Assembly: GCA_003223245.1 (NCBI GenBank)
Contig: QHYI01000114.1
Coordinates: 1-64,000 of the forward strand
DNA from: Acidobacteriota bacterium
Lineage (GTDB): Bacteria; Acidobacteriota; Terriglobia; Acidiferrales; UBA7541
DNA: 64,000 nucleotides
Direction: 5' to 3'
Shown: positions 1 to 64,000 of the stretch, piece by piece
Position numbering within the stretch: the first letter of the stretch is position 1
Layout: every line of letters begins with the position of its first letter
The notes under the pieces: generated by a model
The model's input: only the letters and a program-made list of their open reading frames with translations
What the model was told of the DNA's origin: nothing
Database searches by the model: none
Program-made: the position numbers and the translations under genes

Positions 1-546
1 AAAAAAGGCTGGTGCGGTACGATGACGCACGACTACAAGCGCAATGGCACCACCACCCTGTTTGCGGCACTGAATGTGTTGGATGGTCAGGTAATTGGTG
101 AATGTCACGGTCGGCATCGGCATCAGGAGTGGCGGAAGTGTCTGCGCCGCTTAGACGCTGAGTTTCCCCCAGAGCTGAAGCTGCATGTGGTGATGGACAA
201 CTACGGCACGCACAAAGAGCCGCACGTGCAAGCGTGGCTGAAGAAGCATCCTCGCTTTGTGTGCCACTTTGTGCCGACCAGTTCCAGCTGGCTGAATTTA
301 GTGGAGCGCTGGTTTCGAGAATTGACCGAGAAAGCGATTCGGCGCGGCAGTTTCGTGAGCGTGCCGGATCTAAAGCAGGCCATCGAGGCATTTATGCAAG
401 CCTGGAACGAAAGCCCCAAGCCATTCATCTGGAGCGCCACGGTTGAGGACATCATCAAAAAGATCGATCGCGCGAGGGCCAAGATGGAGCAGATCAAACC
501 GGGATCCACCCAGCCCAGGGGAAAAAAGAAGGCGGCTGTTCTATAA
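1..546 (+). CDS. IS630-family transposase, C-terminal part (cut by window start)
   Basis: The reading frame is open from base 1, so the N-terminus lies outside the window. What remains is the second half of the DDE catalytic domain of an IS630/Tc1-like transposase, which cuts and joins DNA at TA sites. The second catalytic Asp is in VMDNYGTHK and the Glu is in SWLNLVERWF; the first Asp would lie upstream of the window. The C-terminus is basic and lysine-rich. It lies just 5' of an APC permease gene that is itself damaged, so the insertion may have removed that gene's promoter (inference). Confidence 0.9.
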   Translation, partial: KKGWCGTMTHDYKRNGTTTLFAALNVLDGQVIGECHGRHRHQEWRKCLRRLDAEFPPELKLHVVMDNYGTHKEPHVQAWLKKHPRFVCHFVPTSSSWLNLVERWFRELTEKAIRRGSFVSVPDLKQAIEAFMQAWNESPKPFIWSATVEDIIKKIDRARAKMEQIKPGSTQPRGKKKAAVL

Positions 547-574
547 AGTTATATACGGGACATACCACTAGCAA
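1..574 (+). mobile_element. Right part of an IS630-type insertion sequence
   Basis: The element covers the transposase remainder and the short AT-rich tail after its stop codon, which ends near a CTAG. The left end is outside the window, so neither the terminal inverted repeats nor the TA target duplication can be verified. The right boundary is an estimate. Confidence 0.4.
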
Positions 575-583
575 AATCCGCAC

Positions 584-2780
584 ATGAGCAGCATCCCCAA
601 TAACCCGGCTGCTTCCGCCAGCCGGGGCAACGTGATTCCTCGCGTCTTGGTGGCCACCACCGCGCTGCTCAGCTTCATCTCCTTCTGGCGCGCTGCCGCC
701 ATCGTTCTCAATGACCTCGGCTCCTCGGCTTTCTATGCGGGTGCCATTGCCGAACAAGCCATCGGCAAGTCCGCACCGTGGTTCATTCTCGCCATCATGC
801 TTTTTTCGTATGCGGTTCGGTCCGTGTACGTTGAAAGCTGCAGCATGTTTGTCCGGGGCGGCGTCTATCGCGTGGTCAAGGAGGCTATGGGCGGTACCCT
901 GGCGAAGTTCAGCGTTTCCGCATTGATGTTCGACTACATCCTCACCGGCCCGATTAGCGGCGTCTCAGCCGGCCAATATCTGACGGGTTTTCTGAACGAC
1001 CTGTTTCACTCCGCCCACTGGAACCTCGCTCTTCCGATGGACCTTACCTCTGCCGTTTTCGCGGGCCTGGTGACCATCTATTTCCACCGTAATGGTGGTC
1101 CTGATGGTTGCCTGGTCCGCTCTGACCATTTGGATGCGCGGCGCCCATCTTCCGCCTTGGATTGCTCCTCGCAATCTGACCTTTTCGGAAAATTCGCTCG
1201 GCTGGTTGCGCCATACGCGCTTGCCGTACACCGTTGGGATTGTTGGCATTCTAATTGGCCTGGGGCATTCCGTCCTGGCAATGAGTGGCGAGGAAACCCT
1301 CGCGCAGGTCTACCGCGAGATTGAGCACCCCAAACTCCGCAACCTGGAAAAGGCCGGCTTCATTATTTTTGTTTACAGCTTGATCTTTACCGCGGGCGTC
1401 TCGTTCTTTGCCTTCATGATCATTCCAGACGCCATCCGGCCACAATACTTCGGCAACCTGATCAGCGGTCTGGCCATGAATTTTGTCGGCCCGTACCATT
1501 TGCGGCTAGCCTTCCAGGCATTTGTCGTGTTCGTGGGCATTCTGATGCTTGCCGGAGCGGTCAATACCGCCATCGTGGGATCGAACGGCGTTCTGAACCG
1601 GGTATCCGAGGATGGCATTCTCCCTCAATGGTTTCGTCAGCCCCACCGCCGTTTTGGAACCTCTTATCGCATGCTGAATCTAGTGGTAGGTCTTCAGTTG
1701 CTTACCATCATTCTCAGCGGCGGCAACATCTTCCTGCTCGGCGAAGCTTATGCGTTTGGCGTGATGTGGAGCTTCGCGATGAAGGGTCTGGCGGTGTTGG
1801 TGCTGCGCTATAAGCGGCCTGGAACGCGCGAATTCCGCGTGCCTCTGAACTTCCGAATTGGGGAAACGGAAATCCCAATGGGCTTGGGCCTAATCACTCT
1901 CACGCTCTTTGCGCTTTGCATCATCAATTTGTTCACCAAACAGGTGGCCACGCTTTCCGGTGTTGGTTTCACGATTGTGTTTTTTGTGGTTTTCACGCTT
2001 TCTGAGAGGTTTACGAAAAATCGTGGCATGGCTCATGCCGAACTGGACCAATTTAACTTAGAGCAAGAGAGCGAACTCACTCCCGAGGCGGTCGGCGCGC
2101 GTCCAGGCAATATTCTCGTTCCTGTCAGCAACATTCATGCGCTGTATCACCTCGGGAGTGTTCTCGATCGCGTAAAGCCCGGCCGGCGCGACGTCGTCGT
2201 ATTGCACGCGCGCCTGTTGCGCCGTGCCGCCTCCGGCGAATACGAACTCGAAGCCGAACAGCTCTTTGGCGCCATCGAGCAGCATCTTTTTTCCCAAGCG
2301 TTGGCCATGGCTGAAAAGCGCGGCAAATCCATTCGCTTGGCGATCGTCGCAGCCAACGATCTTTCCGAAGGTATTCTTCGCGCGGCGGCTTCCTTGCAAT
2401 CCAGCACGATTGTACTGGGTCGTTCTTCAAGAGAGAGCACGGAAGAGCAGGCCCGTCTGATCGGCGAAGCCTGGGAAAAGCTGGGCGACCCCAAGCCCCA
2501 GTTCAACCTCGAAATCCACATGCCCAATGGGGACAAGCTTTATAAGGTTCTTGGTCCCCACGCTCCGAACCTGACGGCCAACGAAATCAATCTCCTGCAC
2601 CGGTTGTGGCTGCGCTTCAGCGACTCCGTCGCGCCGCTCGAGCTGCATCACCACGATGTCGTCCATTTCGCCTTGGAAGAAGTCCAGAAGGAGTTGGAAG
2701 AGGGAGCGGAAGATGGCGTGGTCAACCGCCTGCGCGCGCATCTTGACGAGAATCAGAAAAAGCGCAGGATGCCCACTTAA
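584..2780 (+). pseudogene. APC-family amino acid permease with UspA-like C-terminal region, internal deletion and frameshift
   Basis: The first part (from the ATG at 584) encodes transmembrane segments typical of the APC superfamily up to about base 1083, ending ...GLVTIYF. The protein then continues in another frame from TVMVVLMVAWSALTIW (about base 1086) to a stop at 2780. From memory of homologs, about 20-25 residues normally lie between these two blocks, so a segment of roughly 65-75 bases appears lost, with a shift of frame. The last 230 or so residues form a cytoplasmic UspA-like region, as in acidobacterial long APC permeases. As written no full-length transporter can be made. It is either a true pseudogene or an assembly error. 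Confidence 0.8.
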
Positions 2781-2842
2781 CGTGTCGACACCGGAGCCGT
2801 TCCCGGCCAATTCTGAATTATTCGAATTTAGACTAATCCAAA

Positions 2843-3277
2843 TTAGACGAGTTGCGCCGTGCAGTGCCCGCAGCGCTTTGCCGCGATGGGAATGGTCATC
2901 GCGCATTGCGGACATTCCTTCGTCGTCGGCGGTGCCGCAGGCGCGGGCTTCTTGATCCAGCGATTCACTTGCCGCACCACAAGGAACACCGCGAAAGCAA
3001 CGATCAGGAAATTGATGACGGTGTTTACAAAAACGCCGTAATTGATCGTGGCTGCATGCGCCTTTCTCGCAGCTTCCAACGTTTCGTAGCTTTTCCCATC
3101 CAAACTGATGAAAAAGTCCGAGAAATTGATCTTTCCAATCAATTGTCCGAGCGGCGGCATCATGACGTCTTCCACCAGCGACGAAACGATTCTGCCGAAC
3201 GCCGCGCCGATGATGATTCCGACGGCCATATCCATTACATTCCCACGCATGGCGAATTCCTTGAATTCCTTCAACAC
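2843..3277 (-). CDS. mscL: Large-conductance mechanosensitive channel with C-terminal zinc ribbon
   Basis: MscL is a homopentameric inner-membrane channel that opens under membrane tension during hypo-osmotic shock. The protein has 144 residues. The N-terminal amphipathic helix and first membrane helix carry the family signature (FAMRGNVMDMAVG, residues 8-20), and the second membrane helix is about residues 80-102. The start is taken as GTG at 3277, preceded by AGGAG at good spacing and directly followed by LKEFKEF. The unusual part is the C-terminus: after a Pro/Ala linker, residues 121-142 contain two CxxC pairs (C122, C125, C136, C139), a zinc-ribbon-like tail replacing the usual helical bundle. 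It is convergent with the permease gene. Confidence 0.93.
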   Translation of the reverse strand: MLKEFKEFAMRGNVMDMAVGIIIGAAFGRIVSSLVEDVMMPPLGQLIGKINFSDFFISLDGKSYETLEAARKAHAATINYGVFVNTVINFLIVAFAVFLVVRQVNRWIKKPAPAAPPTTKECPQCAMTIPIAAKRCGHCTAQLV

Positions 3278-3432
3278 GTTTTTTTCTCCTTTTTTATCGA
3301 GATGGGCAGGACCACGTTTAGCGGATGGCGCTCCTCCTGAGGGGTGTCTTTCCCGCGGATTATAGCGGGACGAAAAGGAAATACGAAGAGTGAAACGACG
3401 CGGCTCTCCTGCCAGGAAACTCCAGCAAATTT

Positions 3433-3792
3433 CTAGCGTGGCTTGAAAATCAGCGCCGAACCGATGATTCCACGCAGCGCCAGGACCGCCCCTCCGGCCG
3501 CGAGCAAGGGTCCGACCCACGCAAAGGGCACGCGCGTAATCGCCAGCATCAAGGCGCCTAGCAGTGCCAGGGAAAGCCCACGCGTGCAATTTTCCCAACG
3601 CGTCCACCATTGACCCGGCTTATACAACACGCGCAGGCCCCACAGGATGAGCACAATGCTCAGAATCAGCCACATCTTGCCGTGCCGGTCCACCAGAATG
3701 CGTCCGCGCAGAGCGAGCCACGCGACCAAGCCCCCCAGCAGGATAAAAATCAATTCGATGGTGACCCGCAGGATGCGATCCGGCGCCAGCAT
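3433..3792 (-). CDS. Small integral membrane protein, unknown function
   Basis: A 119-residue hydrophobic protein with about four predicted membrane segments (roughly residues 8-28, 40-56, 70-86 and 90-108) and a basic C-terminus. I do not recognise a family. It lies 20 bases downstream of the cyclophilin gene on the same strand and may be co-transcribed with it. Confidence 0.65.
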   Translation of the reverse strand: MLAPDRILRVTIELIFILLGGLVAWLALRGRILVDRHGKMWLILSIVLILWGLRVLYKPGQWWTRWENCTRGLSLALLGALMLAITRVPFAWVGPLLAAGGAVLALRGIIGSALIFKPR

Positions 3793-3812
3793 GGCCTGCC
3801 TTCGCTTTCAAA

Positions 3813-4340
3813 TCAGGCGATGCGTTCAATACGCAATTTTTGAATCGTGACGGGCGTGCGCGGGCGGTCGTTCGAATCGCGCGGCACATTCGAGATTTTA
3901 TTGGCCACGTCCTGGCCTTCCAGGACTTCCCCGAAAATGGTGTGCCGGTTGTCGAGCCACGGCGTCGCCGCCACGGTGATGAAAAACTGGCTGCCGTTCG
4001 TGTTCGGCCCCGCATTGGCCATCGAGAGAAATCCCGCTTTCGAGTGCTTTAAGGAAGAGTGAAACTCATCCGCAAACTTGTAGCCTGGCCCGCCCATCCC
4101 GTTCCCATGCGGGCAGCCGCCCTGGATCATGAATTGCGGGATCACGCGGTGAAAAATCAGCCCGTCGTAGAACGGCCGCTTCTCTTTTTGCCCGGTTTTT
4201 TCGTTCGTGAATTCCTTCGTTCCTTCGGCTAGCCCGACAAAATTGGCTACCGTCTTCGGCGCTTCTTTGTCGAACAACCGAACCACAATGTTTCCCTGTG
4301 AAGTTTCAAAAATCGCGTACGTTCCTGCTGGTCGGCTCAT
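3813..4340 (-). CDS. Peptidyl-prolyl cis-trans isomerase, cyclophilin type
   Basis: A 175-residue single-domain cyclophilin that isomerises X-Pro peptide bonds and assists folding. Family hallmarks are present: FYDGLIFHRVIPQFMIQGG (with the catalytic Arg in FHRV), the GFLSMANAGPNTNGSQFFI block, and the HTIFGEV block. There is no signal peptide, so it is probably cytoplasmic. The length fits bacterial PpiB-like enzymes. The start at 4340 gives the MSRPAGTYAIFETSQG opening seen in this family. Confidence 0.93.
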   Translation of the reverse strand: MSRPAGTYAIFETSQGNIVVRLFDKEAPKTVANFVGLAEGTKEFTNEKTGQKEKRPFYDGLIFHRVIPQFMIQGGCPHGNGMGGPGYKFADEFHSSLKHSKAGFLSMANAGPNTNGSQFFITVAATPWLDNRHTIFGEVLEGQDVANKISNVPRDSNDRPRTPVTIQKLRIERIA

Positions 4341-4605
4341 CCCTTCTCCTTGCGCAACGAATCATCCTACACGAGCCAGACCATGCCATGCCACCCCGCC
4401 TCCAGTTTCGAGATAGATGGGCAAAACAGAAAAAAACACGACCCCAGGTGCAGGCAGGCTTTGTACAGCCAGCGTGTTCGCGGTCTCAGTTTTGTGTCTG
4501 CGCGGAGAGGCGCACCGCTCCCCACAAATTGAAACTAAAAACTGAGGGCGAAGAGCTGCAAAAACGGCAAACGGAGAGCCCTTGCCAGGCCTCAGAAAGG
4601 CCTGC

Positions 4606-5127
4606 TCACCAGCCTTTTTGTTGGCGCAACTCCGTGATGTGTGCGGCGTGATGTTTCCCGTGCCATTCGTAGAGGAAGAGCAGCCAGTCAACATTGCGCT
4701 CGCCGCTCTCCGGGTGAATCAGCGACCGCGAAAACTGCTCCGGCTTGAGCGACCGCCAAATCCGGTCCCAGCGCTCGTGTACTGCAGTCAAAAGCGCAAG
4801 CGACACCTCGACCGGCGTCGATTTCGAATCCTCCAGCCGGGACCAAGCTTCCTGGTCGTACGGCTTGATCGTCGGCCGGTCCTCGGTGAGCGCCAGCTTT
4901 AGCCTTATGTAAGCGTTTAGGTGACTGTCCGGGACGTGGTGTACCACCTGCCGGACGGTCCAACCTCCTGCGCGATACGGCGTGTCGAGTCGCACGTCGT
5001 TCAAGCCCATCACGGCCGCTCGCATCTTCGCGGGTAGCGAAGCAATTTCACCCATCGCTTGTTTTCGCCGCGCGGGCGTGACCTGCGCGGGCATTTCAAA
5101 CTGTCCAATGGGATAGCGCGGATCCAT
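4606..5127 (-). CDS. YfiT/DinB-fold metal-dependent hydrolase or thiol transferase
   Basis: A 173-residue four-helix DinB-fold protein of the YfiT/BstA subgroup, recognised by the N-terminal RYPIGQFE motif, the HHVPDSH segment near residues 63-69 and the HGKHHAAHI segment near the C-terminus, which together supply the metal-binding histidines. YfiT-type proteins have been described as metal hydrolases and, in Firmicutes, as bacillithiol S-transferases. The ATG at 5127 is preferred over one at 5172 because AAGGAG lies just upstream and the family motif begins there. It diverges from trxB, which suits a thiol-related role but does not prove one. Confidence 0.88.
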   Translation of the reverse strand: MDPRYPIGQFEMPAQVTPARRKQAMGEIASLPAKMRAAVMGLNDVRLDTPYRAGGWTVRQVVHHVPDSHLNAYIRLKLALTEDRPTIKPYDQEAWSRLEDSKSTPVEVSLALLTAVHERWDRIWRSLKPEQFSRSLIHPESGERNVDWLLFLYEWHGKHHAAHITELRQQKGW

Positions 5128-5331
5128 CGTGAGCATCTCCTTGGGCAACCACCTTGCCTGGAATTTATCCACGCGCTTTCACGAAGGTCAACGCAGTTCC
5201 GCAGCGTCTCGAGAAAGAAGTCTCTCCAAATTGGCCGCTGCCGATTCCGAGGCGCGCAGCGGGGAATGCTACAATACCTCCGCTGTATCCGGCGGCCGCA
5301 GTGTGGAATCTAATGGCTGGAGAAACTAGGA

Positions 5332-6252
5332 ATGCACAGTGTCGTTATCATCGGCAGTGGCTGCGCTGGTCTTACCGCGGCGATTTATGCCGCGCGCGCA
5401 AACCTCAAGCCGCTCGTTCTCGAAGGCCATGAGCCCGGCGGTCAACTTTCCCTCACCACCCACGTTGAGAATTTCCCTGGTTTCCCCGACGGCATCCTCG
5501 GACCCGAACTCATCGAAAATATGCGCAAGCAAGCGCAGAAATTCGGTGCGCAATTCAAAGCTGGCGCTGTCACCGAAGTCGACCTGCGGACGCGTCCTTT
5601 CAAGATCGTTGCCGGAAAGCATACTTACGAGACAGAAGCATTGATCGTTGCCGCGGGGGCCTCCGCCCGCCTGCTCGGATTAAAGGGCGAGAAAGAACTG
5701 ATCGGCCACGGCGTCTCCACCTGCGCCACCTGCGACGGCTATTTCTTTCGCGGCAAGCCCATCGCTGTGGTGGGTGGTGGTGATTCCGCGATGGAAGAAG
5801 CCAACTTTCTGTCGCGTTACGCCAGCAAAGTCTACCTGATTCACCGCCGCAAGGAATTTCGCGCTTCGAAAATCATGATCGACCGCGCCAAGAAGAACGA
5901 GAAGATCGAATTCGTCATGCCGTTTGTGGTCGAAGAAATTCTCGCTCCCCAAGGGCTCGTGGAAGGCGTGCGCATCCGCAACACGGAGTCGAAGGAAACG
6001 CGCGAGCTGGCTCTCGACGGGGTTTTCGTGGCTATCGGCCACGAACCGAACACCACGGTCTTCAAGGGCAAGCTGGAAATGGATTCGAACGGCTACTTGA
6101 TCGCCAAACATGGCAGCCTGACCTCCATTCCAGGGGTGTTTGTCGCCGGTGATGTCCAGGACCACCGCTATCGTCAAGCGGTTACCGCCGCGGGATCGGG
6201 CTGCATGGCGGCAATCGACGCCGAAAAATTCCTGGAAGAGCACAAACATTAG
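5332..6252 (+). CDS. trxB: Thioredoxin reductase
   Basis: An FAD/NADPH flavoprotein that reduces thioredoxin in the cytoplasm. The 306-residue length is typical. Visible features are the FAD-binding GSGCAGLTAA near the N-terminus, the redox-active CATC disulfide (C131, C134), the NADPH-binding GGGDSAMEEA motif, and the C-terminal FVAGDVQD FAD-contact block. A weak AGGA precedes the ATG. It stands alone between the divergent YfiT gene and the downstream proline dehydrogenase. Confidence 0.97.
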   Translation: MHSVVIIGSGCAGLTAAIYAARANLKPLVLEGHEPGGQLSLTTHVENFPGFPDGILGPELIENMRKQAQKFGAQFKAGAVTEVDLRTRPFKIVAGKHTYETEALIVAAGASARLLGLKGEKELIGHGVSTCATCDGYFFRGKPIAVVGGGDSAMEEANFLSRYASKVYLIHRRKEFRASKIMIDRAKKNEKIEFVMPFVVEEILAPQGLVEGVRIRNTESKETRELALDGVFVAIGHEPNTTVFKGKLEMDSNGYLIAKHGSLTSIPGVFVAGDVQDHRYRQAVTAAGSGCMAAIDAEKFLEEHKH

Positions 6253-6364
6253 CGCCATCGCAATGAAAACATGGCTCTATGGCGTGTCCGCGGTCGCCTG
6301 GTTATGAAACGGTTGCTGGAACAGCACTGGTTTCGTTGCTCATGGGCTGCGATAATTAACTCGC

Positions 6365-7276
6365 ATGCTACGCTCCACGCTTCTCAAGCTTTCCGAAAAC
6401 AGGAATTTCGGCACCTGGCTCACTTCCAACGGCACTACCCGCCGCATGGCCCGGCGCTTTGTGGCCGGCGAAACCCTCGAGGAAGCCATCGCCGCCGCAC
6501 GCCGTTGCAACGATGCGGGCATGGCCGCGAGTCTCGATTATCTGGGCGAAAACGTCGCCAACACCTCGGATGCGCAGCGCACCCGCGACGAGTATCTTGA
6601 GATCTTCGAGACGATCGCTCACGAGAAGCTGCTGGCCAACGTTTCTTGCAAACTCACGCAACTTGGCTTGGACGTCAACGATGAATTCTGCACCGGCCTG
6701 GTGCTTTCCATCGTCGAGCGCGCCGCCAGCTTTGATAATTTTCTGCGTGTTGATATGGAAGGCTCGGCTTATACGCAGCGCACTATTGACTTGGTCAAAC
6801 GCGTTCGCGCGCGCAATCCGGCCGTTGGCACGGTGATTCAGTCTTACCTCTACCGTAGCGAAAAGGACGTTCGGGACCTTTTAACCTGTGGTTGCCGCAT
6901 TCGCTTGTGCAAAGGCGCCTACCAGGAGCCGGAAGATGTGGCATTCCCGAAAAAAGCTGACGTCGATGCCAATTACATTCGCCTGATGCAGATTTTGCTT
7001 TCCAGCGGTTTCTACCATGCGATTGCCACGCACGATCCGCACATGATCGCGGAGACGATTCGCTATGCGGCGGCGAATGGAATCTCCAAGGACGACTTCG
7101 AATTTCAGATGCTCTACGGCATTCGTACCGACTTGCAGCGCCGTCTGGTGAAAGATGGCTACCGCCTACGCGTGTACATCCCGTTTGGCAACGACTGGTT
7201 CCCGTATTTCATGCGGCGCTTGGCCGAACGCCCCGCCAATGTCGGCTTCATCGTCCGCAATTTCTTTCGTTCCTAG
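6365..7276 (+). CDS. Proline dehydrogenase (monofunctional, FAD-dependent)
   Basis: It oxidises L-proline to pyrroline-5-carboxylate, passing electrons from FAD to the quinone pool. The 303-residue TIM-barrel protein carries the family motifs RLCKGAYQEP, FEFQMLYGIRTDLQRRLV and the C-terminal YFMRRLAERPAN, where the two arginines contact the proline carboxylate in studied enzymes. No P5C dehydrogenase gene is adjacent, so the second step must be encoded elsewhere. Confidence 0.95.
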   Translation: MLRSTLLKLSENRNFGTWLTSNGTTRRMARRFVAGETLEEAIAAARRCNDAGMAASLDYLGENVANTSDAQRTRDEYLEIFETIAHEKLLANVSCKLTQLGLDVNDEFCTGLVLSIVERAASFDNFLRVDMEGSAYTQRTIDLVKRVRARNPAVGTVIQSYLYRSEKDVRDLLTCGCRIRLCKGAYQEPEDVAFPKKADVDANYIRLMQILLSSGFYHAIATHDPHMIAETIRYAAANGISKDDFEFQMLYGIRTDLQRRLVKDGYRLRVYIPFGNDWFPYFMRRLAERPANVGFIVRNFFRS

Positions 7277-7292
7277 TGGTATCGAGTTGGAG

Positions 7293-7949
7293 CTAGAGCT
7301 TCCGGCAGACGGTCACGCCATCCCGCAGCGGAATCAGCACGGGATACAACTCTTTGGATGCATACACGAGCCGGTTGAATTCCTGGATGCTTTTGGTGTC
7401 CTTATCGTCATCCGCCGCGGGCCGCGCGGCTTTGCCCGACCACAGGGTATTGTCGGTGATGAACAATCCGCCTCGCTTTAACTTCGGCAACGCCGCTTGC
7501 AAAGCAGCTGGGTATTGCTGCTTGTCCACATCGTTGAAAATCAAGTCAAACTTGCCGGGCGCTTTTTTCACCAGCGCCAGTGCGTCTCCTAGTTGGACTT
7601 CGATTCGTTTCGCGACGCCGGCCATCCGGAAATACACTTCCGCGCGCTTCGCCTTTTCTGGATCCCCGTCCGTATAAGTGACCTTGCCCTGTGTTCCCGC
7701 CGCCCGTGCCAACCACACGGTCGAATATCCGATTGCCGATCCCATCTCGAAGATTCGCTGAGCGCCGGAAGCTTGAACCAGAAGCGTCAGCAGCCGCGCC
7801 ACCGCCGGCCCGATGATGGGAATCCTGTTTTCCTCCGCATAATCCTCCATCTCTTTGACTACCGAGTCGCGCTCGGGCAGCAATTTGTACAAATATTCCT
7901 CGACATCGACCTGGATGTACCCGCTGCGCAAGTTTTCGCTGCGAATCAT
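7293..7949 (-). CDS. Class I SAM-dependent O-methyltransferase
   Basis: A 218-residue protein of the catechol/caffeoyl-CoA O-methyltransferase family (Methyltransf_3). The SAM-binding motif is around IFEMGSAIGYSTVWLA, with an acidic loop at TDGDPEKA and the metal-binding aspartate block FDLIFNDVDKQQYPAAL. The substrate cannot be deduced. AGGAG precedes the ATG at good spacing. The start abuts a degraded hydrolase fragment on the same strand, so its original upstream context has been lost. It converges with proline dehydrogenase. Confidence 0.92.
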   Translation of the reverse strand: MIRSENLRSGYIQVDVEEYLYKLLPERDSVVKEMEDYAEENRIPIIGPAVARLLTLLVQASGAQRIFEMGSAIGYSTVWLARAAGTQGKVTYTDGDPEKAKRAEVYFRMAGVAKRIEVQLGDALALVKKAPGKFDLIFNDVDKQQYPAALQAALPKLKRGGLFITDNTLWSGKAARPAADDDKDTKSIQEFNRLVYASKELYPVLIPLRDGVTVCRKL

Positions 7950-7980
7950 AGCTTTTCTCCTGGTTTTAGCGCGTGAAGAT

Positions 7981-8160
7981 TCAGCCCTTTGATCTTCTTC
8001 GTTTCAACTCCTCGGGGCACCGCGGGTTTGTCAGCACCCACGGATCAATCAACGCCACTTGTCCCGAAGGTGTCGTGCGCGAAAACGTGGCGTGGCCAAA
8101 ATACGTGATGCGGTTTCCCTTGGTCTTGAGCACAACGAACCTCCCGCTGGCATCCCACAC
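7981..8160 (-). pseudogene. Fragment of a UPF0173-type metal-dependent hydrolase (N-terminal about 45 residues)
   Basis: Reading the minus strand gives NRITYFGHATFSRTTPSG followed by ALIDPWVLTNPRCPEELK, which matches the N-terminus of UPF0173 metallo-beta-lactamase-fold hydrolases. The frame then ends at a stop. Similarity seems to continue briefly in another frame (KKIKGLNLHA), and the zinc-binding HxHxDH region is absent. There is an in-frame stop directly before the first GTG. The piece runs into the ribosome-binding region of the O-methyltransferase gene. It is a remnant of a lost gene, recognised from memory of the family rather than by alignment. Confidence 0.65.
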
Positions 8161-8244
8161 TCATTGTTGACCAGCCGTCGCTTGCAGGGGCGCGCTTTAG
8201 CGCATCCCCGTCAAGCCACGAACAATTGTCAGGTAATGAGGACA

Positions 8245-8772
8245 CTAATTCGAAACCGAGCCGAGCAGCGACCGAATCGCTCCCTCGTAGGCTTCCCGAT
8301 TGCGCTCGCCGACGAAACTTCCTACCTGCCGTCCATCTTTCGCGTAAAAGATGGTAATAGGGAGCGACCCATTCCAGCCGGGTAGCACAGCCATTTGGAA
8401 GGCTTCCTCCGCTTCGGCTGGATTCTTCCGGTAATTGGGAAATATGGGTTTGTACCGTGCGATGAACCGCCGCATCAAGATGAGGTCGCCGTCTTGATCC
8501 AGGTTCACGCCCACGACCTTCAATCCTTGCGGCGCATACCGCTTTGCCAGTTCATTCAGCATGGGGTATTCATCGCGGCACGGCTCGCAATACGTCGCCC
8601 AGAAGTTCACCAGCAGCGGTTTCCCGTGATACTGTTGCACGAGTTTTTGGTATCCCTGGCCGTCAATGAGCTCGGGATCGTGCTGCGGACCGGTTTTTGG
8701 AGTTTGCGGCGCGGCCAGCACGACCGCCGCCGCTAGGAAGCACAACAAAACAAGCCTGTTTTTCCAGTTCAT
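8245..8772 (-). CDS. Exported TlpA-like thioredoxin-fold protein
   Basis: A 175-residue thiol-disulfide oxidoreductase. An N-terminal signal peptide (residues 1-21, ending near VLAAPQ) predicts periplasmic or outer-leaflet location. The active site is FWATYCEPC (C62, C65), and the cis-Pro region lies in GSLPITIFYAKDG. Such proteins reduce disulfides in cytochrome c maturation or envelope proteins; the partner here is unknown. No neighbour points to a specific pathway. Confidence 0.9.
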   Translation of the reverse strand: MNWKNRLVLLCFLAAAVVLAAPQTPKTGPQHDPELIDGQGYQKLVQQYHGKPLLVNFWATYCEPCRDEYPMLNELAKRYAPQGLKVVGVNLDQDGDLILMRRFIARYKPIFPNYRKNPAEAEEAFQMAVLPGWNGSLPITIFYAKDGRQVGSFVGERNREAYEGAIRSLLGSVSN

Positions 8773-8950
8773 ACTCAGTCCCCCACAACATTCTATCCAT
8801 TGCCCTTCGGGTTGAGAAACTCATTCCCCCCGCGTACAATGACCCTTAGCCGCTTGTCGCTGCAAGCAGCCTCATGATATAAGGACTTTTTTGCCGGTCG
8901 TGCGGATCTCACAGAAGCCCGGCCTGAAGTTGAAATAAAGGAGACCTCGA

Positions 8951-9220
8951 ATGGCCTACGTGATTGCCGAGCCTTGCATCGGCACAAAAGACACCGCCTG
9001 CGTGGACGTCTGCCCCGTCGACTGCATCCATCCGCGCAAGGATGAGCCGGAGTTTGCCTCCGAAACGCAGCTCTACATCCATCCCACGGAATGTATCGAT
9101 TGTGGCGCGTGCGTGCCGGTCTGCCCGGTGACCGCCATTTTCGCGCTCGAAGATTTGCCGGAGAAATGGGCTAACTTCACGCCCATCAACGCCGACTGGT
9201 ACGCCAAGCGCGGTAAGTAA
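8951..9220 (+). CDS. Ferredoxin with two iron-sulfur clusters (7Fe/8Fe type)
   Basis: An 89-residue soluble electron carrier. The first cluster uses the C9-x7-C17-x3-C21 arrangement with C25 following, as in 3Fe-4S/4Fe-4S ferredoxins. The second uses CIDCGACVPVCP, a classical 4Fe-4S motif. AAGGAG lies upstream of the ATG. It is monocistronic and followed by a clear terminator. The partner enzyme is not encoded nearby. Confidence 0.95.
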   Translation: MAYVIAEPCIGTKDTACVDVCPVDCIHPRKDEPEFASETQLYIHPTECIDCGACVPVCPVTAIFALEDLPEKWANFTPINADWYAKRGK

Positions 9221-9258
9221 ACCATTCTGCGCGCGCAGCTCGCTGTTTTCGAATTCTC

Positions 9259-9287
9259 GGCGGCACTTCCTAGCGTGCCGCCTTTTT
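9259..9287 (+). terminator. Rho-independent terminator after the ferredoxin gene
   Basis: An 8-bp GC-rich stem (GGCGGCAC pairing with GTGCCGCC) closes an 8-base loop and is directly followed by five T residues. It lies 38 bases past the ferredoxin stop codon. Confidence 0.88.
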
Positions 9288-9363
9288 GTTCTGCCGTTGC
9301 TCCGCCAACTCTTTTCTTCACCCGATCATCTATTACGAAATCCGTCGCTGGGGAGGTTTTGTT

Positions 9364-11151
9364 TTGAAGCCTAAGGCCATTTGCAATTGTTTTGCTTCGA
9401 CGCTTGCGTTTTTGTTTCTTTGCAGCTTTTTCTCTGCCGCTGCTAAAACCCAAACGCAAGCCAATCGCAAGCCGTCCCCGCCGCAGGCCTCCGCCACTCT
9501 GGAAGGCAACTGGGCCGGCTCCCTGCAAGCTGGCGATGCCGTTTTGCATCTCGTCTTGCACGTTTCCAAAGCCGAAGATGGCTCCCTCAAAGCCACCGTC
9601 GATAGTCTCGATCAAGGAGTTTACGGCATCGAAGTCACGGCCTTTTCCCAGGACGGCTCCGACCTCAAGTTCAGCGTTTCTTCTGTCGGCGCTCTCTACG
9701 AGGGAAAAATTTCTGCGGACTACTCGGGAATTCATGGTACCTGGTCGCAAGGCAACGTCGGCCTCCCGCTCTCCTTTCGTCGCCAGGCCCCGGGCGCGGG
9801 GGCAAAAAAGCCGGGCGACGCCATCGCCAGTTCTGAAGGGGTCTGGCAAGCGGCCTTGGAAGCCAACGGACTGCGCTTGCGTTTTCGGCTTCACGTTACG
9901 CATGATGACCAAAAGCAGTTGCTCGCGGCCCTCGACAGTCCCGATATGGGTATTAGCGGCCTGCCCGCCGTCAAGGTCAGCCAAAAACTGAGCGTCTTTC
10001 ATTTTGAAATTCCTGTTGTGGACGGCGTTTACGAAGGCACGATCAACCCCGCGAAGACCGCCATCACCGGAACCTGGACCCAGGGCGGCATCACGCGCAA
10101 CCTTACCTTTCAACGCTCCGATCAGTTGCTCGAACTCATTCGTCCGCAAAATCCGAAGAAACCTTATCCTTATCGCGAAGAAGAAGTCACTTTCGCCAAT
10201 CCAAAGGCGCAAGTCTCGCTCGCCGGAACGTTGACGCTTCCGTCCGGGCAAGGGCCGTTTCCCGCGGCCATTCTCATCGCCGGCTCCGGTCCTCAGGACC
10301 GCGACGAAACCGTCGCCGGCCATCATCCCTTCCTCGTGCTCGCCGACCATCTCACGCGCAAAGGCATTGCTGTTCTTCGCTACGACAAACGCGGCATCGG
10401 CAAATCCACCGGTGAATTTGATCAAGCTACCACGCTAGATTTCGCCGGCGATGCGGCCCGGGCGCTTGCCTACCTGAAATCCCGCAAAGAAATCGAGGCC
10501 CACAACATCGGCCTCATCGGCCACAGCGAGGGCGGAATCATCGCTCCCATGCTTGTCTCGCAGTCTTCGGATGTGGCGTGGGTCGTCTTGCTTGCCGCTC
10601 CCGGCTTGAAAGGCGAAGACGTGATGCTACTTCAGTCCGAGAGCATTCTGAAGGCCGCTGGTTTCGACGACGATCGCATCGCCAAAGCCCGCGATTTCAA
10701 CCAGCAGTCGTACGCTTTGGCTCGCAAAGAAAGGGATCCGGAAGCGCTCGAAGCCAAGCTGACGGCTCTTGTCGACTCCACCGGGATGAGCACCACCTTG
10801 CCTCCCACCGTGCTCAAACCACAGGCGCAGGTGATGACCTCGCCTTGGTTTCGCTTCTTCCTCGATTACGATCCCATTCCCGCTTTGAAGAAAACGCAGT
10901 GTCCGGTCTTGGCGCTCAATGGCGACAAGGATTTGCAAATGGCTTCCAAAGAGAACCTCGGACAGATTCGCAAAGCTCTACAGGAAGGCGGCAACAAGGA
11001 TTTTCAAACCAAAGAGCTTCCCGGCTTGAACCATCTTTTTCAGCACGCTCCCACCGGCTCGCCCACCGAATACGGCGGCATCGAAGAAACCTTTTCGCCG
11101 GACGCCCTCACCAGCATCTCCGACTGGATCCTCAAGCACACAGCTCCCTGA
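9364..11151 (+). CDS. Secreted alpha/beta hydrolase with two N-terminal beta-rich repeats
   Basis: About 595 residues from a TTG start at 9364, chosen because GGAGG lies seven bases upstream; an in-frame ATG at 9286 would add an unlikely leader. A signal peptide (LAFLFLCSFFSAAA) is followed by two related segments of about 110 residues, each starting with a W-containing box (EGNWAGSLQAG and EGVWQAALEAN) and ending in GTWSQG or GTWTQG. The C-terminal half is an alpha/beta hydrolase with the oxyanion region AGSGPQDRDE, YDKRGIGKS and the nucleophile elbow GHSEGG. The final catalytic His is probably in LPGLNHLFQ. The substrate is unknown; an esterase or peptidase role is possible. Confidence 0.88.
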   Translation: MKPKAICNCFASTLAFLFLCSFFSAAAKTQTQANRKPSPPQASATLEGNWAGSLQAGDAVLHLVLHVSKAEDGSLKATVDSLDQGVYGIEVTAFSQDGSDLKFSVSSVGALYEGKISADYSGIHGTWSQGNVGLPLSFRRQAPGAGAKKPGDAIASSEGVWQAALEANGLRLRFRLHVTHDDQKQLLAALDSPDMGISGLPAVKVSQKLSVFHFEIPVVDGVYEGTINPAKTAITGTWTQGGITRNLTFQRSDQLLELIRPQNPKKPYPYREEEVTFANPKAQVSLAGTLTLPSGQGPFPAAILIAGSGPQDRDETVAGHHPFLVLADHLTRKGIAVLRYDKRGIGKSTGEFDQATTLDFAGDAARALAYLKSRKEIEAHNIGLIGHSEGGIIAPMLVSQSSDVAWVVLLAAPGLKGEDVMLLQSESILKAAGFDDDRIAKARDFNQQSYALARKERDPEALEAKLTALVDSTGMSTTLPPTVLKPQAQVMTSPWFRFFLDYDPIPALKKTQCPVLALNGDKDLQMASKENLGQIRKALQEGGNKDFQTKELPGLNHLFQHAPTGSPTEYGGIEETFSPDALTSISDWILKHTAP

Positions 11152-11255
11152 ATCTGCGACGCCCTCGCTCGCGTGTATTGGTTGCATTCCATCTGCTCTT
11201 TGAATTCCTAAAACAGCGCGTCTTGCTATTATGGTAACGAGATCAGACCGTTTCC

Positions 11256-13391
11256 ATGGCCCAGACCTTCCATCTTGCCCTTCTCATCCACGCGCACCAA
11301 CCCTGCGGCAACTTCGAGCACGTCCTCGAAAAAGCCTACGACGATTCTTACCTTCCTTTTGTGGAACATCTCGAAAAACATCCCGGGATTCGCGTTGGGC
11401 TTCATTATTCCGGGCCGCTTCTGACCTGGATTGAGCAACACCGTTGCGAATATTTCTACCGCCTGAAAAATCTGGTCCAGAGCGGCCAGGTCGAACTTGT
11501 TGGCGGCGGGTTTTACGAACCAATTCTCATCTCCATTCCGCCTGAAGATCAATGCGAGCAGATCAGGCGCCTTGCCGACTATCTGGAAAAACACTTTGGG
11601 GCGCGCCCCTCCGGCGCGTGGCTTGCCGAACGCGTTTGGGAGCCCCAGCTTCCCCGTGCGCTTGCCGCGGCCAACGTGGCTTACACGCTCGTGGACGACA
11701 TGCACTTTCTCGCCGCCGGATTCGAGCCCGAGGAGCTTTTTGGCGCGTACATCGCCGAAGATCGCGGCAAAAGCGTCTGGCTCTATCCTGGACAAAAAGC
11801 GCTGCGCTATCTCGTCCCTTTCGGCAAAGTTGAAGACGTCATCGCCTATCTGCGCGATGCGGCCAGCGTGCATCCCGGCGGCGTCGCGGCCATGGGCGAC
11901 GACATGGAGAAATTTGGCGTCTGGCCCGGCACCCACGAGCACTGTTACACGAACGGCTGGCTCTCCGATTTTTTTGCCGCACTTGAGGAAAATTCCGATT
12001 GGCTCAACGTCTGCACTCCGGGAGAATATCTTGCTTTCCACTCACCGTTGGGCCGCGCCGACCTCCCCACCGCTTCCTACACGGAAATGATGGAGTGGGT
12101 GTTTCCTACGCGCGTCCGCCAGCGTTACCACACCGTGCTTCAGGAATTCGCTTCGCGACCGGAAGTGCTCGCTTTTCTCCGCGGCGGCTCCTGGCGCGGC
12201 TTTTTCCGCAAGTATCCCGAGTCCAATCTGCTTCACAAAAAGATGTTGCACGTTTCTGCGCGCATCGCTGCGGTGCCCGAGTGCGACGATCCCAAACAAG
12301 CCGATGAGCTTGCGGACGCGCGCGACCTCCTCTTGCGCGCGCAATGCAACGACGCTTACTGGCACGGCATCTTCGGCGGCATCTACGCCCCGCATCTGCG
12401 CACCGATCCCGCGCGAAATCTCATTCGCGCCGAAGCCATCGCCGACCGCTTGACCCCCGGGGCGCATGCGCCGCGCGTCGAAATGCTCGACTACGACGCC
12501 GACGGCACAAACGAACTTCTTTTTGCGGCGCCTGAATTTCAAGCGCTCCTGAAACCCAGCGATGGCGGCACCCTCGCCGCGCTCGATTTTCGTCCTGCAG
12601 CAGCCACGCTCATCAATTCCATTTTCCGCCGTCCGGAGGCTTACCATTCCCGCTTGCGTGAAGCTGCGGGAGCCGCTGCGGGCGGCGCTGCCGTTTCCAT
12701 TCACGAACAAACACGCGTCAAAGAGCCGGGCCTCGAGCGCTATCTTCGCTATGACCGCTGGCCGCGCCACGCCTTCCGCATCCTGATTTTTGATCCTTCG
12801 CGAACACAGCACGATTACGAAACGCTCGAGCTGCGCGAAGACGGCGGTTTCGCCGGAGGCGGCTACAGCGTCAAAAACTCTGCTGCGGCTAGCGCCGAGC
12901 TTTTTCGCGCCGATGCGCTTGTTCTTCGCGGCAAAACGGAAGCCTCGGCGCCAAAACTTCTCCTCTTCAAGCATTTCTGGTTCAATCCCAGTCCAAACGG
13001 TTTTGAAGTTGCCTGCGAAATTCGCCTGAAGCTCAAGGAGCTGCTCGAAAGACCCGTGGCTGTCGGGATCGAATCCATCATCAATCTTCTTGCTCCCAGC
13101 GAGCCGGACCGCTTTTTTGAAACTCCTGCCGGTCACGCCAATCTTCGCTTCAGCGGCACGCTGCCTGCCCCGATCCTGCACATGGAAGATGGCTGGCAGC
13201 GCATTCGCGTCTGCGTGCACGCTCCTTTGTCCGAGGCATTCTGGGTCGCGCCCATTGAAACCGTCTCCGAATCCGAAGAAGGTTTCGAGCGCGTCTACCA
13301 AGGCTCGCAGATTCTTGCCGTGTGGCACGCGCCGCTCAGCACACAAAAAGTCTGGTCCGCCCGCCTCCTCTGGCGCATCGAATCCTTCTGA
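11256..13391 (+). CDS. Glycoside hydrolase family 57 enzyme (4-alpha-glucanotransferase/amylase-like)
   Basis: A 711-residue cytoplasmic protein with the GH57 (beta/alpha)7 barrel at the N-terminus, starting with the HAHQPCGNF motif. The nucleophile Glu is E125 in AWLAERVWEP and the acid/base Asp is D215 or D216 in MGDDMEKFGVWPGT. The rest corresponds to the DUF1925/DUF1926 regions found in 4-alpha-glucanotransferases of the Thermococcus litoralis type. It probably acts on alpha-1,4-glucans such as glycogen. No other glycogen gene is adjacent. Confidence 0.92.
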   Translation: MAQTFHLALLIHAHQPCGNFEHVLEKAYDDSYLPFVEHLEKHPGIRVGLHYSGPLLTWIEQHRCEYFYRLKNLVQSGQVELVGGGFYEPILISIPPEDQCEQIRRLADYLEKHFGARPSGAWLAERVWEPQLPRALAAANVAYTLVDDMHFLAAGFEPEELFGAYIAEDRGKSVWLYPGQKALRYLVPFGKVEDVIAYLRDAASVHPGGVAAMGDDMEKFGVWPGTHEHCYTNGWLSDFFAALEENSDWLNVCTPGEYLAFHSPLGRADLPTASYTEMMEWVFPTRVRQRYHTVLQEFASRPEVLAFLRGGSWRGFFRKYPESNLLHKKMLHVSARIAAVPECDDPKQADELADARDLLLRAQCNDAYWHGIFGGIYAPHLRTDPARNLIRAEAIADRLTPGAHAPRVEMLDYDADGTNELLFAAPEFQALLKPSDGGTLAALDFRPAAATLINSIFRRPEAYHSRLREAAGAAAGGAAVSIHEQTRVKEPGLERYLRYDRWPRHAFRILIFDPSRTQHDYETLELREDGGFAGGGYSVKNSAAASAELFRADALVLRGKTEASAPKLLLFKHFWFNPSPNGFEVACEIRLKLKELLERPVAVGIESIINLLAPSEPDRFFETPAGHANLRFSGTLPAPILHMEDGWQRIRVCVHAPLSEAFWVAPIETVSESEEGFERVYQGSQILAVWHAPLSTQKVWSARLLWRIESF

Positions 13392-13503
13392 TCGCGCAGA
13401 TGCGTTCCGAATGGGGACGCACCCCCCCACCCTGGCAGTTTTCGTAACAGTTGCAAGGATGCCGGCGCTAGGAAATAACCGAAAGAAAAGTGGGAACTTC
13501 TGG

Positions 13504-14655
13504 CTAGGGTTGGGCGGCGCGGGTGGTGGCGGGCGTATAAGTTGGCGGGTTGCGGGTCAGCTTGCGGACGACAAATTCTTGCAGGAGGCTGGTGGCGGCG
13601 CCGGAGCCAATGGCAACCAGGGTGTTCTCAAAAGTCACGGTCGCATCGCGATCGGATTCCGGATAGTACAGATTGGAGAGGCCGCCTGCGGCGAGGCTGC
13701 CGAGCATCGAGGAGTAATTGGCCTGCCAGTGTCCATTGTCGCCTTTACAGATAAACGCCGTGGCAATGGCATAAAAAAACCGGGAGCGCCGTGTGCCGGT
13801 CCCTTTATAGAAGTACCGTGGGTCTTGTTTCAGGACAGACGGCAGGATGGCCCCGCCGATAAACGTGCTGATGGCCGAGTCGGCGTACGACGCGCCGTAG
13901 CGCTTGGCGTAGCCCTGCGCGCCTTGGCCATAGCCGCCGAAGGCGTTGGCCGCTTGCTGAACTCCGGCAATGGCTCCCGTCAAGCCAAAGTTGATGGGAT
14001 CGATGGTGGCCTTCCACGCGAGCTCAAATTTTTGTTTCGGGTTGAGCGGAGCGGCGGCGGAGTTATAAGTGACATAAAAATTGGGAATGACGCCGAGGAC
14101 GCGCTGCTTCTCTTCATCCTTAATCTCGGCTTCGGCTATTTCGACCGGCGTCATCGCGACTTTCACTGCGGTGGCAGCCGGCGCTACGTCCAGGACGACC
14201 GGCGGCAGCGCGTGATCCTCGCCCGGTTCGAGCGTTCCCGAAGCGGTCTCGAGAGTGAACCCCGGGGCTGTGACCGTAAGCTGGAAGGGCCCGGGAGCGA
14301 TTCCGGAAAAGAAGAATTGGCCGTCGGCATCGGACGTCGCTTCCTGGTTGAGCGAAGAGTTTTCGCGCGCGAGTTGCACGTGGGCTCCCGGGATGATGGC
14401 TCCGGTTCGATCCACAACGGTTCCGCTGATCGTTCCTGTGCGAGGCGTCGGCAACGGCTGTTCGGGGGCTAGAGCGCCTTGGGCGTTCGAGGATTGTTGA
14501 GGTTGCGCTGAAGCCGAAAAACTGCAGAGGAGGACGGCACAAAGCAAAAGGGAAGAAGGAAGTACCAAGAACAAACTTCCACTGCCAAAGACCAGGCGCT
14601 CGGAGGTTCGGCCCACAGAATTTTTGCAGCAGCCCTTTCTTGCTGAGTTCACCAT
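13504..14655 (-). CDS. Exported protein with CarboxypepD_reg domain, unknown function
   Basis: A 383-residue protein of a type I associate with acidobacteria. A long N-terminus contains a hydrophobic signal segment (residues about 28-50, ending SFSASAQ). A carboxypeptidase regulatory-like beta-sandwich follows (about residues 72-155: TGTISGTVVDRTGAIIPGA, then SDADGQFFFSGIAPGPF). The C-terminal 200 residues contain glycine-rich helical segments that could insert in a membrane, and the motif KQDPRYFYKG. No enzymatic motif is visible. Cell-envelope location is inferred from the signal. Confidence 0.8.
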   Translation of the reverse strand: MVNSARKGCCKNSVGRTSERLVFGSGSLFLVLPSSLLLCAVLLCSFSASAQPQQSSNAQGALAPEQPLPTPRTGTISGTVVDRTGAIIPGAHVQLARENSSLNQEATSDADGQFFFSGIAPGPFQLTVTAPGFTLETASGTLEPGEDHALPPVVLDVAPAATAVKVAMTPVEIAEAEIKDEEKQRVLGVIPNFYVTYNSAAAPLNPKQKFELAWKATIDPINFGLTGAIAGVQQAANAFGGYGQGAQGYAKRYGASYADSAISTFIGGAILPSVLKQDPRYFYKGTGTRRSRFFYAIATAFICKGDNGHWQANYSSMLGSLAAGGLSNLYYPESDRDATVTFENTLVAIGSGAATSLLQEFVVRKLTRNPPTYTPATTRAAQP

Positions 14656-14947
14656 CGAGTCTACCTTTATTATCCCTTGGGTCGTTTGGCCAACAAAGTT
14701 TTGACGCGCTGGAGGTGCCTAAAGTTTCCACACGCGATTTTCGGTTGGATGGCGTTGGCTGGTTGAAGGTTGGATGAACGGCGTGGTGTATCAAGGGGCC
14801 TTCCGGACAAAAATGCACACGCCTTTTGCCTAAAGGGGTTTACCCGTTCGTTTTTCCTTAGAGTTACCTATTGTTCCCCGGGGATGTCCTGGCTAGCGTC
14901 CTGGAAGGCCAACCCATTTATAAGGATTGTCAAACCTTGGAGGAAAT

Positions 14948-16300
14948 ATGGGTTTCAAGAACGATTTAGGGACACGCTCGAAATGTCTTCTTGCTGTGCC
15001 AATCCTGGTTCTATGGAGCGCTATTGGGGGCACGGCCAAGGCGCAAAGTGTGGTGAAAGTGACCGGGACACAAGGGAATTGGCAACTCACTCTCAACGGC
15101 CAGCCTTATTACATTAAAGGATTGGATTATGGGCCAGATCTCAAAACAACGCAGAGCACCACAAACGCCTACGTGGCGGACCTCGTAGCTACCGGAGCGA
15201 ATACGACGCGCACGTGGGGGACCGGTTCCACGACCTCCAATCTGCTCGCGGCGGTAGACCTTTACAACGCGCACGTGGTCATGGGATTTTGGCTGAACCA
15301 GAATGTAAACTACTGCACCGCGGCCAACCTGAACACGACACTGAACCAGATCGTGAACTGGGTGAATTCCTATAAGAATGACCCGGGAGTGCTGATCTGG
15401 GACATCGGCAACGAAGTGATTCTGCAGGCGCAGAACTATTTTTCGGGAACGACGCTAGAAAACGACCGTGTGTGCTACGCGCAGTTTGTGAATCAAATTT
15501 CGCAGGCCATTCATGCCGCAGACCCCAATCATCCAACTACTTCTACCGATGCCTGGACCGGAGCTTGGCCCTATTACGCGCAGTATTCCCCCGACCTGGA
15601 CCTGCTTGCGGTGAACTCTTACGGAGGTGTCTGCACGGTCGAGAGCGCTTGGTCGAGCGGCCCGAATAACAATGGCGTGCCTTATACCAAGCCCTATATC
15701 GTTACGGAGTTTGGGCCTTCCGGCGAATGGGAGGTTCCCAACGACTCCAACGGAGTGCCACTCGAGCCCACGGATCTTGAGAAGGCCGCGGCCTATCCCA
15801 ATGCCTGGGCCTGCATTACCGGTTCCAATGGAAATGGGGCTGCCGGAGTTTCTCTCGGGGCCACGGCGTTCATTTACGGCAACAAGAACGACTTCGGGGG
15901 CGTATGGTTTAACGATGAATACACCACGTCGATGACGAAGCGGCTCTCCTACTATTCGCAGTTCAAGATGTACACGGGAGTGGCATCTACGGCCAACCAG
16001 CCACCTGCGTGCCAAAGCATGACGCTCAGCCAAACATCGCATATCGCGCCAGGAAGCACGTTCACGGTGACAACGGATTTTGTCGATCCGGAGAACGACC
16101 CGATGACCTTCAATCTCATGATCAACGAAAAGTACATTAACGGCAGCACCTCTCTGACCAATGCGACATTTACGCAGACCGGCCCGCAGACCTTTACGGT
16201 GACGGCGCCCACCACGGCCGGGGTGTGGAAGCTTTATGTTTATGCGTTTGACGGCCACAACAACGTGGGGATTCAATCCGCTTCGTTCGCCGTGCAATAG
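14948..16300 (+). CDS. Exported glycoside hydrolase (GH2/GH5-like TIM barrel) with C-terminal Ig-like domain
   Basis: A 450-residue protein with a signal peptide (cleavage near AKAQ, residue 33). A TIM-barrel glycosidase domain begins with LNGQPYYIKGLDYGP. The likely acid/base is E156 in WDIGNEV and the likely nucleophile is E254 in IVTEFGPSGEW. The C-terminal 100 residues (from about 345) form an Ig/cadherin-like module with the calcium-type motif DPENDPMTF. The start at 14948 is supported by GGAGG just upstream. The glycan target is unknown; a beta-glucan is possible. Confidence 0.85.
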   Translation: MGFKNDLGTRSKCLLAVPILVLWSAIGGTAKAQSVVKVTGTQGNWQLTLNGQPYYIKGLDYGPDLKTTQSTTNAYVADLVATGANTTRTWGTGSTTSNLLAAVDLYNAHVVMGFWLNQNVNYCTAANLNTTLNQIVNWVNSYKNDPGVLIWDIGNEVILQAQNYFSGTTLENDRVCYAQFVNQISQAIHAADPNHPTTSTDAWTGAWPYYAQYSPDLDLLAVNSYGGVCTVESAWSSGPNNNGVPYTKPYIVTEFGPSGEWEVPNDSNGVPLEPTDLEKAAAYPNAWACITGSNGNGAAGVSLGATAFIYGNKNDFGGVWFNDEYTTSMTKRLSYYSQFKMYTGVASTANQPPACQSMTLSQTSHIAPGSTFTVTTDFVDPENDPMTFNLMINEKYINGSTSLTNATFTQTGPQTFTVTAPTTAGVWKLYVYAFDGHNNVGIQSASFAVQ

Positions 16301-16366
16301 GGCTGAAAAGGGGGGTCAAAAGAAGGGATTGGAAGACGCGCAGTTACCAAATGCCAGGCGAAAGCT

Positions 16367-17335
16367 TCATTCCGCTATAAGCAGGGTTTGGGCGAAGGGC
16401 CACTCCTCGTCGATCCACTGGGCTTGGCAGCGGAAGCCGGAGCGCCCGGCCATCTCGGGAATTTCTTCGGCTCTGTATTTGTAGGAGCTTTCGGTCCAAA
16501 TGGTTTCGTCCTCGTCGAGAACGATGCGCAGATTGGATGAGTGGATGCGCACGCTTTGCCGACAGGTGGAGCGCAAATGCATTTCGATGCGGCGGTCGGC
16601 GTAATTCCAGCGCGCTTCGTGCCGGAAACAGCTCAAATCGAAGTCCGCGCCAAGCTCCCTGTTGATGCGGGCAAGCAAATTTAAATTGAAAGCCGCGGTG
16701 ACGCCCGCGGGGTCGTCGTAAGCGAGGAGTTGCAGGTCGACGGGCTTCTCCAAATCGGTCCCGAGCAGGAGCGCATCGCCGGGGCGCAAAGTGGCCCGCA
16801 CTTGGCGCAAAAATTCTTCGCCCGCATCGCGGTCGAAGTTGCCGATGGCGCTGCCGAGAAAGAGCACCAAAACATGGTCGCGCTCGTCGCGCCCTTCAGC
16901 CACCGAGCGCAACCCTTCGAGGTAGGGTTGTTCGTAACCGACGACGCTCACCAGATCGATATGCGCCAATTCCTTTTCGCAGGCGGCCAAGGCGTGCGGA
17001 GAAATTTCGATGGGGTAGTAATACGTGATTTGCCGACGCGACAGCGCTTCGAGAATCCAGCGCGTCTTTTTCCCCGAGCCGCTGCCGAGTTCCGCTACGC
17101 GCACTGGCGAAGGCAGGCGGTTCACGATTTCCTCGGAATATTGTTGCAGCAAACGCGTGTCAGCGCGCGTGAGTCCGTATTCCGGCAGAACGCAAATGGC
17201 TTCGAACAGCGCGGAACCCACTTCGTCATACAAGTATTTTGAGGGTAGTTCGCGCTGGCCGGGCTTGGTGAGGCTTTCGCGCACGTCGGCCGCAAATTCC
17301 GACACGTGCTGGAGCGTTAAAGCAGGCGGCGACAT
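16367..17335 (-). CDS. egtD: L-histidine N-alpha-methyltransferase (ergothioneine synthesis)
   Basis: It trimethylates histidine to hercynine using SAM, the first step of ergothioneine synthesis. The protein has 322 residues. Recognisable blocks are the N-terminal LPSKYLYDEVGSALFEAI, the SAM-binding AELGSGSGKKTRWIL, LFLGSAIGNFDRD, and the C-terminal IWTESSYKY region used in histidine binding. It lies 52 bases downstream of egtB on the same strand, giving a two-gene egtB-egtD unit. The usual egtA and egtE genes are absent, consistent with a short pathway using cysteine directly (inference). Confidence 0.95.
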   Translation of the reverse strand: MSPPALTLQHVSEFAADVRESLTKPGQRELPSKYLYDEVGSALFEAICVLPEYGLTRADTRLLQQYSEEIVNRLPSPVRVAELGSGSGKKTRWILEALSRRQITYYYPIEISPHALAACEKELAHIDLVSVVGYEQPYLEGLRSVAEGRDERDHVLVLFLGSAIGNFDRDAGEEFLRQVRATLRPGDALLLGTDLEKPVDLQLLAYDDPAGVTAAFNLNLLARINRELGADFDLSCFRHEARWNYADRRIEMHLRSTCRQSVRIHSSNLRIVLDEDETIWTESSYKYRAEEIPEMAGRSGFRCQAQWIDEEWPFAQTLLIAE

Positions 17336-17387
17336 GTTCTATCTCCTGAGCTGGACTCGAACTGCGTCTGAGCCGGTGGTCTGCTTC

Positions 17388-18722
17388 TTAGCCCTCGACG
17401 CAACGGAAAGTCGCGTAAACGTACGGGTAATGTGGCTGGAACCAGTTACGGAACGAACGACGCAGCATGCACGCGGCGGTGCGGGGTGAGCCGCCTTTCA
17501 TCACGTAATGCTTGCCGTCAAAGAAATTTGCGGAATAACCTGGATAAAAGGGCATCGGCGTGAATCCCGGGAAGGGCGCGAACTCCGTGCGCGTCCACTC
17601 CCAGCCGTTGCCAACAAGATCGTAGACGCCGAAGGCGCTGGCACCTGCGGGATGCGCGCCAACCGGTGAGGGGTCCCAGGAACGAAAATCGAAATTGCCA
17701 TGGAGCTCGCTCGGCGGTTCGTCGCCCCAGGGGTAGCGGCGCTCGCGGTTGCCTTTGGGCGCGCCGTAGGCGGCGCGATGAAACTGCGCTTCGGTCGGGA
17801 GCTTGCGTCCGAGCCAGTTAGCGTAGGCGGTGGCTTCTGCGTGAGTCACGTACACCGGCCATTCCTGAGGGAGGCGGATCTCACCGAACATCGTGCGAAG
17901 CACCCAGAGATTGCCTTCATCCCTCCAGAACATTGGATGCTGAATATTCTCTTTGGTTTTCCAGGCCCAGCCCTCCGGGGTCCAAAGAGAGCGGTCGTGG
18001 TACCCGCCCCCCTGCATAAAGCGCAAGAAGTCGTGGTTCGTGACATTATGGCTGTCGATGGCGAACTCGGGAACGGAAACCTCGTGTGCGGCAAATTCGT
18101 TGTCCCAGCCAAATTCCTGTTCGCTCGAATCGCGAATCCCCAGGGTGGCGCGGCCCGCAGGAATTTCTACCAGGCGGGATTTCGCGCGAGGGGCTTTCCA
18201 CGCCACTTTTTCCGGGCCACAAATCTTTTTATTTGCAGGCAGCCGGTGCAGCATGTAGGCGAGCGTTTCGGCGTGCATCAAGCGATGCTCAATGGCCACG
18301 TGGAGCATTTGCATCAAATGGGGATGGCCCTCTTCGGGGCGCGTAAGGGCATGTTCGATGGCGCGATCGAGTTCTTCACGGATGCGCGTGTTGTAGCGCG
18401 CTATTTCCTGGCGCGTCGGCCAGTCTTCGGGCTTGTCTTCCGGCAAGCCGCCACCGACCGGATCGATGCCGAAGGAAAAGAGTCGATCGAAGGTCGCATG
18501 GAAGGACCGCAGCCCGAAGGCGCGTTGCGAGAGCAGGTTCCAGTCGAAGGCTTCGACATGGCCCAGGTAAAAAATAATGCGATGCCGCTCTGGAATGGGC
18601 CGGTCGTACAATGCCTCTTCCTGGATCAATTGGAAAAGTTCGTCGGTTCGCGCGCGGGCTTTCAGCAGGCGGGTATGAAGATCGTGACGGATGCGGACAG
18701 CGGCGGCAGCGAGTGCTCCCAT
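17388..18722 (-). CDS. egtB: EgtB-like hercynine sulfoxide synthase (or SenA-like)
   Basis: A 444-residue non-haem iron enzyme joining a thiol to hercynine. The N-terminal DinB-like domain holds the candidate iron ligands in YLGHVEAFDW and in AIEHRLMHAET. The C-terminal formylglycine-generating-enzyme-like domain runs from about residue 185 and contains VGNGWEWTRTEF and the final RRSFRNWFQPHYPYVYATFR block. The pairing with egtD supports ergothioneine. The related SenA family makes selenoneine and has similar domains, so donor identity is not certain; no senB or senC is visible. The start at 18722 is the first Met before the helical DinB region. Confidence 0.9.
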   Translation of the reverse strand: MGALAAAAVRIRHDLHTRLLKARARTDELFQLIQEEALYDRPIPERHRIIFYLGHVEAFDWNLLSQRAFGLRSFHATFDRLFSFGIDPVGGGLPEDKPEDWPTRQEIARYNTRIREELDRAIEHALTRPEEGHPHLMQMLHVAIEHRLMHAETLAYMLHRLPANKKICGPEKVAWKAPRAKSRLVEIPAGRATLGIRDSSEQEFGWDNEFAAHEVSVPEFAIDSHNVTNHDFLRFMQGGGYHDRSLWTPEGWAWKTKENIQHPMFWRDEGNLWVLRTMFGEIRLPQEWPVYVTHAEATAYANWLGRKLPTEAQFHRAAYGAPKGNRERRYPWGDEPPSELHGNFDFRSWDPSPVGAHPAGASAFGVYDLVGNGWEWTRTEFAPFPGFTPMPFYPGYSANFFDGKHYVMKGGSPRTAACMLRRSFRNWFQPHYPYVYATFRCVEG

Positions 18723-18836
18723 GGCGTTGCCCCCTTCGTTAGATGCCAGGTCCGACAGAAGGATGCGCCAAAAATCGGCGTCGGGAGGCGAACTACATTA
18801 GTATGGTCGCGCCGGGAATTGGGGCTGTCAACCGAA

Positions 18837-19619
18837 ATGAATGCGACGAGCGAAGATTTTTTTGGGAATTTAATCGAATTTCGCCAGGTGTCGTACCACA
18901 TAAACGATATTCCTCGCCGTGTCGTTATTTCGGACCTTTCGCTGGCGGTTCCCATTGGGGAAACCCTGGTACTTCTCGGGCGGAGCGGGAGCGGCAAGAC
19001 CACGCTGCTGCGTTTGATTAACGGCATGTTAATGCCTTCACAGGGGCAAGTACTTGTGCAGGGGCGCGCGACTGCGGAGTGGGATCCGATTCGACTGCGG
19101 CGGGGAATCGGTTATGTGATTCAGGAAGCCGGACTTTTTCCGCATTTTACAGTGGCGGAAAACGTGGGGTTGGTGCCATCGCTGGAAAAATGGGGCGGCC
19201 GCCGCACCGCCGCACGTGTAGGCGAGCTGCTCAGGCTGGTAGGGCTGGATCCAGCTGAATTTGCAGACCGGCGTCCGCGTGAACTTTCCGGCGGGCAGAG
19301 GCAACGGGTTGGCGTGGCCCGCGCGCTGGCGGCGGACCCGCCGATTTTGTTGATGGATGAGCCGTTTGGCGCCCTGGATCCAGTGACGCGGGCGGAGTTG
19401 CAGCGAGAATTTCGAGCGCTGGCGCAGAGATTGCAAAAAACGATTGTTTTTGTGACCCACGATCTCCGCGAAGCGCTGCTGCTCGCTTCGCGCATCGTGC
19501 TACTAGAAAGAGGGAAAGTTGTGGCGGTGGCGCCCCCGGAGGAATTTCTCCGGCTGGAGCATCCCGAGGTGCGGGCATTCGCGGCTTCGCTAGAAACTAC
19601 GCCGGAAGCGCCGGTATGA
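18837..19619 (+). CDS. OpuC/ProV-type ABC transporter ATP-binding protein
   Basis: A 260-residue ATPase for quaternary-amine-type uptake. Walker A is GRSGSGKT, the Q-loop is VIQEAGLFPHFTV, the signature is ELSGGQRQRVG, Walker B is ILLMDEPFGALD and the H-loop is FVTHD. The start is the ATG at 18837; the much longer open frame upstream runs over egtB in antisense and is not coding. Its stop overlaps the permease start (ATGA), giving translational coupling. It diverges from egtB. Confidence 0.93.
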   Translation: MNATSEDFFGNLIEFRQVSYHINDIPRRVVISDLSLAVPIGETLVLLGRSGSGKTTLLRLINGMLMPSQGQVLVQGRATAEWDPIRLRRGIGYVIQEAGLFPHFTVAENVGLVPSLEKWGGRRTAARVGELLRLVGLDPAEFADRRPRELSGGQRQRVGVARALAADPPILLMDEPFGALDPVTRAELQREFRALAQRLQKTIVFVTHDLREALLLASRIVLLERGKVVAVAPPEEFLRLEHPEVRAFAASLETTPEAPV

Positions 19620-20178
19620 ACGCGAGCTCCAGTTATTGGTCGTTTCTTGCCGACCACCGCGCGGAGATTTGGAACGCCACAGCGGATCACATGGCGCTCG
19701 TGTTGGTGGCGATGCTTATCGCCATTGTCATCGCGGTTCCGTTGGGAATGTCCATCGTGCAGCGGCCAGCGCTGCGCGCTGTGTCGATCGGCATCGCGAA
19801 CATTTTTCAGACCATTCCGAGCCTGGCGCTTTTTGGCTTGCTCAAAACACCTATGTGGGGCTCAGCGGAATTGATCCCGCGGTTTTGGAAGCCGCAGAAG
19901 CGATGGGCATGACTGCGGGGCAGATTCTTTTTCGGGTGCGGTTTCCGCTGGCGCTTTCGGTGATTCTTGCGGGAATTCGCACGGCGACGATTATTACCAT
20001 TGGCGTGGCGACGATTGCGGCGGAAATTGGCGCGGGAGGGCTGGGCACGTTTATTTTTCGCGGTGTGGCACTGGTGAGTGATGCGCTGATTCTTGCGGGG
20101 GCCATCCCGGCGGCTTTGCTGGCGCTGGCGGCGGATTTTCTCCTCGGTTTGCTCGAACGGCGATTAAGGGTTGCATGA
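19616..20178 (+). pseudogene. OpuC/OsmF-type ABC permease, internal deletion with frameshift
   Basis: The first frame (from ATG 19616) encodes the expected IANIFQTIPSLALFGLL segment and then goes out of frame near base 19842. The protein resumes in another frame at NTYVGLSGIDPAVLEAAEAM and runs through IGAGGLGTFIFRG, the EAA-loop and C-terminal helices to 20178. About 25-28 residues that normally join these blocks in OpuCB/YehW-type permeases are missing. The flanking ATPase and binding-protein genes overlap it by ATGA on both sides and look intact. It is either recently inactivated or an assembly collapse. Confidence 0.82.
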
Positions 20179-21077
20179 GAATGCGCCGGCTAGCCTTACT
20201 GACTCTTTCGATCGTTTGTCTGGCCGGGGCTTGTTGCTTTGTTTCCGGTTGCAAGAAGGCTGGGCAATCGAAAATCACCATCGGATCGAAGTTTTTTACC
20301 GAACAGGTGGTGCTGGCGGAACTTCTGGCGCAGCATATCGAAGCGAAAACAGGCATTCCGGTGATTCGCAAAACCAACCTCGGAGGCACGCTGCTGGTCC
20401 ACAAGGCGTTGCTTTCCGGCGACTTGAATCTCTACGTGGAATACACGGGCACGGCGTTGACCACGGTGCTGAACGAGAAGCCTCAAGGAACGGCGGCGGA
20501 TGTCTTTAATCGCGTCAAAAAACTCTACGCAGAGAAGTTTCATTTGGAAGTCATGGAGCCGCTCGGATTCGAAAATACGTTCGCGATGGTGATTCGCGGG
20601 GAGGACGCGAAGAAGCTGCACCTTGGCACGCTCTCCGATCTCGCCGCGGTCGCTCCCAAGTGGCGAGTCGGCGTGGGCTACGAGTTTCTGGAGCGGCCTG
20701 ACGGGTTTTCGGGTTTGTGTGCGCGCTACCATCTGAAGTTTGCGGAATCGCCCAAGGTGATGGACCTCGGACTGATTTATCGCGCGCTGGTGGATCATCA
20801 GGTGGATGTGGTGGCGGGCAATTCTACGGATGGTTTGATCGACGCGCTGGGCCTCGTGGCACTCGAAGATAATCTTCACTACTTTCCGCCGTACGATGCC
20901 GTCCCGATCGTCCGGGAGTCCACGCTCGAGCGGTTTCCGCAACTGCGCGCGGCGCTCGATGATCTGGCCGGAAAGCTTTCGGCCAGCGACATTCGCAAGC
21001 TCAATTATGCCGTGGATGCTCAGCACCAGGACGCGGCGGCGGTGGTGCGGGCTTTCCGCGCCGAAAGGGGCCTCTAG
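20175..21077 (+). CDS. Betaine-type ABC substrate-binding lipoprotein (OpuCC/OsmF family)
   Basis: A 300-residue substrate-binding protein. The signal sequence ends in a lipobox (CFVSGC), so it should be lipid-anchored. The mature protein opens with ITIGSKFFTEQVVLAELLAQ, and continues with GDLNLYVEYTGTAL and VVAGNSTDGLID, all typical of the OpuAC/OpuCC fold that cages trimethylammonium groups. The ligand could be glycine betaine, choline or, given the adjacent egtBD genes, ergothioneine. Its ATG overlaps the permease stop. Confidence 0.92.
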   Translation: MRMRRLALLTLSIVCLAGACCFVSGCKKAGQSKITIGSKFFTEQVVLAELLAQHIEAKTGIPVIRKTNLGGTLLVHKALLSGDLNLYVEYTGTALTTVLNEKPQGTAADVFNRVKKLYAEKFHLEVMEPLGFENTFAMVIRGEDAKKLHLGTLSDLAAVAPKWRVGVGYEFLERPDGFSGLCARYHLKFAESPKVMDLGLIYRALVDHQVDVVAGNSTDGLIDALGLVALEDNLHYFPPYDAVPIVRESTLERFPQLRAALDDLAGKLSASDIRKLNYAVDAQHQDAAAVVRAFRAERGL

Positions 21078-21138
21078 ATCGGGGCTGAACAGGCTTACAA
21101 TTCCCATATTATTTCCCTGCATCCGAGGAGAAGCACCG

Positions 21139-22146
21139 ATGCCATTCAGACCCACGCTCAGGAAAACCACCAGCGCCACAGTTGTCCTGATTTTTTTCGG
21201 TTTCGCTCATCTCGCTGCCGCCGAGACGCCATCTCCGGCACTATTGCTCCTCGATAAAGAAGACAACATGCTTTCGATTATCGATCCTGCGAGCTCGAAA
21301 ACCGTTGCGCGGATACCTACTGGCGAAGGACCGCACGAGATCGCTGCTTCCGACGACGGCAAAATGGCGTTCGTGGCAAACTACGGCGCACGCACTCCCG
21401 GCAACACAATCTCGGTGATCGATTTGCTTGCGCAGAAAGAGCTCGATCGCGTGGACCTGGGCGTGTTACGAAGACCGCACGGCATCGTTTTCGCCGAGGG
21501 CCAGGTGTGGTTCACGGCCGAACAAAACAGGCTCATTGCGCGCTACGATCCAGCCTCGAACCAGATCGATTGGCTGCTCGGGATCGGTCAGAACGGGACG
21601 CACATGCTGCGCTTTTCAAAAGACCGGTCGCTTCTTTTTACTTCGAATATTGGCTCGGACTCGATCACCCTGCTTCAGCGCGGCTCGGACCCTTACGGCT
21701 GGAGCGCCACGAATATTTCTGTGGGGAAGGGGCCGGAAGGAGGCGATATTTCACCGGACGGCCGCGAGTACTGGGCCGCGAATTCGGGCGACGGGACCAT
21801 TTCGATTGTCGATGTGGCAGCGAAGAAAGTGGTTCAGACCGTCGACATTCATACGAAGCGTTCTAACCGCCTGAAGTTCAGTCTGGATGGCAAGCTGGTC
21901 CTGGTCTCCGATCTAGCGGGGAACGAGCTGATTGTTCTGGACGCCCCATCACGAAAGGAAATCAAGCGGCTGAACGTGGGCCGGCAGCCGGAAGGGATTT
22001 TGATCGCCCCGGACGGCGCACATGCCTATGTTGCGGTTGCCGCAGAGAAAAACGTCGCGGTCCTTGATCTGAAAACCCTCGAAGTGTCGGCGCGCATTCC
22101 TACGGGCAACGGTCCCGATGGAATGGCCTGGGCCGTGCGGCGCTGA
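21139..22146 (+). CDS. Exported YVTN-family beta-propeller protein
   Basis: A 335-residue protein with a signal peptide (residues 1-28, ending LAAAE) followed by seven or so propeller blades with repeats such as ARIPTGEGPHEIAASDDGK and LNVGRQPEGILIAPDG. These exported propellers bind ligands or partners; no catalytic residues are apparent. GAGGAG sits upstream of the ATG at 21139. It follows the transporter genes by 60 bases but has no visible functional link to them. Its stop is 11 bases from the convergent oxidoreductase gene. Confidence 0.9.
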   Translation: MPFRPTLRKTTSATVVLIFFGFAHLAAAETPSPALLLLDKEDNMLSIIDPASSKTVARIPTGEGPHEIAASDDGKMAFVANYGARTPGNTISVIDLLAQKELDRVDLGVLRRPHGIVFAEGQVWFTAEQNRLIARYDPASNQIDWLLGIGQNGTHMLRFSKDRSLLFTSNIGSDSITLLQRGSDPYGWSATNISVGKGPEGGDISPDGREYWAANSGDGTISIVDVAAKKVVQTVDIHTKRSNRLKFSLDGKLVLVSDLAGNELIVLDAPSRKEIKRLNVGRQPEGILIAPDGAHAYVAVAAEKNVAVLDLKTLEVSARIPTGNGPDGMAWAVRR

Positions 22147-22157
22147 CTTTTGGTCTG

Positions 22158-23765
22158 TTAGACCGGCCAGCCCTGGCGGTACTCGCGGCGTAGATAATCG
22201 TTAGCCTGAGGCACGTTCGTGACGCGCATGTTTTCGCCATCGTAAGAAATTTTTCTTCCCGCTTTTAATGCAACGACGCCGAGCAGCATGACTTCGGTAA
22301 GCCGCGCAGCATATTCAAACGGGCAGGAAGGTTCGGTCTTGCCTTTGCACGCGTCCACCCAATTCATTTCGTGAGCTTCGCCGGGAATGCGCGGGAGCTT
22401 TTGGGGCGGCTTGCCAAAGGAATCGTTGAGCGACTTGGGCAACAGCCGCGGATGCGCGCCGTAGGTGTCGTGTAGCAGCTTGCCTTTGCTGCCGATGAGC
22501 AACGCGCCGCCTTCGCTTTTCAGCTCTTCATCGCCGAGTTCCACGGGCTTGTTGGGCATCAGGCCACCGTCGTACCAGGTGAGCTTCACTGGTGGGAGGG
22601 GACCACGTGCGGGAAATTCGTAGAACGTCAAGGTTGCTTGCGGATAGGATGCGCCGTTGAAGGGCGTGGAGACCGTCTCGACGCTGGTGGGCATGCCTAG
22701 GTTCAGCGCCCACATGGAATGGTCGATGAGGTGCGCGCCCATGTCGCCGATGGCGCCGACGCCCCAATCCACCCAACCCCGCCAGTTGAAAGGATGATAG
22801 ATGGGGTGATAGGTGATATTCGGCGCGGCAGCGCCAAGAAAGAGATCCCAACGGAGAGTGCCCGGAACGGGATAGTTCCCGGCCATCGCGGCAGCCAAGC
22901 GCTCATTTACACCTTGGCCGTTCCAGCCGAGTTTGTCGGTTGGTTCCTTGAGCGGCTCGGGACGGGGAACGCCTTGTGGCCAAAAGCCGAGAGGCCGATT
23001 GGTCCAAATGTGGATTTCGCGAACCTCGCCAATCGCGCCGGCCCAAATGTATTCCACGGCGGTGCGCGCATCGTCGAGGGAGTGGCCCTGGTTGCCCATC
23101 TGCGTGACGACTTTGTTTTCCTTGGCGGAGCGCGCCATTTTGCGGGCTTCTTCGACGGACCAGGTCAATGGTTTTTGCACGTACACGTGTTTATGAAGCT
23201 CCATAGCGGCGAGGGCGATGGGCGCGTGCATGTGGTCGGCAGTAGCGACCAAGACGGCGTCGATGTCCTTCTGCTTTTCGAGCATTTCCCGATAGTCGGT
23301 GTAGCGCTTGGCTTTCGGCAGATGCACGTCTTTCAGGCGGATCATGTTGTCGAGGCGCGCTTTGGCCTTTACGGGATCGAACGGCGCCGGCGCGCCGCCT
23401 TGGGGCGGCGGAGCGGGTTGGTCGATGCGGGTGCGCAGTTTGTCGATGTCGGAGTCCAGGCGCTCGAAGCCTTTATCCGCGTAGCCCCAGTCCACATCGC
23501 ACAGGGCCACAATGTTCTGGCTGGCCAGATTGATAAGGTTCTGGCGGCCCATGCCGCCGATACCGACGCCAGCGATGTTCAGCAGATCGCTCGGCGGGGT
23601 GAAACCTCGTCCCAGCACGTGGCGGGGCACAAGAGCAGCGGCAGCGCTGCCTGCGGCGACCTCACCCAGAAATTTCCGGCGCGTCAGTTCCTTTTTACCG
23701 CTTGCTCCGTCCTGTGTCGTTGTAGCTACCTTTTCCTTCTTCTCTTCCTTCGCTTTTTCGCTCAT
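22158..23765 (-). CDS. Tat-exported Gfo/Idh/MocA-family oxidoreductase
   Basis: A 535-residue protein. After a lysine/glutamate-rich N-terminus, a twin-arginine signal ([18 protein letters not shown]) predicts export in folded form with its NAD(P) cofactor. The Rossmann motif is [11 protein letters not shown], and the conserved [14 protein letters not shown] carries the EKP-like lysine. The C-terminal domain includes [21 protein letters not shown], with the histidine typical of this exported subfamily. The start at 23765 has GGAG six bases upstream. The sugar substrate is unknown. Confidence 0.92.
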
Positions 23766-24102
23766 GAGCTTCTCCCGCATCCCTCTCGCCGGTGACATTA
23801 TGCCTCGACTTGCCCGGCTTGGCGACAAAGTTGTTTTGCGTACAACATCATTCAGCATGGCGTACGCCTCAGGGGCATGCCGGCCTGTGGCAATCCGCAC
23901 GACGAAGCTGACAATGAGGGATGGAAACTGGTGCTGTTCATCCGCTATCTTCGCCCACTTTCGGGAGCAGAGAGGTCTCGGGAGCAAGCCACCGCCAACG
24001 CGGCGCATTGCTCGAGTAGATGTGGCGGGCAAAAAGGGGCTGAACGCGACTTTGCGTCACCCGTGGTTGCGCTTGGCGGCCCGGAGTCGCTAGACTGCGC
24101 GC
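23766..24102. other. Divergent intergenic region without recognised genes
   Basis: 337 bases between the divergently transcribed oxidoreductase and GH18 genes. It should hold both promoters. I see no conserved protein similarity, strong hairpin or repeat. Confidence 0.5.
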
Positions 24103-25170
24103 ATGAAACAACCAAAAATATTCCTTGCCGTTGTCCTGACATTTTTCTTTGGCGCGATCCCTGCTCGGGCCCAGCAACCGAGGTCTATTTTTTATATGAC
24201 ACGCGAGCCGAAGTCCGTGCGCTCGTTCCTGGCACACGCGGACAAGGTCGATATCCTTTCCCCCAATTGGTATGTGGTGGACGCGAGCGGGTTGGTTTCG
24301 GGCGGGCCGAATCCGGAGGTGCTCGAGACTGCGCGCCAGCATCGTGTCCCGGTGATGCCGCTGGTCGTGAACAGTGGGTTCGCCCAAGAAGAAGTTCATA
24401 AGTTTTTCGCGGATACGCATGCCCGGGAGAACGCAATTTACGCCTTGATCCGCGCATGCAAAGAGAACGGCTATATCGGCTTCCAGTTGGACCTCGAAAA
24501 CGTGAACTGGACGGACCGCGACGGGCTTTCCGGTTTTGTGCGCGAGACCGCGGCCGCGTTTCATAAGGAGAATCTACAACTCTCCATTGCCACGATTCCT
24601 AACGCGCCCGGCCATCCCGGAGAGACGGGATTTTCCGCGTGGATTTACCAAAACTGGCGCGGCGCTTATGACTTGAGAGCCATCGCGCCGTCGGTGGATT
24701 TTCTCTGCCTGATGACCTACGACCAGCACACCGTCTGGACCGTGCCGGGGCCGGTTGCCGGATGGAACTGGACGGTGGCGAATCTGGATTACGCTCTCAA
24801 AAGTGTACCGCCACAGAAACTCGCGCTGGGAATTCCTTTGTATGGCTATCACTGGCATACGGGAACGCCTATCAAAGCTTCCGACAAAAGCGGTGACAAG
24901 CCCAACCCCACGGCAGATTACATTTCGACCGATGACGCCGTTGACCTGGCGAAAGCTTACAAGGCGCATCTCGAATGGGACCCGGTAGACCGAACCGCGT
25001 GGTTGTACTTTTACCGGGATGACGAGCGCGAGTGGATCTTCTATACCGATGCGCGCACCTTCCAAGAGCGTTATACGCTGGTGAAGGAACGCGGGCTGTA
25101 TGGCTTCGCCGCGTGGGTTCTGGGCACGGAAGATGCCGGAATCTGGGATCTTCTTCCCATCCACAAGTGA
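24103..25170 (+). CDS. Exported glycoside hydrolase family 18 protein (YaaH/chitinase-like)
   Basis: A 355-residue protein with a signal peptide (cleavage near ARAQ, residue 24) and a GH18 barrel. The catalytic DxxDxDxE motif appears as FQLDLEN, with D130 and E132, so the catalytic Glu is kept. Other family features are LCLMTYDQH and LALGIPLYGYHW. It resembles spore-cortex-lytic YaaH-like enzymes, so it may cleave peptidoglycan or another N-acetylglucosamine glycan. No LysM domain is seen. Confidence 0.9.
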   Translation: MKQPKIFLAVVLTFFFGAIPARAQQPRSIFYMTREPKSVRSFLAHADKVDILSPNWYVVDASGLVSGGPNPEVLETARQHRVPVMPLVVNSGFAQEEVHKFFADTHARENAIYALIRACKENGYIGFQLDLENVNWTDRDGLSGFVRETAAAFHKENLQLSIATIPNAPGHPGETGFSAWIYQNWRGAYDLRAIAPSVDFLCLMTYDQHTVWTVPGPVAGWNWTVANLDYALKSVPPQKLALGIPLYGYHWHTGTPIKASDKSGDKPNPTADYISTDDAVDLAKAYKAHLEWDPVDRTAWLYFYRDDEREWIFYTDARTFQERYTLVKERGLYGFAAWVLGTEDAGIWDLLPIHK

Positions 25171-25186
25171 TCAAAAGCCGAGCATC

Positions 25187-26176
25187 TTATTGTTGTTGCG
25201 CGGTTTGGAGCTGCTGACAATTCTCGACGCAGCGATTGGCGAGCATCAGGATTTCGGCTTTTTTGTGGGGCACTTTCTCGCCGGCCTCGGGCCCAACGAC
25301 GAGGGACTGCGGGCCATCGGCCAGATTGAATGTGCATTGAAACTCCAGGGATTCGACGCCGCGCTGCTGACAGGCGTTTTTCTCCAGCGCGGATTCCAGT
25401 GCGTCGGGCCGCGCGTGCAACTGGTCGGCAACCTGCGACGGCAACACGGCCACAACCATGGGCACGGAGGACTTGATCTTGATGCTCACCAGTTCCCCGT
25501 CGTGGTCTGGCTGGAAACCGCCGTAAACCTTCAAGAACGAAGTCAGCTGGTATTTCTCTTTCACCTGCTCCATCCACCGAAACTCGGGTTGGATGCAATT
25601 CTGGACGCAGTCCCAGCGGTAATACTGGATATGCACATCATTGGGATCTTTGAAGGCACGTGACGAGAAACTTTGGCGTGTGCTGTTCACCACCGCGGCG
25701 ATTCCCGTGCTGATGGCGTTGGCGGTATTGTTTGGAGTGGCTTGCATGGTATTCAGCACAACGCCGAGTCCGGCAAACACGGGAGTCTCAGGACTGAAGC
25801 GTTCGTCGCGAATGACCAGGGTCAGGGGTTCGACCGGAAGTTCGCAAACATAGGTCGTATCCACGACATGTTCCCGCAAGCAAACCTGCCGCAGGTTGCC
25901 GATGGTTTCCGGATGCTGCAAAGCCAGGTTCCAATCGGCTTCCGGCGTCATGAAGACGGTGACCGGCTTCTGGGCTTTGATATCCACGTGATTGTTTTGG
26001 CCGGCGGCGTTCGGGTGATAGGTCCGGCCGGTGTGGTAATTCGCGGGGTCCAGCCGCACGGTCTCGTCGTTGGCGGGCCGCCAATCGAAAATTCTTTGTT
26101 GCTGGGCAAAGGAAGTCCCGCAAAACAGGACGGTTGACAGAGCAACAAAAAGGAACTGGGTTTTTTGGCTTCTCAT
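25187..26176 (-). CDS. Exported protein of unknown function
   Basis: A 329-residue protein with a signal peptide (ending SFAQQQ, about residue 25). The mature part is polar with several cysteines, including paired ones in WDCVQNCIQ and RCVENCQQL, suggesting disulfides in the envelope. A short serine- and asparagine-rich stretch lies mid-protein. I recognise no family, though it looks like conserved acidobacterial hypothetical proteins. It converges with the GH18 gene, 16 bases away. Confidence 0.75.
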   Translation of the reverse strand: MRSQKTQFLFVALSTVLFCGTSFAQQQRIFDWRPANDETVRLDPANYHTGRTYHPNAAGQNNHVDIKAQKPVTVFMTPEADWNLALQHPETIGNLRQVCLREHVVDTTYVCELPVEPLTLVIRDERFSPETPVFAGLGVVLNTMQATPNNTANAISTGIAAVVNSTRQSFSSRAFKDPNDVHIQYYRWDCVQNCIQPEFRWMEQVKEKYQLTSFLKVYGGFQPDHDGELVSIKIKSSVPMVVAVLPSQVADQLHARPDALESALEKNACQQRGVESLEFQCTFNLADGPQSLVVGPEAGEKVPHKKAEILMLANRCVENCQQLQTAQQQ

Positions 26177-26304
26177 GGTATCTCCGTAAGTCTATTGCAA
26201 CGCGCTCTCGCTCTCTGGAGCAAGGCTTCCGCGGACAGTCTGTTGCGTCGAAGTATCCTGTTCCAAGGGCCAGTAGGGGTTTCTGTTTTAGTTGCGATTG
26301 GCGC

Positions 26305-26913
26305 TCAGTAGGTGAGCGACCAGCCGATGAGCGTCATGGCGAGGACCAGGACAAGCATTCCGGTACTTACAATGCTCAGCGTTCTTCCGTGGCCAAGCAG
26401 GTAGTCGCGCGACTCGGGATCGATGCACAGCACAATAGTTACAAACAGGACCACGCCCCAAGCCAGCATCGCCGGGAGACCCTGGTACCGGCTAATCATG
26501 GAGAGAAATTCGCCAGGAGGCTGCCCCGCGGGTATCCACCAGGGGATCATCGGAGCCACGCCAGCGGCCAGCGAGAAGGTCAACAGCTTGCGCGTCAACC
26601 AGCCCTTGAGCTTGGGCCGCGCTTCCTTCCAAATGAAATAGTCCCAAGCGAGCAGACCGAGCGCTAAGGGCACCCAGCCGTAAAGGGCGGCCTTTTGGTC
26701 TAACCAATACCAACTGCGAAAAAGAAACCGCCCGTGATGGGTGTATGCCAATCGCGGAAGCAGGAAGATCCCTAGGACCGTGTTGCAGAGGACGGCCACC
26801 AAAATGGTGACCAAACTCATGAATTGAAACCAATAGCGCGTGGGCACCTTTTTGCAGCGAGTGCACACGGACTGTTTGGGCAGGAAATTCAGTCCACAGC
26901 GATCGCAATACAC
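26305..26913 (-). CDS. Membrane protein with N-terminal zinc ribbon, unknown function
   Basis: A 202-residue protein starting with MYCDRCGLNF and CTRCKK, a rubredoxin-like zinc ribbon made of two CxxC pairs. About five predicted membrane segments follow (starting near residues 30, 78, 112, 145 and 180). This arrangement is common in acidobacterial membrane proteins of unknown role. It lies downstream of a terminator-like hairpin and seems monocistronic. Confidence 0.75.
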   Translation of the reverse strand: MYCDRCGLNFLPKQSVCTRCKKVPTRYWFQFMSLVTILVAVLCNTVLGIFLLPRLAYTHHGRFLFRSWYWLDQKAALYGWVPLALGLLAWDYFIWKEARPKLKGWLTRKLLTFSLAAGVAPMIPWWIPAGQPPGEFLSMISRYQGLPAMLAWGVVLFVTIVLCIDPESRDYLLGHGRTLSIVSTGMLVLVLAMTLIGWSLTY

Positions 26914-26979
26914 AGTAGTTCTCCCGTAGGGAGGGTATTCGAGCTAACTCGGGGGACAGTGTAGTGCCGCCGGGTGGGC

Positions 26980-27003
26980 AAAAACTACTGGCCCCAGGGC
27001 CAG
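26980..27003 (-). terminator. Candidate rho-independent terminator
   Basis: On the minus strand a 7-bp stem (CTGGCCC with GGGCCAG, two-base loop) is followed by TAGTTTTT. It would end transcription of the coiled-coil protein gene at 27145-27756. Confidence 0.5.
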
Positions 27004-27144
27004 TTTTGGTCGTGCTGTGTTCGAATGCGCAAAAGCTCCAGCGAGAAAAACGAAGGAAGTGTAGGGAGTGGGCGAAATTCGTATTGACTTATCTGCTTTT
27101 CTTTCAATTAGATGCGGATGAGGGGCGCAGGATGAGCGGTCCAA

Positions 27145-27756
27145 TCAACGAAACCACGCAGGCTCGGCCCCGGCTTTGCGGCCCTCTTCCTCCAGATCCT
27201 CCAACTGTTTCTGCAGATTCGCTTTCTTCTTTTCCAGCTTCTGGATCTGGCCGTTGCGATCCTCGACGTAGGCCACGCCTTCTTTCATCCCGCTGGCCAC
27301 ATCGATACCGCCTATTCCATACTTCTTGATGTCCCGCTTGAGCTGAGCCATCCGCTGGTCCATGTCCGCGATTTGTTGCAGGAGGGGCTGGGCCTTGCCG
27401 CGCCAGTACGCTTCGCCGCTGGCCGCGTCATTTGCGCCTTGGTTCGTGGTCGAGCGGCGCGTGGCACGCGTCGAGCCTTCCGTCCCAACCACGGAAACAC
27501 CGCCCTTCAAGCCGGAAAGGTCATCTTCGGTGAGGACTTTGCCCTTTGCGGTTGCAGCTTTCTTCTCTTTTGCCTTGCGCGGCGCTTGAGTTTGCGATTG
27601 GGTTTGTGGAGAAGACTGGGCCTGCGAGGAAGATTGCGCCGGAGGCGGAGCGGACGATTGCTGGGAGAAGGCAGAGACCGGTTGTTCTAGGACGGCTGCG
27701 ATGGGCCAGATGAATCCCACGAGAAGGTAAAAGAGATTTCTATGGGCATGGCGCAT
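27145..27756 (-). CDS. Exported coiled-coil protein, unknown function
   Basis: A 203-residue protein starting at ATG 27756. A signal segment (residues 7-31) is followed by a low-complexity Ser/Gln/Pro stretch and a Lys/Ala-rich stretch. The C-terminal half is strongly helical and charged, with a predicted coiled coil over about residues 155-195 (QIQKLEKKKANLQKQLEDLE). No enzyme motif is seen. A periplasmic structural or scaffold role is possible. A longer upstream extension of the same frame overlaps the divergent Trm112/heptose-kinase genes and is unlikely to be coding. Confidence 0.72.
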   Translation of the reverse strand: MRHAHRNLFYLLVGFIWPIAAVLEQPVSAFSQQSSAPPPAQSSSQAQSSPQTQSQTQAPRKAKEKKAATAKGKVLTEDDLSGLKGGVSVVGTEGSTRATRRSTTNQGANDAASGEAYWRGKAQPLLQQIADMDQRMAQLKRDIKKYGIGGIDVASGMKEGVAYVEDRNGQIQKLEKKKANLQKQLEDLEEEGRKAGAEPAWFR

Positions 27757-27954
27757 GAGGGGCCTCTTCGCAGGAAGCACTAAAGAAACGCTACGCTGAG
27801 CAGAGAACAGGGTCAAGGCGATTGGCGAATAAGCCTTCCTCAGAGTTACGGGTGGGGATGTGAAGACGAGGAGGTGAAGTTGCTGACCGGGGAAGGCGTT
27901 TGGTAGAGTGCCTACTTGCTGGTTTGGCAGGCGGGGAGGAGCGAGGAGGGACGT

Positions 27955-28143
27955 GTGAATATTCCAAAGTTTGCGCTCGACATCTTGGTTTGCCCCGTGT
28001 GCAAAACGCGGGTGGAACTCCTTGCGGATGAATCCGGATTGAAATGCGTCTCTTGCCGGCGCGTTTACCCGATCCGCGACGAAATTCCCGTGATGCTCCC
28101 CGAAGAGGCCACGATCGCAGAGGAAAATCGGAACACCCGGTAA
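27955..28143 (+). CDS. Trm112/UPF0434-like zinc-binding protein
   Basis: A 62-residue protein from a GTG start with GGAGG upstream. It opens with [12 protein letters not shown] and continues with [18 protein letters not shown], the signature of Trm112/YcaR (UPF0434) proteins. In many bacteria it sits with lipid A or LPS genes; eukaryotic homologs activate methyltransferases. Here it is 17 bases upstream of a heptose kinase gene and is likely co-transcribed, consistent with an envelope-related setting. Confidence 0.9.
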
Positions 28144-28160
28144 GAATTCACCCAGCCCGC

Positions 28161-29225
28161 ATGACCACGCAACTCGCTGATTCCGTGCCACGCTTGAAAC
28201 GGCTGCTCCCGCGGTTGCGCGGCAAGCGAATGGGTGTGCTTGGCGACCTAATGCTAGACCGTTATCTATGGGGCACGGCCTCGCGCTTGTCGCCGGAGGC
28301 GGCCGTGCCGGTGGTGGATTTTGCCGGACAGAAGGATTTCCTTGGTGGCGCGGCCAACGTCGCAAACAACCTTGCGGCGCTGGGCGCAAGGATCGCGGCG
28401 TTTGGCGTGCTTGGCAGGGACGAAGCAGGTCGCGCGTTGCAGCAATGCATGCGCGAGCGAAGCATCGGTGCAAAGGGGGTTCTGGCCGAAGCAAAACGCT
28501 TAACCACAGTGAAGACGCGCATTATCGCGAAGCACCACCAGGTGGTTCGCGTGGATCAGGAACGGCGGGAGCCGCCGCGGGAGGAAACCAGGGAAAAACT
28601 GCTGCGCGCGGTTTTTGCAAGCCTGGCTCACCTGGATGCCTTGGTGCTTTCGGATTATGACAAAGGGCTGATCACGGATGATTTTGCTGAGCGGGTGATG
28701 AGCGCCGCTCATAAGAACAAAGTTCCTGTGTTTGTGAAGCCCAAAAAATCGCGCCTATACGCCTATCGTGGTGCGCTCGTGATCGTATGCAACAAGGAGG
28801 AGGCGAGCTTTTTTGTGACCAAGGCCCTGACGGACGAAAAATCGTTCGAAGAAGCGGGGCGCGCGTTGCTGGCGCATTTTGGTTGCGGCGCTGTGGTGAT
28901 TACTCGCGGCGAAAATGGCATGAGTGTGTTTGAGGAATCCTCCCCCAAGCCTGTTCACATTCCGGCGACCGGCTATGAAGTAACTTATGCGCGAGTTGGA
29001 GAGCCGGGATTCGAGCGCGGCGCGACGGGCAGGCAAGTGTTTGATCTGACAGGTGCAGGCGACACGGTCTTGAGTGTGCTTGCGCTCGCGGCTGCAGCCG
29101 GGGCGTCGATTGTGGACGCTGCGAGGCTGGCGAACATTGCAGCCGGTGTGGTTGTGGGAAAATTAGGCACAGCTACCGTGTCACCACAAGAATTGCAGCA
29201 TGCGCTGGACGAGTTGAGGAGCTGA
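28161..29225 (+). CDS. rfaE1: D-glycero-beta-D-manno-heptose-7-phosphate kinase
   Basis: A 354-residue PfkB-family (ribokinase-like) sugar kinase matching the HldE/RfaE kinase domain. It phosphorylates heptose-7-phosphate at C1 on the way to ADP-heptose for the LPS inner core. Motifs: LGDLMLDRYLWG near the N-terminus, PVVDFAGQKDFLGGAANVANN for substrate binding, and the catalytic DLTGAGDTV (Asp as base). The adenylyltransferase domain found fused in E. coli HldE is absent, so this is the stand-alone kinase form. Confidence 0.9.
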   Translation: MTTQLADSVPRLKRLLPRLRGKRMGVLGDLMLDRYLWGTASRLSPEAAVPVVDFAGQKDFLGGAANVANNLAALGARIAAFGVLGRDEAGRALQQCMRERSIGAKGVLAEAKRLTTVKTRIIAKHHQVVRVDQERREPPREETREKLLRAVFASLAHLDALVLSDYDKGLITDDFAERVMSAAHKNKVPVFVKPKKSRLYAYRGALVIVCNKEEASFFVTKALTDEKSFEEAGRALLAHFGCGAVVITRGENGMSVFEESSPKPVHIPATGYEVTYARVGEPGFERGATGRQVFDLTGAGDTVLSVLALAAAAGASIVDAARLANIAAGVVVGKLGTATVSPQELQHALDELRS

Positions 29226-29243
29226 GCAGCCTGGAAGCGAACG

Positions 29244-29705
29244 CTACGGGGGAAAGCTGAGCGACTTGTCGGACCTAACGACCCAGATGTTGACGATTTT
29301 AGTTTTGCGGCTTTTTTCTGGGTCTGAGGCATCAGGCATGGGCGAATAAGGGCTCACCGCTATGCGCACATCCACGGCGTTGGACCCGTGCTCTGAGCTT
29401 GCGCAGACGAATTTGTAGCTACAGAGGATTTCGTAGCTCTTCACCGGGCCGTAATACCCGTCGGGCCCCCAGTCGGCCAGAAAGTCCTTCTTCGTATAAC
29501 TAGGCCCGGGTTTCCATAGCTCATACGCAAGGTCCGGGTTATTGGCAACCAGCGCGTTCAAGAAGCGCTTCGCGGCATTCTCTTCCGGGTAGTAGCGAAA
29601 GATAAAATAAAGGACGAGTATCACGGCCACCACGGCGACCGCGATGGTGAACGGTATGGCGCGTGATTTATGGGTTGTGACCGGAGGTGGATCGAGCAGC
29701 GTCAT
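29244..29705 (-). CDS. Membrane-anchored protein, unknown function
   Basis: A 153-residue protein with a single N-terminal membrane helix (residues 17-37) and an outward domain of about 110 residues. The domain starts with AAKRFLNALVANNPDLAYEL, which resembles the first helix of NTF2-like or DUF4878-type lipoproteins, but I cannot assign it firmly. It converges with the heptose kinase gene. Confidence 0.7.
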   Translation of the reverse strand: MTLLDPPPVTTHKSRAIPFTIAVAVVAVILVLYFIFRYYPEENAAKRFLNALVANNPDLAYELWKPGPSYTKKDFLADWGPDGYYGPVKSYEILCSYKFVCASSEHGSNAVDVRIAVSPYSPMPDASDPEKSRKTKIVNIWVVRSDKSLSFPP

Positions 29706-29897
29706 TCAGTAGTCTCCTGGCCCGCGAGCGCCAGATTCGAAAGTACAACGTGTTTCGAGAAACCTCTGCGCCATCGAGTGACACTAAAACCTTACAGAAA
29801 TTCGCTGCGTGAGTAAATGCTCCGAATAGAACACCGCTATGTCAGACGCCGTGAGTCAGGAATCATTCCAGGCAAGGTGGCAGTGCCAGTGGACCAA

Positions 29898-31031
29898 TTA
29901 CGCTTCCAAAGCGCCGGCGGCGCCTTCCGGAAGCTCGATCTCGTATTTGGTGCGGGCTTTTTCGCGGTGCATTTCGAGCGCGAGTTCGATGAGCTTGTCG
30001 ATCAGTTCGCGGAAGGGAATGCCACTGGCTTCCCACATTTTCGGGAACATGCTGATGGACGTGAAGCCGGGAATGGTGTTCACTTCGTTGAGATAGATTC
30101 TGCCGGTCTTCTTTTCAACAAAGAAATCGACGCGCGCCATGCCGCTGAGTTCCAAAGCGCGAAATGCTTCCACCGCGTATTTCTGAATCGTTGTTACCTG
30201 AGCGGGCTTGAGCTTCGCCGGAATCAGGATTTGCGAGCCTTCTTCCAGGTACTTGGCCGTGTAATCGTAAAATTCGCGGTGCGGCACGATTTCGCCGGGA
30301 ATCGAGGCTTTGGGATCGTGGTTACCAAGCACAGAAACTTCGATTTCGCGCCCAACGATACATTTCTCGACGAGAATTTTCATGGCGAATTCGGCTGCCA
30401 GATGCAAAGCCGGGGCTAGTTCCATACGCGAATGGACCTTGGTCATGCCTACCGAAGAGCCAAGCGTGGCCGGCTTCACGAACATGGGGTATCGGAATTT
30501 TTTCTCGATGGTCTTCTGGATTTCCTCGAGATGGCGTTCCCAATCCGCGCGCTGCACGGCAATCCACGGCACAACAGGGATGTGGGCTACCTGGAGGAGG
30601 CGCTTGGAGACGTCTTTGTCCATGCCGATGGCGGAGCCGAGCACACCGGCCCCGACGAACGGCAAGCCCGCCAAATCGAGCAGCCCCTGGATCGTGCCGT
30701 CTTCGCCATAGGTGCCGTGCATGACGGGAAAGACTACGTCAATTCGCTGGCCGCCGCCGCTGCGGTCAAGAGGGATCAGCGCGGCATCGGTCGGATCGGC
30801 CGCCATAACAACGCGCTGTCCGCCCCTCAATACTTCGGGAAGCATCTTTTGCGCCGCACTGCCGACAAGCCAGTGGCCTTCTTTAGTGATGCCGATGGGC
30901 ACAGCTTCATATTTGTCCGGATCGAGGCCACGAATCACGGAAGCGGCCGAGGCAAGCGAGACTTCATGTTCGCCGGAGCGGCCGCCAAAGAGAATGCCAA
31001 CGCGGAGTCGTTTTTTGTTATCTGGGGTCAC
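29898..31031 (-). CDS. ddl: D-alanine--D-alanine ligase
   Basis: An ATP-grasp enzyme making D-Ala-D-Ala for peptidoglycan precursors. The 377-residue protein shows GILFGGRSGEHEVSLASA at the N-terminus, PVMHGTYGEDGTIQGLL, VKPATLGSSVGM in the ATP-grasp domain and YLNEVNTIPGFTSISMFP at the C-terminus, with the metal-binding Glu and Asn. The length and insert suggest the longer B-type ligases. It stands alone rather than in a mur cluster. Confidence 0.97.
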   Translation of the reverse strand: MTPDNKKRLRVGILFGGRSGEHEVSLASAASVIRGLDPDKYEAVPIGITKEGHWLVGSAAQKMLPEVLRGGQRVVMAADPTDAALIPLDRSGGGQRIDVVFPVMHGTYGEDGTIQGLLDLAGLPFVGAGVLGSAIGMDKDVSKRLLQVAHIPVVPWIAVQRADWERHLEEIQKTIEKKFRYPMFVKPATLGSSVGMTKVHSRMELAPALHLAAEFAMKILVEKCIVGREIEVSVLGNHDPKASIPGEIVPHREFYDYTAKYLEEGSQILIPAKLKPAQVTTIQKYAVEAFRALELSGMARVDFFVEKKTGRIYLNEVNTIPGFTSISMFPKMWEASGIPFRELIDKLIELALEMHREKARTKYEIELPEGAAGALEA

Positions 31032-31263
31032 GGGAGGTTCCAGTTTTCCGTCATCAGTAATCAGTTTTCAGTTATAAGGGAAAATGGAAGCGAGGTGTGA
31101 TGGATGTTTTCGATGGCGTTCTGAATTGACAACGGACGACTGAAAACAACTGACTTTTGCCCAACTGGAGCTTATTCCGGGGTCCTCTACAAAATGCCCA
31201 GCCCTGGCGCTTAGCGTTCCGGCGTCAACGACGCCGCAGACTGTGGAACGACGCGCTGCTTAC

Positions 31264-32175
31264 TCACAAGATTTTCTGGCCCAGAGCGGAGAGCACCAAC
31301 TCGACACCGAGAAGTGCCGTGCGGTTGTGCTCATCGAGGATTGGATTAATCTCGACCACTTCCATGGACACCATGGATTCCGTATCGGCAATCATTTCCA
31401 TAGCCAGATGGGCTTCGCGATAAGTGGCGCCGCCGCGGACGGGCGTGCCAACACCGGGCGCATCGGTAGGGTCGACGAAGTCCATATCCAGGCTGACGGC
31501 GACTCCCGCGGTGTCGTCCATGGCGTATTTGAGGGCTTCGGACATGACGTCGCGCAGGCCGCGCTCGTCAATGTCGCGCATAGTAAAAACATGGACGCCG
31601 GATTTCTTGACGATTTTGCGTTCCTGGGCGTCGAGGTCGCGCGCCCCGACGATAACGATATTGCCGGGCTCGGCCTTGGGTTTGAAGCCCCCGAGATCGA
31701 CAAGCTCCGGCGCGCCATAACCCATAATGGCCGCAAGCGGCATACCGTGAATGTTGCCCGAGGGAGAAGATTCTGGCGTGTTCATGTCGCCGTGCGCGTC
31801 GAGCCAGAGGTAACCGATTTCTTTTTTCTGCTGGCGGAAATGAGAAGCCACGCCGGCCGCTGCGCCGACCGCGATGGAGTGATCTCCGCCAAGCACGAGC
31901 GGGAGAAAGCCCTCGCCCAGGGATTTTTCGACAGTTTTACAAATATCCTGGCAGGTTTCCGCAATTTCTTGAAGGTATTTGGCGCGCTTTTCCCCTACGG
32001 GCATTTCTTCCGGCTGCTTCACTTCCAGGTTGCCGAGGTCTTCCACAGTGTGCCCAAGTTTCTTGATAGCAGATTGCAAGCCCGCGCCGCGCAGAGCGGA
32101 GGGGCCCATATCCACACCGCGGCGACTTTGGCCGAGGTCCATGGGAACGCCGATGATGCGAACTTTTTGCGCCAT
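31264..32175 (-). CDS. rocF: Arginase
   Basis: A binuclear manganese enzyme hydrolysing arginine to ornithine and urea. The 303-residue protein keeps the metal-binding blocks LVLGGDHSIAVG, WLDAHGDMNTP and SLDMDFVDPTDAPG, plus the substrate-loop segment SPSGNIHGMPLA. The N-terminus (IGVPMDLGQSRRGVDMGPSA) is typical of true arginases rather than agmatinases. No other arginine-catabolism gene adjoins, though proline dehydrogenase lies elsewhere in the window. Confidence 0.95.
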   Translation of the reverse strand: MAQKVRIIGVPMDLGQSRRGVDMGPSALRGAGLQSAIKKLGHTVEDLGNLEVKQPEEMPVGEKRAKYLQEIAETCQDICKTVEKSLGEGFLPLVLGGDHSIAVGAAAGVASHFRQQKKEIGYLWLDAHGDMNTPESSPSGNIHGMPLAAIMGYGAPELVDLGGFKPKAEPGNIVIVGARDLDAQERKIVKKSGVHVFTMRDIDERGLRDVMSEALKYAMDDTAGVAVSLDMDFVDPTDAPGVGTPVRGGATYREAHLAMEMIADTESMVSMEVVEINPILDEHNRTALLGVELVLSALGQKIL

Positions 32176-32317
32176 GGGTCATCCGTGATTCGTGACTGGC
32201 GGCTCGTGACTAGTAGAAAGCCCGCGCCGGTGCCAGGCACGCGCTGCCATTCAGCCCAAATCCAGTCCTTTATTGCTACAAACTTCGGAACCGCGGGAGG
32301 AGGCCGAACTACCCGCA

Positions 32318-33619
32318 CTAAGGATACACGCGGTAAATCATGCGAGGGAAGGGAATCACCTCGCGAATGTGCTCGGTGCCGCAAATCCAAGCGACGGTGC
32401 GTTCCAGGCCCAAGCCGAAGCCCGAATGTGGCACACTGCCGTAGCGCCGCAGGTCGAGATACCACTGGAACGCTTCCTCAGGAAGGTTGTGCTCGCGAAG
32501 GCGCTTGACGAGCAAGTCGTAATCATGGATGCGCTGGCTGCCGCCGATGATTTCTCCATAGCCTTCCGGAGCGAGCATGTCAAAAGCGAGGGCCAGTTCG
32601 GGGCGCTTCGGGTCCGGTTGCATGTAGAAAGCCTTAAGAGATGTGGGATAGCGATGCACAATCACTGGACGATCAAAGGAACTCGAAATGATGGTTTCCT
32701 CGTCGCCGCCAAAGTCGTCGCCAAACTTGGCGGGATTGCCATTTTTGTTGAGCACGGAAACGGCTTCTTCGTAACTGATCCGTGGGAAGGGCGGCTTAAC
32801 ACATTCCAGCTTTTTTGTGTCGCGCTTGAGGGTTTCCAGTTCGCGTGATTTGTTTTCTAGCACACCCTGGACAATAGCGCTGACGAGACCTTCGCCGAGG
32901 GCCATGGCCTCGTCCAGTTCGACGTAAGCGGCTTCCGGTTCGAGCATCCAAAATTCCGTGAGGTGCCGGCGAGTCTTCGATTTTTCGGCTCGGAAGGTAG
33001 GGCCAAACGTATAGATTTTGCCCAGCGCCATGGCCAAGGCTTCGCCATAAAGCTGGCCGCTTTGCGTCAAGTACGCCTTTTGGTCGTCGATGTAATTGAC
33101 CTCGAAGAGCGTGGACGTGCCTTCGCAAGCCGCGGGCGTGAACATCGGCGCATCGGTAAGTGTGTAGTCCTGGCTGTCCATGAATGCACGGGCCGCGCGA
33201 ATGGCTTCGGCGCGAACGCGGAGGATAGCGGCTTGCCGAGGCGTACGGATCCACAGATGGCGGTGGTCGAGCAGAAAGTCCACTCCGTGTTCTTTGAGCT
33301 GGATGGGGAAGGGAGTGGATTCCGGCACTTTTTGCACAACTTGCAACTTCGTGACGCCAATTTCGTAGCCGCCGGGTGCGCGTTTCTCCGAGCGGATGAT
33401 TCCCGCAACGATGACGCTCGATTCCTGCGTCAGGCCCTTCAGCGCTTCGAACGCCCCGGGATTCTCTTTGAGCGAGCAAACGCCCTGGATCACTCCCGTG
33501 CCATCACGGAAAATGGGGAAAAGCAGCTTGCCGGACTCGCGTAGGTTGTAAAGCCAACCCTTGAGCGTAACTTCCTGCCCGTCGTGTTTTCCCGCCTGCT
33601 CGATGGTGATCGTCGTCAT
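32318..33619 (-). CDS. asnS: Asparaginyl-tRNA synthetase
   Basis: A class IIb aminoacyl-tRNA synthetase charging tRNA-Asn. The 433-residue length is typical. The N-terminal OB fold ([20 protein letters not shown]) binds the anticodon. Motif 2 is in [20 protein letters not shown] and motif 3 in [16 protein letters not shown]. The protein starts with [10 protein letters not shown] at 33619. Downstream on the same strand, 140 bases on, is arginase. Confidence 0.97.
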
Positions 33620-33660
33620 AGTGCGATTCTGCGTGTGATTCGCAAACGGTTAGTTTACCA

Positions 33661-34000
33661 GAGAAGTGTAACCATCAGGCATGTGTGAGTGGGCGAGGTC
33701 GCAACCAGAAACGGTCCGCGGGATCGGCGGGAAGACCGGGGTTCGCCGCTTCGAGCACGATTTCATGGGTAAAGGGCGCTTGATGGAATCCCGGAGCCGA
33801 CGGCCGCAGCCAAGCCAAGAAATCTGGGCTCCATTCCCCTCGCCTCTTACGGTCGAGCGGCAGCTCTGCCTAGGGTGCTGACTGGCGATACCCAAAGTTC
33901 ACTCGCCTTGGTTGCTGGGCGCGTTTTTCGCACGGCGACCGAGCTGCTCAGGACTCGGAAGGAGCCAAATCCAGATGTGCGTGTGGAGCAGAAGATTCGA
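33661..34000 (-). pseudogene. Decayed VapC-type PIN-domain toxin
   Basis: Three minus-strand blocks in different frames line up as one PIN toxin. LLLHTHIWIWLL (near 33965-33997) matches the usual LLLDTHVWLW start, with the first catalytic Asp changed to His. ELWVSPVSTLGRAA follows in another frame. Then comes APFTHEIVLEAA with LPADPADRF, the late PIN motif with its acidic residue. The blocks are broken by shifts and stops, and the expected ATG reads TCG. It directly follows an antitoxin remnant in the usual order. The match is from memory of the family. Confidence 0.72.
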
Positions 34001-34229
34001 TCGCGAAGGGCCTCAAGCTCATCGAGATCGATTACTGGTGACACGATGTCGCCAAGAATCTTGACCGAATTTCGCATGGATCCAAACCGTGCCGCCCGGT
34101 CAACGCTTACAGCGGGGGTACCACATCCGCAACAGGCTTGCCGTGGCGTGTGATGCGGATGCGCTTTTTGGTCTTGCGCGCTCGCTCGAGCATTGCCAGA
34201 CATTTTGCTTTGAATTGCGGGATAGGCAC
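34001..34229 (-). pseudogene. Decayed Phd/YefM-type antitoxin
   Basis: From a GTG at 34229 the minus strand reads PIPQFKAKCLAMLERARK then IRITRHGKPVADVVPPL and stops at 34107. This is the DNA-binding half of a Phd/YefM antitoxin. The expected C-terminal half continues in another frame as GSMRNSVKILGDIVSP and ELEALRD. One frameshift therefore splits the protein. An in-frame stop lies 15 bases before the GTG. It is followed immediately by the PIN remnant. Confidence 0.75.
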
Positions 34230-34298
34230 TTCTTCCGCGGAGAATCAGCTAGTCAAGATGATAGACCATGGCCCGATAATTGGTCAGTTTTACGTGTT

Positions 34299-35177
34299 TT
34301 ACGAGACCTCGGTTAAGGCCCAAGCTTTCTCAAAGCGGTCGAGTGACTTGCGGGCGGCCGCGAGTTGTTCGCTTACGGTGGGGGCGTCGTGGCCGCTTTT
34401 TTCTTTCAACTCGAGGACCATCGGTAAGCCACTGTTTTGTCCCGCGGACTTGAGCAACTTGATGGCATCGGGCCAATCGATGGAGCCATCGTAGGGTGGC
34501 AGATGCTCGTCTTTCTCGCCATGGTTGTCGTGAAGATGAACAGAAGAAACCAGCTCTTTGAGCGGCACAAAACTCTTCTCCAAGCGTTGTTCTTCCGGGA
34601 ATTCCGCGAGATGCGCGTGGCCAATATCAAAATTGAACCGCAAGCCGGTGAGCCGCGTTTCCTCTACGAATGCTCGAAGGTAATCGGCACTCCCCATTTC
34701 GCTGGTCGTGTTTTCGACGCAAATGGTGACCCCGGCGTGTCGCGCGTGCAAGATCAGGTGCTCCAGCGAGCTGAAAGCGGCGTCACGCTTGCGCGGGTCG
34801 GCTGTTTCGTGCGAGCCACCCATATGCACGATGAGCCGGGCGTAGGGCAAATCATCAGCGACATCAATCACGCGCTTCAGTTCGTCCATGGCTTCGATGC
34901 GGCGCACACGCTCGATTTCGCAAATCGAAAGCGGAGTACCGCTCTCGCGCATGGCGCTCATGTCGCGCCGGTTCGGAGCGTGAAGCGAAACGAGTTGCAA
35001 ATGATGTGCCTCCAGGGCGCTGGCCATGGCGCGAACTTCCTGCTTGACCGTGTATTCGAAATGGCTGCGCGCACAGAAAATCTCGACGCCTTCAAAACCC
35101 GCTCCGGCTACCTGGCCGAGGAGTTCCGGCGTCAGTTTGTGCGTCACGAACAAGTAGGTCGAAAGTAGTCTCTGCAT
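34299..35177 (-). CDS. Sugar phosphate isomerase/epimerase (xylose isomerase-like TIM barrel)
   Basis: A 292-residue protein of the AP-endonuclease-2 superfamily. Metal-binding residues are likely in ICVENTTSEMG, RFNFDIGHAHLAEFP, SSVHLHDNHGEKDEHLP and the late VLELKEK. These enzymes isomerise or epimerise sugars, or act on related compounds such as inositol derivatives; the substrate cannot be named. Its start lies about 100 bases from the ggt stop on the same strand, and it ends about 70 bases before the antitoxin remnant. Confidence 0.88.
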   Translation of the reverse strand: MQRLLSTYLFVTHKLTPELLGQVAGAGFEGVEIFCARSHFEYTVKQEVRAMASALEAHHLQLVSLHAPNRRDMSAMRESGTPLSICEIERVRRIEAMDELKRVIDVADDLPYARLIVHMGGSHETADPRKRDAAFSSLEHLILHARHAGVTICVENTTSEMGSADYLRAFVEETRLTGLRFNFDIGHAHLAEFPEEQRLEKSFVPLKELVSSVHLHDNHGEKDEHLPPYDGSIDWPDAIKLLKSAGQNSGLPMVLELKEKSGHDAPTVSEQLAAARKSLDRFEKAWALTEVS

Positions 35178-35277
35178 GAGGTCCTGGGTTTCAGGGACGG
35201 AAGACCGTCCAAAAGTTTACCGTACTTTTGTCCGCGCCTTCTTATTCTCTCAGACCACTGTGCTTTATCCTTCCCTC

Positions 35278-37128
35278 TCAATATCCAATCGCGGAGCCCC
35301 GATCGCGCGGATCGGCCGCGCCGAGGCGCTCCCCAGTTTGCGGATCGATGCCGATAGCGTTGACCAACCCCATGTGCTTGCTCAACTTGGCTTCACTGCC
35401 AAGGCTCGGCGTATAGTACCAGCCGCGTTCCACGTCATATCCACGAGCGCGCAGAGCCTGCTCCATGCTCAAGGGAAACTCTGCTTCCATGCGGATACGG
35501 TCGGGAAACCATTGATGATGAAAGCGCGGGGCGTTGACAGCGGCTTGTGCGCTCATGCCCAGGCGCATCCAGTTGATGACGCTCAGCAAAGTGGCCGAAA
35601 TGATCGTCGGCCCGCCGGGCGAGCCGGTGACGAAGCTGAGTTTCCCATCGCGCAACAGAATCGTCGGCGTCATGGAACTGAGCGGGCGATGTCCAGGAGC
35701 GATGGCGTTGGCGTCCGACTGCATGAGCTCATAGAGCGAATTGGGAGCGCCAGCCTGGGTGGTGAAGTCGTCCATCTCGTCGTTTAGCAGAAAGCCCGCA
35801 GCGCAGGTTACGTGCGAGCCGTAGCTATCGTTCAATGTATACGTGCTGGCGACCGCGTTTCCCGCCGCGTCTACCACCGAAAAGTGCGTCGTATGGTGGC
35901 CCTCGGCCTTACTGCTGACGAGGTGTGGTCCTGCGTCGGGGCTCGGGGAGGCGCCGCAAACGTGTGGAGCTCCCGCGGTGACATTCTTGCTCGAAGATGC
36001 TTTTCGAGGATCGATGGTTGCTGCGCGCTCCTTGGCGTAACAAGGGTCGGTCAGACCGGCCACGGGAATTTTGGTGTAGTCGGGATCGGCCAGGTACGCC
36101 GCGCGATCGGCGAACACGCGGCGCATCGTTTCGACGACCATGTGAACGCTCTGCGGATCGTCCCAGCCTTTCAGTGGCACGTCCTTCAGCATGTTCAGCG
36201 CTTCAATGATCGCCACGCCACCGGAGCTCGGCGGGGGAGCAGTCAGTACTTCCCAACGGTGGCCGCCGCTGTCATATTTCGCATGAAGAAATTCACGCAA
36301 CTTTGGCTTGTAATTCGCAAGGTCCTCGAGCGTGATGATGCCGCCATTCTTGGCCATTTCATCGGTGAGCACATGGGCAATTTCGCCATGATAAAACTCA
36401 TTGGCCCCGGACTGCGCGATACGCTTCAGCGTTGCCGCAAGCTCTGGCTGCTGCAGCGTATCTCCAGCCATGAACATCCGGCCCCCATTTAAAAAAATCC
36501 GCTTGCTGGCCGGAAAGACCCGCAAACCTGGGCTCTCTTCCTCTAACTCCGCAGCCAATTTTCCACGGATGAGGAAACCTTCCTCTGCGAGACGGATGGC
36601 CGGAGCCATGACGTCTGCCAGCTTCATCGTTCCGTAGCTTTTCAGGGCCAATTCGAGGCCCGCAACCGTTCCGGGCACGGCGACGGAGCGATATCCAATG
36701 ACGGAGGCTTCTTCGTCGAGCTTTCCGTCCTTGCCGATGTACATATCCCGCGTGGCCTTGCCGGGAGCCGTTTCGCGGTAGTCGAGAAAGGCCGTTTTGC
36801 CGTCCGCGAGACGGATAAGCATGAAGCCACCGCCGCCGATGTTGCCTGCGGCCGGCTCGACGACCGCCAGAGCGAAGGCCGTCGCAACGGCCGCGTCTAC
36901 CGCGTTGCCGCCACGCTTCAGAATTTCGACTCCAGCCTGCGATCCGAGTTCTTCGTCGGTGACAACCATGCCGTGTATGGCGCTCACTGCCTGCGTAGGC
37001 CATGGCTTGGGCGCTTCCGCCTGGGCCGGAGTCTTCGCTGCACATTGCCAAGCGCCCTGCGATCCCAGAAGCAAGGCTCCAGCAAGGACCAAGAAAGGCG
37101 TCACAATTGCGTTTCGTTTGGAAATCAT
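35278..37128 (-). CDS. ggt: Gamma-glutamyltranspeptidase, exported
   Basis: A 616-residue Ntn hydrolase that cleaves gamma-glutamyl bonds such as that of glutathione and self-cleaves into two subunits. A signal peptide covers residues 1-31. The small subunit should begin at T413 in TTHFSVVDAAGN, the catalytic Thr. The glycine pair for the oxyanion hole is within PLSSMTPTILLRDGK to GSPGGPTII. The large subunit is somewhat longer than in E. coli because of a Ser/Pro-rich insert around residues 378-410. Periplasmic location is inferred. Confidence 0.96.
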   Translation of the reverse strand: MISKRNAIVTPFLVLAGALLLGSQGAWQCAAKTPAQAEAPKPWPTQAVSAIHGMVVTDEELGSQAGVEILKRGGNAVDAAVATAFALAVVEPAAGNIGGGGFMLIRLADGKTAFLDYRETAPGKATRDMYIGKDGKLDEEASVIGYRSVAVPGTVAGLELALKSYGTMKLADVMAPAIRLAEEGFLIRGKLAAELEEESPGLRVFPASKRIFLNGGRMFMAGDTLQQPELAATLKRIAQSGANEFYHGEIAHVLTDEMAKNGGIITLEDLANYKPKLREFLHAKYDSGGHRWEVLTAPPPSSGGVAIIEALNMLKDVPLKGWDDPQSVHMVVETMRRVFADRAAYLADPDYTKIPVAGLTDPCYAKERAATIDPRKASSSKNVTAGAPHVCGASPSPDAGPHLVSSKAEGHHTTHFSVVDAAGNAVASTYTLNDSYGSHVTCAAGFLLNDEMDDFTTQAGAPNSLYELMQSDANAIAPGHRPLSSMTPTILLRDGKLSFVTGSPGGPTIISATLLSVINWMRLGMSAQAAVNAPRFHHQWFPDRIRMEAEFPLSMEQALRARGYDVERGWYYTPSLGSEAKLSKHMGLVNAIGIDPQTGERLGAADPRDRGSAIGY

Positions 37129-37246
37129 CCCAGAAAAACACTAAGGGATTCGCAGAAGAGCGTCAAGGCGAGCGCCTTAAACGTATTGGCTCAGAAGCGA
37201 ACTTATCAGCCCGGATAAAAACGAGATGGTTGCTATTTCGCGGAAA

Positions 37247-38122
37247 TCACTGTTCGCCAAGAAATTCGATGGTAGGCGGTCCTGGGACCAAGCCCGCCTT
37301 GGTGCCACGGACGATCAGCTCTTTTACGGCCTGCCGGCCCTTTTCGCCATAACCAAGCGTCCACTTGTTCACGTACATGCCCACAAACTGGTCAGCAAGT
37401 TCGGTATCCATTTCGCGCGCGAATTGCATGGCGTAATTCAACGCTTCTTCGCGGTGCTCCAGGCCGTAGGCCACGCTGTCGCGAATGGTCTTTGCGATTT
37501 GGCGTCCGACTCTTGTCCCCAGGGCGCGGCGAACGGCGTTGCCTCCCAGGGGAAGCGGCAGGCCGGTTTGCTCTTGCCACCAAATGCCGAGATCAATCAC
37601 CTTGTGCAAACCCTTTTCCGGGAAGAAGAGCTGTCCTTCGTGAATGAGCAGCCCCGCCTCGACAAGATTGTTCTGTACCGCATCGATGATTTTGTCGAAG
37701 GGTATGACCACCGGCTCAAAATTGGGCTCGAAAAGCTTCAGCGTAAGATACGCGGAGGTTTTCAAACCCGGAACGCCGATACGCTTGCCTAGGAGTTCCT
37801 GCGGCTTCACGGCCCTTGTGGAAACGACAATGGGACCGTAGCCCTCGCCAAAGCTGGCGCCGCAGTCGAGAAGCACGTACTTGTCGCGAAGCGAGGGGTA
37901 GGCGGCGAAGCTGATGGCGGTAACGTCGTAAGTCTCGCTCAGCGCCGCTTCGTTGAGCGATTGAATGTCTGAAAGAATGTGCGTGTACTTGTAGCCCGGC
38001 GTGGAAAGTTTGTGAGTCGCCAGCGCATAGAACATAAAAGCATCGTCGGAGTCCGGCGAATGCGCCAGCTTAATCTCGACGGATGCTGGTCCAGGTTTCG
38101 AGGCTGCTGGTTGGCCAGGCAT
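37247..38122 (-). CDS. mqnD: 1,4-dihydroxy-6-naphthoate synthase (futalosine pathway)
   Basis: It converts cyclic dehypoxanthine futalosine to 1,4-dihydroxy-6-naphthoate in the alternative menaquinone route. The 291-residue protein has the periplasmic-binding-protein-like fold of MqnA/MqnD. LAHSPDSDDAFMFYALATHK is the MqnD-specific start, and GPIVVSTR and GLLIHEGQLFF (with the catalytic His region) follow. The partner genes mqnA, mqnB and mqnC are not in the window. Confidence 0.93.
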   Translation of the reverse strand: MPGQPAASKPGPASVEIKLAHSPDSDDAFMFYALATHKLSTPGYKYTHILSDIQSLNEAALSETYDVTAISFAAYPSLRDKYVLLDCGASFGEGYGPIVVSTRAVKPQELLGKRIGVPGLKTSAYLTLKLFEPNFEPVVIPFDKIIDAVQNNLVEAGLLIHEGQLFFPEKGLHKVIDLGIWWQEQTGLPLPLGGNAVRRALGTRVGRQIAKTIRDSVAYGLEHREEALNYAMQFAREMDTELADQFVGMYVNKWTLGYGEKGRQAVKELIVRGTKAGLVPGPPTIEFLGEQ

Positions 38123-38645
38123 GGGCTGGTTGTTCCTCTTCCTTTTGCATCACGGCCGCCTGCCGGGCCATTTCCGTGCGCATTGCTTTGAGTCGGGGGC
38201 AGTGTATGGCGGCCCTATTTTGATTGATTTTCCCAAGCCTCCATCCTCGGATAGTTCCCCTCTGATCGGGAAGGCTCTTCGGAGAACGTAAGGAAGTAGG
38301 CGTGCGTCCCACGGGCTCGCGTGACGCCGGGACGAGCAATTACCTAGCTCACAAAGCGTAGCATATCGCAACTGGCCGCGACAATGTCATCCAGTGATTA
38401 ACAACCCTCTCGCCACCCTCCGGCAAACGCGATCAGTAGGCGAGGAACGTTTGTGGGCCGCCAACAGGCTGCCCGGTGAAAGGTGACCGCACGGGGCAAA
38501 TGGACAGGCACGCTCGCGCCAAAAACCTGACCGGAAGGCCAAGGTAACGGATTCGGAGGGTACCGCACTATCAGAGACTCGAAGCGCACCTCGCACCGTG
38601 GCCTACTGAAGTTAGCCTACACCCGGCCCTCGCAGTGAGGACACC
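38123..38645. other. 523-base intergenic region, no gene recognised
   Basis: It separates the divergent mqnD and a hypothetical gene. Short open frames on both strands show no family resemblance. A possible stem (CGTCCC with GGGACG) lies around 38305-38335. Promoters for both flanking genes must lie here; a small RNA cannot be excluded. Confidence 0.4.
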
Positions 38646-39125
38646 ATGAGATACAAATGGCTCGTTATGGGAGCAGCAGGAGTCAGTATTTTGTTTGGCG
38701 CTGCGGGAGTCGCTGCGCGTTCTTACAATCCGCTGAAGTGGATTAAGAAGAACCCTGGACCCACGGCGAACGAAGAGCTTGCTGCAAACAAAGAGGAAGA
38801 GCGGAAGCTCTCGCTGCAGTTGCAGGCGCTTCTTCCGCCAAAAACAACTTTAAAAGAAGCCTGCAATGGATTTCTGAGCCTGGAAAATTGCGTTGCCGCG
38901 CTTCATGTGAGCCGCAACATCAAGATCAAATTCAATTGCCTGAAATGGGATATAACCGCGGCTCGCCCGAGCGGTGATGTAAAGACCTGCGAGGCTCCGC
39001 CGAGAGCCAAGCCGTTGACCTTGATCAAAGCGATTCGCGTGTTGAACTCGGATGCCGACGCGAAGGCGGAAGCGAAAAACGCAGAGAGACGGGCCCGCGA
39101 GGACATCAAGGACGCTACGTCCTAA
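38646..39125 (+). CDS. Hypothetical exported protein
   Basis: A 159-residue protein with an N-terminal hydrophobic segment (residues 5-24) acting as signal or anchor. The rest is Lys/Glu-rich and mostly helical, with three cysteines (in EACNGF, ENCVAAL and KTCEAPP) and the segment NPLKWIKKNPGPTANEELA. I do not recognise the family. Its last bases overlap the end of the citrate-synthase fragment on the opposite strand. Confidence 0.7.
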   Translation: MRYKWLVMGAAGVSILFGAAGVAARSYNPLKWIKKNPGPTANEELAANKEEERKLSLQLQALLPPKTTLKEACNGFLSLENCVAALHVSRNIKIKFNCLKWDITAARPSGDVKTCEAPPRAKPLTLIKAIRVLNSDADAKAEAKNAERRAREDIKDATS

Positions 39126-39298
39126 CAGTTCGGCGCGAATATCGGCACCAAGGGCCCAAAATTGCTGTCCATAAACGCAGGGTGGACATCGCTGGGATAG
39201 AGCTTCCGCTTGATGAAATATTCGTCTTCGAGCGCAATCTTCTCGAGTTCCAGCGCGATGTCGAGTTTCCGGTTTCTGCCGGTGGCCACAAAGAACCG
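39122..39298 (-). pseudogene. Citrate synthase C-terminal fragment
   Basis: The minus strand reads TGRNRKLDIALELEKIAL then EDEYFIKRKLYP (residues matching bases 39194-39286), which is close to the C-terminal helix of type-II citrate synthases, normally followed by NVDFYSG. Here similarity stops at KLYP and an unrelated tail of about 22 residues runs to the stop. No start codon or other part of citrate synthase lies nearby. It touches the 3' end of the next gene. It is an orphan gene fragment, left by deletion or rearrangement. Confidence 0.72.
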
Positions 39299-39302
39299 TG
39301 CC

Positions 39303-40385
39303 CTAGAGCGAGGACACCATGCGCGCGATGGCGTCGTCGAAGTTGGCTTTCCCATCGAGGTACGGCTGCCAAAACCGCTGCAGCAGGTCGAGATAATTCC
39401 TCCAGCCACGCTGGTAGAGGCCTTCGCGAAAGGCGTAGGTGTCGTATCCGCTTGCTTGCGTGCCGTTGCTCTTGTCTAGGCGCTTGCTCGGAGAGGAAGT
39501 CAGCACCGTGCGGATGACTTCGCCAGTGGTATAGAACACTAGAGCGTGCCACAGGTCCCGGGGAATAGGTTTGTCGCGCTGACGGCACTCGCGGATAATG
39601 GCCTTCTGCACGGCTTCGGCAATTCCGTGCGAGCCCTCGTGGAAAAGCACTTCGAGCGCTTGCGGTCCTTGATTCCTGGGATCCAGGCTGGAAATCGTAA
39701 CGCGCAGCGGATCAACCGTGGTGTATGCTCCTGCCCAATTGGCATAAGCCACCACATCGACGCGGATTTTTTCATGCGGCCAGCGCGTCTGGTAAATATC
39801 CGCCAGACGCTCGGAAAGCCCCACGCCCTGCTCCCGCACCAGCGGGGCCACTTGCAGAATCCAGCGCCGGTTGGCCTGATCATGTTCGGGCCAGAGATGG
39901 GCGCGATAAACGGGAGCAGCGGCTTCCAGAACCTGTGTGAGATTTGCCGGCAAGCCCGCGTCGCAGAATTTGCGCTTGCGGCCGAAAAGTTCGTCGCAAT
40001 CCTCGAAGTCGCCGAGCTGGTCCTTCAGCTGAATCAGTTCCGTTGTGAAGAGCAGGTCTTTGTCCGCATAGTTCATCATGTAATAGGCGACAGCATCGTC
40101 CCAGGCTTTTTGTTCCACATCCGTCAGTCCTTTTCCTGCCAGCACGCTCTTGGGAGCAGTGGACTTGCTCGTGTTGGCGTCGCGCGAAAGGAATGCTTTT
40201 CGCTGCCGGGCCTCGTAATACAGCGTGTGATGAAGATTGATCCAAAACCCGCTATGCAGTTCAAAAACAGGCAGTTGCTGCGGTTCCGTATAGTTCGCCT
40301 GCGGCCGAGCTGCGCTGCTGGCAGGTGCCATCAGGCAAAGTATAAGCAGTAGGTTGGACAAAAATATGCCGAAGTAGCGCACCAT
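39303..40385 (-). CDS. Exported protein with HExxH-like motif, possible metallopeptidase
   Basis: A 360-residue protein with a signal peptide (residues 1-25, ending PASSAARP). Near residue 250 it has EVLFHEGSHGIAEAV, matching the HExxH zinc-binding motif of metallopeptidases. Other notable segments are LHSGFWINLHHTLYYEARQR near the N-terminus and WHALVFYTTGEVIR after the motif, where a third ligand Glu could lie. The family looks acidobacterial, with no named function. Peptidase activity is a hypothesis based only on the motif. Confidence 0.75.
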   Translation of the reverse strand: MVRYFGIFLSNLLLILCLMAPASSAARPQANYTEPQQLPVFELHSGFWINLHHTLYYEARQRKAFLSRDANTSKSTAPKSVLAGKGLTDVEQKAWDDAVAYYMMNYADKDLLFTTELIQLKDQLGDFEDCDELFGRKRKFCDAGLPANLTQVLEAAAPVYRAHLWPEHDQANRRWILQVAPLVREQGVGLSERLADIYQTRWPHEKIRVDVVAYANWAGAYTTVDPLRVTISSLDPRNQGPQALEVLFHEGSHGIAEAVQKAIIRECRQRDKPIPRDLWHALVFYTTGEVIRTVLTSSPSKRLDKSNGTQASGYDTYAFREGLYQRGWRNYLDLLQRFWQPYLDGKANFDDAIARMVSSL

Positions 40386-40471
40386 AACAAGTCACTCGAT
40401 AGTAGCGCCATGCGCGCGGAAGCTCAAAGGACACCGCGTGTTGTAAGGGCGGTGAGGAGTATTGAGGACCG

Positions 40472-41434
40472 CTACTCGACTTTCGGATCGGTTTCGCTGC
40501 CGACCGCGCCTTGATGGTCCGCCGCATGCAGGACGCCATTCGAATCGCGAAAAAACGAACGCCGCCCGGTCTGTCCATAGTGAAGCGGAATCGCCGATAA
40601 TGCGTATTTTGCCGGAGCACCTACGTCGCTGCCCCCCACAATCACATACCGGAACGCGTAGCCATCCTTTGCCCCTTTGGCAAGGTCCGCGTCCAGCAAG
40701 CCGGCGGCGTTCACCCCAGGGGCGCCGTGCGCGGGCGAGGCCAGGTTCGGCAGCGATTCGGGAAGGTGCAAATATTTGTCCCGGTAGGATTCCACTGCTG
40801 CGGCAATGGTTTTCAGAGACTCGAGAGCACCTTTTTCTGTTGCTTCAATTTCGGATTCATCCCACTCCACTTCGAGTGCCGGAAGGTCCAGAAGGAGCAC
40901 CCCAACAGAGAGCAGCTTCCATTGCCCGTCTTCTCGCACCAGGCCCATGTTGATCTGGCGCGCGCTTGCGCTCGTGGAATCGGTCATGTCGTGCAGCTCG
41001 AGCGGCAGAAACGCGACATTATCGCGGACTTCCGCGCCGCCGATTTGCATTTCGGTGGTCGCGGCTGGCGTCTCGCAGCGTACAATCGGCCGACCCGCGG
41101 GGTTCGCAGAAATCGTGGCTTTGCCCGGCTCATTGAGCAGCACGAAGCGTTTCATCAGTGCGACGCGGGCGGCGGGTGTCATGCGCGCAAATGATTCCTG
41201 GTTGCGAACCGTGAGGAAGCGCGTAAACTCCGCCTGGTTTTGGGAACAAGCTGCGGCCAAGGCGCTGCTCAACGCCTTGTCCGGTTTGGCTTGCGCAGTA
41301 ACTGCGCCAACGCTGCCGGCTGGGTTTGCTTCCGGCTTCGAGTTTGAATCCTGCGCGAAACAATTTGTGGCGGCAAGCAGGAAAGCGCAAAGCGCAATCA
41401 GCATGCATCCCGGATATTTCAGCTTGTATGACAT
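40472..41434 (-). CDS. Exported protein with pseudopilin-like C-terminal region, unknown function
   Basis: A 320-residue protein with a signal peptide (ending NCFAQD, about residue 28). The N-terminal domain up to about 190 has a helical start (SQNQAEFTRFLTVRNQE) and a beta-rich NTF2-like part. The C-terminal 120 residues contain ESLKTIAAAVESYRDKYLHLPESLPNLASP and later YALSAIPLHYG, like the variable domain of GspG-type pseudopilins. It seems conserved in acidobacteria. No function can be assigned. Confidence 0.75.
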   Translation of the reverse strand: MSYKLKYPGCMLIALCAFLLAATNCFAQDSNSKPEANPAGSVGAVTAQAKPDKALSSALAAACSQNQAEFTRFLTVRNQESFARMTPAARVALMKRFVLLNEPGKATISANPAGRPIVRCETPAATTEMQIGGAEVRDNVAFLPLELHDMTDSTSASARQINMGLVREDGQWKLLSVGVLLLDLPALEVEWDESEIEATEKGALESLKTIAAAVESYRDKYLHLPESLPNLASPAHGAPGVNAAGLLDADLAKGAKDGYAFRYVIVGGSDVGAPAKYALSAIPLHYGQTGRRSFFRDSNGVLHAADHQGAVGSETDPKVE

Positions 41435-41476
41435 TTCCTAGTTTTTGGCGGAATTCCTTGTTTGCGGAATTTTCGT

Positions 41477-41836
41477 TTAGTCCTTGGAGGCACTCAGAAT
41501 CGCAGCAAGATTTTGTGTGAAGCTCGATCGCGGCAAGACTTCGTTGCAGCCTGCGGCTTGCGCTTGGGCCGCAAGCTCGGTCTGCACGTGCGACAAAAAT
41601 CCCACTACGCGAATCTCCTCGCTGGCCCGCCGCACTCTTTCGATGGCCTGCAACGGCTGGCTGCGCGCGTTCAAGTCCACGATCACCAGTGCTGGCCGGC
41701 TTTCCATTAGAGCCATCAGCGCATCGCCATTCGCCGCCACTCTCACTTCCACGCCGAGTTGCTTGGCGGTTTCCGCCAGTTTCATCTGGAAAAACAGATC
41801 GTCGACCATCGCCACGACTTTTCCCATACTCCCCAT
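41477..41836 (-). CDS. Response-regulator receiver-like protein, partly degenerate
   Basis: About 119 residues, a single CheY-like domain without output domain. The phospho-acceptor position is probably D54 in ALVIVDLNA, and the acidic pocket may be DD in AMVDDLFFQM. The usual conserved Lys near the end is not clear (LPRSSFTQ in its place), so phosphorylation may be lost. The exact start is uncertain among three close in-frame codons (GTG 41842, ATG 41836, ATG 41827). No kinase is adjacent. Confidence 0.75.
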   Translation of the reverse strand: MGSMGKVVAMVDDLFFQMKLAETAKQLGVEVRVAANGDALMALMESRPALVIVDLNARSQPLQAIERVRRASEEIRVVGFLSHVQTELAAQAQAAGCNEVLPRSSFTQNLAAILSASKD

Positions 41837-41927
41837 CCTCACGTCGTTGTCTCTCGGACATTATGCGCTACTTCTTCATTACGCGAGGGATTGCGAGTAA
41901 ACTGAGCACCTCTACCGGGAGTGCCGC

Positions 41928-42458
41928 ATGCAACCTGCCTCTGCCATCGACATTCAGTCCGCCGTCTCTCTGCTAACAAAGACGCCGCAACTTCTCGAAA
42001 CGCTGCTTGCCGATTTGCCTGGCGGGCTTTTCGACTGGAAGCCCAAGCCCGACCGCTGGTCCATCTCCGAAGTGCTCGCGCATCTCGCTGCCCTCGAGCA
42101 GGTTTACGGGGAACGCGTACGGCGCATCCTGGCCGAAGATTCGCCGCCCCTTGCCAAATACGATCTGGAAGGCGCCAAAGCGCGCGGCGAATATTCGCGG
42201 GGCTCGGCCGGCGAAAATCTCGCGCATTTCACGCGCACGCGCCGCTCGGCGCTTGCCATGCTCACTCACCTGCCAGCCCCGGCGGGTGCGCGCACGGCTA
42301 TCCATTCTGAACTCGGCACAATTACTTTGGCGCACCTGCTTCACGAATGGGCCAGCCACGACCTGGGCCACTTGCGCCAGATTGCCGAGCTCTACCGCGC
42401 TTACGCGTTCTACCCCAATTCCGGCCCGTTCATGAAGTACTCGAACCCTCAACCGTGA
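41928..42458 (+). CDS. DinB-family protein
   Basis: A 176-residue four-helix DinB-fold protein. Features are DRWSISEVLAHLAALEQVYG with the first metal His and ASHDLGHLRQIAELYRA with the later His pair. Such proteins are metal-binding and some transfer low-molecular-weight thiols. Its stop overlaps the next gene's start by GTGA, so the two are translationally coupled. The partner is a glutaredoxin-like protein, which favours a thiol role (inference). Confidence 0.88.
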   Translation: MQPASAIDIQSAVSLLTKTPQLLETLLADLPGGLFDWKPKPDRWSISEVLAHLAALEQVYGERVRRILAEDSPPLAKYDLEGAKARGEYSRGSAGENLAHFTRTRRSALAMLTHLPAPAGARTAIHSELGTITLAHLLHEWASHDLGHLRQIAELYRAYAFYPNSGPFMKYSNPQP

Positions 42459-42748
42459 GCGCAGACAGCTCCCCAGAAGATGTGCGACTCCTAGCCTGCG
42501 GTCCGCGCGAGGTTACGCTCTATTCGCGGCCCGGCTGCCACCTTTGCGAAGAAGCGAAAGCCGCCATCGCGCCATTACTAGGTGAGTTCTGCGCCACTCT
42601 GCGCGAAGTCAACATCGACGAAGACGCCGTTTTGCAAGAGCGCTACGGAGGGGACATTCCGGTGATTTTCATCGGCAGGCACAAAGCCGCAAAACATCGC
42701 GTCGATCTCGCCCGGTTTCGGCGCCAACTGGAAGAAGCGCGCCGGTAA
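42455..42748 (+). CDS. Glutaredoxin-like (DUF836-type) thiol protein
   Basis: A 97-residue thioredoxin-fold protein starting with GTG inside the stop region of the DinB gene. The active site is LYSRPGCHLCEEAK, a CxxC glutaredoxin motif, and the cis-Pro is in GGDIPVIFIG. No signal peptide is visible, so it is cytoplasmic. Coupling with a DinB-fold protein suggests that both act on one thiol or conjugate. Confidence 0.88.
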   Translation: MSADSSPEDVRLLACGPREVTLYSRPGCHLCEEAKAAIAPLLGEFCATLREVNIDEDAVLQERYGGDIPVIFIGRHKAAKHRVDLARFRRQLEEARR

Positions 42749-42881
42749 CGCAATCAAAAATGCCTCAGAGGATGGTTCCTTACGGTGCGAAAATATCCGC
42801 CTGCATGCAATTCCGCTCCGGCAACTTCCGACGGTTTATCTTGTCTTCACTGTAAACTGAGAACTGAGGACTGAATACTTT

Positions 42882-43325
42882 CTAGTGCCCGCCCTCCGGA
42901 CTATGCGCGCCAACCGTTTCATCCGGCACGTCACCCTTGCGGCCCAGCACGCGGTCGTACACGCTCAGTTGGCTCACCGAGCCAAGCGCTTCGTTGTAAA
43001 AGGTTGGCACGCCCAGCGCTGTGCGCAGCTCTTCATTGAATTTCCGCAGGTTTTGCAGGTGCGACGCGAGCGCGGGGATCTTGAGTCCCTCGTCGGTCAG
43101 CAAGAATTTCTGGTAGCCCGCGTCCCACAGTCGCGTGAACTTGCCTTTCAGCATGATCGTTGGCGCAATGGTCATCTGATAGCGCTCGTCGGGGCCTTTG
43201 CGAAACTCTGCGCCGCAGCCGTACTTCTCCACGCGCACCACGCCACGCGTGCTTCCTACGGAAAATCCCAGCGCCGCCAACCCTTCAATGGCTTTCGGTG
43301 AGAACCTTTCCTCGACATTCCACAT
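42882..43325 (-). CDS. Conserved hypothetical protein
   Basis: A 147-residue soluble protein starting MWNVEERFSPKAIEGLAALG. It has a beta-rich middle (VVRVEKYGCGAEFRKG, then RYQMTIAPTIMLKG) and a helical C-terminal part. No signal or membrane segment is seen. I do not recognise a domain, but codon use and composition look genuine. It stands alone. Confidence 0.7.
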   Translation of the reverse strand: MWNVEERFSPKAIEGLAALGFSVGSTRGVVRVEKYGCGAEFRKGPDERYQMTIAPTIMLKGKFTRLWDAGYQKFLLTDEGLKIPALASHLQNLRKFNEELRTALGVPTFYNEALGSVSQLSVYDRVLGRKGDVPDETVGAHSPEGGH

Positions 43326-43708
43326 AGCTCATTCAGATTAGCGACTACGTGCATTACTGTAAAGTGCTGCCAAGGCTCCGTAAAGGCTCCGTCTCCGGTT
43401 TCATTTCTCAGCACGATTTTGTAGCGGCACGGTTGGGGATTTTTTCGCCGCCTTAGACAGGAAGCCCGGTTACGAAAACGGAATGCTCGGCAAAGCCCAC
43501 ATATCCGGCGGCTAGGCGCGCGCATCCAATTCGGAGTAAAATGGTCGTATATTACCCTGCGCCTTGCACGGGGCTAGCCCGGGCTTTCGAGCCAGTGCTG
43601 GTGCGCGGGCCCCAGGAACGCAGTAGTGTTTGAGGCATAGCCATTATCGGTCAAATCGCTACAACTGCCCGCGAATCAACGACTCAACCGAGCCGTCTCG
43701 GCGAAGTT
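43326..43708. other. 383-base region upstream of cysM
   Basis: It holds a short direct repeat (GGCTCCGT twice, about 43374-43392) and must carry the cysM promoter. No known riboswitch or coding similarity is apparent. Confidence 0.4.
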
Positions 43709-44608
43709 TTGCTCGACCGCATTGGGAACACGCCGTTATTGCGGCTCGAACGCGTTACCAAGGACTTCCCTAACGTCGAGTTTTATGCCAAGGCAGAATG
43801 GTGCAATCCCGGCGGCTCGGTAAAGGACCGCCCCGCGCTCAGCATGATCCAAGCGGGTCTTGCCAGCGGCGCGTTGCGGCCCGGCAAGACCATCATTGAC
43901 GCCACCAGCGGCAACACGGGCATCGCCTACGCCATGATCGGTGCAGCGATGGGCTATCCCGTGAAGCTTTGCCTACCCGATAGCGCTTCGCTCGAGCGCA
44001 AGCGCATCCTGGCAGCCTATGGCGCGGAGCTGGTTATCACTCCTGGCGAGGAAGGCACGGATGGCGCGATTCACAAAGTGCGCGAAATTGTTGCCCTAGA
44101 GCCCGACAAATACTTTTACGCCGACCAGTACAGCAATCCCGCGAACTGGCAGGCGCATTACCGCACTACTGCAAATGAGATTTGGCAGCAAACTTCTGGC
44201 CGCAGCACTCATTTCGTCGCCGGGCTCGGCACGAGCGGGACGTTTGTTGGAACAACGAAGCGCCTCAAGGAATTGCATCCTCAGATTCGCTGTGTGAGTT
44301 TGCAGCCCGACGATTCTTTCCACGGACTGGAAGGCTGGAAGCACATGCCCACAGCGATTCGTCCCGCGATTTACGACGACACGCTTGCGGATGAGAATCT
44401 TCCGGTTTCCACCGAAGAGGCCTATCGGCTGGTGAAGCGCTTGGCGCGCGAAGAAGGCCTGCTCGTCAGCCCCAGTTCAGCCGCTGCGCTCCTCGGGTGC
44501 TTTCAAGTTGCCAAGCGAATCCCCGAGCAGCAACACGCCGTAATGGTCACAGTTTTTGCGGATTCGGCGTCCAAGTACCTGAATGAACGGTTCTGGGACG
44601 AGGAGTGA
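43709..44608 (+). CDS. cysM: Cysteine synthase (CysM-type)
   Basis: A PLP enzyme placing sulfide, or a thiocarboxylated carrier protein, on an activated serine. About 299 residues from TTG 43709; the frame is open a further 25 codons upstream without ATG or GTG, so the true start is uncertain. The PLP lysine is in NPGGSVKDRPAL, the Asn/Thr loop in ATSGNTGIAYA and the phosphate loop in GLGTSGTFVGT. The genes that follow (JAMM protease, ThiS-like carrier, E1-like enzyme) match the CysO-dependent cysteine route of actinobacteria, where CysM uses O-phosphoserine. Confidence 0.93.
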   Translation: MLDRIGNTPLLRLERVTKDFPNVEFYAKAEWCNPGGSVKDRPALSMIQAGLASGALRPGKTIIDATSGNTGIAYAMIGAAMGYPVKLCLPDSASLERKRILAAYGAELVITPGEEGTDGAIHKVREIVALEPDKYFYADQYSNPANWQAHYRTTANEIWQQTSGRSTHFVAGLGTSGTFVGTTKRLKELHPQIRCVSLQPDDSFHGLEGWKHMPTAIRPAIYDDTLADENLPVSTEEAYRLVKRLAREEGLLVSPSSAAALLGCFQVAKRIPEQQHAVMVTVFADSASKYLNERFWDEE

Positions 44609-44621
44609 TGGAAGAAACAAA

Positions 44622-45086
44622 ATGGCCGGTGAAAAGACACTCTGGATCAGCGGGCAATTGGCGGAGAAAATCCGTGCGCACGGCGCGGAAACTTATCCCC
44701 ACGAATCCTGCGGAGCGCTTCTCGGCCGCGATTCGGAAGCAACTGATGACAATTCTGCGCGTGAAGTGCTGGCGCTGTTTCCTTTGGTGAATCGCCGCGA
44801 CGATTCGCCGCGCAACCGTTTTTCGGTGACTGCGGAAGACGTGCTGGACGCGGATCGCGCTGCGCAAAAGCAAGGACTGGAAGTCATCGGCTGGTATCAT
44901 TCGCATCCGGACCATCCGGCGCGGCCCAGCCAGTATGATCAGGATCATGCCTGGCCTTGGTACAGCTATGTGATCGTCAGCGTGCAGAATGGTTCGCCCC
45001 AGGAGATGACTTCATGGCGGCTGAACGATGACCGTCACGCCTTTTCGCCCGAAGGAATTAAGATTCGTCATACCGCGACAGTTTAA
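44622..45086 (+). CDS. JAMM/MPN metalloprotease (Mec/QbsD-like)
   Basis: A 154-residue M67-family zinc protease. The zinc site is HSHPDHPARPSQYD (H-x-H-x7-S-x2-D), with the catalytic Glu in YPHESCGALLG. In actinobacteria the related Mec releases cysteine from the Cys-CysO adduct, and QbsD-type enzymes trim carrier proteins to expose the GG end. Both roles fit here. It starts 14 bases after cysM and lies about 200 bases before the ThiS-like gene. Confidence 0.92.
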   Translation: MAGEKTLWISGQLAEKIRAHGAETYPHESCGALLGRDSEATDDNSAREVLALFPLVNRRDDSPRNRFSVTAEDVLDADRAAQKQGLEVIGWYHSHPDHPARPSQYDQDHAWPWYSYVIVSVQNGSPQEMTSWRLNDDRHAFSPEGIKIRHTATV

Positions 45087-45210
45087 GATTGATAGCGGCT
45101 GGCCTGCTTGGCGCAGGCAGGCTTTAGCCTGGCGGTTCTGAGGATTAAAGGGCTAGAAGCTGTCGTGGCGCGTCTGTAGACCCGTGCCTCTTATTGGGGA
45201 TTTTGTAGAG

Positions 45211-45255
45211 GCCGGGGTTTTGCGTTCCGGTTCTGACCGGAGAGCCCGGCGCTTT
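45211..45255 (+). terminator. Terminator- or attenuator-like hairpin before the carrier-protein gene
   Basis: A two-part stem: outer GCCGGG with CCCGGC and inner TCCGG with CCGGA, followed by GCTTTTTG. It ends 30 bases before the ThiS-like start, within an otherwise co-directional gene set, so it may attenuate rather than fully stop transcription. Confidence 0.5.
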
Positions 45256-45284
45256 TTGTGAAGAAGAATTTAAGGAGAATCACT

Positions 45285-45572
45285 ATGCCTGTAAAAGTCA
45301 TCATCCCAACCCCGCTCCGCGTTTACGCAGGCAAGCGTGCTTCCGCGGAGTTCAACGCCGGTACGGTCGGCGAAGCGCTCAAGCATCTGACAACGGAATA
45401 TGCAGACCTGCGCAAGCATCTCTTCACCGAGGACGGCAGGCTGCGGAGCTTCGTCAATGTGTATGTGAATGACGAGGACATTCGCTATCTCGCGAAAGAG
45501 AACACGGCGACCAAGGACGGCGACACCATCAGCATCATTCCGTCCATCGCCGGCGGTTGTTGTCCCCTCTAA
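45285..45572 (+). CDS. cysO: ThiS/MoaD/CysO-family sulfur carrier protein with masked C-terminus
   Basis: A 95-residue beta-grasp protein that carries sulfur as a C-terminal thiocarboxylate. Family features are GTVGEALKHL, VNVYVNDEDIRYL and DGDTISIIPSIAGG. Unlike mature carriers, which end in GG, this one ends GGCCPL, so four residues must be removed before activation. A JAMM protease encoded just upstream could do this. AAGGAG precedes the ATG at 45285. The gene symbol is by analogy with the Mec-CysO-CysM system; ThiS-like use in another pathway is possible. Confidence 0.88.
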   Translation: MPVKVIIPTPLRVYAGKRASAEFNAGTVGEALKHLTTEYADLRKHLFTEDGRLRSFVNVYVNDEDIRYLAKENTATKDGDTISIIPSIAGGCCPL

Positions 45573-45672
45573 GCTTCCGATAAAACTCTAGTTTCCATTC
45601 ATGATCAGCGTTTGCTCGGAAGTTATTTGCCCGGAATTTTTGTTATCCTGAATAAGTCCGGAGGGGCAGGGA

Positions 45673-46863
45673 ATGGCAATGGCTACAACGACTCAAGCAC
45701 AGCCCGGAACGAAGCCGGCTGCCACGCTTTCGAAGCAGGAAATTCTACGCTACAGCCGCCATCTGATCATGCCCGAAGTCGGCATGGAGGGGCAGCTTAA
45801 GCTAAAAAACGCCAAAGTGCTGCTCATCGGGACAGGCGGACTCGGCGCGCCGCTCGGTTTGTATCTTGCGGCAGCAGGCGTGGGCAAGCTCGGCCTCGTC
45901 GACTTCGACGTTGTGGATTTCACCAACCTTCAGCGCCAGGTCACTTTTGGCACGAGCGACGTGGGCAAACCCAAGAGCCAAGCCGCTCGAGCGCGCCTGT
46001 CGAGTCTAAATCCGGACATTCAGATTGAGGCCATCGAGGCACAATTGACCAGCGCAAATGCCCTCGATCTTTTCAAAGATTACGACATCATTGTCGACGG
46101 CACGGACAACTTCCCCACACGCTATCTTGTCAATGATGCCTGTATTTTGCTGGGCAAGCCCAATGTGTACGGCTCCATTTTCCGTTTCGAAGGGCAAGTC
46201 ACAGTTTTCGGCATGGCCGATGGACCATGCTACCGCTGCCTGTATCCGGAACCGCCTCCTCCAGGTCTTGTGCCATCTTGCGCCGAGGGCGGGGTACTGG
46301 GCGTTTTGCCGGGAATCGTCGGTTCCATCCAGGCTATGGAAACGATTAAACTAATTCTGGGCAGCGGCGACAATCTCATTGGCCGCTTGCTCCTGTTTGA
46401 TGCGCTGGGAATGCGTTTCCGCGAGCTCAAGCTGCGCAAAAATCCCAAGTGCCCGATGTGCGGTTCAAATCGCACGATTCACAAACTCATCGACTACTAC
46501 GAATTCTGTGGTGTGCGCGGCGAAGAAGCTCCTGCGCCAAATGTGCAAGTTCCCGAAATCACTCCGCGCGAACTGAAGACGCGCCTCGACCGCGGGGACG
46601 ATCTTTTCATTCTGGATGTGCGCGAGCCGCACGAATTCCAGATTTGCAATCTCAAAGGCCACTTGATTCCGCTGGGCGAATTGCCGCGGCGCGTGCATGA
46701 ACTTGATTCCTCGCGCGAAATCGTCGCGCATTGCCGCAGCGGCAAGCGCTCCGCGGAAGCCGTGGATTTTCTGCGAAAAGCGGGCTTCCGCAAGGTGCTC
46801 AACCTGAAGGGCGGCATCCTCGCCTGGTCGGACGAGGTCGATCCGTCCGTTCCCAAGTATTAG
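45673..46863 (+). CDS. moeZ: E1-like adenylyltransferase with C-terminal rhodanese domain (MoeB/MoeZ-type)
   Basis: A 396-residue enzyme that adenylates the carrier protein's C-terminal glycine and then transfers sulfur to it. The nucleotide-binding part is LIGTGGLGAPLGLYLAAAG and VDFDVVDFTNLQRQ. A zinc site uses CYRC and CPMC. The rhodanese domain (about residues 295-390) has the active-site VAHCRSGKRS with the persulfide cysteine. The order after the carrier gene matches thiocarboxylate-forming systems such as MoeZ-CysO. GGAGGGG lies before the ATG. Confidence 0.94.
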   Translation: MAMATTTQAQPGTKPAATLSKQEILRYSRHLIMPEVGMEGQLKLKNAKVLLIGTGGLGAPLGLYLAAAGVGKLGLVDFDVVDFTNLQRQVTFGTSDVGKPKSQAARARLSSLNPDIQIEAIEAQLTSANALDLFKDYDIIVDGTDNFPTRYLVNDACILLGKPNVYGSIFRFEGQVTVFGMADGPCYRCLYPEPPPPGLVPSCAEGGVLGVLPGIVGSIQAMETIKLILGSGDNLIGRLLLFDALGMRFRELKLRKNPKCPMCGSNRTIHKLIDYYEFCGVRGEEAPAPNVQVPEITPRELKTRLDRGDDLFILDVREPHEFQICNLKGHLIPLGELPRRVHELDSSREIVAHCRSGKRSAEAVDFLRKAGFRKVLNLKGGILAWSDEVDPSVPKY

Positions 46864-47007
46864 TTTGACAATTTTGCGGGGTGGACATCTGGCCGCGGCT
46901 TTACGCCGCTGCTGCACCACTTCCCGCTTGTCGACCGCGCCGCTCACGCCCGTGGCCACTTGTGAGAATTCTTTGTTAAAGGCATACTCGGTCGGCGAGG
47001 AGAAAAA

Positions 47008-47241
47008 ATGGCGGCGACCAAAATCACCATCAGAAACAACGGCTCCATACGCGTGGAAGGCGATTTTGAAATCCTCGATCCCGAGGGGAAGCCCTTTGGG
47101 CTGGCGGGGCAGACGGCGATTTCACTTTGCCGCTGCGGGCACTCTGCGAACAAGCCTTTCTGCGACGGATCGCACAAAACTTCCGGCTTCACAGACACGG
47201 TAGTCGCCCGCGAACTCCCTCCTCCCAAACCAAAGGGGTAA
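47008..47241 (+). CDS. CDGSH iron-sulfur domain protein
   Basis: A 77-residue protein whose CRCGHSANKPFCDGSH motif provides the three cysteines and one histidine that bind a 2Fe-2S cluster in CDGSH proteins. It is soluble, without the membrane helix of mitoNEET. Possible roles are redox sensing or cluster transfer. AGGAG lies upstream of the ATG. It follows the sulfur-carrier genes by 145 bases, which may be meaningful since both concern sulfur. Confidence 0.93.
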   Translation: MAATKITIRNNGSIRVEGDFEILDPEGKPFGLAGQTAISLCRCGHSANKPFCDGSHKTSGFTDTVVARELPPPKPKG

Positions 47242-47462
47242 TTCAGACCGAAACCAGAACCCTCCCTAATTAACGTTAAACCCATTGCCTTGACGGTCGT
47301 CCGGCCGCTTCTGCTCGAGATTTTCCTCTTGCCGGGCTGCCGTCGCGAACTGCGGTCAGAGATTCAGCAAACCACTTTGATCGCTTGACTGCATGGCGCG
47401 GCCAGCAGCCGGCGCCACAATCTCCATGTCGGCCAAGCTTTCCTCGCGGCCTGTTTCAAGGG

Positions 47463-47500
47463 TGAGACGTCTCAACCTGAGATATTTCTCATTGTCTCAG
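47463..47500. promoter_or_regulatory. TGAGAC/GTCTCA palindrome cluster upstream of the GGDEF gene
   Basis: A perfect 12-bp palindrome TGAGACGTCTCA (47463-47474) is followed at once by an inverted repeat CTGAGA...TCTCAG (47477-47500). Four copies of the same half-site thus sit in 38 bases. It looks like an operator. The surrounding 500-base region (47242-47741) has no recognised gene. Confidence 0.5.
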
Positions 47501-47741
47501 TGATACTGGCCCTTTGCCCGGTAACTCTAACGAAACAAAAGAGGATAGCGTTCCATTTTGGATAATCCCTGCGTTTCATGCCGTCTCGCAGCCCCGCGCG
47601 CACCGATATCCACTTTCCTGTAGACCGAATAACTGATTTGTTTTCATTAGATTGCCAGCCTGCTCGGTCGCCGTAAAGAAAGGGCACAAACTTGCTCTAC
47701 TTGCCGGTTGTCCGTGTTTCTTTGGTAGTTTGGGGGATTTC

Positions 47742-49100
47742 GTGGGAAGTTGGCCGAGTATCACGGGATTTCTCGGGAGCAGCCGCCGGGCGCTTTCGGA
47801 GCGGAACTTTCGTGCGCGCTTCCTGTTTGCCACCAGCCTAACTGTGGTAACTCTCCTCCTCGCGGTTATCTTCTACTCGCGGCAGACTCTCCTGGCAGCT
47901 TCGCCGCAAGCTTATCTCTACCTGGAAGTGGGCGGAACGCTTCTTTGCTACTGCTATGCGGCGAATGCCCTGGTGCGATTCCGCGGCACCCATGACCGAA
48001 CCGCCCTGATTCTCTCCTTCGGATTTGCGCTCTCGGGAATCATTGAGACCATGAGCTACGTTGGATTCAACGACGCCCTGAACGCCGGAACTCTGGTGCT
48101 TTCGAAGGTTCCGCTCGGGTGGATGGTTAGCCGAACGCTGCTTGCGGTTCTGCTGCTCGCTGCGTTGGCGGTGGAACGCTACATGCCCACGGCGCGCAAG
48201 CCAAGCAAAGAGACCGCCGCGGTTTTGCTTGTGGTGGCTGTGGCGGCATACCTGACCAGCGCTGCCTTTCTCGCAGCTCCTTCCGCGCCGGTAGCGAATG
48301 CGAAAAACATTCTGTCTCGTCCCTGGGACCTGCTTCCCGCCGCACTTTATTTGACCGCGGCGATGTGCTTCTGCCAGCGCGTCAAGAATGAGAAGGACAA
48401 AAAGACCAGCGCAAACCTCTTCGACTATTCGCTGCTCATTGTGGCTTCCTTGAATGCGATCTGCCACGTCTGCGCTGCATTTTCTCGGCAGCTCCTCGAT
48501 GGCCCATTCTTCCTGGCCGAATTGAGCAAGACCTTCAGCTACTTGGTGATGCTCTCCGGCGCCTTGCTGGATCAAGCCCGCCTGTTTGAACAGGTGCGGA
48601 CCATGGCGGTGAGCGATCCGCTCACTGGACTCGCGAATTACCGCCGCCTCATCAGCGTGCTGGAGGCGGAGCTGGACCGTTCGCGCCGCACGCAACGTCC
48701 CTTCAGCGTGGTGCTCCTCGACATGGACGGCCTGAAAGCCATCAACGATCAGTACGGACACTTAACCGGCAGCCGCGCGCTGGTGCGCATCGGAAAAGTT
48801 CTTCGCAATCATTCGCGGGCCATCGATACGGCCGCGCGCTACGGCGGCGATGAATTCGGGTTGGTTTTGCCGGAAGCCGGAAAGGATATTGCGACCCGAG
48901 TCGTGACGCGAATTCGCGAACGGCTCGCTGCGGAAGCCGAGGCGCCGGCACTGTCGGTCAGCGCCGGGGTTGCCGCTTATCCGGAAGACGGTGACACACC
49001 GGAAAAGCTTATTGCCTCCGCCGATCGGGCCCTCTACATCATGAAGCACGGCGGCCGGAGCAGCGTGCAAAATCTCGCGCGGATAGCCGCGTGCCTGTGA
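47742..49100 (+). CDS. Membrane-bound diguanylate cyclase (GGDEF)
   Basis: About 452 residues from GTG 47742, which has GGGGGA upstream; an in-frame TTG at 47652 is an alternative. The N-terminal 270 residues contain seven or eight predicted membrane helices forming a sensory module of unknown class. The C-terminal GGDEF domain (about 155 residues) has the intact active site RYGGDEFG and the substrate-binding SDPLTGLANYRRL. It should make cyclic di-GMP. A PilZ protein gene follows by 15 bases. An inhibitory RxxD site is not obvious. Confidence 0.9.
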   Translation: MGSWPSITGFLGSSRRALSERNFRARFLFATSLTVVTLLLAVIFYSRQTLLAASPQAYLYLEVGGTLLCYCYAANALVRFRGTHDRTALILSFGFALSGIIETMSYVGFNDALNAGTLVLSKVPLGWMVSRTLLAVLLLAALAVERYMPTARKPSKETAAVLLVVAVAAYLTSAAFLAAPSAPVANAKNILSRPWDLLPAALYLTAAMCFCQRVKNEKDKKTSANLFDYSLLIVASLNAICHVCAAFSRQLLDGPFFLAELSKTFSYLVMLSGALLDQARLFEQVRTMAVSDPLTGLANYRRLISVLEAELDRSRRTQRPFSVVLLDMDGLKAINDQYGHLTGSRALVRIGKVLRNHSRAIDTAARYGGDEFGLVLPEAGKDIATRVVTRIRERLAAEAEAPALSVSAGVAAYPEDGDTPEKLIASADRALYIMKHGGRSSVQNLARIAACL

Positions 49101-49115
49101 GGATCGCCATTCAAA

Positions 49116-49433
49116 ATGCCACTCGACACCAAATTCGTTTTTCACCGGACGGAGCAGCGCATTTTGATGGAAATTCCCGTGCTGATCGACGGCCATCGCG
49201 AGGCGCCCGGCTTGGAATCGACTTTTACGGAAAACGTGAGCGCGCGGGGAGCGCGGGTAATTACCGTGCGCCGCTGGGTACAAGGCGAATCTCTGAAGTT
49301 CGCCTCGCGCACCGGAGAGTTTCGTTCCTCGGCAAGAGTAGCCTACTGCCAATCGTTGCAAGGCGAAGGCTTTGCCATTGGCGTGGAGTTTCTCAATCCG
49401 AGCGGGCGATGGGTTGTTCAATCCCCAAGATAG
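49116..49433 (+). CDS. PilZ-domain cyclic di-GMP-binding protein
   Basis: A 105-residue single PilZ domain. The c-di-GMP-binding RxxxR is RTEQR (residues 11-15) and the second motif is ENVSARGARV, matching D/NxSxxG. It is 15 bases after the diguanylate cyclase gene and probably acts as its receptor. The C-terminus VGVEFLNPSGRW is typical of acidobacterial PilZ proteins. It is followed by a very strong terminator. Confidence 0.9.
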   Translation: MPLDTKFVFHRTEQRILMEIPVLIDGHREAPGLESTFTENVSARGARVITVRRWVQGESLKFASRTGEFRSSARVAYCQSLQGEGFAIGVEFLNPSGRWVVQSPR

Positions 49434-49511
49434 CTTGACGCATTGCGGCGAGCGGATCGGAGGCGAACGCCTGGAACAAAGAGAAGTCAGATTACTAGCG
49501 CAAATGTTTTT

Positions 49512-49569
49512 AAAAGAGAGAAGCGCCTGGCAGCCCAGGAAACGAAACTGCCAGGCGCTTCTCTCTTTT
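49512..49569. terminator. Strong bidirectional terminator
   Basis: A perfect 22-bp stem (49512-49533 with 49548-49569) closing a 14-base loop, with T-runs on both strands at the base of the stem. It sits between the convergent PilZ and methyltransferase genes and should stop transcription from both sides. Confidence 0.92.
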
Positions 49570-49577
49570 TCGCTCCC

Positions 49578-50321
49578 TCATTTGTCTGCGGCAGCCGGCA
49601 TTTTTTTGGCGATGAGCATCAGGCATTCACCAAAGAGAAGAGAAAAAGAATGCAGCGTGCGACGAATTTCCTTGTTGTGTTCTCGTTGGGCGGCATCCTT
49701 TTCTTTTCGGAAGGCAATCGCGGTATAAAGGCAAATCCACGGAACGTAGAGAGAATAGATGTAGCTGATGGGCTTGATGTGCGTGTGGCGGACTTCCACT
49801 AGCTTGAAACCGGAAACGTGAAGTTCGTAGCGCAGCTCAGGAAACGTTGCTAGGCCGATGTGGTGAAGCGGATGCCGGGCGGATTCGTTCAGCGGTCGCG
49901 CATCGCGGCCAAAAAAGCCGCTGCCGAGGAACCGCACGCGTGAACGCAGCGCCGTGATGTTCGGCGTCGTTAGCACTAAAACGCCGGCAGGCTTGAGGAT
50001 GCGATTGACTTCGCGCAGAAAGGAAAAATGATTCTCGAGGTGCTCGATTCCTTCGGTGGAGATCACTGCGTCAAAACTTTGGCCTGGCCAAGGAAGCGGC
50101 GCATCCAAGTTTACTTTCTGAAAGGCCGCTCCCAGATGCACAGCAGCTTGTGGAGCAATGTCCGCGCCAAGGGCCTTGAAACCTTGCTCTCGAAGAGCGA
50201 GCGTGAGCGCGGCGCCGCCACCGCAAGGAGCATCGAGAAGGCGCGCGCCGGAGGGCAGCCCAAGTGCTGGCAGATGATTTAGCACGGCGCGTTGAATTAA
50301 GGTGAGTTCGGTTGCGTTCAT
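49578..50321 (-). CDS. Class I SAM-dependent methyltransferase
   Basis: A 247-residue Methyltransf_11/23-type protein. The SAM motif is LLDAPCGGGAALTLAL, followed by FDAVISTEGIEHLENHFSFL and LKPAGVLVLTTPN. The C-terminal part is hydrophobic (YIYSLYVPWICLYTAIAF), suggesting membrane association. Its ATG overlaps the upstream glycosyltransferase stop by ATGA, so it is the last gene of a three-gene glycan operon. It may methylate a sugar on a lipid-linked glycan. Confidence 0.9.
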   Translation of the reverse strand: MNATELTLIQRAVLNHLPALGLPSGARLLDAPCGGGAALTLALREQGFKALGADIAPQAAVHLGAAFQKVNLDAPLPWPGQSFDAVISTEGIEHLENHFSFLREVNRILKPAGVLVLTTPNITALRSRVRFLGSGFFGRDARPLNESARHPLHHIGLATFPELRYELHVSGFKLVEVRHTHIKPISYIYSLYVPWICLYTAIAFRKEKDAAQREHNKEIRRTLHSFSLLFGECLMLIAKKMPAAADK

Positions 50322-51412
50322 GTTTTGCGCCGCTTCCGGAGAACGTCTTCGTACACTTGCAAGGTGCAATCCACCATGCGGTCTGCGGTGAAGCGCTGTT
50401 GAATTGCACCCCTCGCAGCCGAGCCAAGGCGCGTTGCAAGTCCCGGCTCGCTCAACAGCCGGAGCATGCCTATGGAGAAGAGTCTTTGATCGGGAGGCGA
50501 TACCAGCAGACCCGTAATACCGTTTTCGACGTATTCGGGTACGCCTCCGCTTGCTGCTGCTATTACCGGCAGGCCCCAGGCCATTGCTGCAAGCAGGGAA
50601 GTTCCTAACGGTTCAGCCAAGGAGGGAAACACAAACGCATCCAGGGCCGCGTAGACTTGCGATACGTCGTTTACGAACCCGGCAAAAATGGCGCTGTCCT
50701 GTAACTCTTGCTCACGCACTAGCCCCTCTAGTTGCGGTCGGCAAGGCCCGTCACCTGCTAACACCAGTCGGACGTTTGGAAAGTTCGCGCGTACCGAGGG
50801 CAAAGCGCGCACGACGATTTCCTGCCCTTTTTCCGGAAGCAGATAACCGACCGAGCCAAACAATATCTCTCCTTCGCTAACACCCCAGCGCTTTCGGGCA
50901 CTTTGCCGCGTTTCCGGGGACACCAACGAAGGTATTTCGACGCCCTCGTAGACGATGGCAATCTTTTCTCCAGGAATACCGGAGTCGAGCACACTCCTCG
51001 CAACAAACCTCGAAATGGCCAGCACTCGATCCACGTTTTCGTATCGTTTTCGAGAGAGCAGGCCCTTACCCAGGGGGTAGGCCACCCTTCGAGAAGTAAC
51101 CACTGGAACTCGTCTATGGCTTCTCGCCAACCAAGAAGACGTAAGCGCGTGCGGTTCATTCGCATGAATCAGATCGTATTTATGTTTCTTCAATAGCTGT
51201 CGAAGAAGATGAACAGTTGCAATTCTCCGAGAACCTGTTCTGACAAGGTGGACTGGGACGCCAGCAGTTTCTGCTCTTTCTGCAAGCGGGCAGCCGCCAG
51301 CAGCGAGCAAGTGCGCATCATGTCCGCGCACGCGCAAGCCACATAGCGTCAGCAGCGCCTGGCTCTGCCCGCCGCGCCATTCGCGCTCCAGGTCTACGTA
51401 AAGCACTTTCAT
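50318..51412 (-). CDS. Glycosyltransferase family 4
   Basis: A 364-residue GT-B retaining glycosyltransferase. The N-terminal domain has the glycine loop (ERGGQSQALLTL-like: EREWRGGQSQALL) and the C-terminal domain has VGYLLPEKGQE and the sugar-nucleotide-binding PSLAEPLGTSLLAAMAWGLPVI, with E-x7-E. ATG 51412 overlaps the upstream GT2 stop by ATGA. A role in LPS core or surface-glycan assembly is likely from the neighbours. Confidence 0.92.
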   Translation of the reverse strand: MKVLYVDLEREWRGGQSQALLTLCGLRVRGHDAHLLAAGGCPLAERAETAGVPVHLVRTGSRRIATVHLLRQLLKKHKYDLIHANEPHALTSSWLARSHRRVPVVTSRRVAYPLGKGLLSRKRYENVDRVLAISRFVARSVLDSGIPGEKIAIVYEGVEIPSLVSPETRQSARKRWGVSEGEILFGSVGYLLPEKGQEIVVRALPSVRANFPNVRLVLAGDGPCRPQLEGLVREQELQDSAIFAGFVNDVSQVYAALDAFVFPSLAEPLGTSLLAAMAWGLPVIAAASGGVPEYVENGITGLLVSPPDQRLFSIGMLRLLSEPGLATRLGSAARGAIQQRFTADRMVDCTLQVYEDVLRKRRKT

Positions 51413-52122
51413 GAGGCTTTCACAGGAGATGCGCGACGTTCCGCTTCGACGAGTTTTCCCAGTTTCTTGAATTTCAGCCAGACCCCGCGAGACGCCATTC
51501 GCGAAATGAGCCACCCCCGAGAACCGTCCAGAAATCCGCCGCGCAACACAAACGTGCTGAAGCACGTCCACGGTGTTGCCAGCCACATGGCGGCGCGCCA
51601 GCTTCGCTTTCCTGCTTCGTACATTTGCCGCGCCGCCAGCGTGGTATAGCGCTCGACTTTCTCTTCATGCTCCGCGCGCGAGTGCATGGTGTAATGAAAC
51701 AAATCTCCGTGCAGTCTTCCGGCTTTGCCTGTGAACTGCAACGACTCGTGGACGATGCCGTGAAAGCTGGCAACGTCACGACGGTAGAGGCGCCGCTGGT
51801 AGTCCGGGTACCATCCTGAGTGTTTGATCCAGCCACCCAGGTACCACGCCCGGCGGGCGGCTTCGTACACGCCGAATTCCGGTTCTTGCTGTTTCCATGC
51901 GATAACAGACTGCTGAAGTTCGGGACTCAGTTCTTCATCGGCATCGAGCGACAGGATCCAGTCGTTGCCCGCGGAGGCTGCCGCAAGATTTTTTTGTTGT
52001 GCGAAGTCCGTCCATTCCCTCGTAATCACCTTGGCCTTGTGTGCCCCGAGCGAACGCAGCGCGCGCGGCAAGTTGCGTTCCTCGTTCCATGTAATCAGGC
52101 AAGCGGAGAGACGACTCATCAC
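51409..52122 (-). CDS. Glycosyltransferase family 2 (WaaE-like) lacking its DSGSTD segment
   Basis: A 237-residue GT2 protein similar to LPS-core beta-1,4-glucosyltransferase WaaE/KdtX. It opens with LSACLITWNEERNLPRALRSLGA, but then jumps straight to HKAKVITREWTDFAQQKN. The roughly 24 residues that normally stand between, containing EIVVVDSGSTDGT with a nucleotide-binding Asp, are missing, in frame, near base 52041. The DxD motif (SLDADEELSP) and acceptor-domain motifs (GWYPDYQRRLY, HESLQF) are intact. As written the enzyme is probably inactive. It is first in the overlapping GT2-GT4-methyltransferase operon. Confidence 0.85.
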   Translation of the reverse strand: MMSRLSACLITWNEERNLPRALRSLGAHKAKVITREWTDFAQQKNLAAASAGNDWILSLDADEELSPELQQSVIAWKQQEPEFGVYEAARRAWYLGGWIKHSGWYPDYQRRLYRRDVASFHGIVHESLQFTGKAGRLHGDLFHYTMHSRAEHEEKVERYTTLAARQMYEAGKRSWRAAMWLATPWTCFSTFVLRGGFLDGSRGWLISRMASRGVWLKFKKLGKLVEAERRASPVKAS

Positions 52123-52236
52123 GCTCCGGAAAAATGTCGAATCGGCGTTAGTATCTCACAACGCGCTTCGTGGGCGGGGCCCTCCAGATGCGCTGAGGGC
52201 AAGGTCTCGGACATCAGTGAAGAATTTCGCACTACT

Positions 52237-52764
52237 TCATTTGAAGTTCACGCGAATCAAGCTGTTGCCAATCCGGAATTCCGCGCCATCCTGAAGCATG
52301 GCGGCGCGCACACGCTCTTCTTCGTAAAATGTTCCGTTGGTGGAATCCATGTCTTTCAGATTGATGTACGTGTCGCGCACTTCGAGCAGGCAATGATGTC
52401 GGGAGATTTCCGGATCGCTCAGAGCCACGTCCGCTCCTTTGCGGCCCAGAACCACGCGAGGTTTGGTGAGCGCGTGGCTCTGTCCCTTCGAAGGGCCGGA
52501 GAGAATGCTGAGAACCACCTTCTTGTTGGCGGGGAGTCTCAACCCAGGGTCCGGCGGCGGCAGATTCAGATTCGAACTGGTGGCATTGGCGCGGGCGAAG
52601 GACGGGAGAGGAGTCATCACGATGGTCGCGTCCGTGCGCCGCTTGATTTCAACGATGGTGGTTTTCCCGCATTTCGAGCACTTGAACTGCACCTTGGTAT
52701 GCCCGCCAAACTCCGTGTCTTTGAGTAAGTGTTCCGCACCACAATGGATACAAGCTGTTTTCAT
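52237..52764 (-). CDS. FHA-domain protein with N-terminal zinc ribbon
   Basis: A 175-residue protein. Residues 1-40 form an MJ0042-like zinc ribbon (CIHCGAEH and CSKCGKT). The C-terminal FHA domain (about residues 80-175) binds phosphothreonine and has GRKGADVALSDPEISRHHC and MDSTNGTFYE, the canonical Arg, Ser-x-x-His and Asn residues. It is cytoplasmic. A Ser/Thr kinase partner is not encoded nearby. Confidence 0.92.
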   Translation of the reverse strand: MKTACIHCGAEHLLKDTEFGGHTKVQFKCSKCGKTTIVEIKRRTDATIVMTPLPSFARANATSSNLNLPPPDPGLRLPANKKVVLSILSGPSKGQSHALTKPRVVLGRKGADVALSDPEISRHHCLLEVRDTYINLKDMDSTNGTFYEEERVRAAMLQDGAEFRIGNSLIRVNFK

Positions 52765-52915
52765 GGTTCTACCCTAGCACCGTTCAAAGCATTCCGAAGA
52801 TGGGCTCGCCCTTTTCTGCCGGAAAAGTAAATCCGCCGCTCCGGCGAGCCAGTTGCGCACGCGTCCGAGGTGCCCCTGTTGTGCTACGATGAGATGTTCA
52901 AAAGCATTCAGGAGA

Positions 52916-53647
52916 ATGGGTGTGCCGGATCATCACATTTCGCGCAAAGAGCTAAAGCAGGACAAGATCAAGGAAACCATCGAGCACGGCGCAGAAGCGG
53001 TCATGTCGCATGGGCAGTTTGCGGCGATCGTGGTTGGTGTCATGCTGGTCATCGGCATAGGCTACGCCGGATGGCACTTCTACATCGATCGTCAGACCGC
53101 GCAAGCATCCGTGGCGTTTAACGAAGCCATGAAGGCTTATCAGGGCCGCATCGGGACTGCCCCTAATCCCTCGGACCCGAGCGGGCCCACCTACGCCGAT
53201 GAAAAGGCGCGCGACCAGGATGCCTTCAACAAGTTCCACAAACTCGCCGACACCTATCCCTCCACGAATCCCGGCAAACTGGCGCGTTATTACTCTGCGA
53301 TTTGCCTCGAAGACTTGGATCGCCAAAACCAAGCCCTCGAAGAACTGAAGAAAATCAGCGGCAGAAGCGACAAGGAGCTCGCGGCCATGGCGCAATACCA
53401 GATGGCCGTTATTGACGCGCGCGCCGGAAAAACGGGCGACGCCGCCAAGCTGCTTCGCGCTCTCGCGGACAAGCCAAGCGTGCTTGTGCCGCGTCCCATG
53501 GTGCTGCTGGAGCTTGCGCGCGTTCTTCGCAATTCGAATCCAAAAGAGGCCGCGAGCATCTATCAACAAATCAAGAAAGAGTTCCCGGATACGAACATCG
53601 CCGAACAGGCCGACCGCGGCCTGGATTCGATTGCGCCGAAGTCCTGA
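52916..53647 (+). CDS. Membrane-anchored tetratricopeptide-like protein
   Basis: About 243 residues. After a charged N-terminus (HHISRKELKQDKIKETIEHG) comes one membrane helix (residues 35-56), then an outward helical domain of TPR-like repeats (YYSAICLEDLDRQNQALEEL, MAQYQMAVIDARAGKTGDAA). It resembles YfgM-type TPR proteins found with outer-membrane assembly or cell-envelope chaperones. A GTG at 52922 is better spaced from GGAG than the ATG at 52916 and may be the true start. Confidence 0.85.
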   Translation: MGVPDHHISRKELKQDKIKETIEHGAEAVMSHGQFAAIVVGVMLVIGIGYAGWHFYIDRQTAQASVAFNEAMKAYQGRIGTAPNPSDPSGPTYADEKARDQDAFNKFHKLADTYPSTNPGKLARYYSAICLEDLDRQNQALEELKKISGRSDKELAAMAQYQMAVIDARAGKTGDAAKLLRALADKPSVLVPRPMVLLELARVLRNSNPKEAASIYQQIKKEFPDTNIAEQADRGLDSIAPKS

Positions 53648-53689
53648 CCAGCGCGTTGCGGGGAGTCTCGCGCAACTTTCCGGAACGAG

Positions 53690-54832
53690 ATGGAGCGGAC
53701 CATCGCAACTCCTCCCCCTTCGGCTCCTTGGGCCATGCACGTGGAAGAAACCCGCGGGCGCCGTTTTCCTGAGCCAGAGCATCCCTACCGCAGCGCCTAT
53801 GCGCGGGACCGCGACCGCATCATTCATTGCCGTGCCTTTCGCCGCCTCGAAGCCAAAACGCAGGTCTTCACCACACGCTATTCCGATCATTTTCGCAATC
53901 GCCTGACGCATACGCTGGAAGTCGCGCAGATTGCGCGCACGGTGGCCGGAGCATTGGGACTAAACACCGAACTCGCCGAGGCGCTGGCTCTCGTTCACGA
54001 CATTGGCCATCCGCCGTTCGGCCACGCCGGCGAACGCAAGTTGGACGAATTGATGCGTGCGCGCGGCGGCCGCTTCAATCACAATTTGCATGCGCTGCGC
54101 ATCGTCGAGCATTTCGAGCAGCGCTATCTGGACTTTCCAGGCCTGAATCTCACGTTCGAGGTTCGCGAAGGCATCATCAAGCATTCGCGCGACTACTCCG
54201 AAACGGAATTTCCCGAGCTTCACGAATATCTTCTTGATTTGTGTCCGCCGCTCGAAGCCCAGCTCATCGACTGGGTCGACGAGATTGCCTACAACACCGC
54301 GGATATGGATGACGCCTTAGAGGCGGGATTGCTCAACCTCGGCGTTTTGTGCCGGGAAGTTCCATTTTTTGGTGCGGCTTACGCGCCTGTGGACGCGGCG
54401 CATTCGCTAGCGCGCGAGAAACTGAAATTCAATGAGGCTTTGAAACACGTTCTGGATCTGCAGGTCACCGATCTCATCGAGTCCACACAGCGACGCGTGC
54501 TGGCATCCGGCGTTTCCTCGACCGAAGAGGTTCGTCGCGCCCCGAAACGCCTTGCGGGATTCAGCGAGGAAGCTGCGGCCCAGAACGCGGCGCTGAAGCG
54601 ATTTTTGTTTGCGCACATTTACAATCATCCGGCCATCACCGAGGACCGCGATCGTTCGGTGAAATGCCTGGAAGAACTCTTTGCTTACTACCTGGCGAAC
54701 CCGGGCTCCATGCCTGCTTCTTACGAAGAATTTGCGCAGACAGAACCGCGCCACGTCATCGTTTGCGACTACATCGCCGGAATGACCGATCAATTCCTTT
54801 TGCGCCAGCATTATGAGCATTCCGGAGGCTGA
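53690..54832 (+). CDS. dgt: dGTP triphosphohydrolase-like HD-domain protein
   Basis: A 380-residue HD-superfamily enzyme of the dGTPase-like family, which hydrolyses dNTPs to deoxynucleosides and triphosphate. The N-terminal RDRDRIIHCRAFRRLEAKTQV is typical. Metal ligands lie in RLTHTLEVAQIAR and LVHDIGHPPFGHAGE, and WVDEIAYNTADMDDAL gives the late Asp. The length fits the shorter, non-E. coli type. It follows the TPR gene by 42 bases. Confidence 0.93.
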   Translation: MERTIATPPPSAPWAMHVEETRGRRFPEPEHPYRSAYARDRDRIIHCRAFRRLEAKTQVFTTRYSDHFRNRLTHTLEVAQIARTVAGALGLNTELAEALALVHDIGHPPFGHAGERKLDELMRARGGRFNHNLHALRIVEHFEQRYLDFPGLNLTFEVREGIIKHSRDYSETEFPELHEYLLDLCPPLEAQLIDWVDEIAYNTADMDDALEAGLLNLGVLCREVPFFGAAYAPVDAAHSLAREKLKFNEALKHVLDLQVTDLIESTQRRVLASGVSSTEEVRRAPKRLAGFSEEAAAQNAALKRFLFAHIYNHPAITEDRDRSVKCLEELFAYYLANPGSMPASYEEFAQTEPRHVIVCDYIAGMTDQFLLRQHYEHSGG

Positions 54833-54951
54833 CACGCCTTGCCAAACCGAGCGGACCGGCCCACTCCATTGACCCCACACCGTGGTTGTCAGTACGATGG
54901 GCCCCGCAAGTTGTGCGATCCCGGGATGAGCTGCTGAAAGAAGGAGAGCCC

Positions 54952-55593
54952 GTGTATTGCTCGAAGTGTGGTGCCCAAATGGCGGCCGGCGCAGTGTTCT
55001 GCTCAGCCTGTGGACAAGCTTTTGCCGTTGCTCCCGCGCCGGCGCGGCCCATGAATTCGCAAGTCGTTGCCGCTGCTCTGCCGGTGCCTTCCGCGTATTC
55101 GCAAACGGTTGTCGCTGCCCCGCGCGTCGAATACGGCGGATTCTAGCTGCGTTTCCTGGCTTATCTCATTGACGGCGCGGTGATCACGCTGGGGATTTTT
55201 GTTGTCGCGATTCCGTTGATCTTTCTTACCGGCCTCGGCTCGCTTGTGAGCCAAATCCATCCGGAAGAAGATTTCAACGATGCGGGATTCTGGCTGATCA
55301 TGGCCATGCTCTTCTTGTTTGCCACAGGGGGCTTGGGGGTCACCTGGCTCTATCACGCGCTGATGGAAAGCTCCGAGTGGCAAGCCACGGTGGGCAAGAA
55401 GATGCTGGACCTGGTGGTGACCGACATGGCGGGCCGGCGCGTAAGTTTTTGGCGCGCCACCGGAAGACATTTCGCTAAAATCGTCTCGAACATCATTTAC
55501 CCTTTCGGCCACATCCTGGCGGGCTTCACGCAGCAGAAGCAGGCGCTGCACGACATGATCGCTGGTTGCCTGATCTTGCGCCGAAATACCTAA
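54952..55593 (+). pseudogene. RDD-family membrane protein with zinc ribbon, interrupted by an in-frame TAG
   Basis: A GTG at 54952 (AAGGAG upstream) starts MYCSKCGAQMAAG and FCSACGQAF, a zinc ribbon, then a Pro/Ala linker. At 55144 an in-frame TAG stands where RDD proteins have a Trp in the motif GGFWLRFLAYLIDG. The same frame continues through three membrane helices to VGKKMLDLVVTDMAGRRVSF and the stop at 55593. A single base change (TGG to TAG) would restore 213 residues. No Shine-Dalgarno suggests reinitiation before the next Met at 55180. Confidence 0.8.
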
Positions 55594-55732
55594 TCCAGTA
55601 GAAATCCGACTTCGCTCGAAGCCGGATCTTCCTAACACAAAAAGCACACACCTTATCTCTCCTCCCGACCCTCAGGCTGCGGTCTTCGGCAGCCCGAGGC
55701 GGAGGGATCTGCTTTCCAATTTGGTTTTGGGA

Positions 55733-56329
55733 TTAGAACCGCAGGAACGGGCCAAACGCCAGCCGCACGTTGTGGTGCGTGACTTTGCCGACGAAATAGA
55801 CCTCATCACCGCCTTCAACGCGCAGGCCAATGGGGCCCAAATGCCCCTCGGCTCCCACCGCGGGATACAGAGCGCCCGTGACGTTGTTCGCGCGCAGGTT
55901 ATTGACGGAGCTTACAAAGGTGTTGACGCTGGCCGGCACGGAACTTAACTGAAAATTGACAAAGCCGCCCTTGATCGTGAGGAATGGCCGAAACCGTCCG
56001 TGCCCGCCGATGAATTTTGGCCCAGCCAATCCATGCAGCACCTTCAGATTGCTGTTTTGAAAGGTCACCGTGCCGCCTGTCGTGCTCGTGAAACCTTCAG
56101 CGAAGGCCTGCTCGAAGTCGTAGCTCATTTCTCCTTCGAGCATCACGTGAGAGAACATCTTGTAGCCCATGCGTCCTCCCAATCCCGCCATGTTGGTGCT
56201 CGTTTGCGACAATCGGAAATAATCCCCGTATGCGCCCACCTGATAGTGATCCTGCGCTTTAGCTAACGGCGTCAGCCAACCTGCCTCCGCCAAGAATGCA
56301 AAGAACAAGAGTAGAGCATTGCGCTTCAT
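55733..56329 (-). CDS. Outer-membrane beta-barrel protein (OmpA/OprF-porin-like)
   Basis: A 198-residue protein with a signal peptide (cleavage near AKAQD, residue 25) and alternating hydrophobic strands: YQVGAYGDYFRL, GLGGRMGYKMF, VMLEGEMSYDF. It ends in ...LAFGPFLRF, an aromatic C-terminus as needed for outer-membrane insertion. An eight-stranded barrel is likely. GGAG lies upstream of ATG 56329. No specific function can be named. Confidence 0.85.
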   Translation of the reverse strand: MKRNALLLFFAFLAEAGWLTPLAKAQDHYQVGAYGDYFRLSQTSTNMAGLGGRMGYKMFSHVMLEGEMSYDFEQAFAEGFTSTTGGTVTFQNSNLKVLHGLAGPKFIGGHGRFRPFLTIKGGFVNFQLSSVPASVNTFVSSVNNLRANNVTGALYPAVGAEGHLGPIGLRVEGGDEVYFVGKVTHHNVRLAFGPFLRF

Positions 56330-56542
56330 ACACGATCTCCTTGGACACAGAAGTTGGGATTTGCAAGAAAGCAGGGTTTGCCTGAGGCTAGGGAAGGCTT
56401 CTGCTTCCCAATTAGATGAAGATTCGCTGACCAGAGTTGCCAGCGCCTGAATCTCGAGCAGGAAATCTATTCCCGAATAATAATCAGGCCGCTCATGCTC
56501 GCCATCAGGAGAACGCGGGCCAAGCAAGGGTGCGGGTCAAGA

Positions 56543-56585
56543 TTGGATTTTTCTGTTTCGTGACACAATACGTGTAAAAATCCAA
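56543..56585. repeat. 10-bp inverted repeat between divergent genes
   Basis: TTGGATTTTT at 56543-56552 is the exact reverse complement of AAAAATCCAA at 56576-56585. The 43-base structure lies between the beta-barrel gene (minus) and dinB (plus). It could be an operator or an overlapping pair of promoters. Confidence 0.5.
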
Positions 56586-56651
56586 ACCGATTCACTGCTC
56601 GATAAGCAAACGTTCGCACTTACCAGGGCCCCGGAATTAAGATAATGGCTG

Positions 56652-57719
56652 ATGGCCGTTCGCAAGATCATTCATGTCGACATGGACGCGTTTTATGCCT
56701 CTGTTGAGCAGCGCGATGATCCGCAATTGCGCGGCAAGCCGGTTATCATCGCGTGGCGCGGGAGCCGCTCTGTGGTCTGCGCTGCTTCGTACGAAGCGCG
56801 GCAGTTTGGCGTGCGTTCGGCGATGCCGGCGGTTCGCGCCGAACGTCTCTGTCCCAATGCCGTGTTTCTTCCGCCGGATTTTCCTCGGTACCGCTCCGTC
56901 TCGCGCCAGGTGCGCGAAATCTTCAAACGCCACACCGATTTGATTGAACCGTTGTCGCTTGACGAAGCGTATCTCGACGTCACAGAAAACAAGACCGGGC
57001 TGCCTACCGCAACGCAGGTCGCCCGCGCGGTTCGCGAGCAGATTCGCGCGGAACTTCACTTGACGGCCTCGGCGGGTGTCGCTCCGAATAAATTCCTTGC
57101 CAAGATTGCCTCCGATTGGAGAAAACCGGATGGCCTCTTCGTCATCCAACCGGACGAAATAGATTCCTTTCTGTTAGCTTTGCCGGTGAGTCGTCTGCCT
57201 GGAGTAGGCAAGGTGATGGAGCAAAAACTCAAGGGCTTTGATGTACAAACCGTTGCGGCTCTGCGGGAGCTCGATTTACCAACACTCGAAGGTCGCTTCG
57301 GTCGCTATGGCGTGCGTCTCTACGAGTTGGCCCGCGGCATCGACGAGAGCGAAGTAATCCCGGACAGGCCCACAAAATCCATTTCGGCCGAAGACACATT
57401 TGAACGCGACGTGCTGCTGGCGGAGATGGAGCCTATGATTCGCAGGCTTGCCGAACACACGTGGGCCGCATCACGCAAAGAATCCCGCATCGCTCGCACC
57501 GTAGTGCTCAAACTGAAAACCAGCGATTTCAAGATCCTCACTCGCAGCCATACGCCCGTTTCTCCTCCCTGTTCCTGCGAGGAATTGGCTAGCATCGCGC
57601 TGTCACTCCGCGAACGCGTTGGCTTGAACCCACAGCAGCGCTTTCGGCTCGTTGGCGTCGGCCTCAGCAATTTTCACGACCCCGACGATGCCGCTGCCCA
57701 GCCGGCCCTTTTCACCTAG
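56652..57719 (+). CDS. dinB: DNA polymerase IV (Y-family translesion polymerase)
   Basis: A 355-residue error-prone polymerase. The catalytic residues are in IIHVDMDAFYASVEQ and PLSLDEAYLDVT. The helix-hairpin-helix region (LPGVGKVMEQKL) and the little-finger domain follow. The C-terminal end, DDAAAQPALFT, resembles a beta-clamp-binding peptide (QPALF). No LexA box was recognised upstream, but a 10-bp inverted repeat lies there. Confidence 0.96.
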   Translation: MAVRKIIHVDMDAFYASVEQRDDPQLRGKPVIIAWRGSRSVVCAASYEARQFGVRSAMPAVRAERLCPNAVFLPPDFPRYRSVSRQVREIFKRHTDLIEPLSLDEAYLDVTENKTGLPTATQVARAVREQIRAELHLTASAGVAPNKFLAKIASDWRKPDGLFVIQPDEIDSFLLALPVSRLPGVGKVMEQKLKGFDVQTVAALRELDLPTLEGRFGRYGVRLYELARGIDESEVIPDRPTKSISAEDTFERDVLLAEMEPMIRRLAEHTWAASRKESRIARTVVLKLKTSDFKILTRSHTPVSPPCSCEELASIALSLRERVGLNPQQRFRLVGVGLSNFHDPDDAAAQPALFT

Positions 57720-57910
57720 GAGTGGTGATCGTCTGGCTTGCCCTTTGCCACAGGCTTGGCCCGGCAACCTCTTAGTTCTGCCAAGCATTTCGAAGGAGAC
57801 ACTGGGGTCTACGTTTTCCGCGCGCGAAAAGTTGAGGAGTTCCGACAGGAGGTTGTCTTCTTCCCCCCAGATTCACCCAGAACGTATCGCAATCCTCCCG
57901 ATTTTTCGCT

Positions 57911-57944
57911 TCTCCAAGGCGGGACATTCTCCAAGATGGGACAT
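57911..57944 (+). repeat. Tandem 17-mer, two copies
   Basis: TCTCCAAGGCGGGACAT is followed directly by TCTCCAAGATGGGACAT (two mismatches), about 80 bases upstream of the secreted-protein gene at 58024. The surrounding 304-base stretch (57720-58023) has no recognised gene, and the repeat may be an operator. Confidence 0.6.
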
Positions 57945-58023
57945 TGACGTACGAGCACCGCAAGGTATTATCGTCACGCGAGTTCGGAGATGTGAGCACA
58001 ATTTCTTCCGCCTAGGATCCGCG

Positions 58024-58710
58024 ATGAGGCGAACCTTTCTCCTCCCGCTGCTCGGATTATTGTTTGGTGTAGCTCTGGCGGTTTCCGCGCCAGCAACTTT
58101 CGCACAGACGTGCTCTTCCAAGCCTCTTCTTCAGGGGCACGTTTGTACCAAGCCCGGCGCCCGATGCAGCCCGCCTACGGTTGGTGGCGGAGCCGTAGGC
58201 GTGTGCACGATCGAGGGTTCGCGGCCGGAAGCCCTTTCCTGCGAATGCCAGGGCTCGCCGATTCCGAGCTACAACCTAACCCTGAGCCTTATGACGCCTT
58301 CCGACCTGGATACGGGGACCGCAACTTCCACAGTCACGATCACTCCGTTTAACGGCTACACCGGCACGGTGAACTTCACCTGCTCGGTCTCCGGAATGAC
58401 TCAACCCGCGCCCTCCTGCGCCCCTCCCGCTCCGGCTACTGTGACCGGCGAAGGCTCTGCCACTTCACTGCTGGCGGTCACGGCGAGCAGTTCGACAGCG
58501 CAGGGTACATACACCGTGACAGTCAGCGCCGTGGATACCAAGGGCCGCCCGCCAGACAACGGAACACAATCTTCGACCATGTCGGTAACACGTGTGCGCT
58601 GGACCATCGGGAAAAGTTTCCTCGCGGGAGGCATTGCGCTCCTGGCGTTTTTGGCCTTGCTGACGATCTGGGGGCTCTCACAACGCAACAAACGAGCCCC
58701 TTCCGAGTGA
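58024..58710 (+). CDS. Exported protein with C-terminal membrane anchor, unknown function
   Basis: A 228-residue protein. Signal peptide residues 1-27 (ending TFAQ) precede a cysteine-rich segment (residues 29-78), an Ig-like beta-sandwich (YNLTLSLMTPSDLDTGTATS onward), a C-terminal hydrophobic helix (residues 200-218) and a short basic tail (RNKRAPSE). The layout resembles surface proteins held by a C-terminal anchor. I recognise no specific family. A hairpin follows the stop. Confidence 0.75.
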   Translation: MRRTFLLPLLGLLFGVALAVSAPATFAQTCSSKPLLQGHVCTKPGARCSPPTVGGGAVGVCTIEGSRPEALSCECQGSPIPSYNLTLSLMTPSDLDTGTATSTVTITPFNGYTGTVNFTCSVSGMTQPAPSCAPPAPATVTGEGSATSLLAVTASSSTAQGTYTVTVSAVDTKGRPPDNGTQSSTMSVTRVRWTIGKSFLAGGIALLAFLALLTIWGLSQRNKRAPSE

Positions 58711-58861
58711 AGCCCGCCATCGGGAAAAACACAAAGCGGGCGCGAAGTCGGAGCAACTGCTTCGAGGTACGCCCGCCGTTGGTTGCTAGTTGGGTTGTTT
58801 GGTGTCGCAATGCTGACCGCCGCATCCTACGCGAGAGCTGTTTTGCTCGCTCGCGAAGGAT
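58711..58861. terminator. Hairpin-rich convergent intergenic region
   Basis: Two potential hairpins lie between convergent genes: GCCCGC with GCGGGC (58711-58740), and ATCCTACGCGAG with CTCGCGAAGGAT (58824-58861, one mismatch). T-runs are weak, so termination is plausible but not certain. Confidence 0.4.
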
Positions 58862-58874
58862 CAACACGAAGGAG

Positions 58875-59561
58875 TCAGCTCTTCACGTTGATGGTTGCCG
58901 GCTTGGCCAGCCGGAACGTGAGGCGCGTCTCCGGGCGAAGCTTGACGTCGCGCTTCGCGGTGACGATCGCCATGGTGGTTCCCGCGGCCGCACCTACGGG
59001 TCCGCCGATGGCTGCACCCATTCCGCCACCAGCCAAGGCGCCAATCAGGAGGCCTCCGCCGGCCCCGCCGCCAATCCACAGCAGGTGGTGCTTTATGTGG
59101 CTATGGCCAATTTCACGGGAAGAGAAGGTACGAACGGGATAGTTCTGCCCGTCCACGTCCACCGATTGCAGCGCGAGCAGCAATCGCGGACGGCCCTTGA
59201 ATCGTCCCGCTTCTTTGGCCTCAACCACAACCCCTTCGGCGTGAGCGCCTTTGGGGATGACCGTTTTGCCCTCGATCACCACCGGCCGCGAGACGGTGAC
59301 ACGGAAATGATGTCCCGGCCTCGTGTTGGTGGACACGGCTTGGTCCAGAATCACGTGGATTTTCGTGTGTTGTGGGACCGTGACGGAGTCGGTGCCCCAC
59401 TTGGCGCTGGCGCTCACTCGAAGCGCGAACGCAAGCAGAAGCATGCCGCCCGCGATGAAGTAGTGCCGCTTGCCCAAGCGCAGCCTCTGTAGCTTTTTCG
59501 CCCTTTTCGGCTGGCATTTGCGCAAGCGTTGCTTGGTCAAGCCCAGTTTGGTCCAAACCAT
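58875..59561 (-). CDS. Membrane-associated protein with glycine-zipper segment, unknown function
   Basis: A 228-residue protein. A very basic N-terminus (residues 1-32) precedes a membrane or signal helix (residues 35-52). A beta-rich domain follows (KIHVILDQAVSTNTRPGHHF, VIPKGAHAEGVVVEAKEAG), resembling conserved acidobacterial exported proteins. A glycine-zipper-like helix (GGGAGGGLLIGALAGGGMGAAIGG) lies near residues 165-190. The start at 59561 follows a stop-free but unlikely leader. The function is unknown. Confidence 0.75.
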   Translation of the reverse strand: MVWTKLGLTKQRLRKCQPKRAKKLQRLRLGKRHYFIAGGMLLLAFALRVSASAKWGTDSVTVPQHTKIHVILDQAVSTNTRPGHHFRVTVSRPVVIEGKTVIPKGAHAEGVVVEAKEAGRFKGRPRLLLALQSVDVDGQNYPVRTFSSREIGHSHIKHHLLWIGGGAGGGLLIGALAGGGMGAAIGGPVGAAAGTTMAIVTAKRDVKLRPETRLTFRLAKPATINVKS

Positions 59562-59837
59562 AGTTACCCTCCCCTGATTATCGAGGCACAGCGAGCGCCT
59601 GAAGCCGCGTCGATAAGTGTATGAAAACAAAGATGGATGGTTTTTTGCCAACGACTTTCAGGGGCAATACTTGCAACGGGGGTGAAAATTTGGAGTACTG
59701 AGAGTATTACAATCTAGGGGTTTTGGCCTCTTCACAGCTGCCGAGGATCCGGCTCTTTTTAGATTCGCGCACCGATACGTCTGTTCCGCGAATTTCGGTA
59801 CGGGAGCAGCGTATAATCGAAGCTAAGGAGAAAGACT

Positions 59838-60049
59838 GTGTTTCAGACGGAAATCATATCCTCCGTTCAGCAATCTCCGGAAGGTGGATACGAGGGCCGC
59901 GCCTTGGGATACTCGATCTTCACGCAGGCCAATAATCTCGACGAGCTCAAGACCATGGTCCGCGATGCCGTCGCCTGCCACTTTACAATTGGCGACAAGC
60001 CAGAGTGATTCGATTGCACATGGTCAAGGATGCGGTGATTCCGGCTTGA
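59838..60049 (+). pseudogene. HicB-like antitoxin with one-base frameshift
   Basis: From GTG 59838 the frame reads FQTEIISSVQQSPEGGYEGR then ALGYSIFTQANNLDELKTMV, the HicB-type partial RNase H fold. It stops at 60006, just where homologs continue. The continuation RVIRLHMVKDAVIPA lies one frame over and ends at 60049. A single lost base near 60003 explains this. The next gene piece, hicA-like, begins at that stop. Confidence 0.72.
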
Positions 60050-60278
60050 AACTTCCTCCGCGATCTAGAGCGGGGACCAATTGACGAAGCTGCTCGGCCG
60101 GTTTGGCTACAAGGTCACGCGCCCAAACGGGGAGCCCCATGCGAGGCACATCAAATTGCAAGGGAACCGAACATCGCGTGACCATCCCTGCTCACCAGGG
60201 AATTCGCGTTGGGACGCTGACAGACGCTACCTGGAAATGGAAAGAGATGAACTGGCAAAGAATCTTTTTGAGCGCTAG
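60047..60278 (+). pseudogene. Decayed HicA-like mRNA interferase
   Basis: Pieces in successive frames assemble into HicA: KLP, RDLERG, TKLLGRFGYKVTR, QTGSPMRG, then TEHRVTIPAHQGIRVGTLTD (with the catalytic His region displaced), and finally YLEMERDELAKNLFER to a stop at 60278. At least four shifts are needed to read it through, so it is inactive. The gene order (antitoxin-like first) and adjacency support a former HicBA pair. Confidence 0.72.
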
Positions 60279-61157
60279 CCGCGAGCCCAAGCGGGGCGTG
60301 CGGTACTTATCTTTTCTCGCGAGAGCTGCTTCTGTTCTTCTCGTTCTTATTGCGGCGCCGGTGTTCGCGCAGCAGCCCACGATCCGATTTGTGCGGAATC
60401 CCGATGCTGCCCCGGACTTCAAGCTGGACACGCTTGACGGAAAACCTCTGAGCTTGGCGGAATATAAGAACAAAGTGGTTCTGCTGAATTTCTGGGCCAC
60501 GTGGTGCGGACCATGTAGGGCGGAAATCCCCGACCTCGTCGAACTCCAGAACAAATACAGGGACCAACTCCAGATCATCGGCTTGGTCGTGGATGATGAC
60601 GATGAGGACGCCATCAAAAAATTTGTCGCCGAATTTGGGATCAACTATCCCGTGGCAATCGCCAGCGATGAATTGCGGTCCAACTATGGGGGAATCCCTG
60701 CACTTCCGACTTCCTTTTTGCTTGATGCGCAGGGCCGCGTGGTGCAAAAGCACGAAGGCTTGCATGATCCCGTTCTCTACGAAGTCTGAAGCATGCAGAT
60801 CGCGCCACGCAGCTTCCCGGCGTTGATTTATCGAAGCTGACGCCGGAGCAAAGAAATGTTGCGCTGCATAAATTCAATGCGGAATCCTGCACGTGCGGCT
60901 GCCGCTACACGCTCGCGCAGTGCCGCATCTGGGACCGCAACTGCAATATCAGCAAAACCGGCACCGAGAAAATCGTCGAGGCTCTTCTTGGGCTTGCTCC
61001 TAAGTCCACCGATGAATCCGCACCTGCGAAGTCCACTGCCCCGGAGAAATCAAGCATGCCAGCCGCTTCACCTGCTTCGGCAAAGCCAGGGTCTGCGTCC
61101 CCGGCGAAGCCCTCCAGTCCCGAAAAGCCGAACGCGCCGCCCGCTCCTCGTTCGTGA
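60247..61157 (+). pseudogene. Exported TlpA-like protein, frameshift before a cysteine-rich C-terminal tail
   Basis: ATG 60247 starts a protein with a signal peptide (ending PVFAQQ) and a thioredoxin fold with active site FWATWCGPC and cis-Pro loop GIPALPTSFLL. This frame stops at 60789. A second frame, entered near 60777, continues LRSLKHADRATQLPGVDLSK, then the cysteine-rich CTCGCRYTLAQCRIWDRNC and a Pro/Ser/Ala-rich tail to 61157. One missing base would join them into a 303-residue protein. The thioredoxin part alone may still be functional. Confidence 0.78.
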
Positions 61158-61354
61158 AGAGACGCTCCTCCAAAGCGTTCCACATTCGGAACTTCGCCGA
61201 CGCTAAAAAAAACACAGCCGAAAAATGTCTCCAGCAGTTAAACGAATGCGCAAAGCCCAGCGCCTGCTTGCCGAAGGAGGGATTGAGTATTACACTCGCG
61301 CGACCTGGCAGAGGAAGGCTTTGTGCAATCACGCACGATTGCTTCGAGGAGGAA

Positions 61355-61825
61355 ATGATGAATCGCCGAATTGGATTTGTTGCAGTGGTGTTGTCAGCGG
61401 GGGGCATTTTGATGGCCAGCGGAACATCTTCGCAGGTGACGATCCAGCCGACACGAAAAGTGATCAAGCTCGATGCAAACTCGGCATTGCCATTCAGCGA
61501 TGCCATTCTTTCCGGCAACACGTTGTACCTGGCCGGCCGGATTGGGCTGGATCCAAAGACAGGGAAGGCACCGGAGAAGGTGGAAGACGAGGTCAAGCTG
61601 CTGCTGGATGGTGAAAAAGAAGTTTTGGAAAAGTCAGGAATGACGATGGACGACCTGGTCTATGTGCAGATCGCCTGTTCGGACCTGTCGCTCTACGACA
61701 AGTTCAATACGGTTTACAAGAGCTACTTCACGACCAAGGACTACCCTGCGCGCGAGTTTATTGGGGCAGGCTCGCTCCTAAGGGGCGGACATTTTGAACT
61801 GCAGGCGATCGCGGTGAAGAGATAA
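61355..61825 (+). CDS. Exported RidA/YER057c-family protein
   Basis: A 156-residue protein. Unlike cytoplasmic RidA enamine/imine deaminases, it has an N-terminal signal-like segment (residues 5-27). The RidA fold follows, with LPFSDAILSGNTLYLAGRIG and the late PAREFIGAGSLLRGGHFELQ. The usual catalytic Arg of the RidA group, within an R-x-x-V/x-x-V block, appears replaced by the PAREFIGAG sequence with one Arg, so the chemistry is uncertain. AGGAGG lies just before two consecutive ATG codons. Confidence 0.87.
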   Translation: MMNRRIGFVAVVLSAGGILMASGTSSQVTIQPTRKVIKLDANSALPFSDAILSGNTLYLAGRIGLDPKTGKAPEKVEDEVKLLLDGEKEVLEKSGMTMDDLVYVQIACSDLSLYDKFNTVYKSYFTTKDYPAREFIGAGSLLRGGHFELQAIAVKR

Positions 61826-61973
61826 GGCCGTTCAAAAGCTCAAGGTTCAAGAGTTCCTAGAACAACAAGAGAAAAGCTGGCGCGGAGGGGCAGAGGAAAC
61901 GCGGAGCGGCCCTCGGTAAGTTCCAGGCCTTCCAGGCCAGAACGACTTGACTGGGCGAAGAGACTAGACGTAA

Positions 61974-61990
61974 ACTTAACGACGTTAAGT
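61974..61990. promoter_or_regulatory. Palindromic operator upstream of the TetR gene
   Basis: ACTTAAC-GAC-GTTAAGT is a perfect 7-bp inverted repeat with a 3-base centre, 19 bases before the TetR ATG. TetR-family regulators bind such sites, so autorepression is likely. Confidence 0.65.
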
Positions 61991-62009
61991 AAATGAGAGC
62001 GATGCAGAA

Positions 62010-62621
62010 ATGGGTGTGAAGGAGCGCAGGGCGCGGCAGAAGAAGTATTTGCGACAGGAGATCCTGGACGCCGCAACGGAGCTATTTGTACAGGAGCGGT
62101 ACGAAAACGTATCCATGCGGCGGATTGCGGACAAGATCGAATACTCACCGACGACGATTTATATCTATTTCAAAGACAAGGCCGATTTACTCGAGCAGGT
62201 ATGCAAGGAAACGTTTGCGAGGCTGGTGCAGAAACTGAGCAAGATTATGGAGCAGCCGGGAGAGCCATTGGACCGCCTGAAGCGGGGACTCATTGCCTAT
62301 ATCGAGTTTGGACTCGAAAACCCACAACAATACAGGACTACATTCATGATGCCGATTCCGGAAGGATTCGACCATGAGAAATATCATGAGGCAGACTCGC
62401 CGGGGATGCAGGCCTTTTCTTTCCTGACGCGCGGGCTGACGGAATGCATTAAAGCGGGAAAACTGCGGGCGATAAACGTGGAATTGGCGGCGCAAACGCT
62501 CTGGGCGGGAATCCATGGGATTACGTCGCTGTTGATCACGCATAACACTTTTCCATGGGTGGGCCAGGAGAAAGTGATTCATTCCACGGTAGATACGCTG
62601 GTCGCGGGGCTAGCGAGGTAA
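62010..62621 (+). CDS. TetR/AcrR-family transcriptional regulator
   Basis: A 203-residue repressor. The helix-turn-helix is at residues 18-62 (ILDAATELFVQERYENVSMR, then YSPTTIYIYFKDKADLLEQV). The C-terminal ligand domain resembles the TetR_C_33/WHG type (GLENPQQYRTTFM). It sits upstream of the TolC-type gene, the usual setting for regulators of RND efflux pumps. A palindrome directly upstream supports self-regulation. Confidence 0.93.
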   Translation: MGVKERRARQKKYLRQEILDAATELFVQERYENVSMRRIADKIEYSPTTIYIYFKDKADLLEQVCKETFARLVQKLSKIMEQPGEPLDRLKRGLIAYIEFGLENPQQYRTTFMMPIPEGFDHEKYHEADSPGMQAFSFLTRGLTECIKAGKLRAINVELAAQTLWAGIHGITSLLITHNTFPWVGQEKVIHSTVDTLVAGLAR

Positions 62622-62770
62622 GAGAGAAAAATTTTTACAACCTAGGTTAACGCTGTTCATTTATTGAGTTGCGTTACCTGTGGCAATGGCAGCGTGGGGC
62701 AAAGCCCCATAAGGGGCGGCCAGAATATTGGCTGCAGAAGCAAGAATCGAAGCGGTAGAGATTCAATACT

Positions 62771-62825
62771 GACCATATATGGTCATTATAGGCAAGCTAA
62801 TATGCGGTCATATGTCCATATATGG
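62771..62825. promoter_or_regulatory. Repeated CCATATATGG palindromes upstream of the STAS-TolC frame
   Basis: GACCATATATGGTC (62771-62784) is a perfect 14-bp palindrome, and its core CCATATATGG recurs at 62816-62825, 43 bases on, about four helical turns. A related GGTCATATGTCC lies between them. They precede the STAS-TolC start and look like operator sites for an unknown regulator. Confidence 0.55.
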
Positions 62826-62958
62826 GCTATAATGAAACAGTACGGATTCGGCGGCTATGGGACAAGGCTTTTATTTCTAGTATGTTACGAGTCAACCGAA
62901 AGTCGACATGGAAGTGGAAAAGCTCATGCATCTACACACGCCGCACGAGAAACAATCC

Positions 62959-64000
62959 ATGTTACGAATTACAACGCAAAAGAAACGCGGAAAGACCGTC
63001 CTCAGCATCGAAGGGCGCCTGGCGGGGCCGCTGGTGGCGACGCTAGGGCAGTCCTGGCGGGAGCTCCGCACGGCTTCACCAAACGAGAAAGTGCACGTAG
63101 ACCTGTGCGGTGTGAGCTTCATTGATGCCGCCGGAAAGGTGCTGCTGAAAGAGATCCACCGGCAGGGCGGGGAATTGATCGCGGAGGGCTGCCTGAATCA
63201 AGCCATTGTGGATGAAATCGTCAAAAGCGAGAAAGAGACGAAGGGCAATAACCGGAAAGAGCGCTCAAAGGGATCACACATCGTTTTTTACGTTGCGCTG
63301 TTCAGCCTGCTGCTGGGCGCGACGACGGCCCAGGCGCAGTCACGCCCGAAAGCGCCATTCCTTCCGCCGGCTGCGCCGACCGAGGTAATGCGGCTGACAT
63401 TAGAACAAGCGGTATCGCTGGCGCTGAAACAGAATCCCACCGAGCAGATCGCGATTTTTACCGCGGCCGAAAGCGAGCAGGACAAAAACATCGCGCTGGC
63501 GGACCTGCTGCCGCAAGCGGGCGCCCGCATTTCCGACGAAGCCCAAAAGGTGAATTTGCTGGCGCAGTTCGGCGGGAGGGCGTTGCCTTTTCCGGGATTC
63601 CCGAAGACGCTGGGGCCCTATCAGCTGTTTTCGGCGGGCCCGAGCGTAAGCCAGCCGGTCTTCGACTTGACCTTGTGGCAGAGATATCAAGCGGCGCGGA
63701 ACACGGCCAGCGCGAGCAAGGCGAACAGCCTGTCGACGCGGGAGCAAGTGATTCTGTTGGTAGTTTCGCAGTACATCGGGACGCTGCGCGCGGTGGCGAA
63801 TGTACAGGCGTCGCAATCGCGCGTGGAGCTAGCCCAAGCGCTCTATGACCAAGCCGCGGACCTCCAGAAAGAGGGAGTGGGCACGGGAATCGATACACTA
63901 CGCGCGAACGTGGAACTGCAAAATGAAAAGCAGCGGCTGTTGGAGGCGGAGAACGACCGGGAAACGTCGCTGTATGGGTTGAGCCGGTTGCTCAATCTGG
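62959..64000 (+). CDS. STAS domain fused in frame to a TolC-type outer-membrane efflux protein (cut by window end)
   Basis: One frame stays open from ATG 62959 (in-frame ATGs at 62926 and 62908 are alternatives) to the window end, at least 347 residues. Residues 1-85 are STAS-like (LRITTQKKRGKTVLSIEGRL, then VDLCGVSFIDAAGKVLLKEI). A charged linker (about 88-105) precedes a signal-like helix (107-121) ending AQAQ. From residue 145 a TolC domain begins (MRLTLEQAVSLALKQNP, later GPSVSQPVFDL). Known STAS domains work in the cytoplasm and TolC in the outer membrane, so processing at the internal signal is expected. Alternatively TolC starts inside, for example at an in-frame GTG (residue 84), or a missed stop is involved. 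Confidence 0.8.
   Translation, partial: MLRITTQKKRGKTVLSIEGRLAGPLVATLGQSWRELRTASPNEKVHVDLCGVSFIDAAGKVLLKEIHRQGGELIAEGCLNQAIVDEIVKSEKETKGNNRKERSKGSHIVFYVALFSLLLGATTAQAQSRPKAPFLPPAAPTEVMRLTLEQAVSLALKQNPTEQIAIFTAAESEQDKNIALADLLPQAGARISDEAQKVNLLAQFGGRALPFPGFPKTLGPYQLFSAGPSVSQPVFDLTLWQRYQAARNTASASKANSLSTREQVILLVVSQYIGTLRAVANVQASQSRVELAQALYDQAADLQKEGVGTGIDTLRANVELQNEKQRLLEAENDRETSLYGLSRLLNL

Follow-up and report, generated by a model that had tools for sequence, protein, structure and literature searches.

In the thioquinolobactin system (QbsE/QbsD) and in the methionine system of Wolinella (HcyS/HcyD) a JAMM protease strips the residues that follow the Gly-Gly (GG) motif of a sulfur carrier protein. 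Gene sets which join such proteins to a cysteine synthase are likewise known: row 4c of Table 1 in Iyer, Burroughs and Aravind (2006; PMC1779556) describes an operon of ThiS/MoaD, E1-rhodanese, JAB and cysteine synthase genes, includes Acidobacteria (Susi) and is linked by a proposal of these authors to cysteine production. In Deinococcus the protease DRJAMM cleaves a MoaD–MoaE fusion and leaves a C-terminal glycine (PMC8832034), and mycobacterial MoeZR sulfurates both CysO and MoaD (PMC3227635).

The window analysed here, a stretch of 64,000 nucleotides from a soil acidobacterium, contains the same four families as row 4c, adjacent and co-directional as judged from the gene positions. A preliminary description had regarded such a set outside the actinobacteria as new, which is not supported given the presence of Acidobacteria in row 4c (PMC1779556). 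The operon itself is known and the variable tail of the carrier is new: neither such a tail nor a fusion of the carrier with its own E1 is mentioned in the parts of PMC1779556 consulted, where it is suggested that JAB could release ThiS/MoaD from a fusion with another protein. With CysM-CysO-Mec of M. tuberculosis the locus shares a CysM, a CysO-like carrier, a JAMM protease and a MoeZ-type E1, but here the E1 gene adjoins the carrier gene, and ClpS, a member of the actinobacterial operon in row 4d of PMC1779556, is absent from the nine window proteins scanned. The predicted release from a linear fusion by a JAMM protease recalls Deinococcus DRJAMM, which however acts in the molybdopterin pathway and whose fusion partner is the target enzyme, whereas the fused relatives of the window carrier are joined to E1 (PMC8832034).

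Organization and conservation of the locus

Four genes adjoin on the plus strand. The first codes for a CysM-like PLP cysteine synthase (43637..44608; PF00291, 4.9e-69) and the second for a JAMM/MPN+ (Prok-JAB) metalloprotease (44622..45086; PF14464, 4.9e-26). The carrier gene (45285–45572, 95 aa, C-terminus ...IIPSIAGGCCPL-stop) comprises a core of residues 1–91 ending in PSIAGG (45285..45557; PF02597) and a tail, CCPL with the stop codon (45558..45572), whose removal is predicted from the sequence and from the tails of relatives. After a gap of 100 nt (45573..45672), which is poorly conserved, follows the gene of a MoeZ-like E1 adenylyltransferase with a C-terminal rhodanese domain (45673..46863; ThiF 4.9e-85, rhodanese 9.1e-16). 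As the genes are adjacent and co-directional and their families match in profile searches, the set is real, as had been described. The best NCBIfam match of CysM is cysM (347.8 bits, below the cut-off of 394.2); the carrier belongs to the ThiS family (PF02597, 6.6e-13) and reaches 57.1 bits with SAMP1, slightly below the cut-off of 60; and the top matches of E1 are MoeB/MoeZ models, the first two under their cut-offs.

Some translation starts can be reassigned by comparison with relatives. Their CysM N-terminus MAITGQIA matches an ATA codon at 43637, which is the probable start (∼323 aa), and the TTG at 43709 proposed earlier is internal. The GTG at 45258 in the list of open reading frames lies upstream of the relatives' ATG start, which matches 45285 in the carrier gene. 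Translation of E1 may begin at the second ATG, 45679. Further downstream lies a gene for a CDGSH iron-sulfur protein (47008..47241, plus strand; PF09360, 3.1e-19), the usual gene after E1 in close relatives (28 of 29 loci, L035–L063).

The full order CysM, JAMM, carrier, E1 was found in 42 of 45 loci of relatives, the three failures being contig ends and one of the 42 (L078) having only a truncated piece of E1. Of the 80 named loci, 67 have it complete. These and the following counts take related genomes as independent, and the two sets are not independent of each other because they have 23 carriers in common. Given 42/45 and 67/80 loci with full order, the adjacency of the four genes is not due to chance, and the expected conservation of the gene order in related genomes is borne out. 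The carriers of relatives usually stand beside CysM, JAMM and E1; judged from these usual neighbours rather than from a name search at each locus, the thiamine or molybdopterin surroundings that would have spoken against the preliminary description were not encountered.

The C-terminal tail of the carrier

PSIAGG is invariant across 21 aligned carrier sequences. The window carrier continues with CCPL and thus has residues after GG as masked carriers of the QbsE/HcyS type do; the products of these systems differ, and unlike there the extension of the carriers studied here can have any length and sequence up to a full E1 fusion. The solved chains of CysO type, 3dwg_C and 4n6e_B, have GG as their last residues (possibly as constructs), whereas the window carrier is encoded with GGCCPL. 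Among 141 distinct carriers two stop at GG and 107 have a tail, between 1 and 35 residues long; in 31 the reading frame continues into E1, and one is cut by a contig end. In addition, open frames of at least 372 aa are present in 91 of the 142 carrier genomes of a phylum draw, and all 16 loci read among the 29 best-matched of that draw continue into E1. Nearly all complete stand-alone carriers have a tail (107/109), but the tails share no sequence and differ in nearly all species, so that the idea of GGCCPL as a specific mask is not supported.

The tail sequence is free except at its first position, where small residues predominate and Pro is never found (0/131). Among the 100 unfused tails with at least two residues, 70 begin with S, A, C, G, T or V, as compared with 49.6 after shuffling within tails (0/5000 reached this number); among the 31 fused carriers 28 do so (17.4 expected). 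These residue classes were chosen after seeing the data. The bias persists without the RCICS tails as well as in fusions. In the genome of the window a separate MoaD, beside MoaE, and ThiS both end at GG, and MoaD ends at GG in all 30 loci read. These loci are from the same genus and represent the 30 best among 57 genomes in which MoaD was matched. Many of the other genomes with a MoaD match have open frames of more than 230 aa which could be MoaD–MoaE fusions.

No protein of the genome (95.8% complete) other than this JAMM matches its Pfam family, and a JAMM gene is present in 141 of 142 carrier genomes. Like the partners of masked carriers the JAMM protein has a complete catalytic motif: HxHx7SxxD occurs in 45 of 46 JAMM pieces, the exception being a piece of the frameshifted copy of L055, and E28, H93, H95, S103 and D106 are invariant in 50 aligned sequences. 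The AlphaFold model (mean pLDDT 88.2) has an MPN fold with the Glu and the HxHx7SxxD of JAMM/MPN+ proteases; its best PDB matches include 2kcq from Salinibacter ruber, and the third is 5lda, P. furiosus JAMM1 with SAMP2.

Tails and fusions are as should be expected for a precursor that is cleaved after GG. Since the tail varies freely between species, the neighbouring JAMM most likely has to trim the carrier, and the first-residue bias indirectly supports this predicted removal. Tails, bias and the co-occurrence of JAMM taken together, we consider it very likely that the carrier needs trimming, with JAMM as the candidate. A guess from one genome thereby becomes a phylum-wide pattern: with the carrier end encoded nearly anywhere past GG, up to E1 fusion, an explanation without proteolytic maturation is hard to find. 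The pattern makes JAMM processing testable on a set of natural substrates.

Proposed pathway

We suggest that the locus is probably an operon for carrier-dependent cysteine synthesis of the type in row 4c of Iyer et al. (2006), in which the carrier is a tailed, inactive precursor trimmed by JAMM. The carrier would be translated with residues beyond Gly-Gly, and JAMM would cleave after GG. The E1-rhodanese protein would then adenylate the freed glycine and add sulfur, giving a thiocarboxylate. CysM would form carrier-cysteine by coupling this thiocarboxylate with activated serine, for which O-phosphoserine is the most likely candidate. Finally, the same JAMM would cleave GG-Cys and release free cysteine, and so may act twice, in unmasking and in product release. 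A JAMM that has to cleave GG-Cys can accept other small residues behind GG as well, and the stop codon of the carrier could therefore drift freely. Both the arbitrary tail sequences and the large number of in-frame E1 fusions would follow from this. This suggests that ubiquitin-like precursors can arise through stop-codon drift, given a protease.

The prediction that cysteine is the product draws on homology and context. The two best matches of the carrier among solved structures are 4n6e_B (6.1e-17), presumably a CysO-type carrier, and 3dwg_C (2.2e-16), which we take to be M. tuberculosis CysO; with this reservation on the names, the resemblance to CysM-CysO-Mec noticed earlier is supported. 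Lys211 of CysM is invariant in 21 aligned orthologs and corresponds by eye to an Arg in a segment of M. tuberculosis CysM, but it is not diagnostic of O-phosphoserine because Arg also stands there in 2jc3 and 2bhs, both cysteine synthase B chains. No CysE was found in the genome at 1e-20. In 61 relatives the presence of the carrier was linked to the absence of CysE (p=0.003), a link that is gone outside the genus (p=0.41) and in 395 genomes of the phylum (E<=1e-30; 67/75/121/132, p=0.92), and we therefore rejected CysE exclusion as proof of the O-phosphoserine route and retain it as weak context. A cystathionine beta-synthase that scores above its cut-off is encoded in the genome as well, so cysteine could arise by reverse transsulfuration.

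Alternative explanations

The carrier could instead modify proteins, or donate sulfur generally, be it to tRNA thiolation, to molybdopterin or to some other product, with CysM as an incidental neighbour. NCBIfam does place it nearest to SAMP1-type modifiers, the JAMM resembles the P. furiosus JAMM1 bound to SAMP2, a mycobacterial E1 of similar type serves several carriers (PMC3227635), and 8 of the 80 named loci have a carrier without nearby CysM or JAMM. Nevertheless, we regard this as unlikely, as 43 of the 45 loci of relatives have CysM just ahead of the carrier, the other two being contig ends, the genome has its own MoaD and ThiS, and the closest solved structures are, by their presumed names, CysO-type. 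E1 enzymes of the ThiF/MoeB/Uba4 type require a free C-terminal glycine. This requirement, the constrained first tail residue, the near-constant presence of JAMM and the MoaD proteins ending at GG (best 30 of 57) make it very improbable that the tails are meaningless, that is, that E1 accepts an extended carrier or that a free GG is dispensable to the carrier, even if the lack of conservation in the tail sequence would fit.

The tail might also be the by-product of a cis-regulatory leader peptide with Cys codons at the carrier–E1 junction, with trimming by JAMM as incidental housekeeping. In the tails of the window's clade Cys codons are in excess in frame (28/245, as compared with 5/245 and 2/245 in the other frames), and tails containing Cys accompany long carrier–E1 gaps (38/53, as compared with 7/54 for short gaps), also after removal of the RCICS family (17/32 and 7/54). 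In the sister family f6 the tail looks like a leader peptide, RCICS-stop followed by a hairpin, and RCICS-type reading frames also stand alone ahead of cysteine-synthase genes. On the contrary, 47 of the 54 short-gap tails, as well as the fusions, are without Cys, the first-residue bias is seen without RCICS tails and in fusions, and terminators are not above chance in the window (five at 43300–47300, 5.2 expected). A search for the conserved f6 element (R1) found nothing in the window at E<=1 or in its genome at E<=0.001. R1 has no match in 395 genomes of the phylum either, which says little because the 206 carrier-bearing genomes listed from a draw of equal size include none of f6. Such a leader in place of a trimmed precursor appears improbable to us.

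Cysteine codons and possible regulation

Cys tails, long gaps and standalone leader-like frames nevertheless raise the question whether a disposable tail can carry gene regulation. A tentative extension of the trimmed-precursor model, which we hold to be possible but rather doubtful, is that the removable tail serves as a built-in cysteine sensor: ribosomes would stall at the Cys codons after GG when cysteine is scarce and so control the downstream E1, while JAMM erases the protein trace of the leader peptide. If so, one protease would let a coding end double as a regulatory leader. The evidence for such a sensor is best in f6; for the window, with its CCPL tail, it is weaker. Two further candidates were rejected: Cys mini-ORFs upstream of CysM as a general feature (4/92, 2.5 expected) and pairing of the tail codons with the ribosome site of E1. 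For this pairing the mean probability is 0.36 at the window locus and between 0.00 and 0.82 among relatives, with no clear split between Cys and Cys-free tails, and the gap is poorly conserved. At gathering scores Rfam returned nothing in seven loci or in the window at 38000–52000.

Leaders with Cys codons before cysteine genes are known from mycobacteria as polycysteine leaderless short ORFs (Canestrari et al. 2020, cited in PMC13236596); unlike these, the Cys-codon stretch of f6 is merged into the C-terminus of the carrier. The f6 element consists of CxC-x-stop and then a GCCUGGG hairpin. As the seven outer pairs of this hairpin hardly vary and so offer little covariation, its support rests on the inner stems, 18 of 23 of which have z under -1.5 in comparison with shuffles.

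Gene order and relation to known operons

The CysM-like enzyme (PLP cysteine synthase-like, 43637–44608), the JAMM protease (44622–45086), the ThiS/MoaD-type sulfur carrier (45285–45572, 95 aa) and the E1 with rhodanese domain (45673–46863) lie together on the forward strand at 43637–46863. The expected conservation of this order in related genomes was confirmed: CysM, JAMM, carrier and E1 follow each other completely in 42 of 45 ortholog loci from relatives up to class level, a count that includes L078 with a truncated E1 piece only, and in 67 of 80 named loci, 23 carriers being common to both sets. The three incomplete loci of relatives are all at contig ends. Among the 13 incomplete named loci, eight have no CysM and JAMM near the carrier, four lack CysM only and one is cut before E1; of the eight, L216 and L200 are close to a contig end, in L214 both genes are present at a greater distance, and six are titled Sulfotelmatobacter or Acidobacteriaceae. 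In a few drafts genes are frameshifted or split through sequencing error or decay (JAMM in two pieces in L055 and L153, E1 and CysM in L059). In 28 of the 29 loci from close relatives, E1 is followed by the CDGSH iron–sulfur protein that the window encodes at 47008–47241.

The preliminary description placed the CysM start at 43709, which is internal to the gene, as the N-terminus MAITGQIA of the relatives maps to the codon at 43637. This codon reads ATA where the relatives have ATG, either a rare start or an assembly error.

QbsE/QbsD and HcyS/HcyD are known related systems. Masking combined with cysteine synthesis in a non-actinobacterium had been considered a notable variant; the four-gene operon itself is already listed with Acidobacteria by Iyer et al. 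(2006; PMC1779556), who link it tentatively to cysteine and suggest that the JAB protein might release a carrier from a fusion with another protein. Cleavage of MoaD–MoaE by DRJAMM is reported in PMC8832034. Among the titles and abstracts that our searches of open-licence literature listed, none describes this carrier with a tail or fused to E1, or cysteine leaders in Acidobacteria.

The carrier extends beyond Gly-Gly

The window's carrier has a core of 91 residues with PSIAGG at its end, after which come CCPL and a stop codon. Pooling all fetched loci and counting each distinct gene once gave 141 carriers, of which 109 are complete and stand alone, 31 continue in frame into E1 (in L059, a draft, the frame stops inside E1) and one (L078) is cut by the contig end while reading into E1. 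Gly-Gly is the encoded end in only two (L076, L160); in the other 107 stand-alone carriers a tail of 1 to 35 residues follows. Related genomes thus have tails, but no tail sequence is common to them (examples are CCSC, CRS, VPAME, RS, IF, SSEKR). In ten aligned fusions the linker of 17 to 21 residues that separates GG from RYSRH is mostly free, whereas the preceding GG end and the following RYSRHLIMPEVG are kept. Many linkers hold in-frame GTG, TTG or ATG codons, at which E1 may have a separate translation start; three of 16 fusions have none. In a draw of 395 genomes of the phylum the carrier is found in 142 (E≤1e-30). The stop-to-stop frame reaches at least 372 aa in 91 of these, and it continues into E1 in all 16 loci read of the 29 best-matched.

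Predicted cleavage by the JAMM protease

Several observations lead us to predict cleavage after Gly-Gly. MoaD, taken as control, ends exactly in GG in 30 of 30 loci, these being the best of matches in 57 genomes and all from the window's own genus; many of the other 27 have frames over 230 aa, which could be MoaD–MoaE fusions. A JAMM gene is present somewhere in 141 of the 142 carrier genomes, the exception being G182, a draft of 91% completeness in some 650 contigs, and 35 genomes of the draw have JAMM without this carrier at the cut-off. Unlike the rest of the tail, the position directly after GG is constrained. Of 100 unfused tails with at least two residues, 70 start with S, A, C, G, T or V, where draws within each tail give 49.6 (0 of 5000 draws reach 70); the same holds for 28 of 31 fusion linkers, with 17.4 expected. 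The residue classes were picked after inspection of the table, and related carriers were treated as independent though they are not. Proline directly after GG occurs in none of the 131 tails and linkers. Finally, E28, H93, H95, S103 and D106 of JAMM are invariant in 50 aligned sequences, and the structural model (mean pLDDT 88.2) has 2kcq from Salinibacter ruber as best match and P. furiosus JAMM1 with SAMP2 as third; the protease thus looks complete.

We suggest that JAMM would cut the carrier after GG, that E1–rhodanese would then form the thiocarboxylate on the carrier, that CysM would load it onto activated serine and that JAMM would cut GG-Cys. We think that one protease does both the tail removal and the GG-Cys cleavage, because an encoded cysteine after GG (CCPL here, GGC in a second carrier of the genome) presents the same bond as the carrier–cysteine adduct. 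Loss of the stop codon would cost nothing in the presence of such a protease, so that tails could drift. The window's own genome has one match to the Pfam family of JAMM, which therefore would have to serve both carriers.

Cysteine as the probable product

The best solved relatives of the carrier are 4n6e_B and 3dwg_C, the second of which is M. tuberculosis CysO, and CysM is the usual first gene of the set. The own assembly (95.8% complete) contains no CysE at E≤1e-20, the best match being 1.2e-4. In a set of 61 relatives, 10 of 46 with the ortholog carrier have CysE (E≤1e-25, counting two partial matches) versus 10 of 15 without it (p=0.003); the figures are 10 of 34 versus 9 of 10 at 90% completeness (p=0.001) and 3 of 29 versus 5 of 7 within the own genus (p=0.003). 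Outside the genus (7/17 vs 5/8, p=0.41) and in the phylum draw (67/142 vs 121/253, p=0.92) no anticorrelation was found, although with the carrier cut-off tightened to 1e-36, a value chosen after the fact, the draw gave 18/72 versus 170/323 (p=2e-5). We treat the anticorrelation as weak. A cystathionine beta-synthase, above its cut-off in the own genome, is a rival source of cysteine. Lys211 of CysM, invariant in 21 sequences, stands at the place of an arginine in M. tuberculosis CysM (aligned by eye, M. tuberculosis segment checked), Arg220, needed for O-phosphoserine; but an arginine also occupies this position in the cysteine synthase B chains 2jc3 and 2bhs. Neither this carrier (E≤1e-30) nor CysE (E≤1e-20) is found in 132 of the 395 Acidobacteriota genomes.

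Cysteine-rich tails and leader-like elements

The clade of the window comprises 39 distinct stand-alone carriers of at least 72% identity, three fused ones being set aside. Cysteine occurs in 14 of these 39 tails and accounts for 28 of the 245 tail codons; the two remaining reading frames give 5 and 2 of 245, and the codons past the stop 14 of 780. Among the 107 stand-alone carriers with E1 in reach (two without E1 dropped), tails hold cysteine in 38 of 53 with at least 70 nt to E1 but in 7 of 54 where the distance is shorter; if the RCICS family is left out, the long-gap count is 17 of 32 and the short-gap count stays the same.

In that sister family, f6, the carrier end reads RCICS-stop or is a close variant of this, and the stop codon is where a hairpin, GCCUGGG...CCCGGGC, begins, at the carrier–E1 boundary (L068, L072, L175, L178, L186, L193, L195, L201, L202, L210, L213 and most of L251–L286). 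A model of this stretch matches 28 of 200 class genomes, all f6. In seven genomes the element is found at a place other than the carrier end, ahead of cysteine-synthase-like genes and always together with a reading frame C-x-C-x-stop; in L283 a second carrier gene lies between the two. MRCICS-stop can be read from an ATG in L272 and L283, longer upstream frames being open too. The junction element looks like a cysteine leader peptide. In L263, at about 1450–1525 between JAMM and a CysM, the frame MPVKVITPTSSIAGSTVLRCICT starts MPVKV and retains SIAG; it seems to be a shrunken carrier gene turned leader. Poly-Cys stretches lie between carrier and E1 in L206, L211 (in frame with the carrier) and L216, and in L197 a poly-Cys mini-ORF precedes CysM, some 1.8 kb upstream of where the carrier ends; examples from this group are MPLLSTCCCCCPLCCCR and MSLSLRCICCCCC. 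Cysteine-rich mini-ORFs occur in 5 of 62 gaps against 0.7 expected. The window gave no match to the f6 element, its terminators do not exceed chance, and we saw no structure common to it and its relatives; therefore a leader reading of its own tail is a lead only.

Other carriers of the genome

A separate MoaD, encoded next to MoaE, and a ThiS are also present in the own genome; their C-termini read VSGG and VGGG, respectively. The second carrier (own copy at C13:2707–2982, reverse strand, ending GGC; loci L004 and L085, also L080–L084, L087, L088 and L092) is paired with a threonine synthase, and the pair could carry out a carrier-dependent step on O-phosphohomoserine. Another threonine synthase, of the PRK08197 type, is encoded elsewhere (L103).
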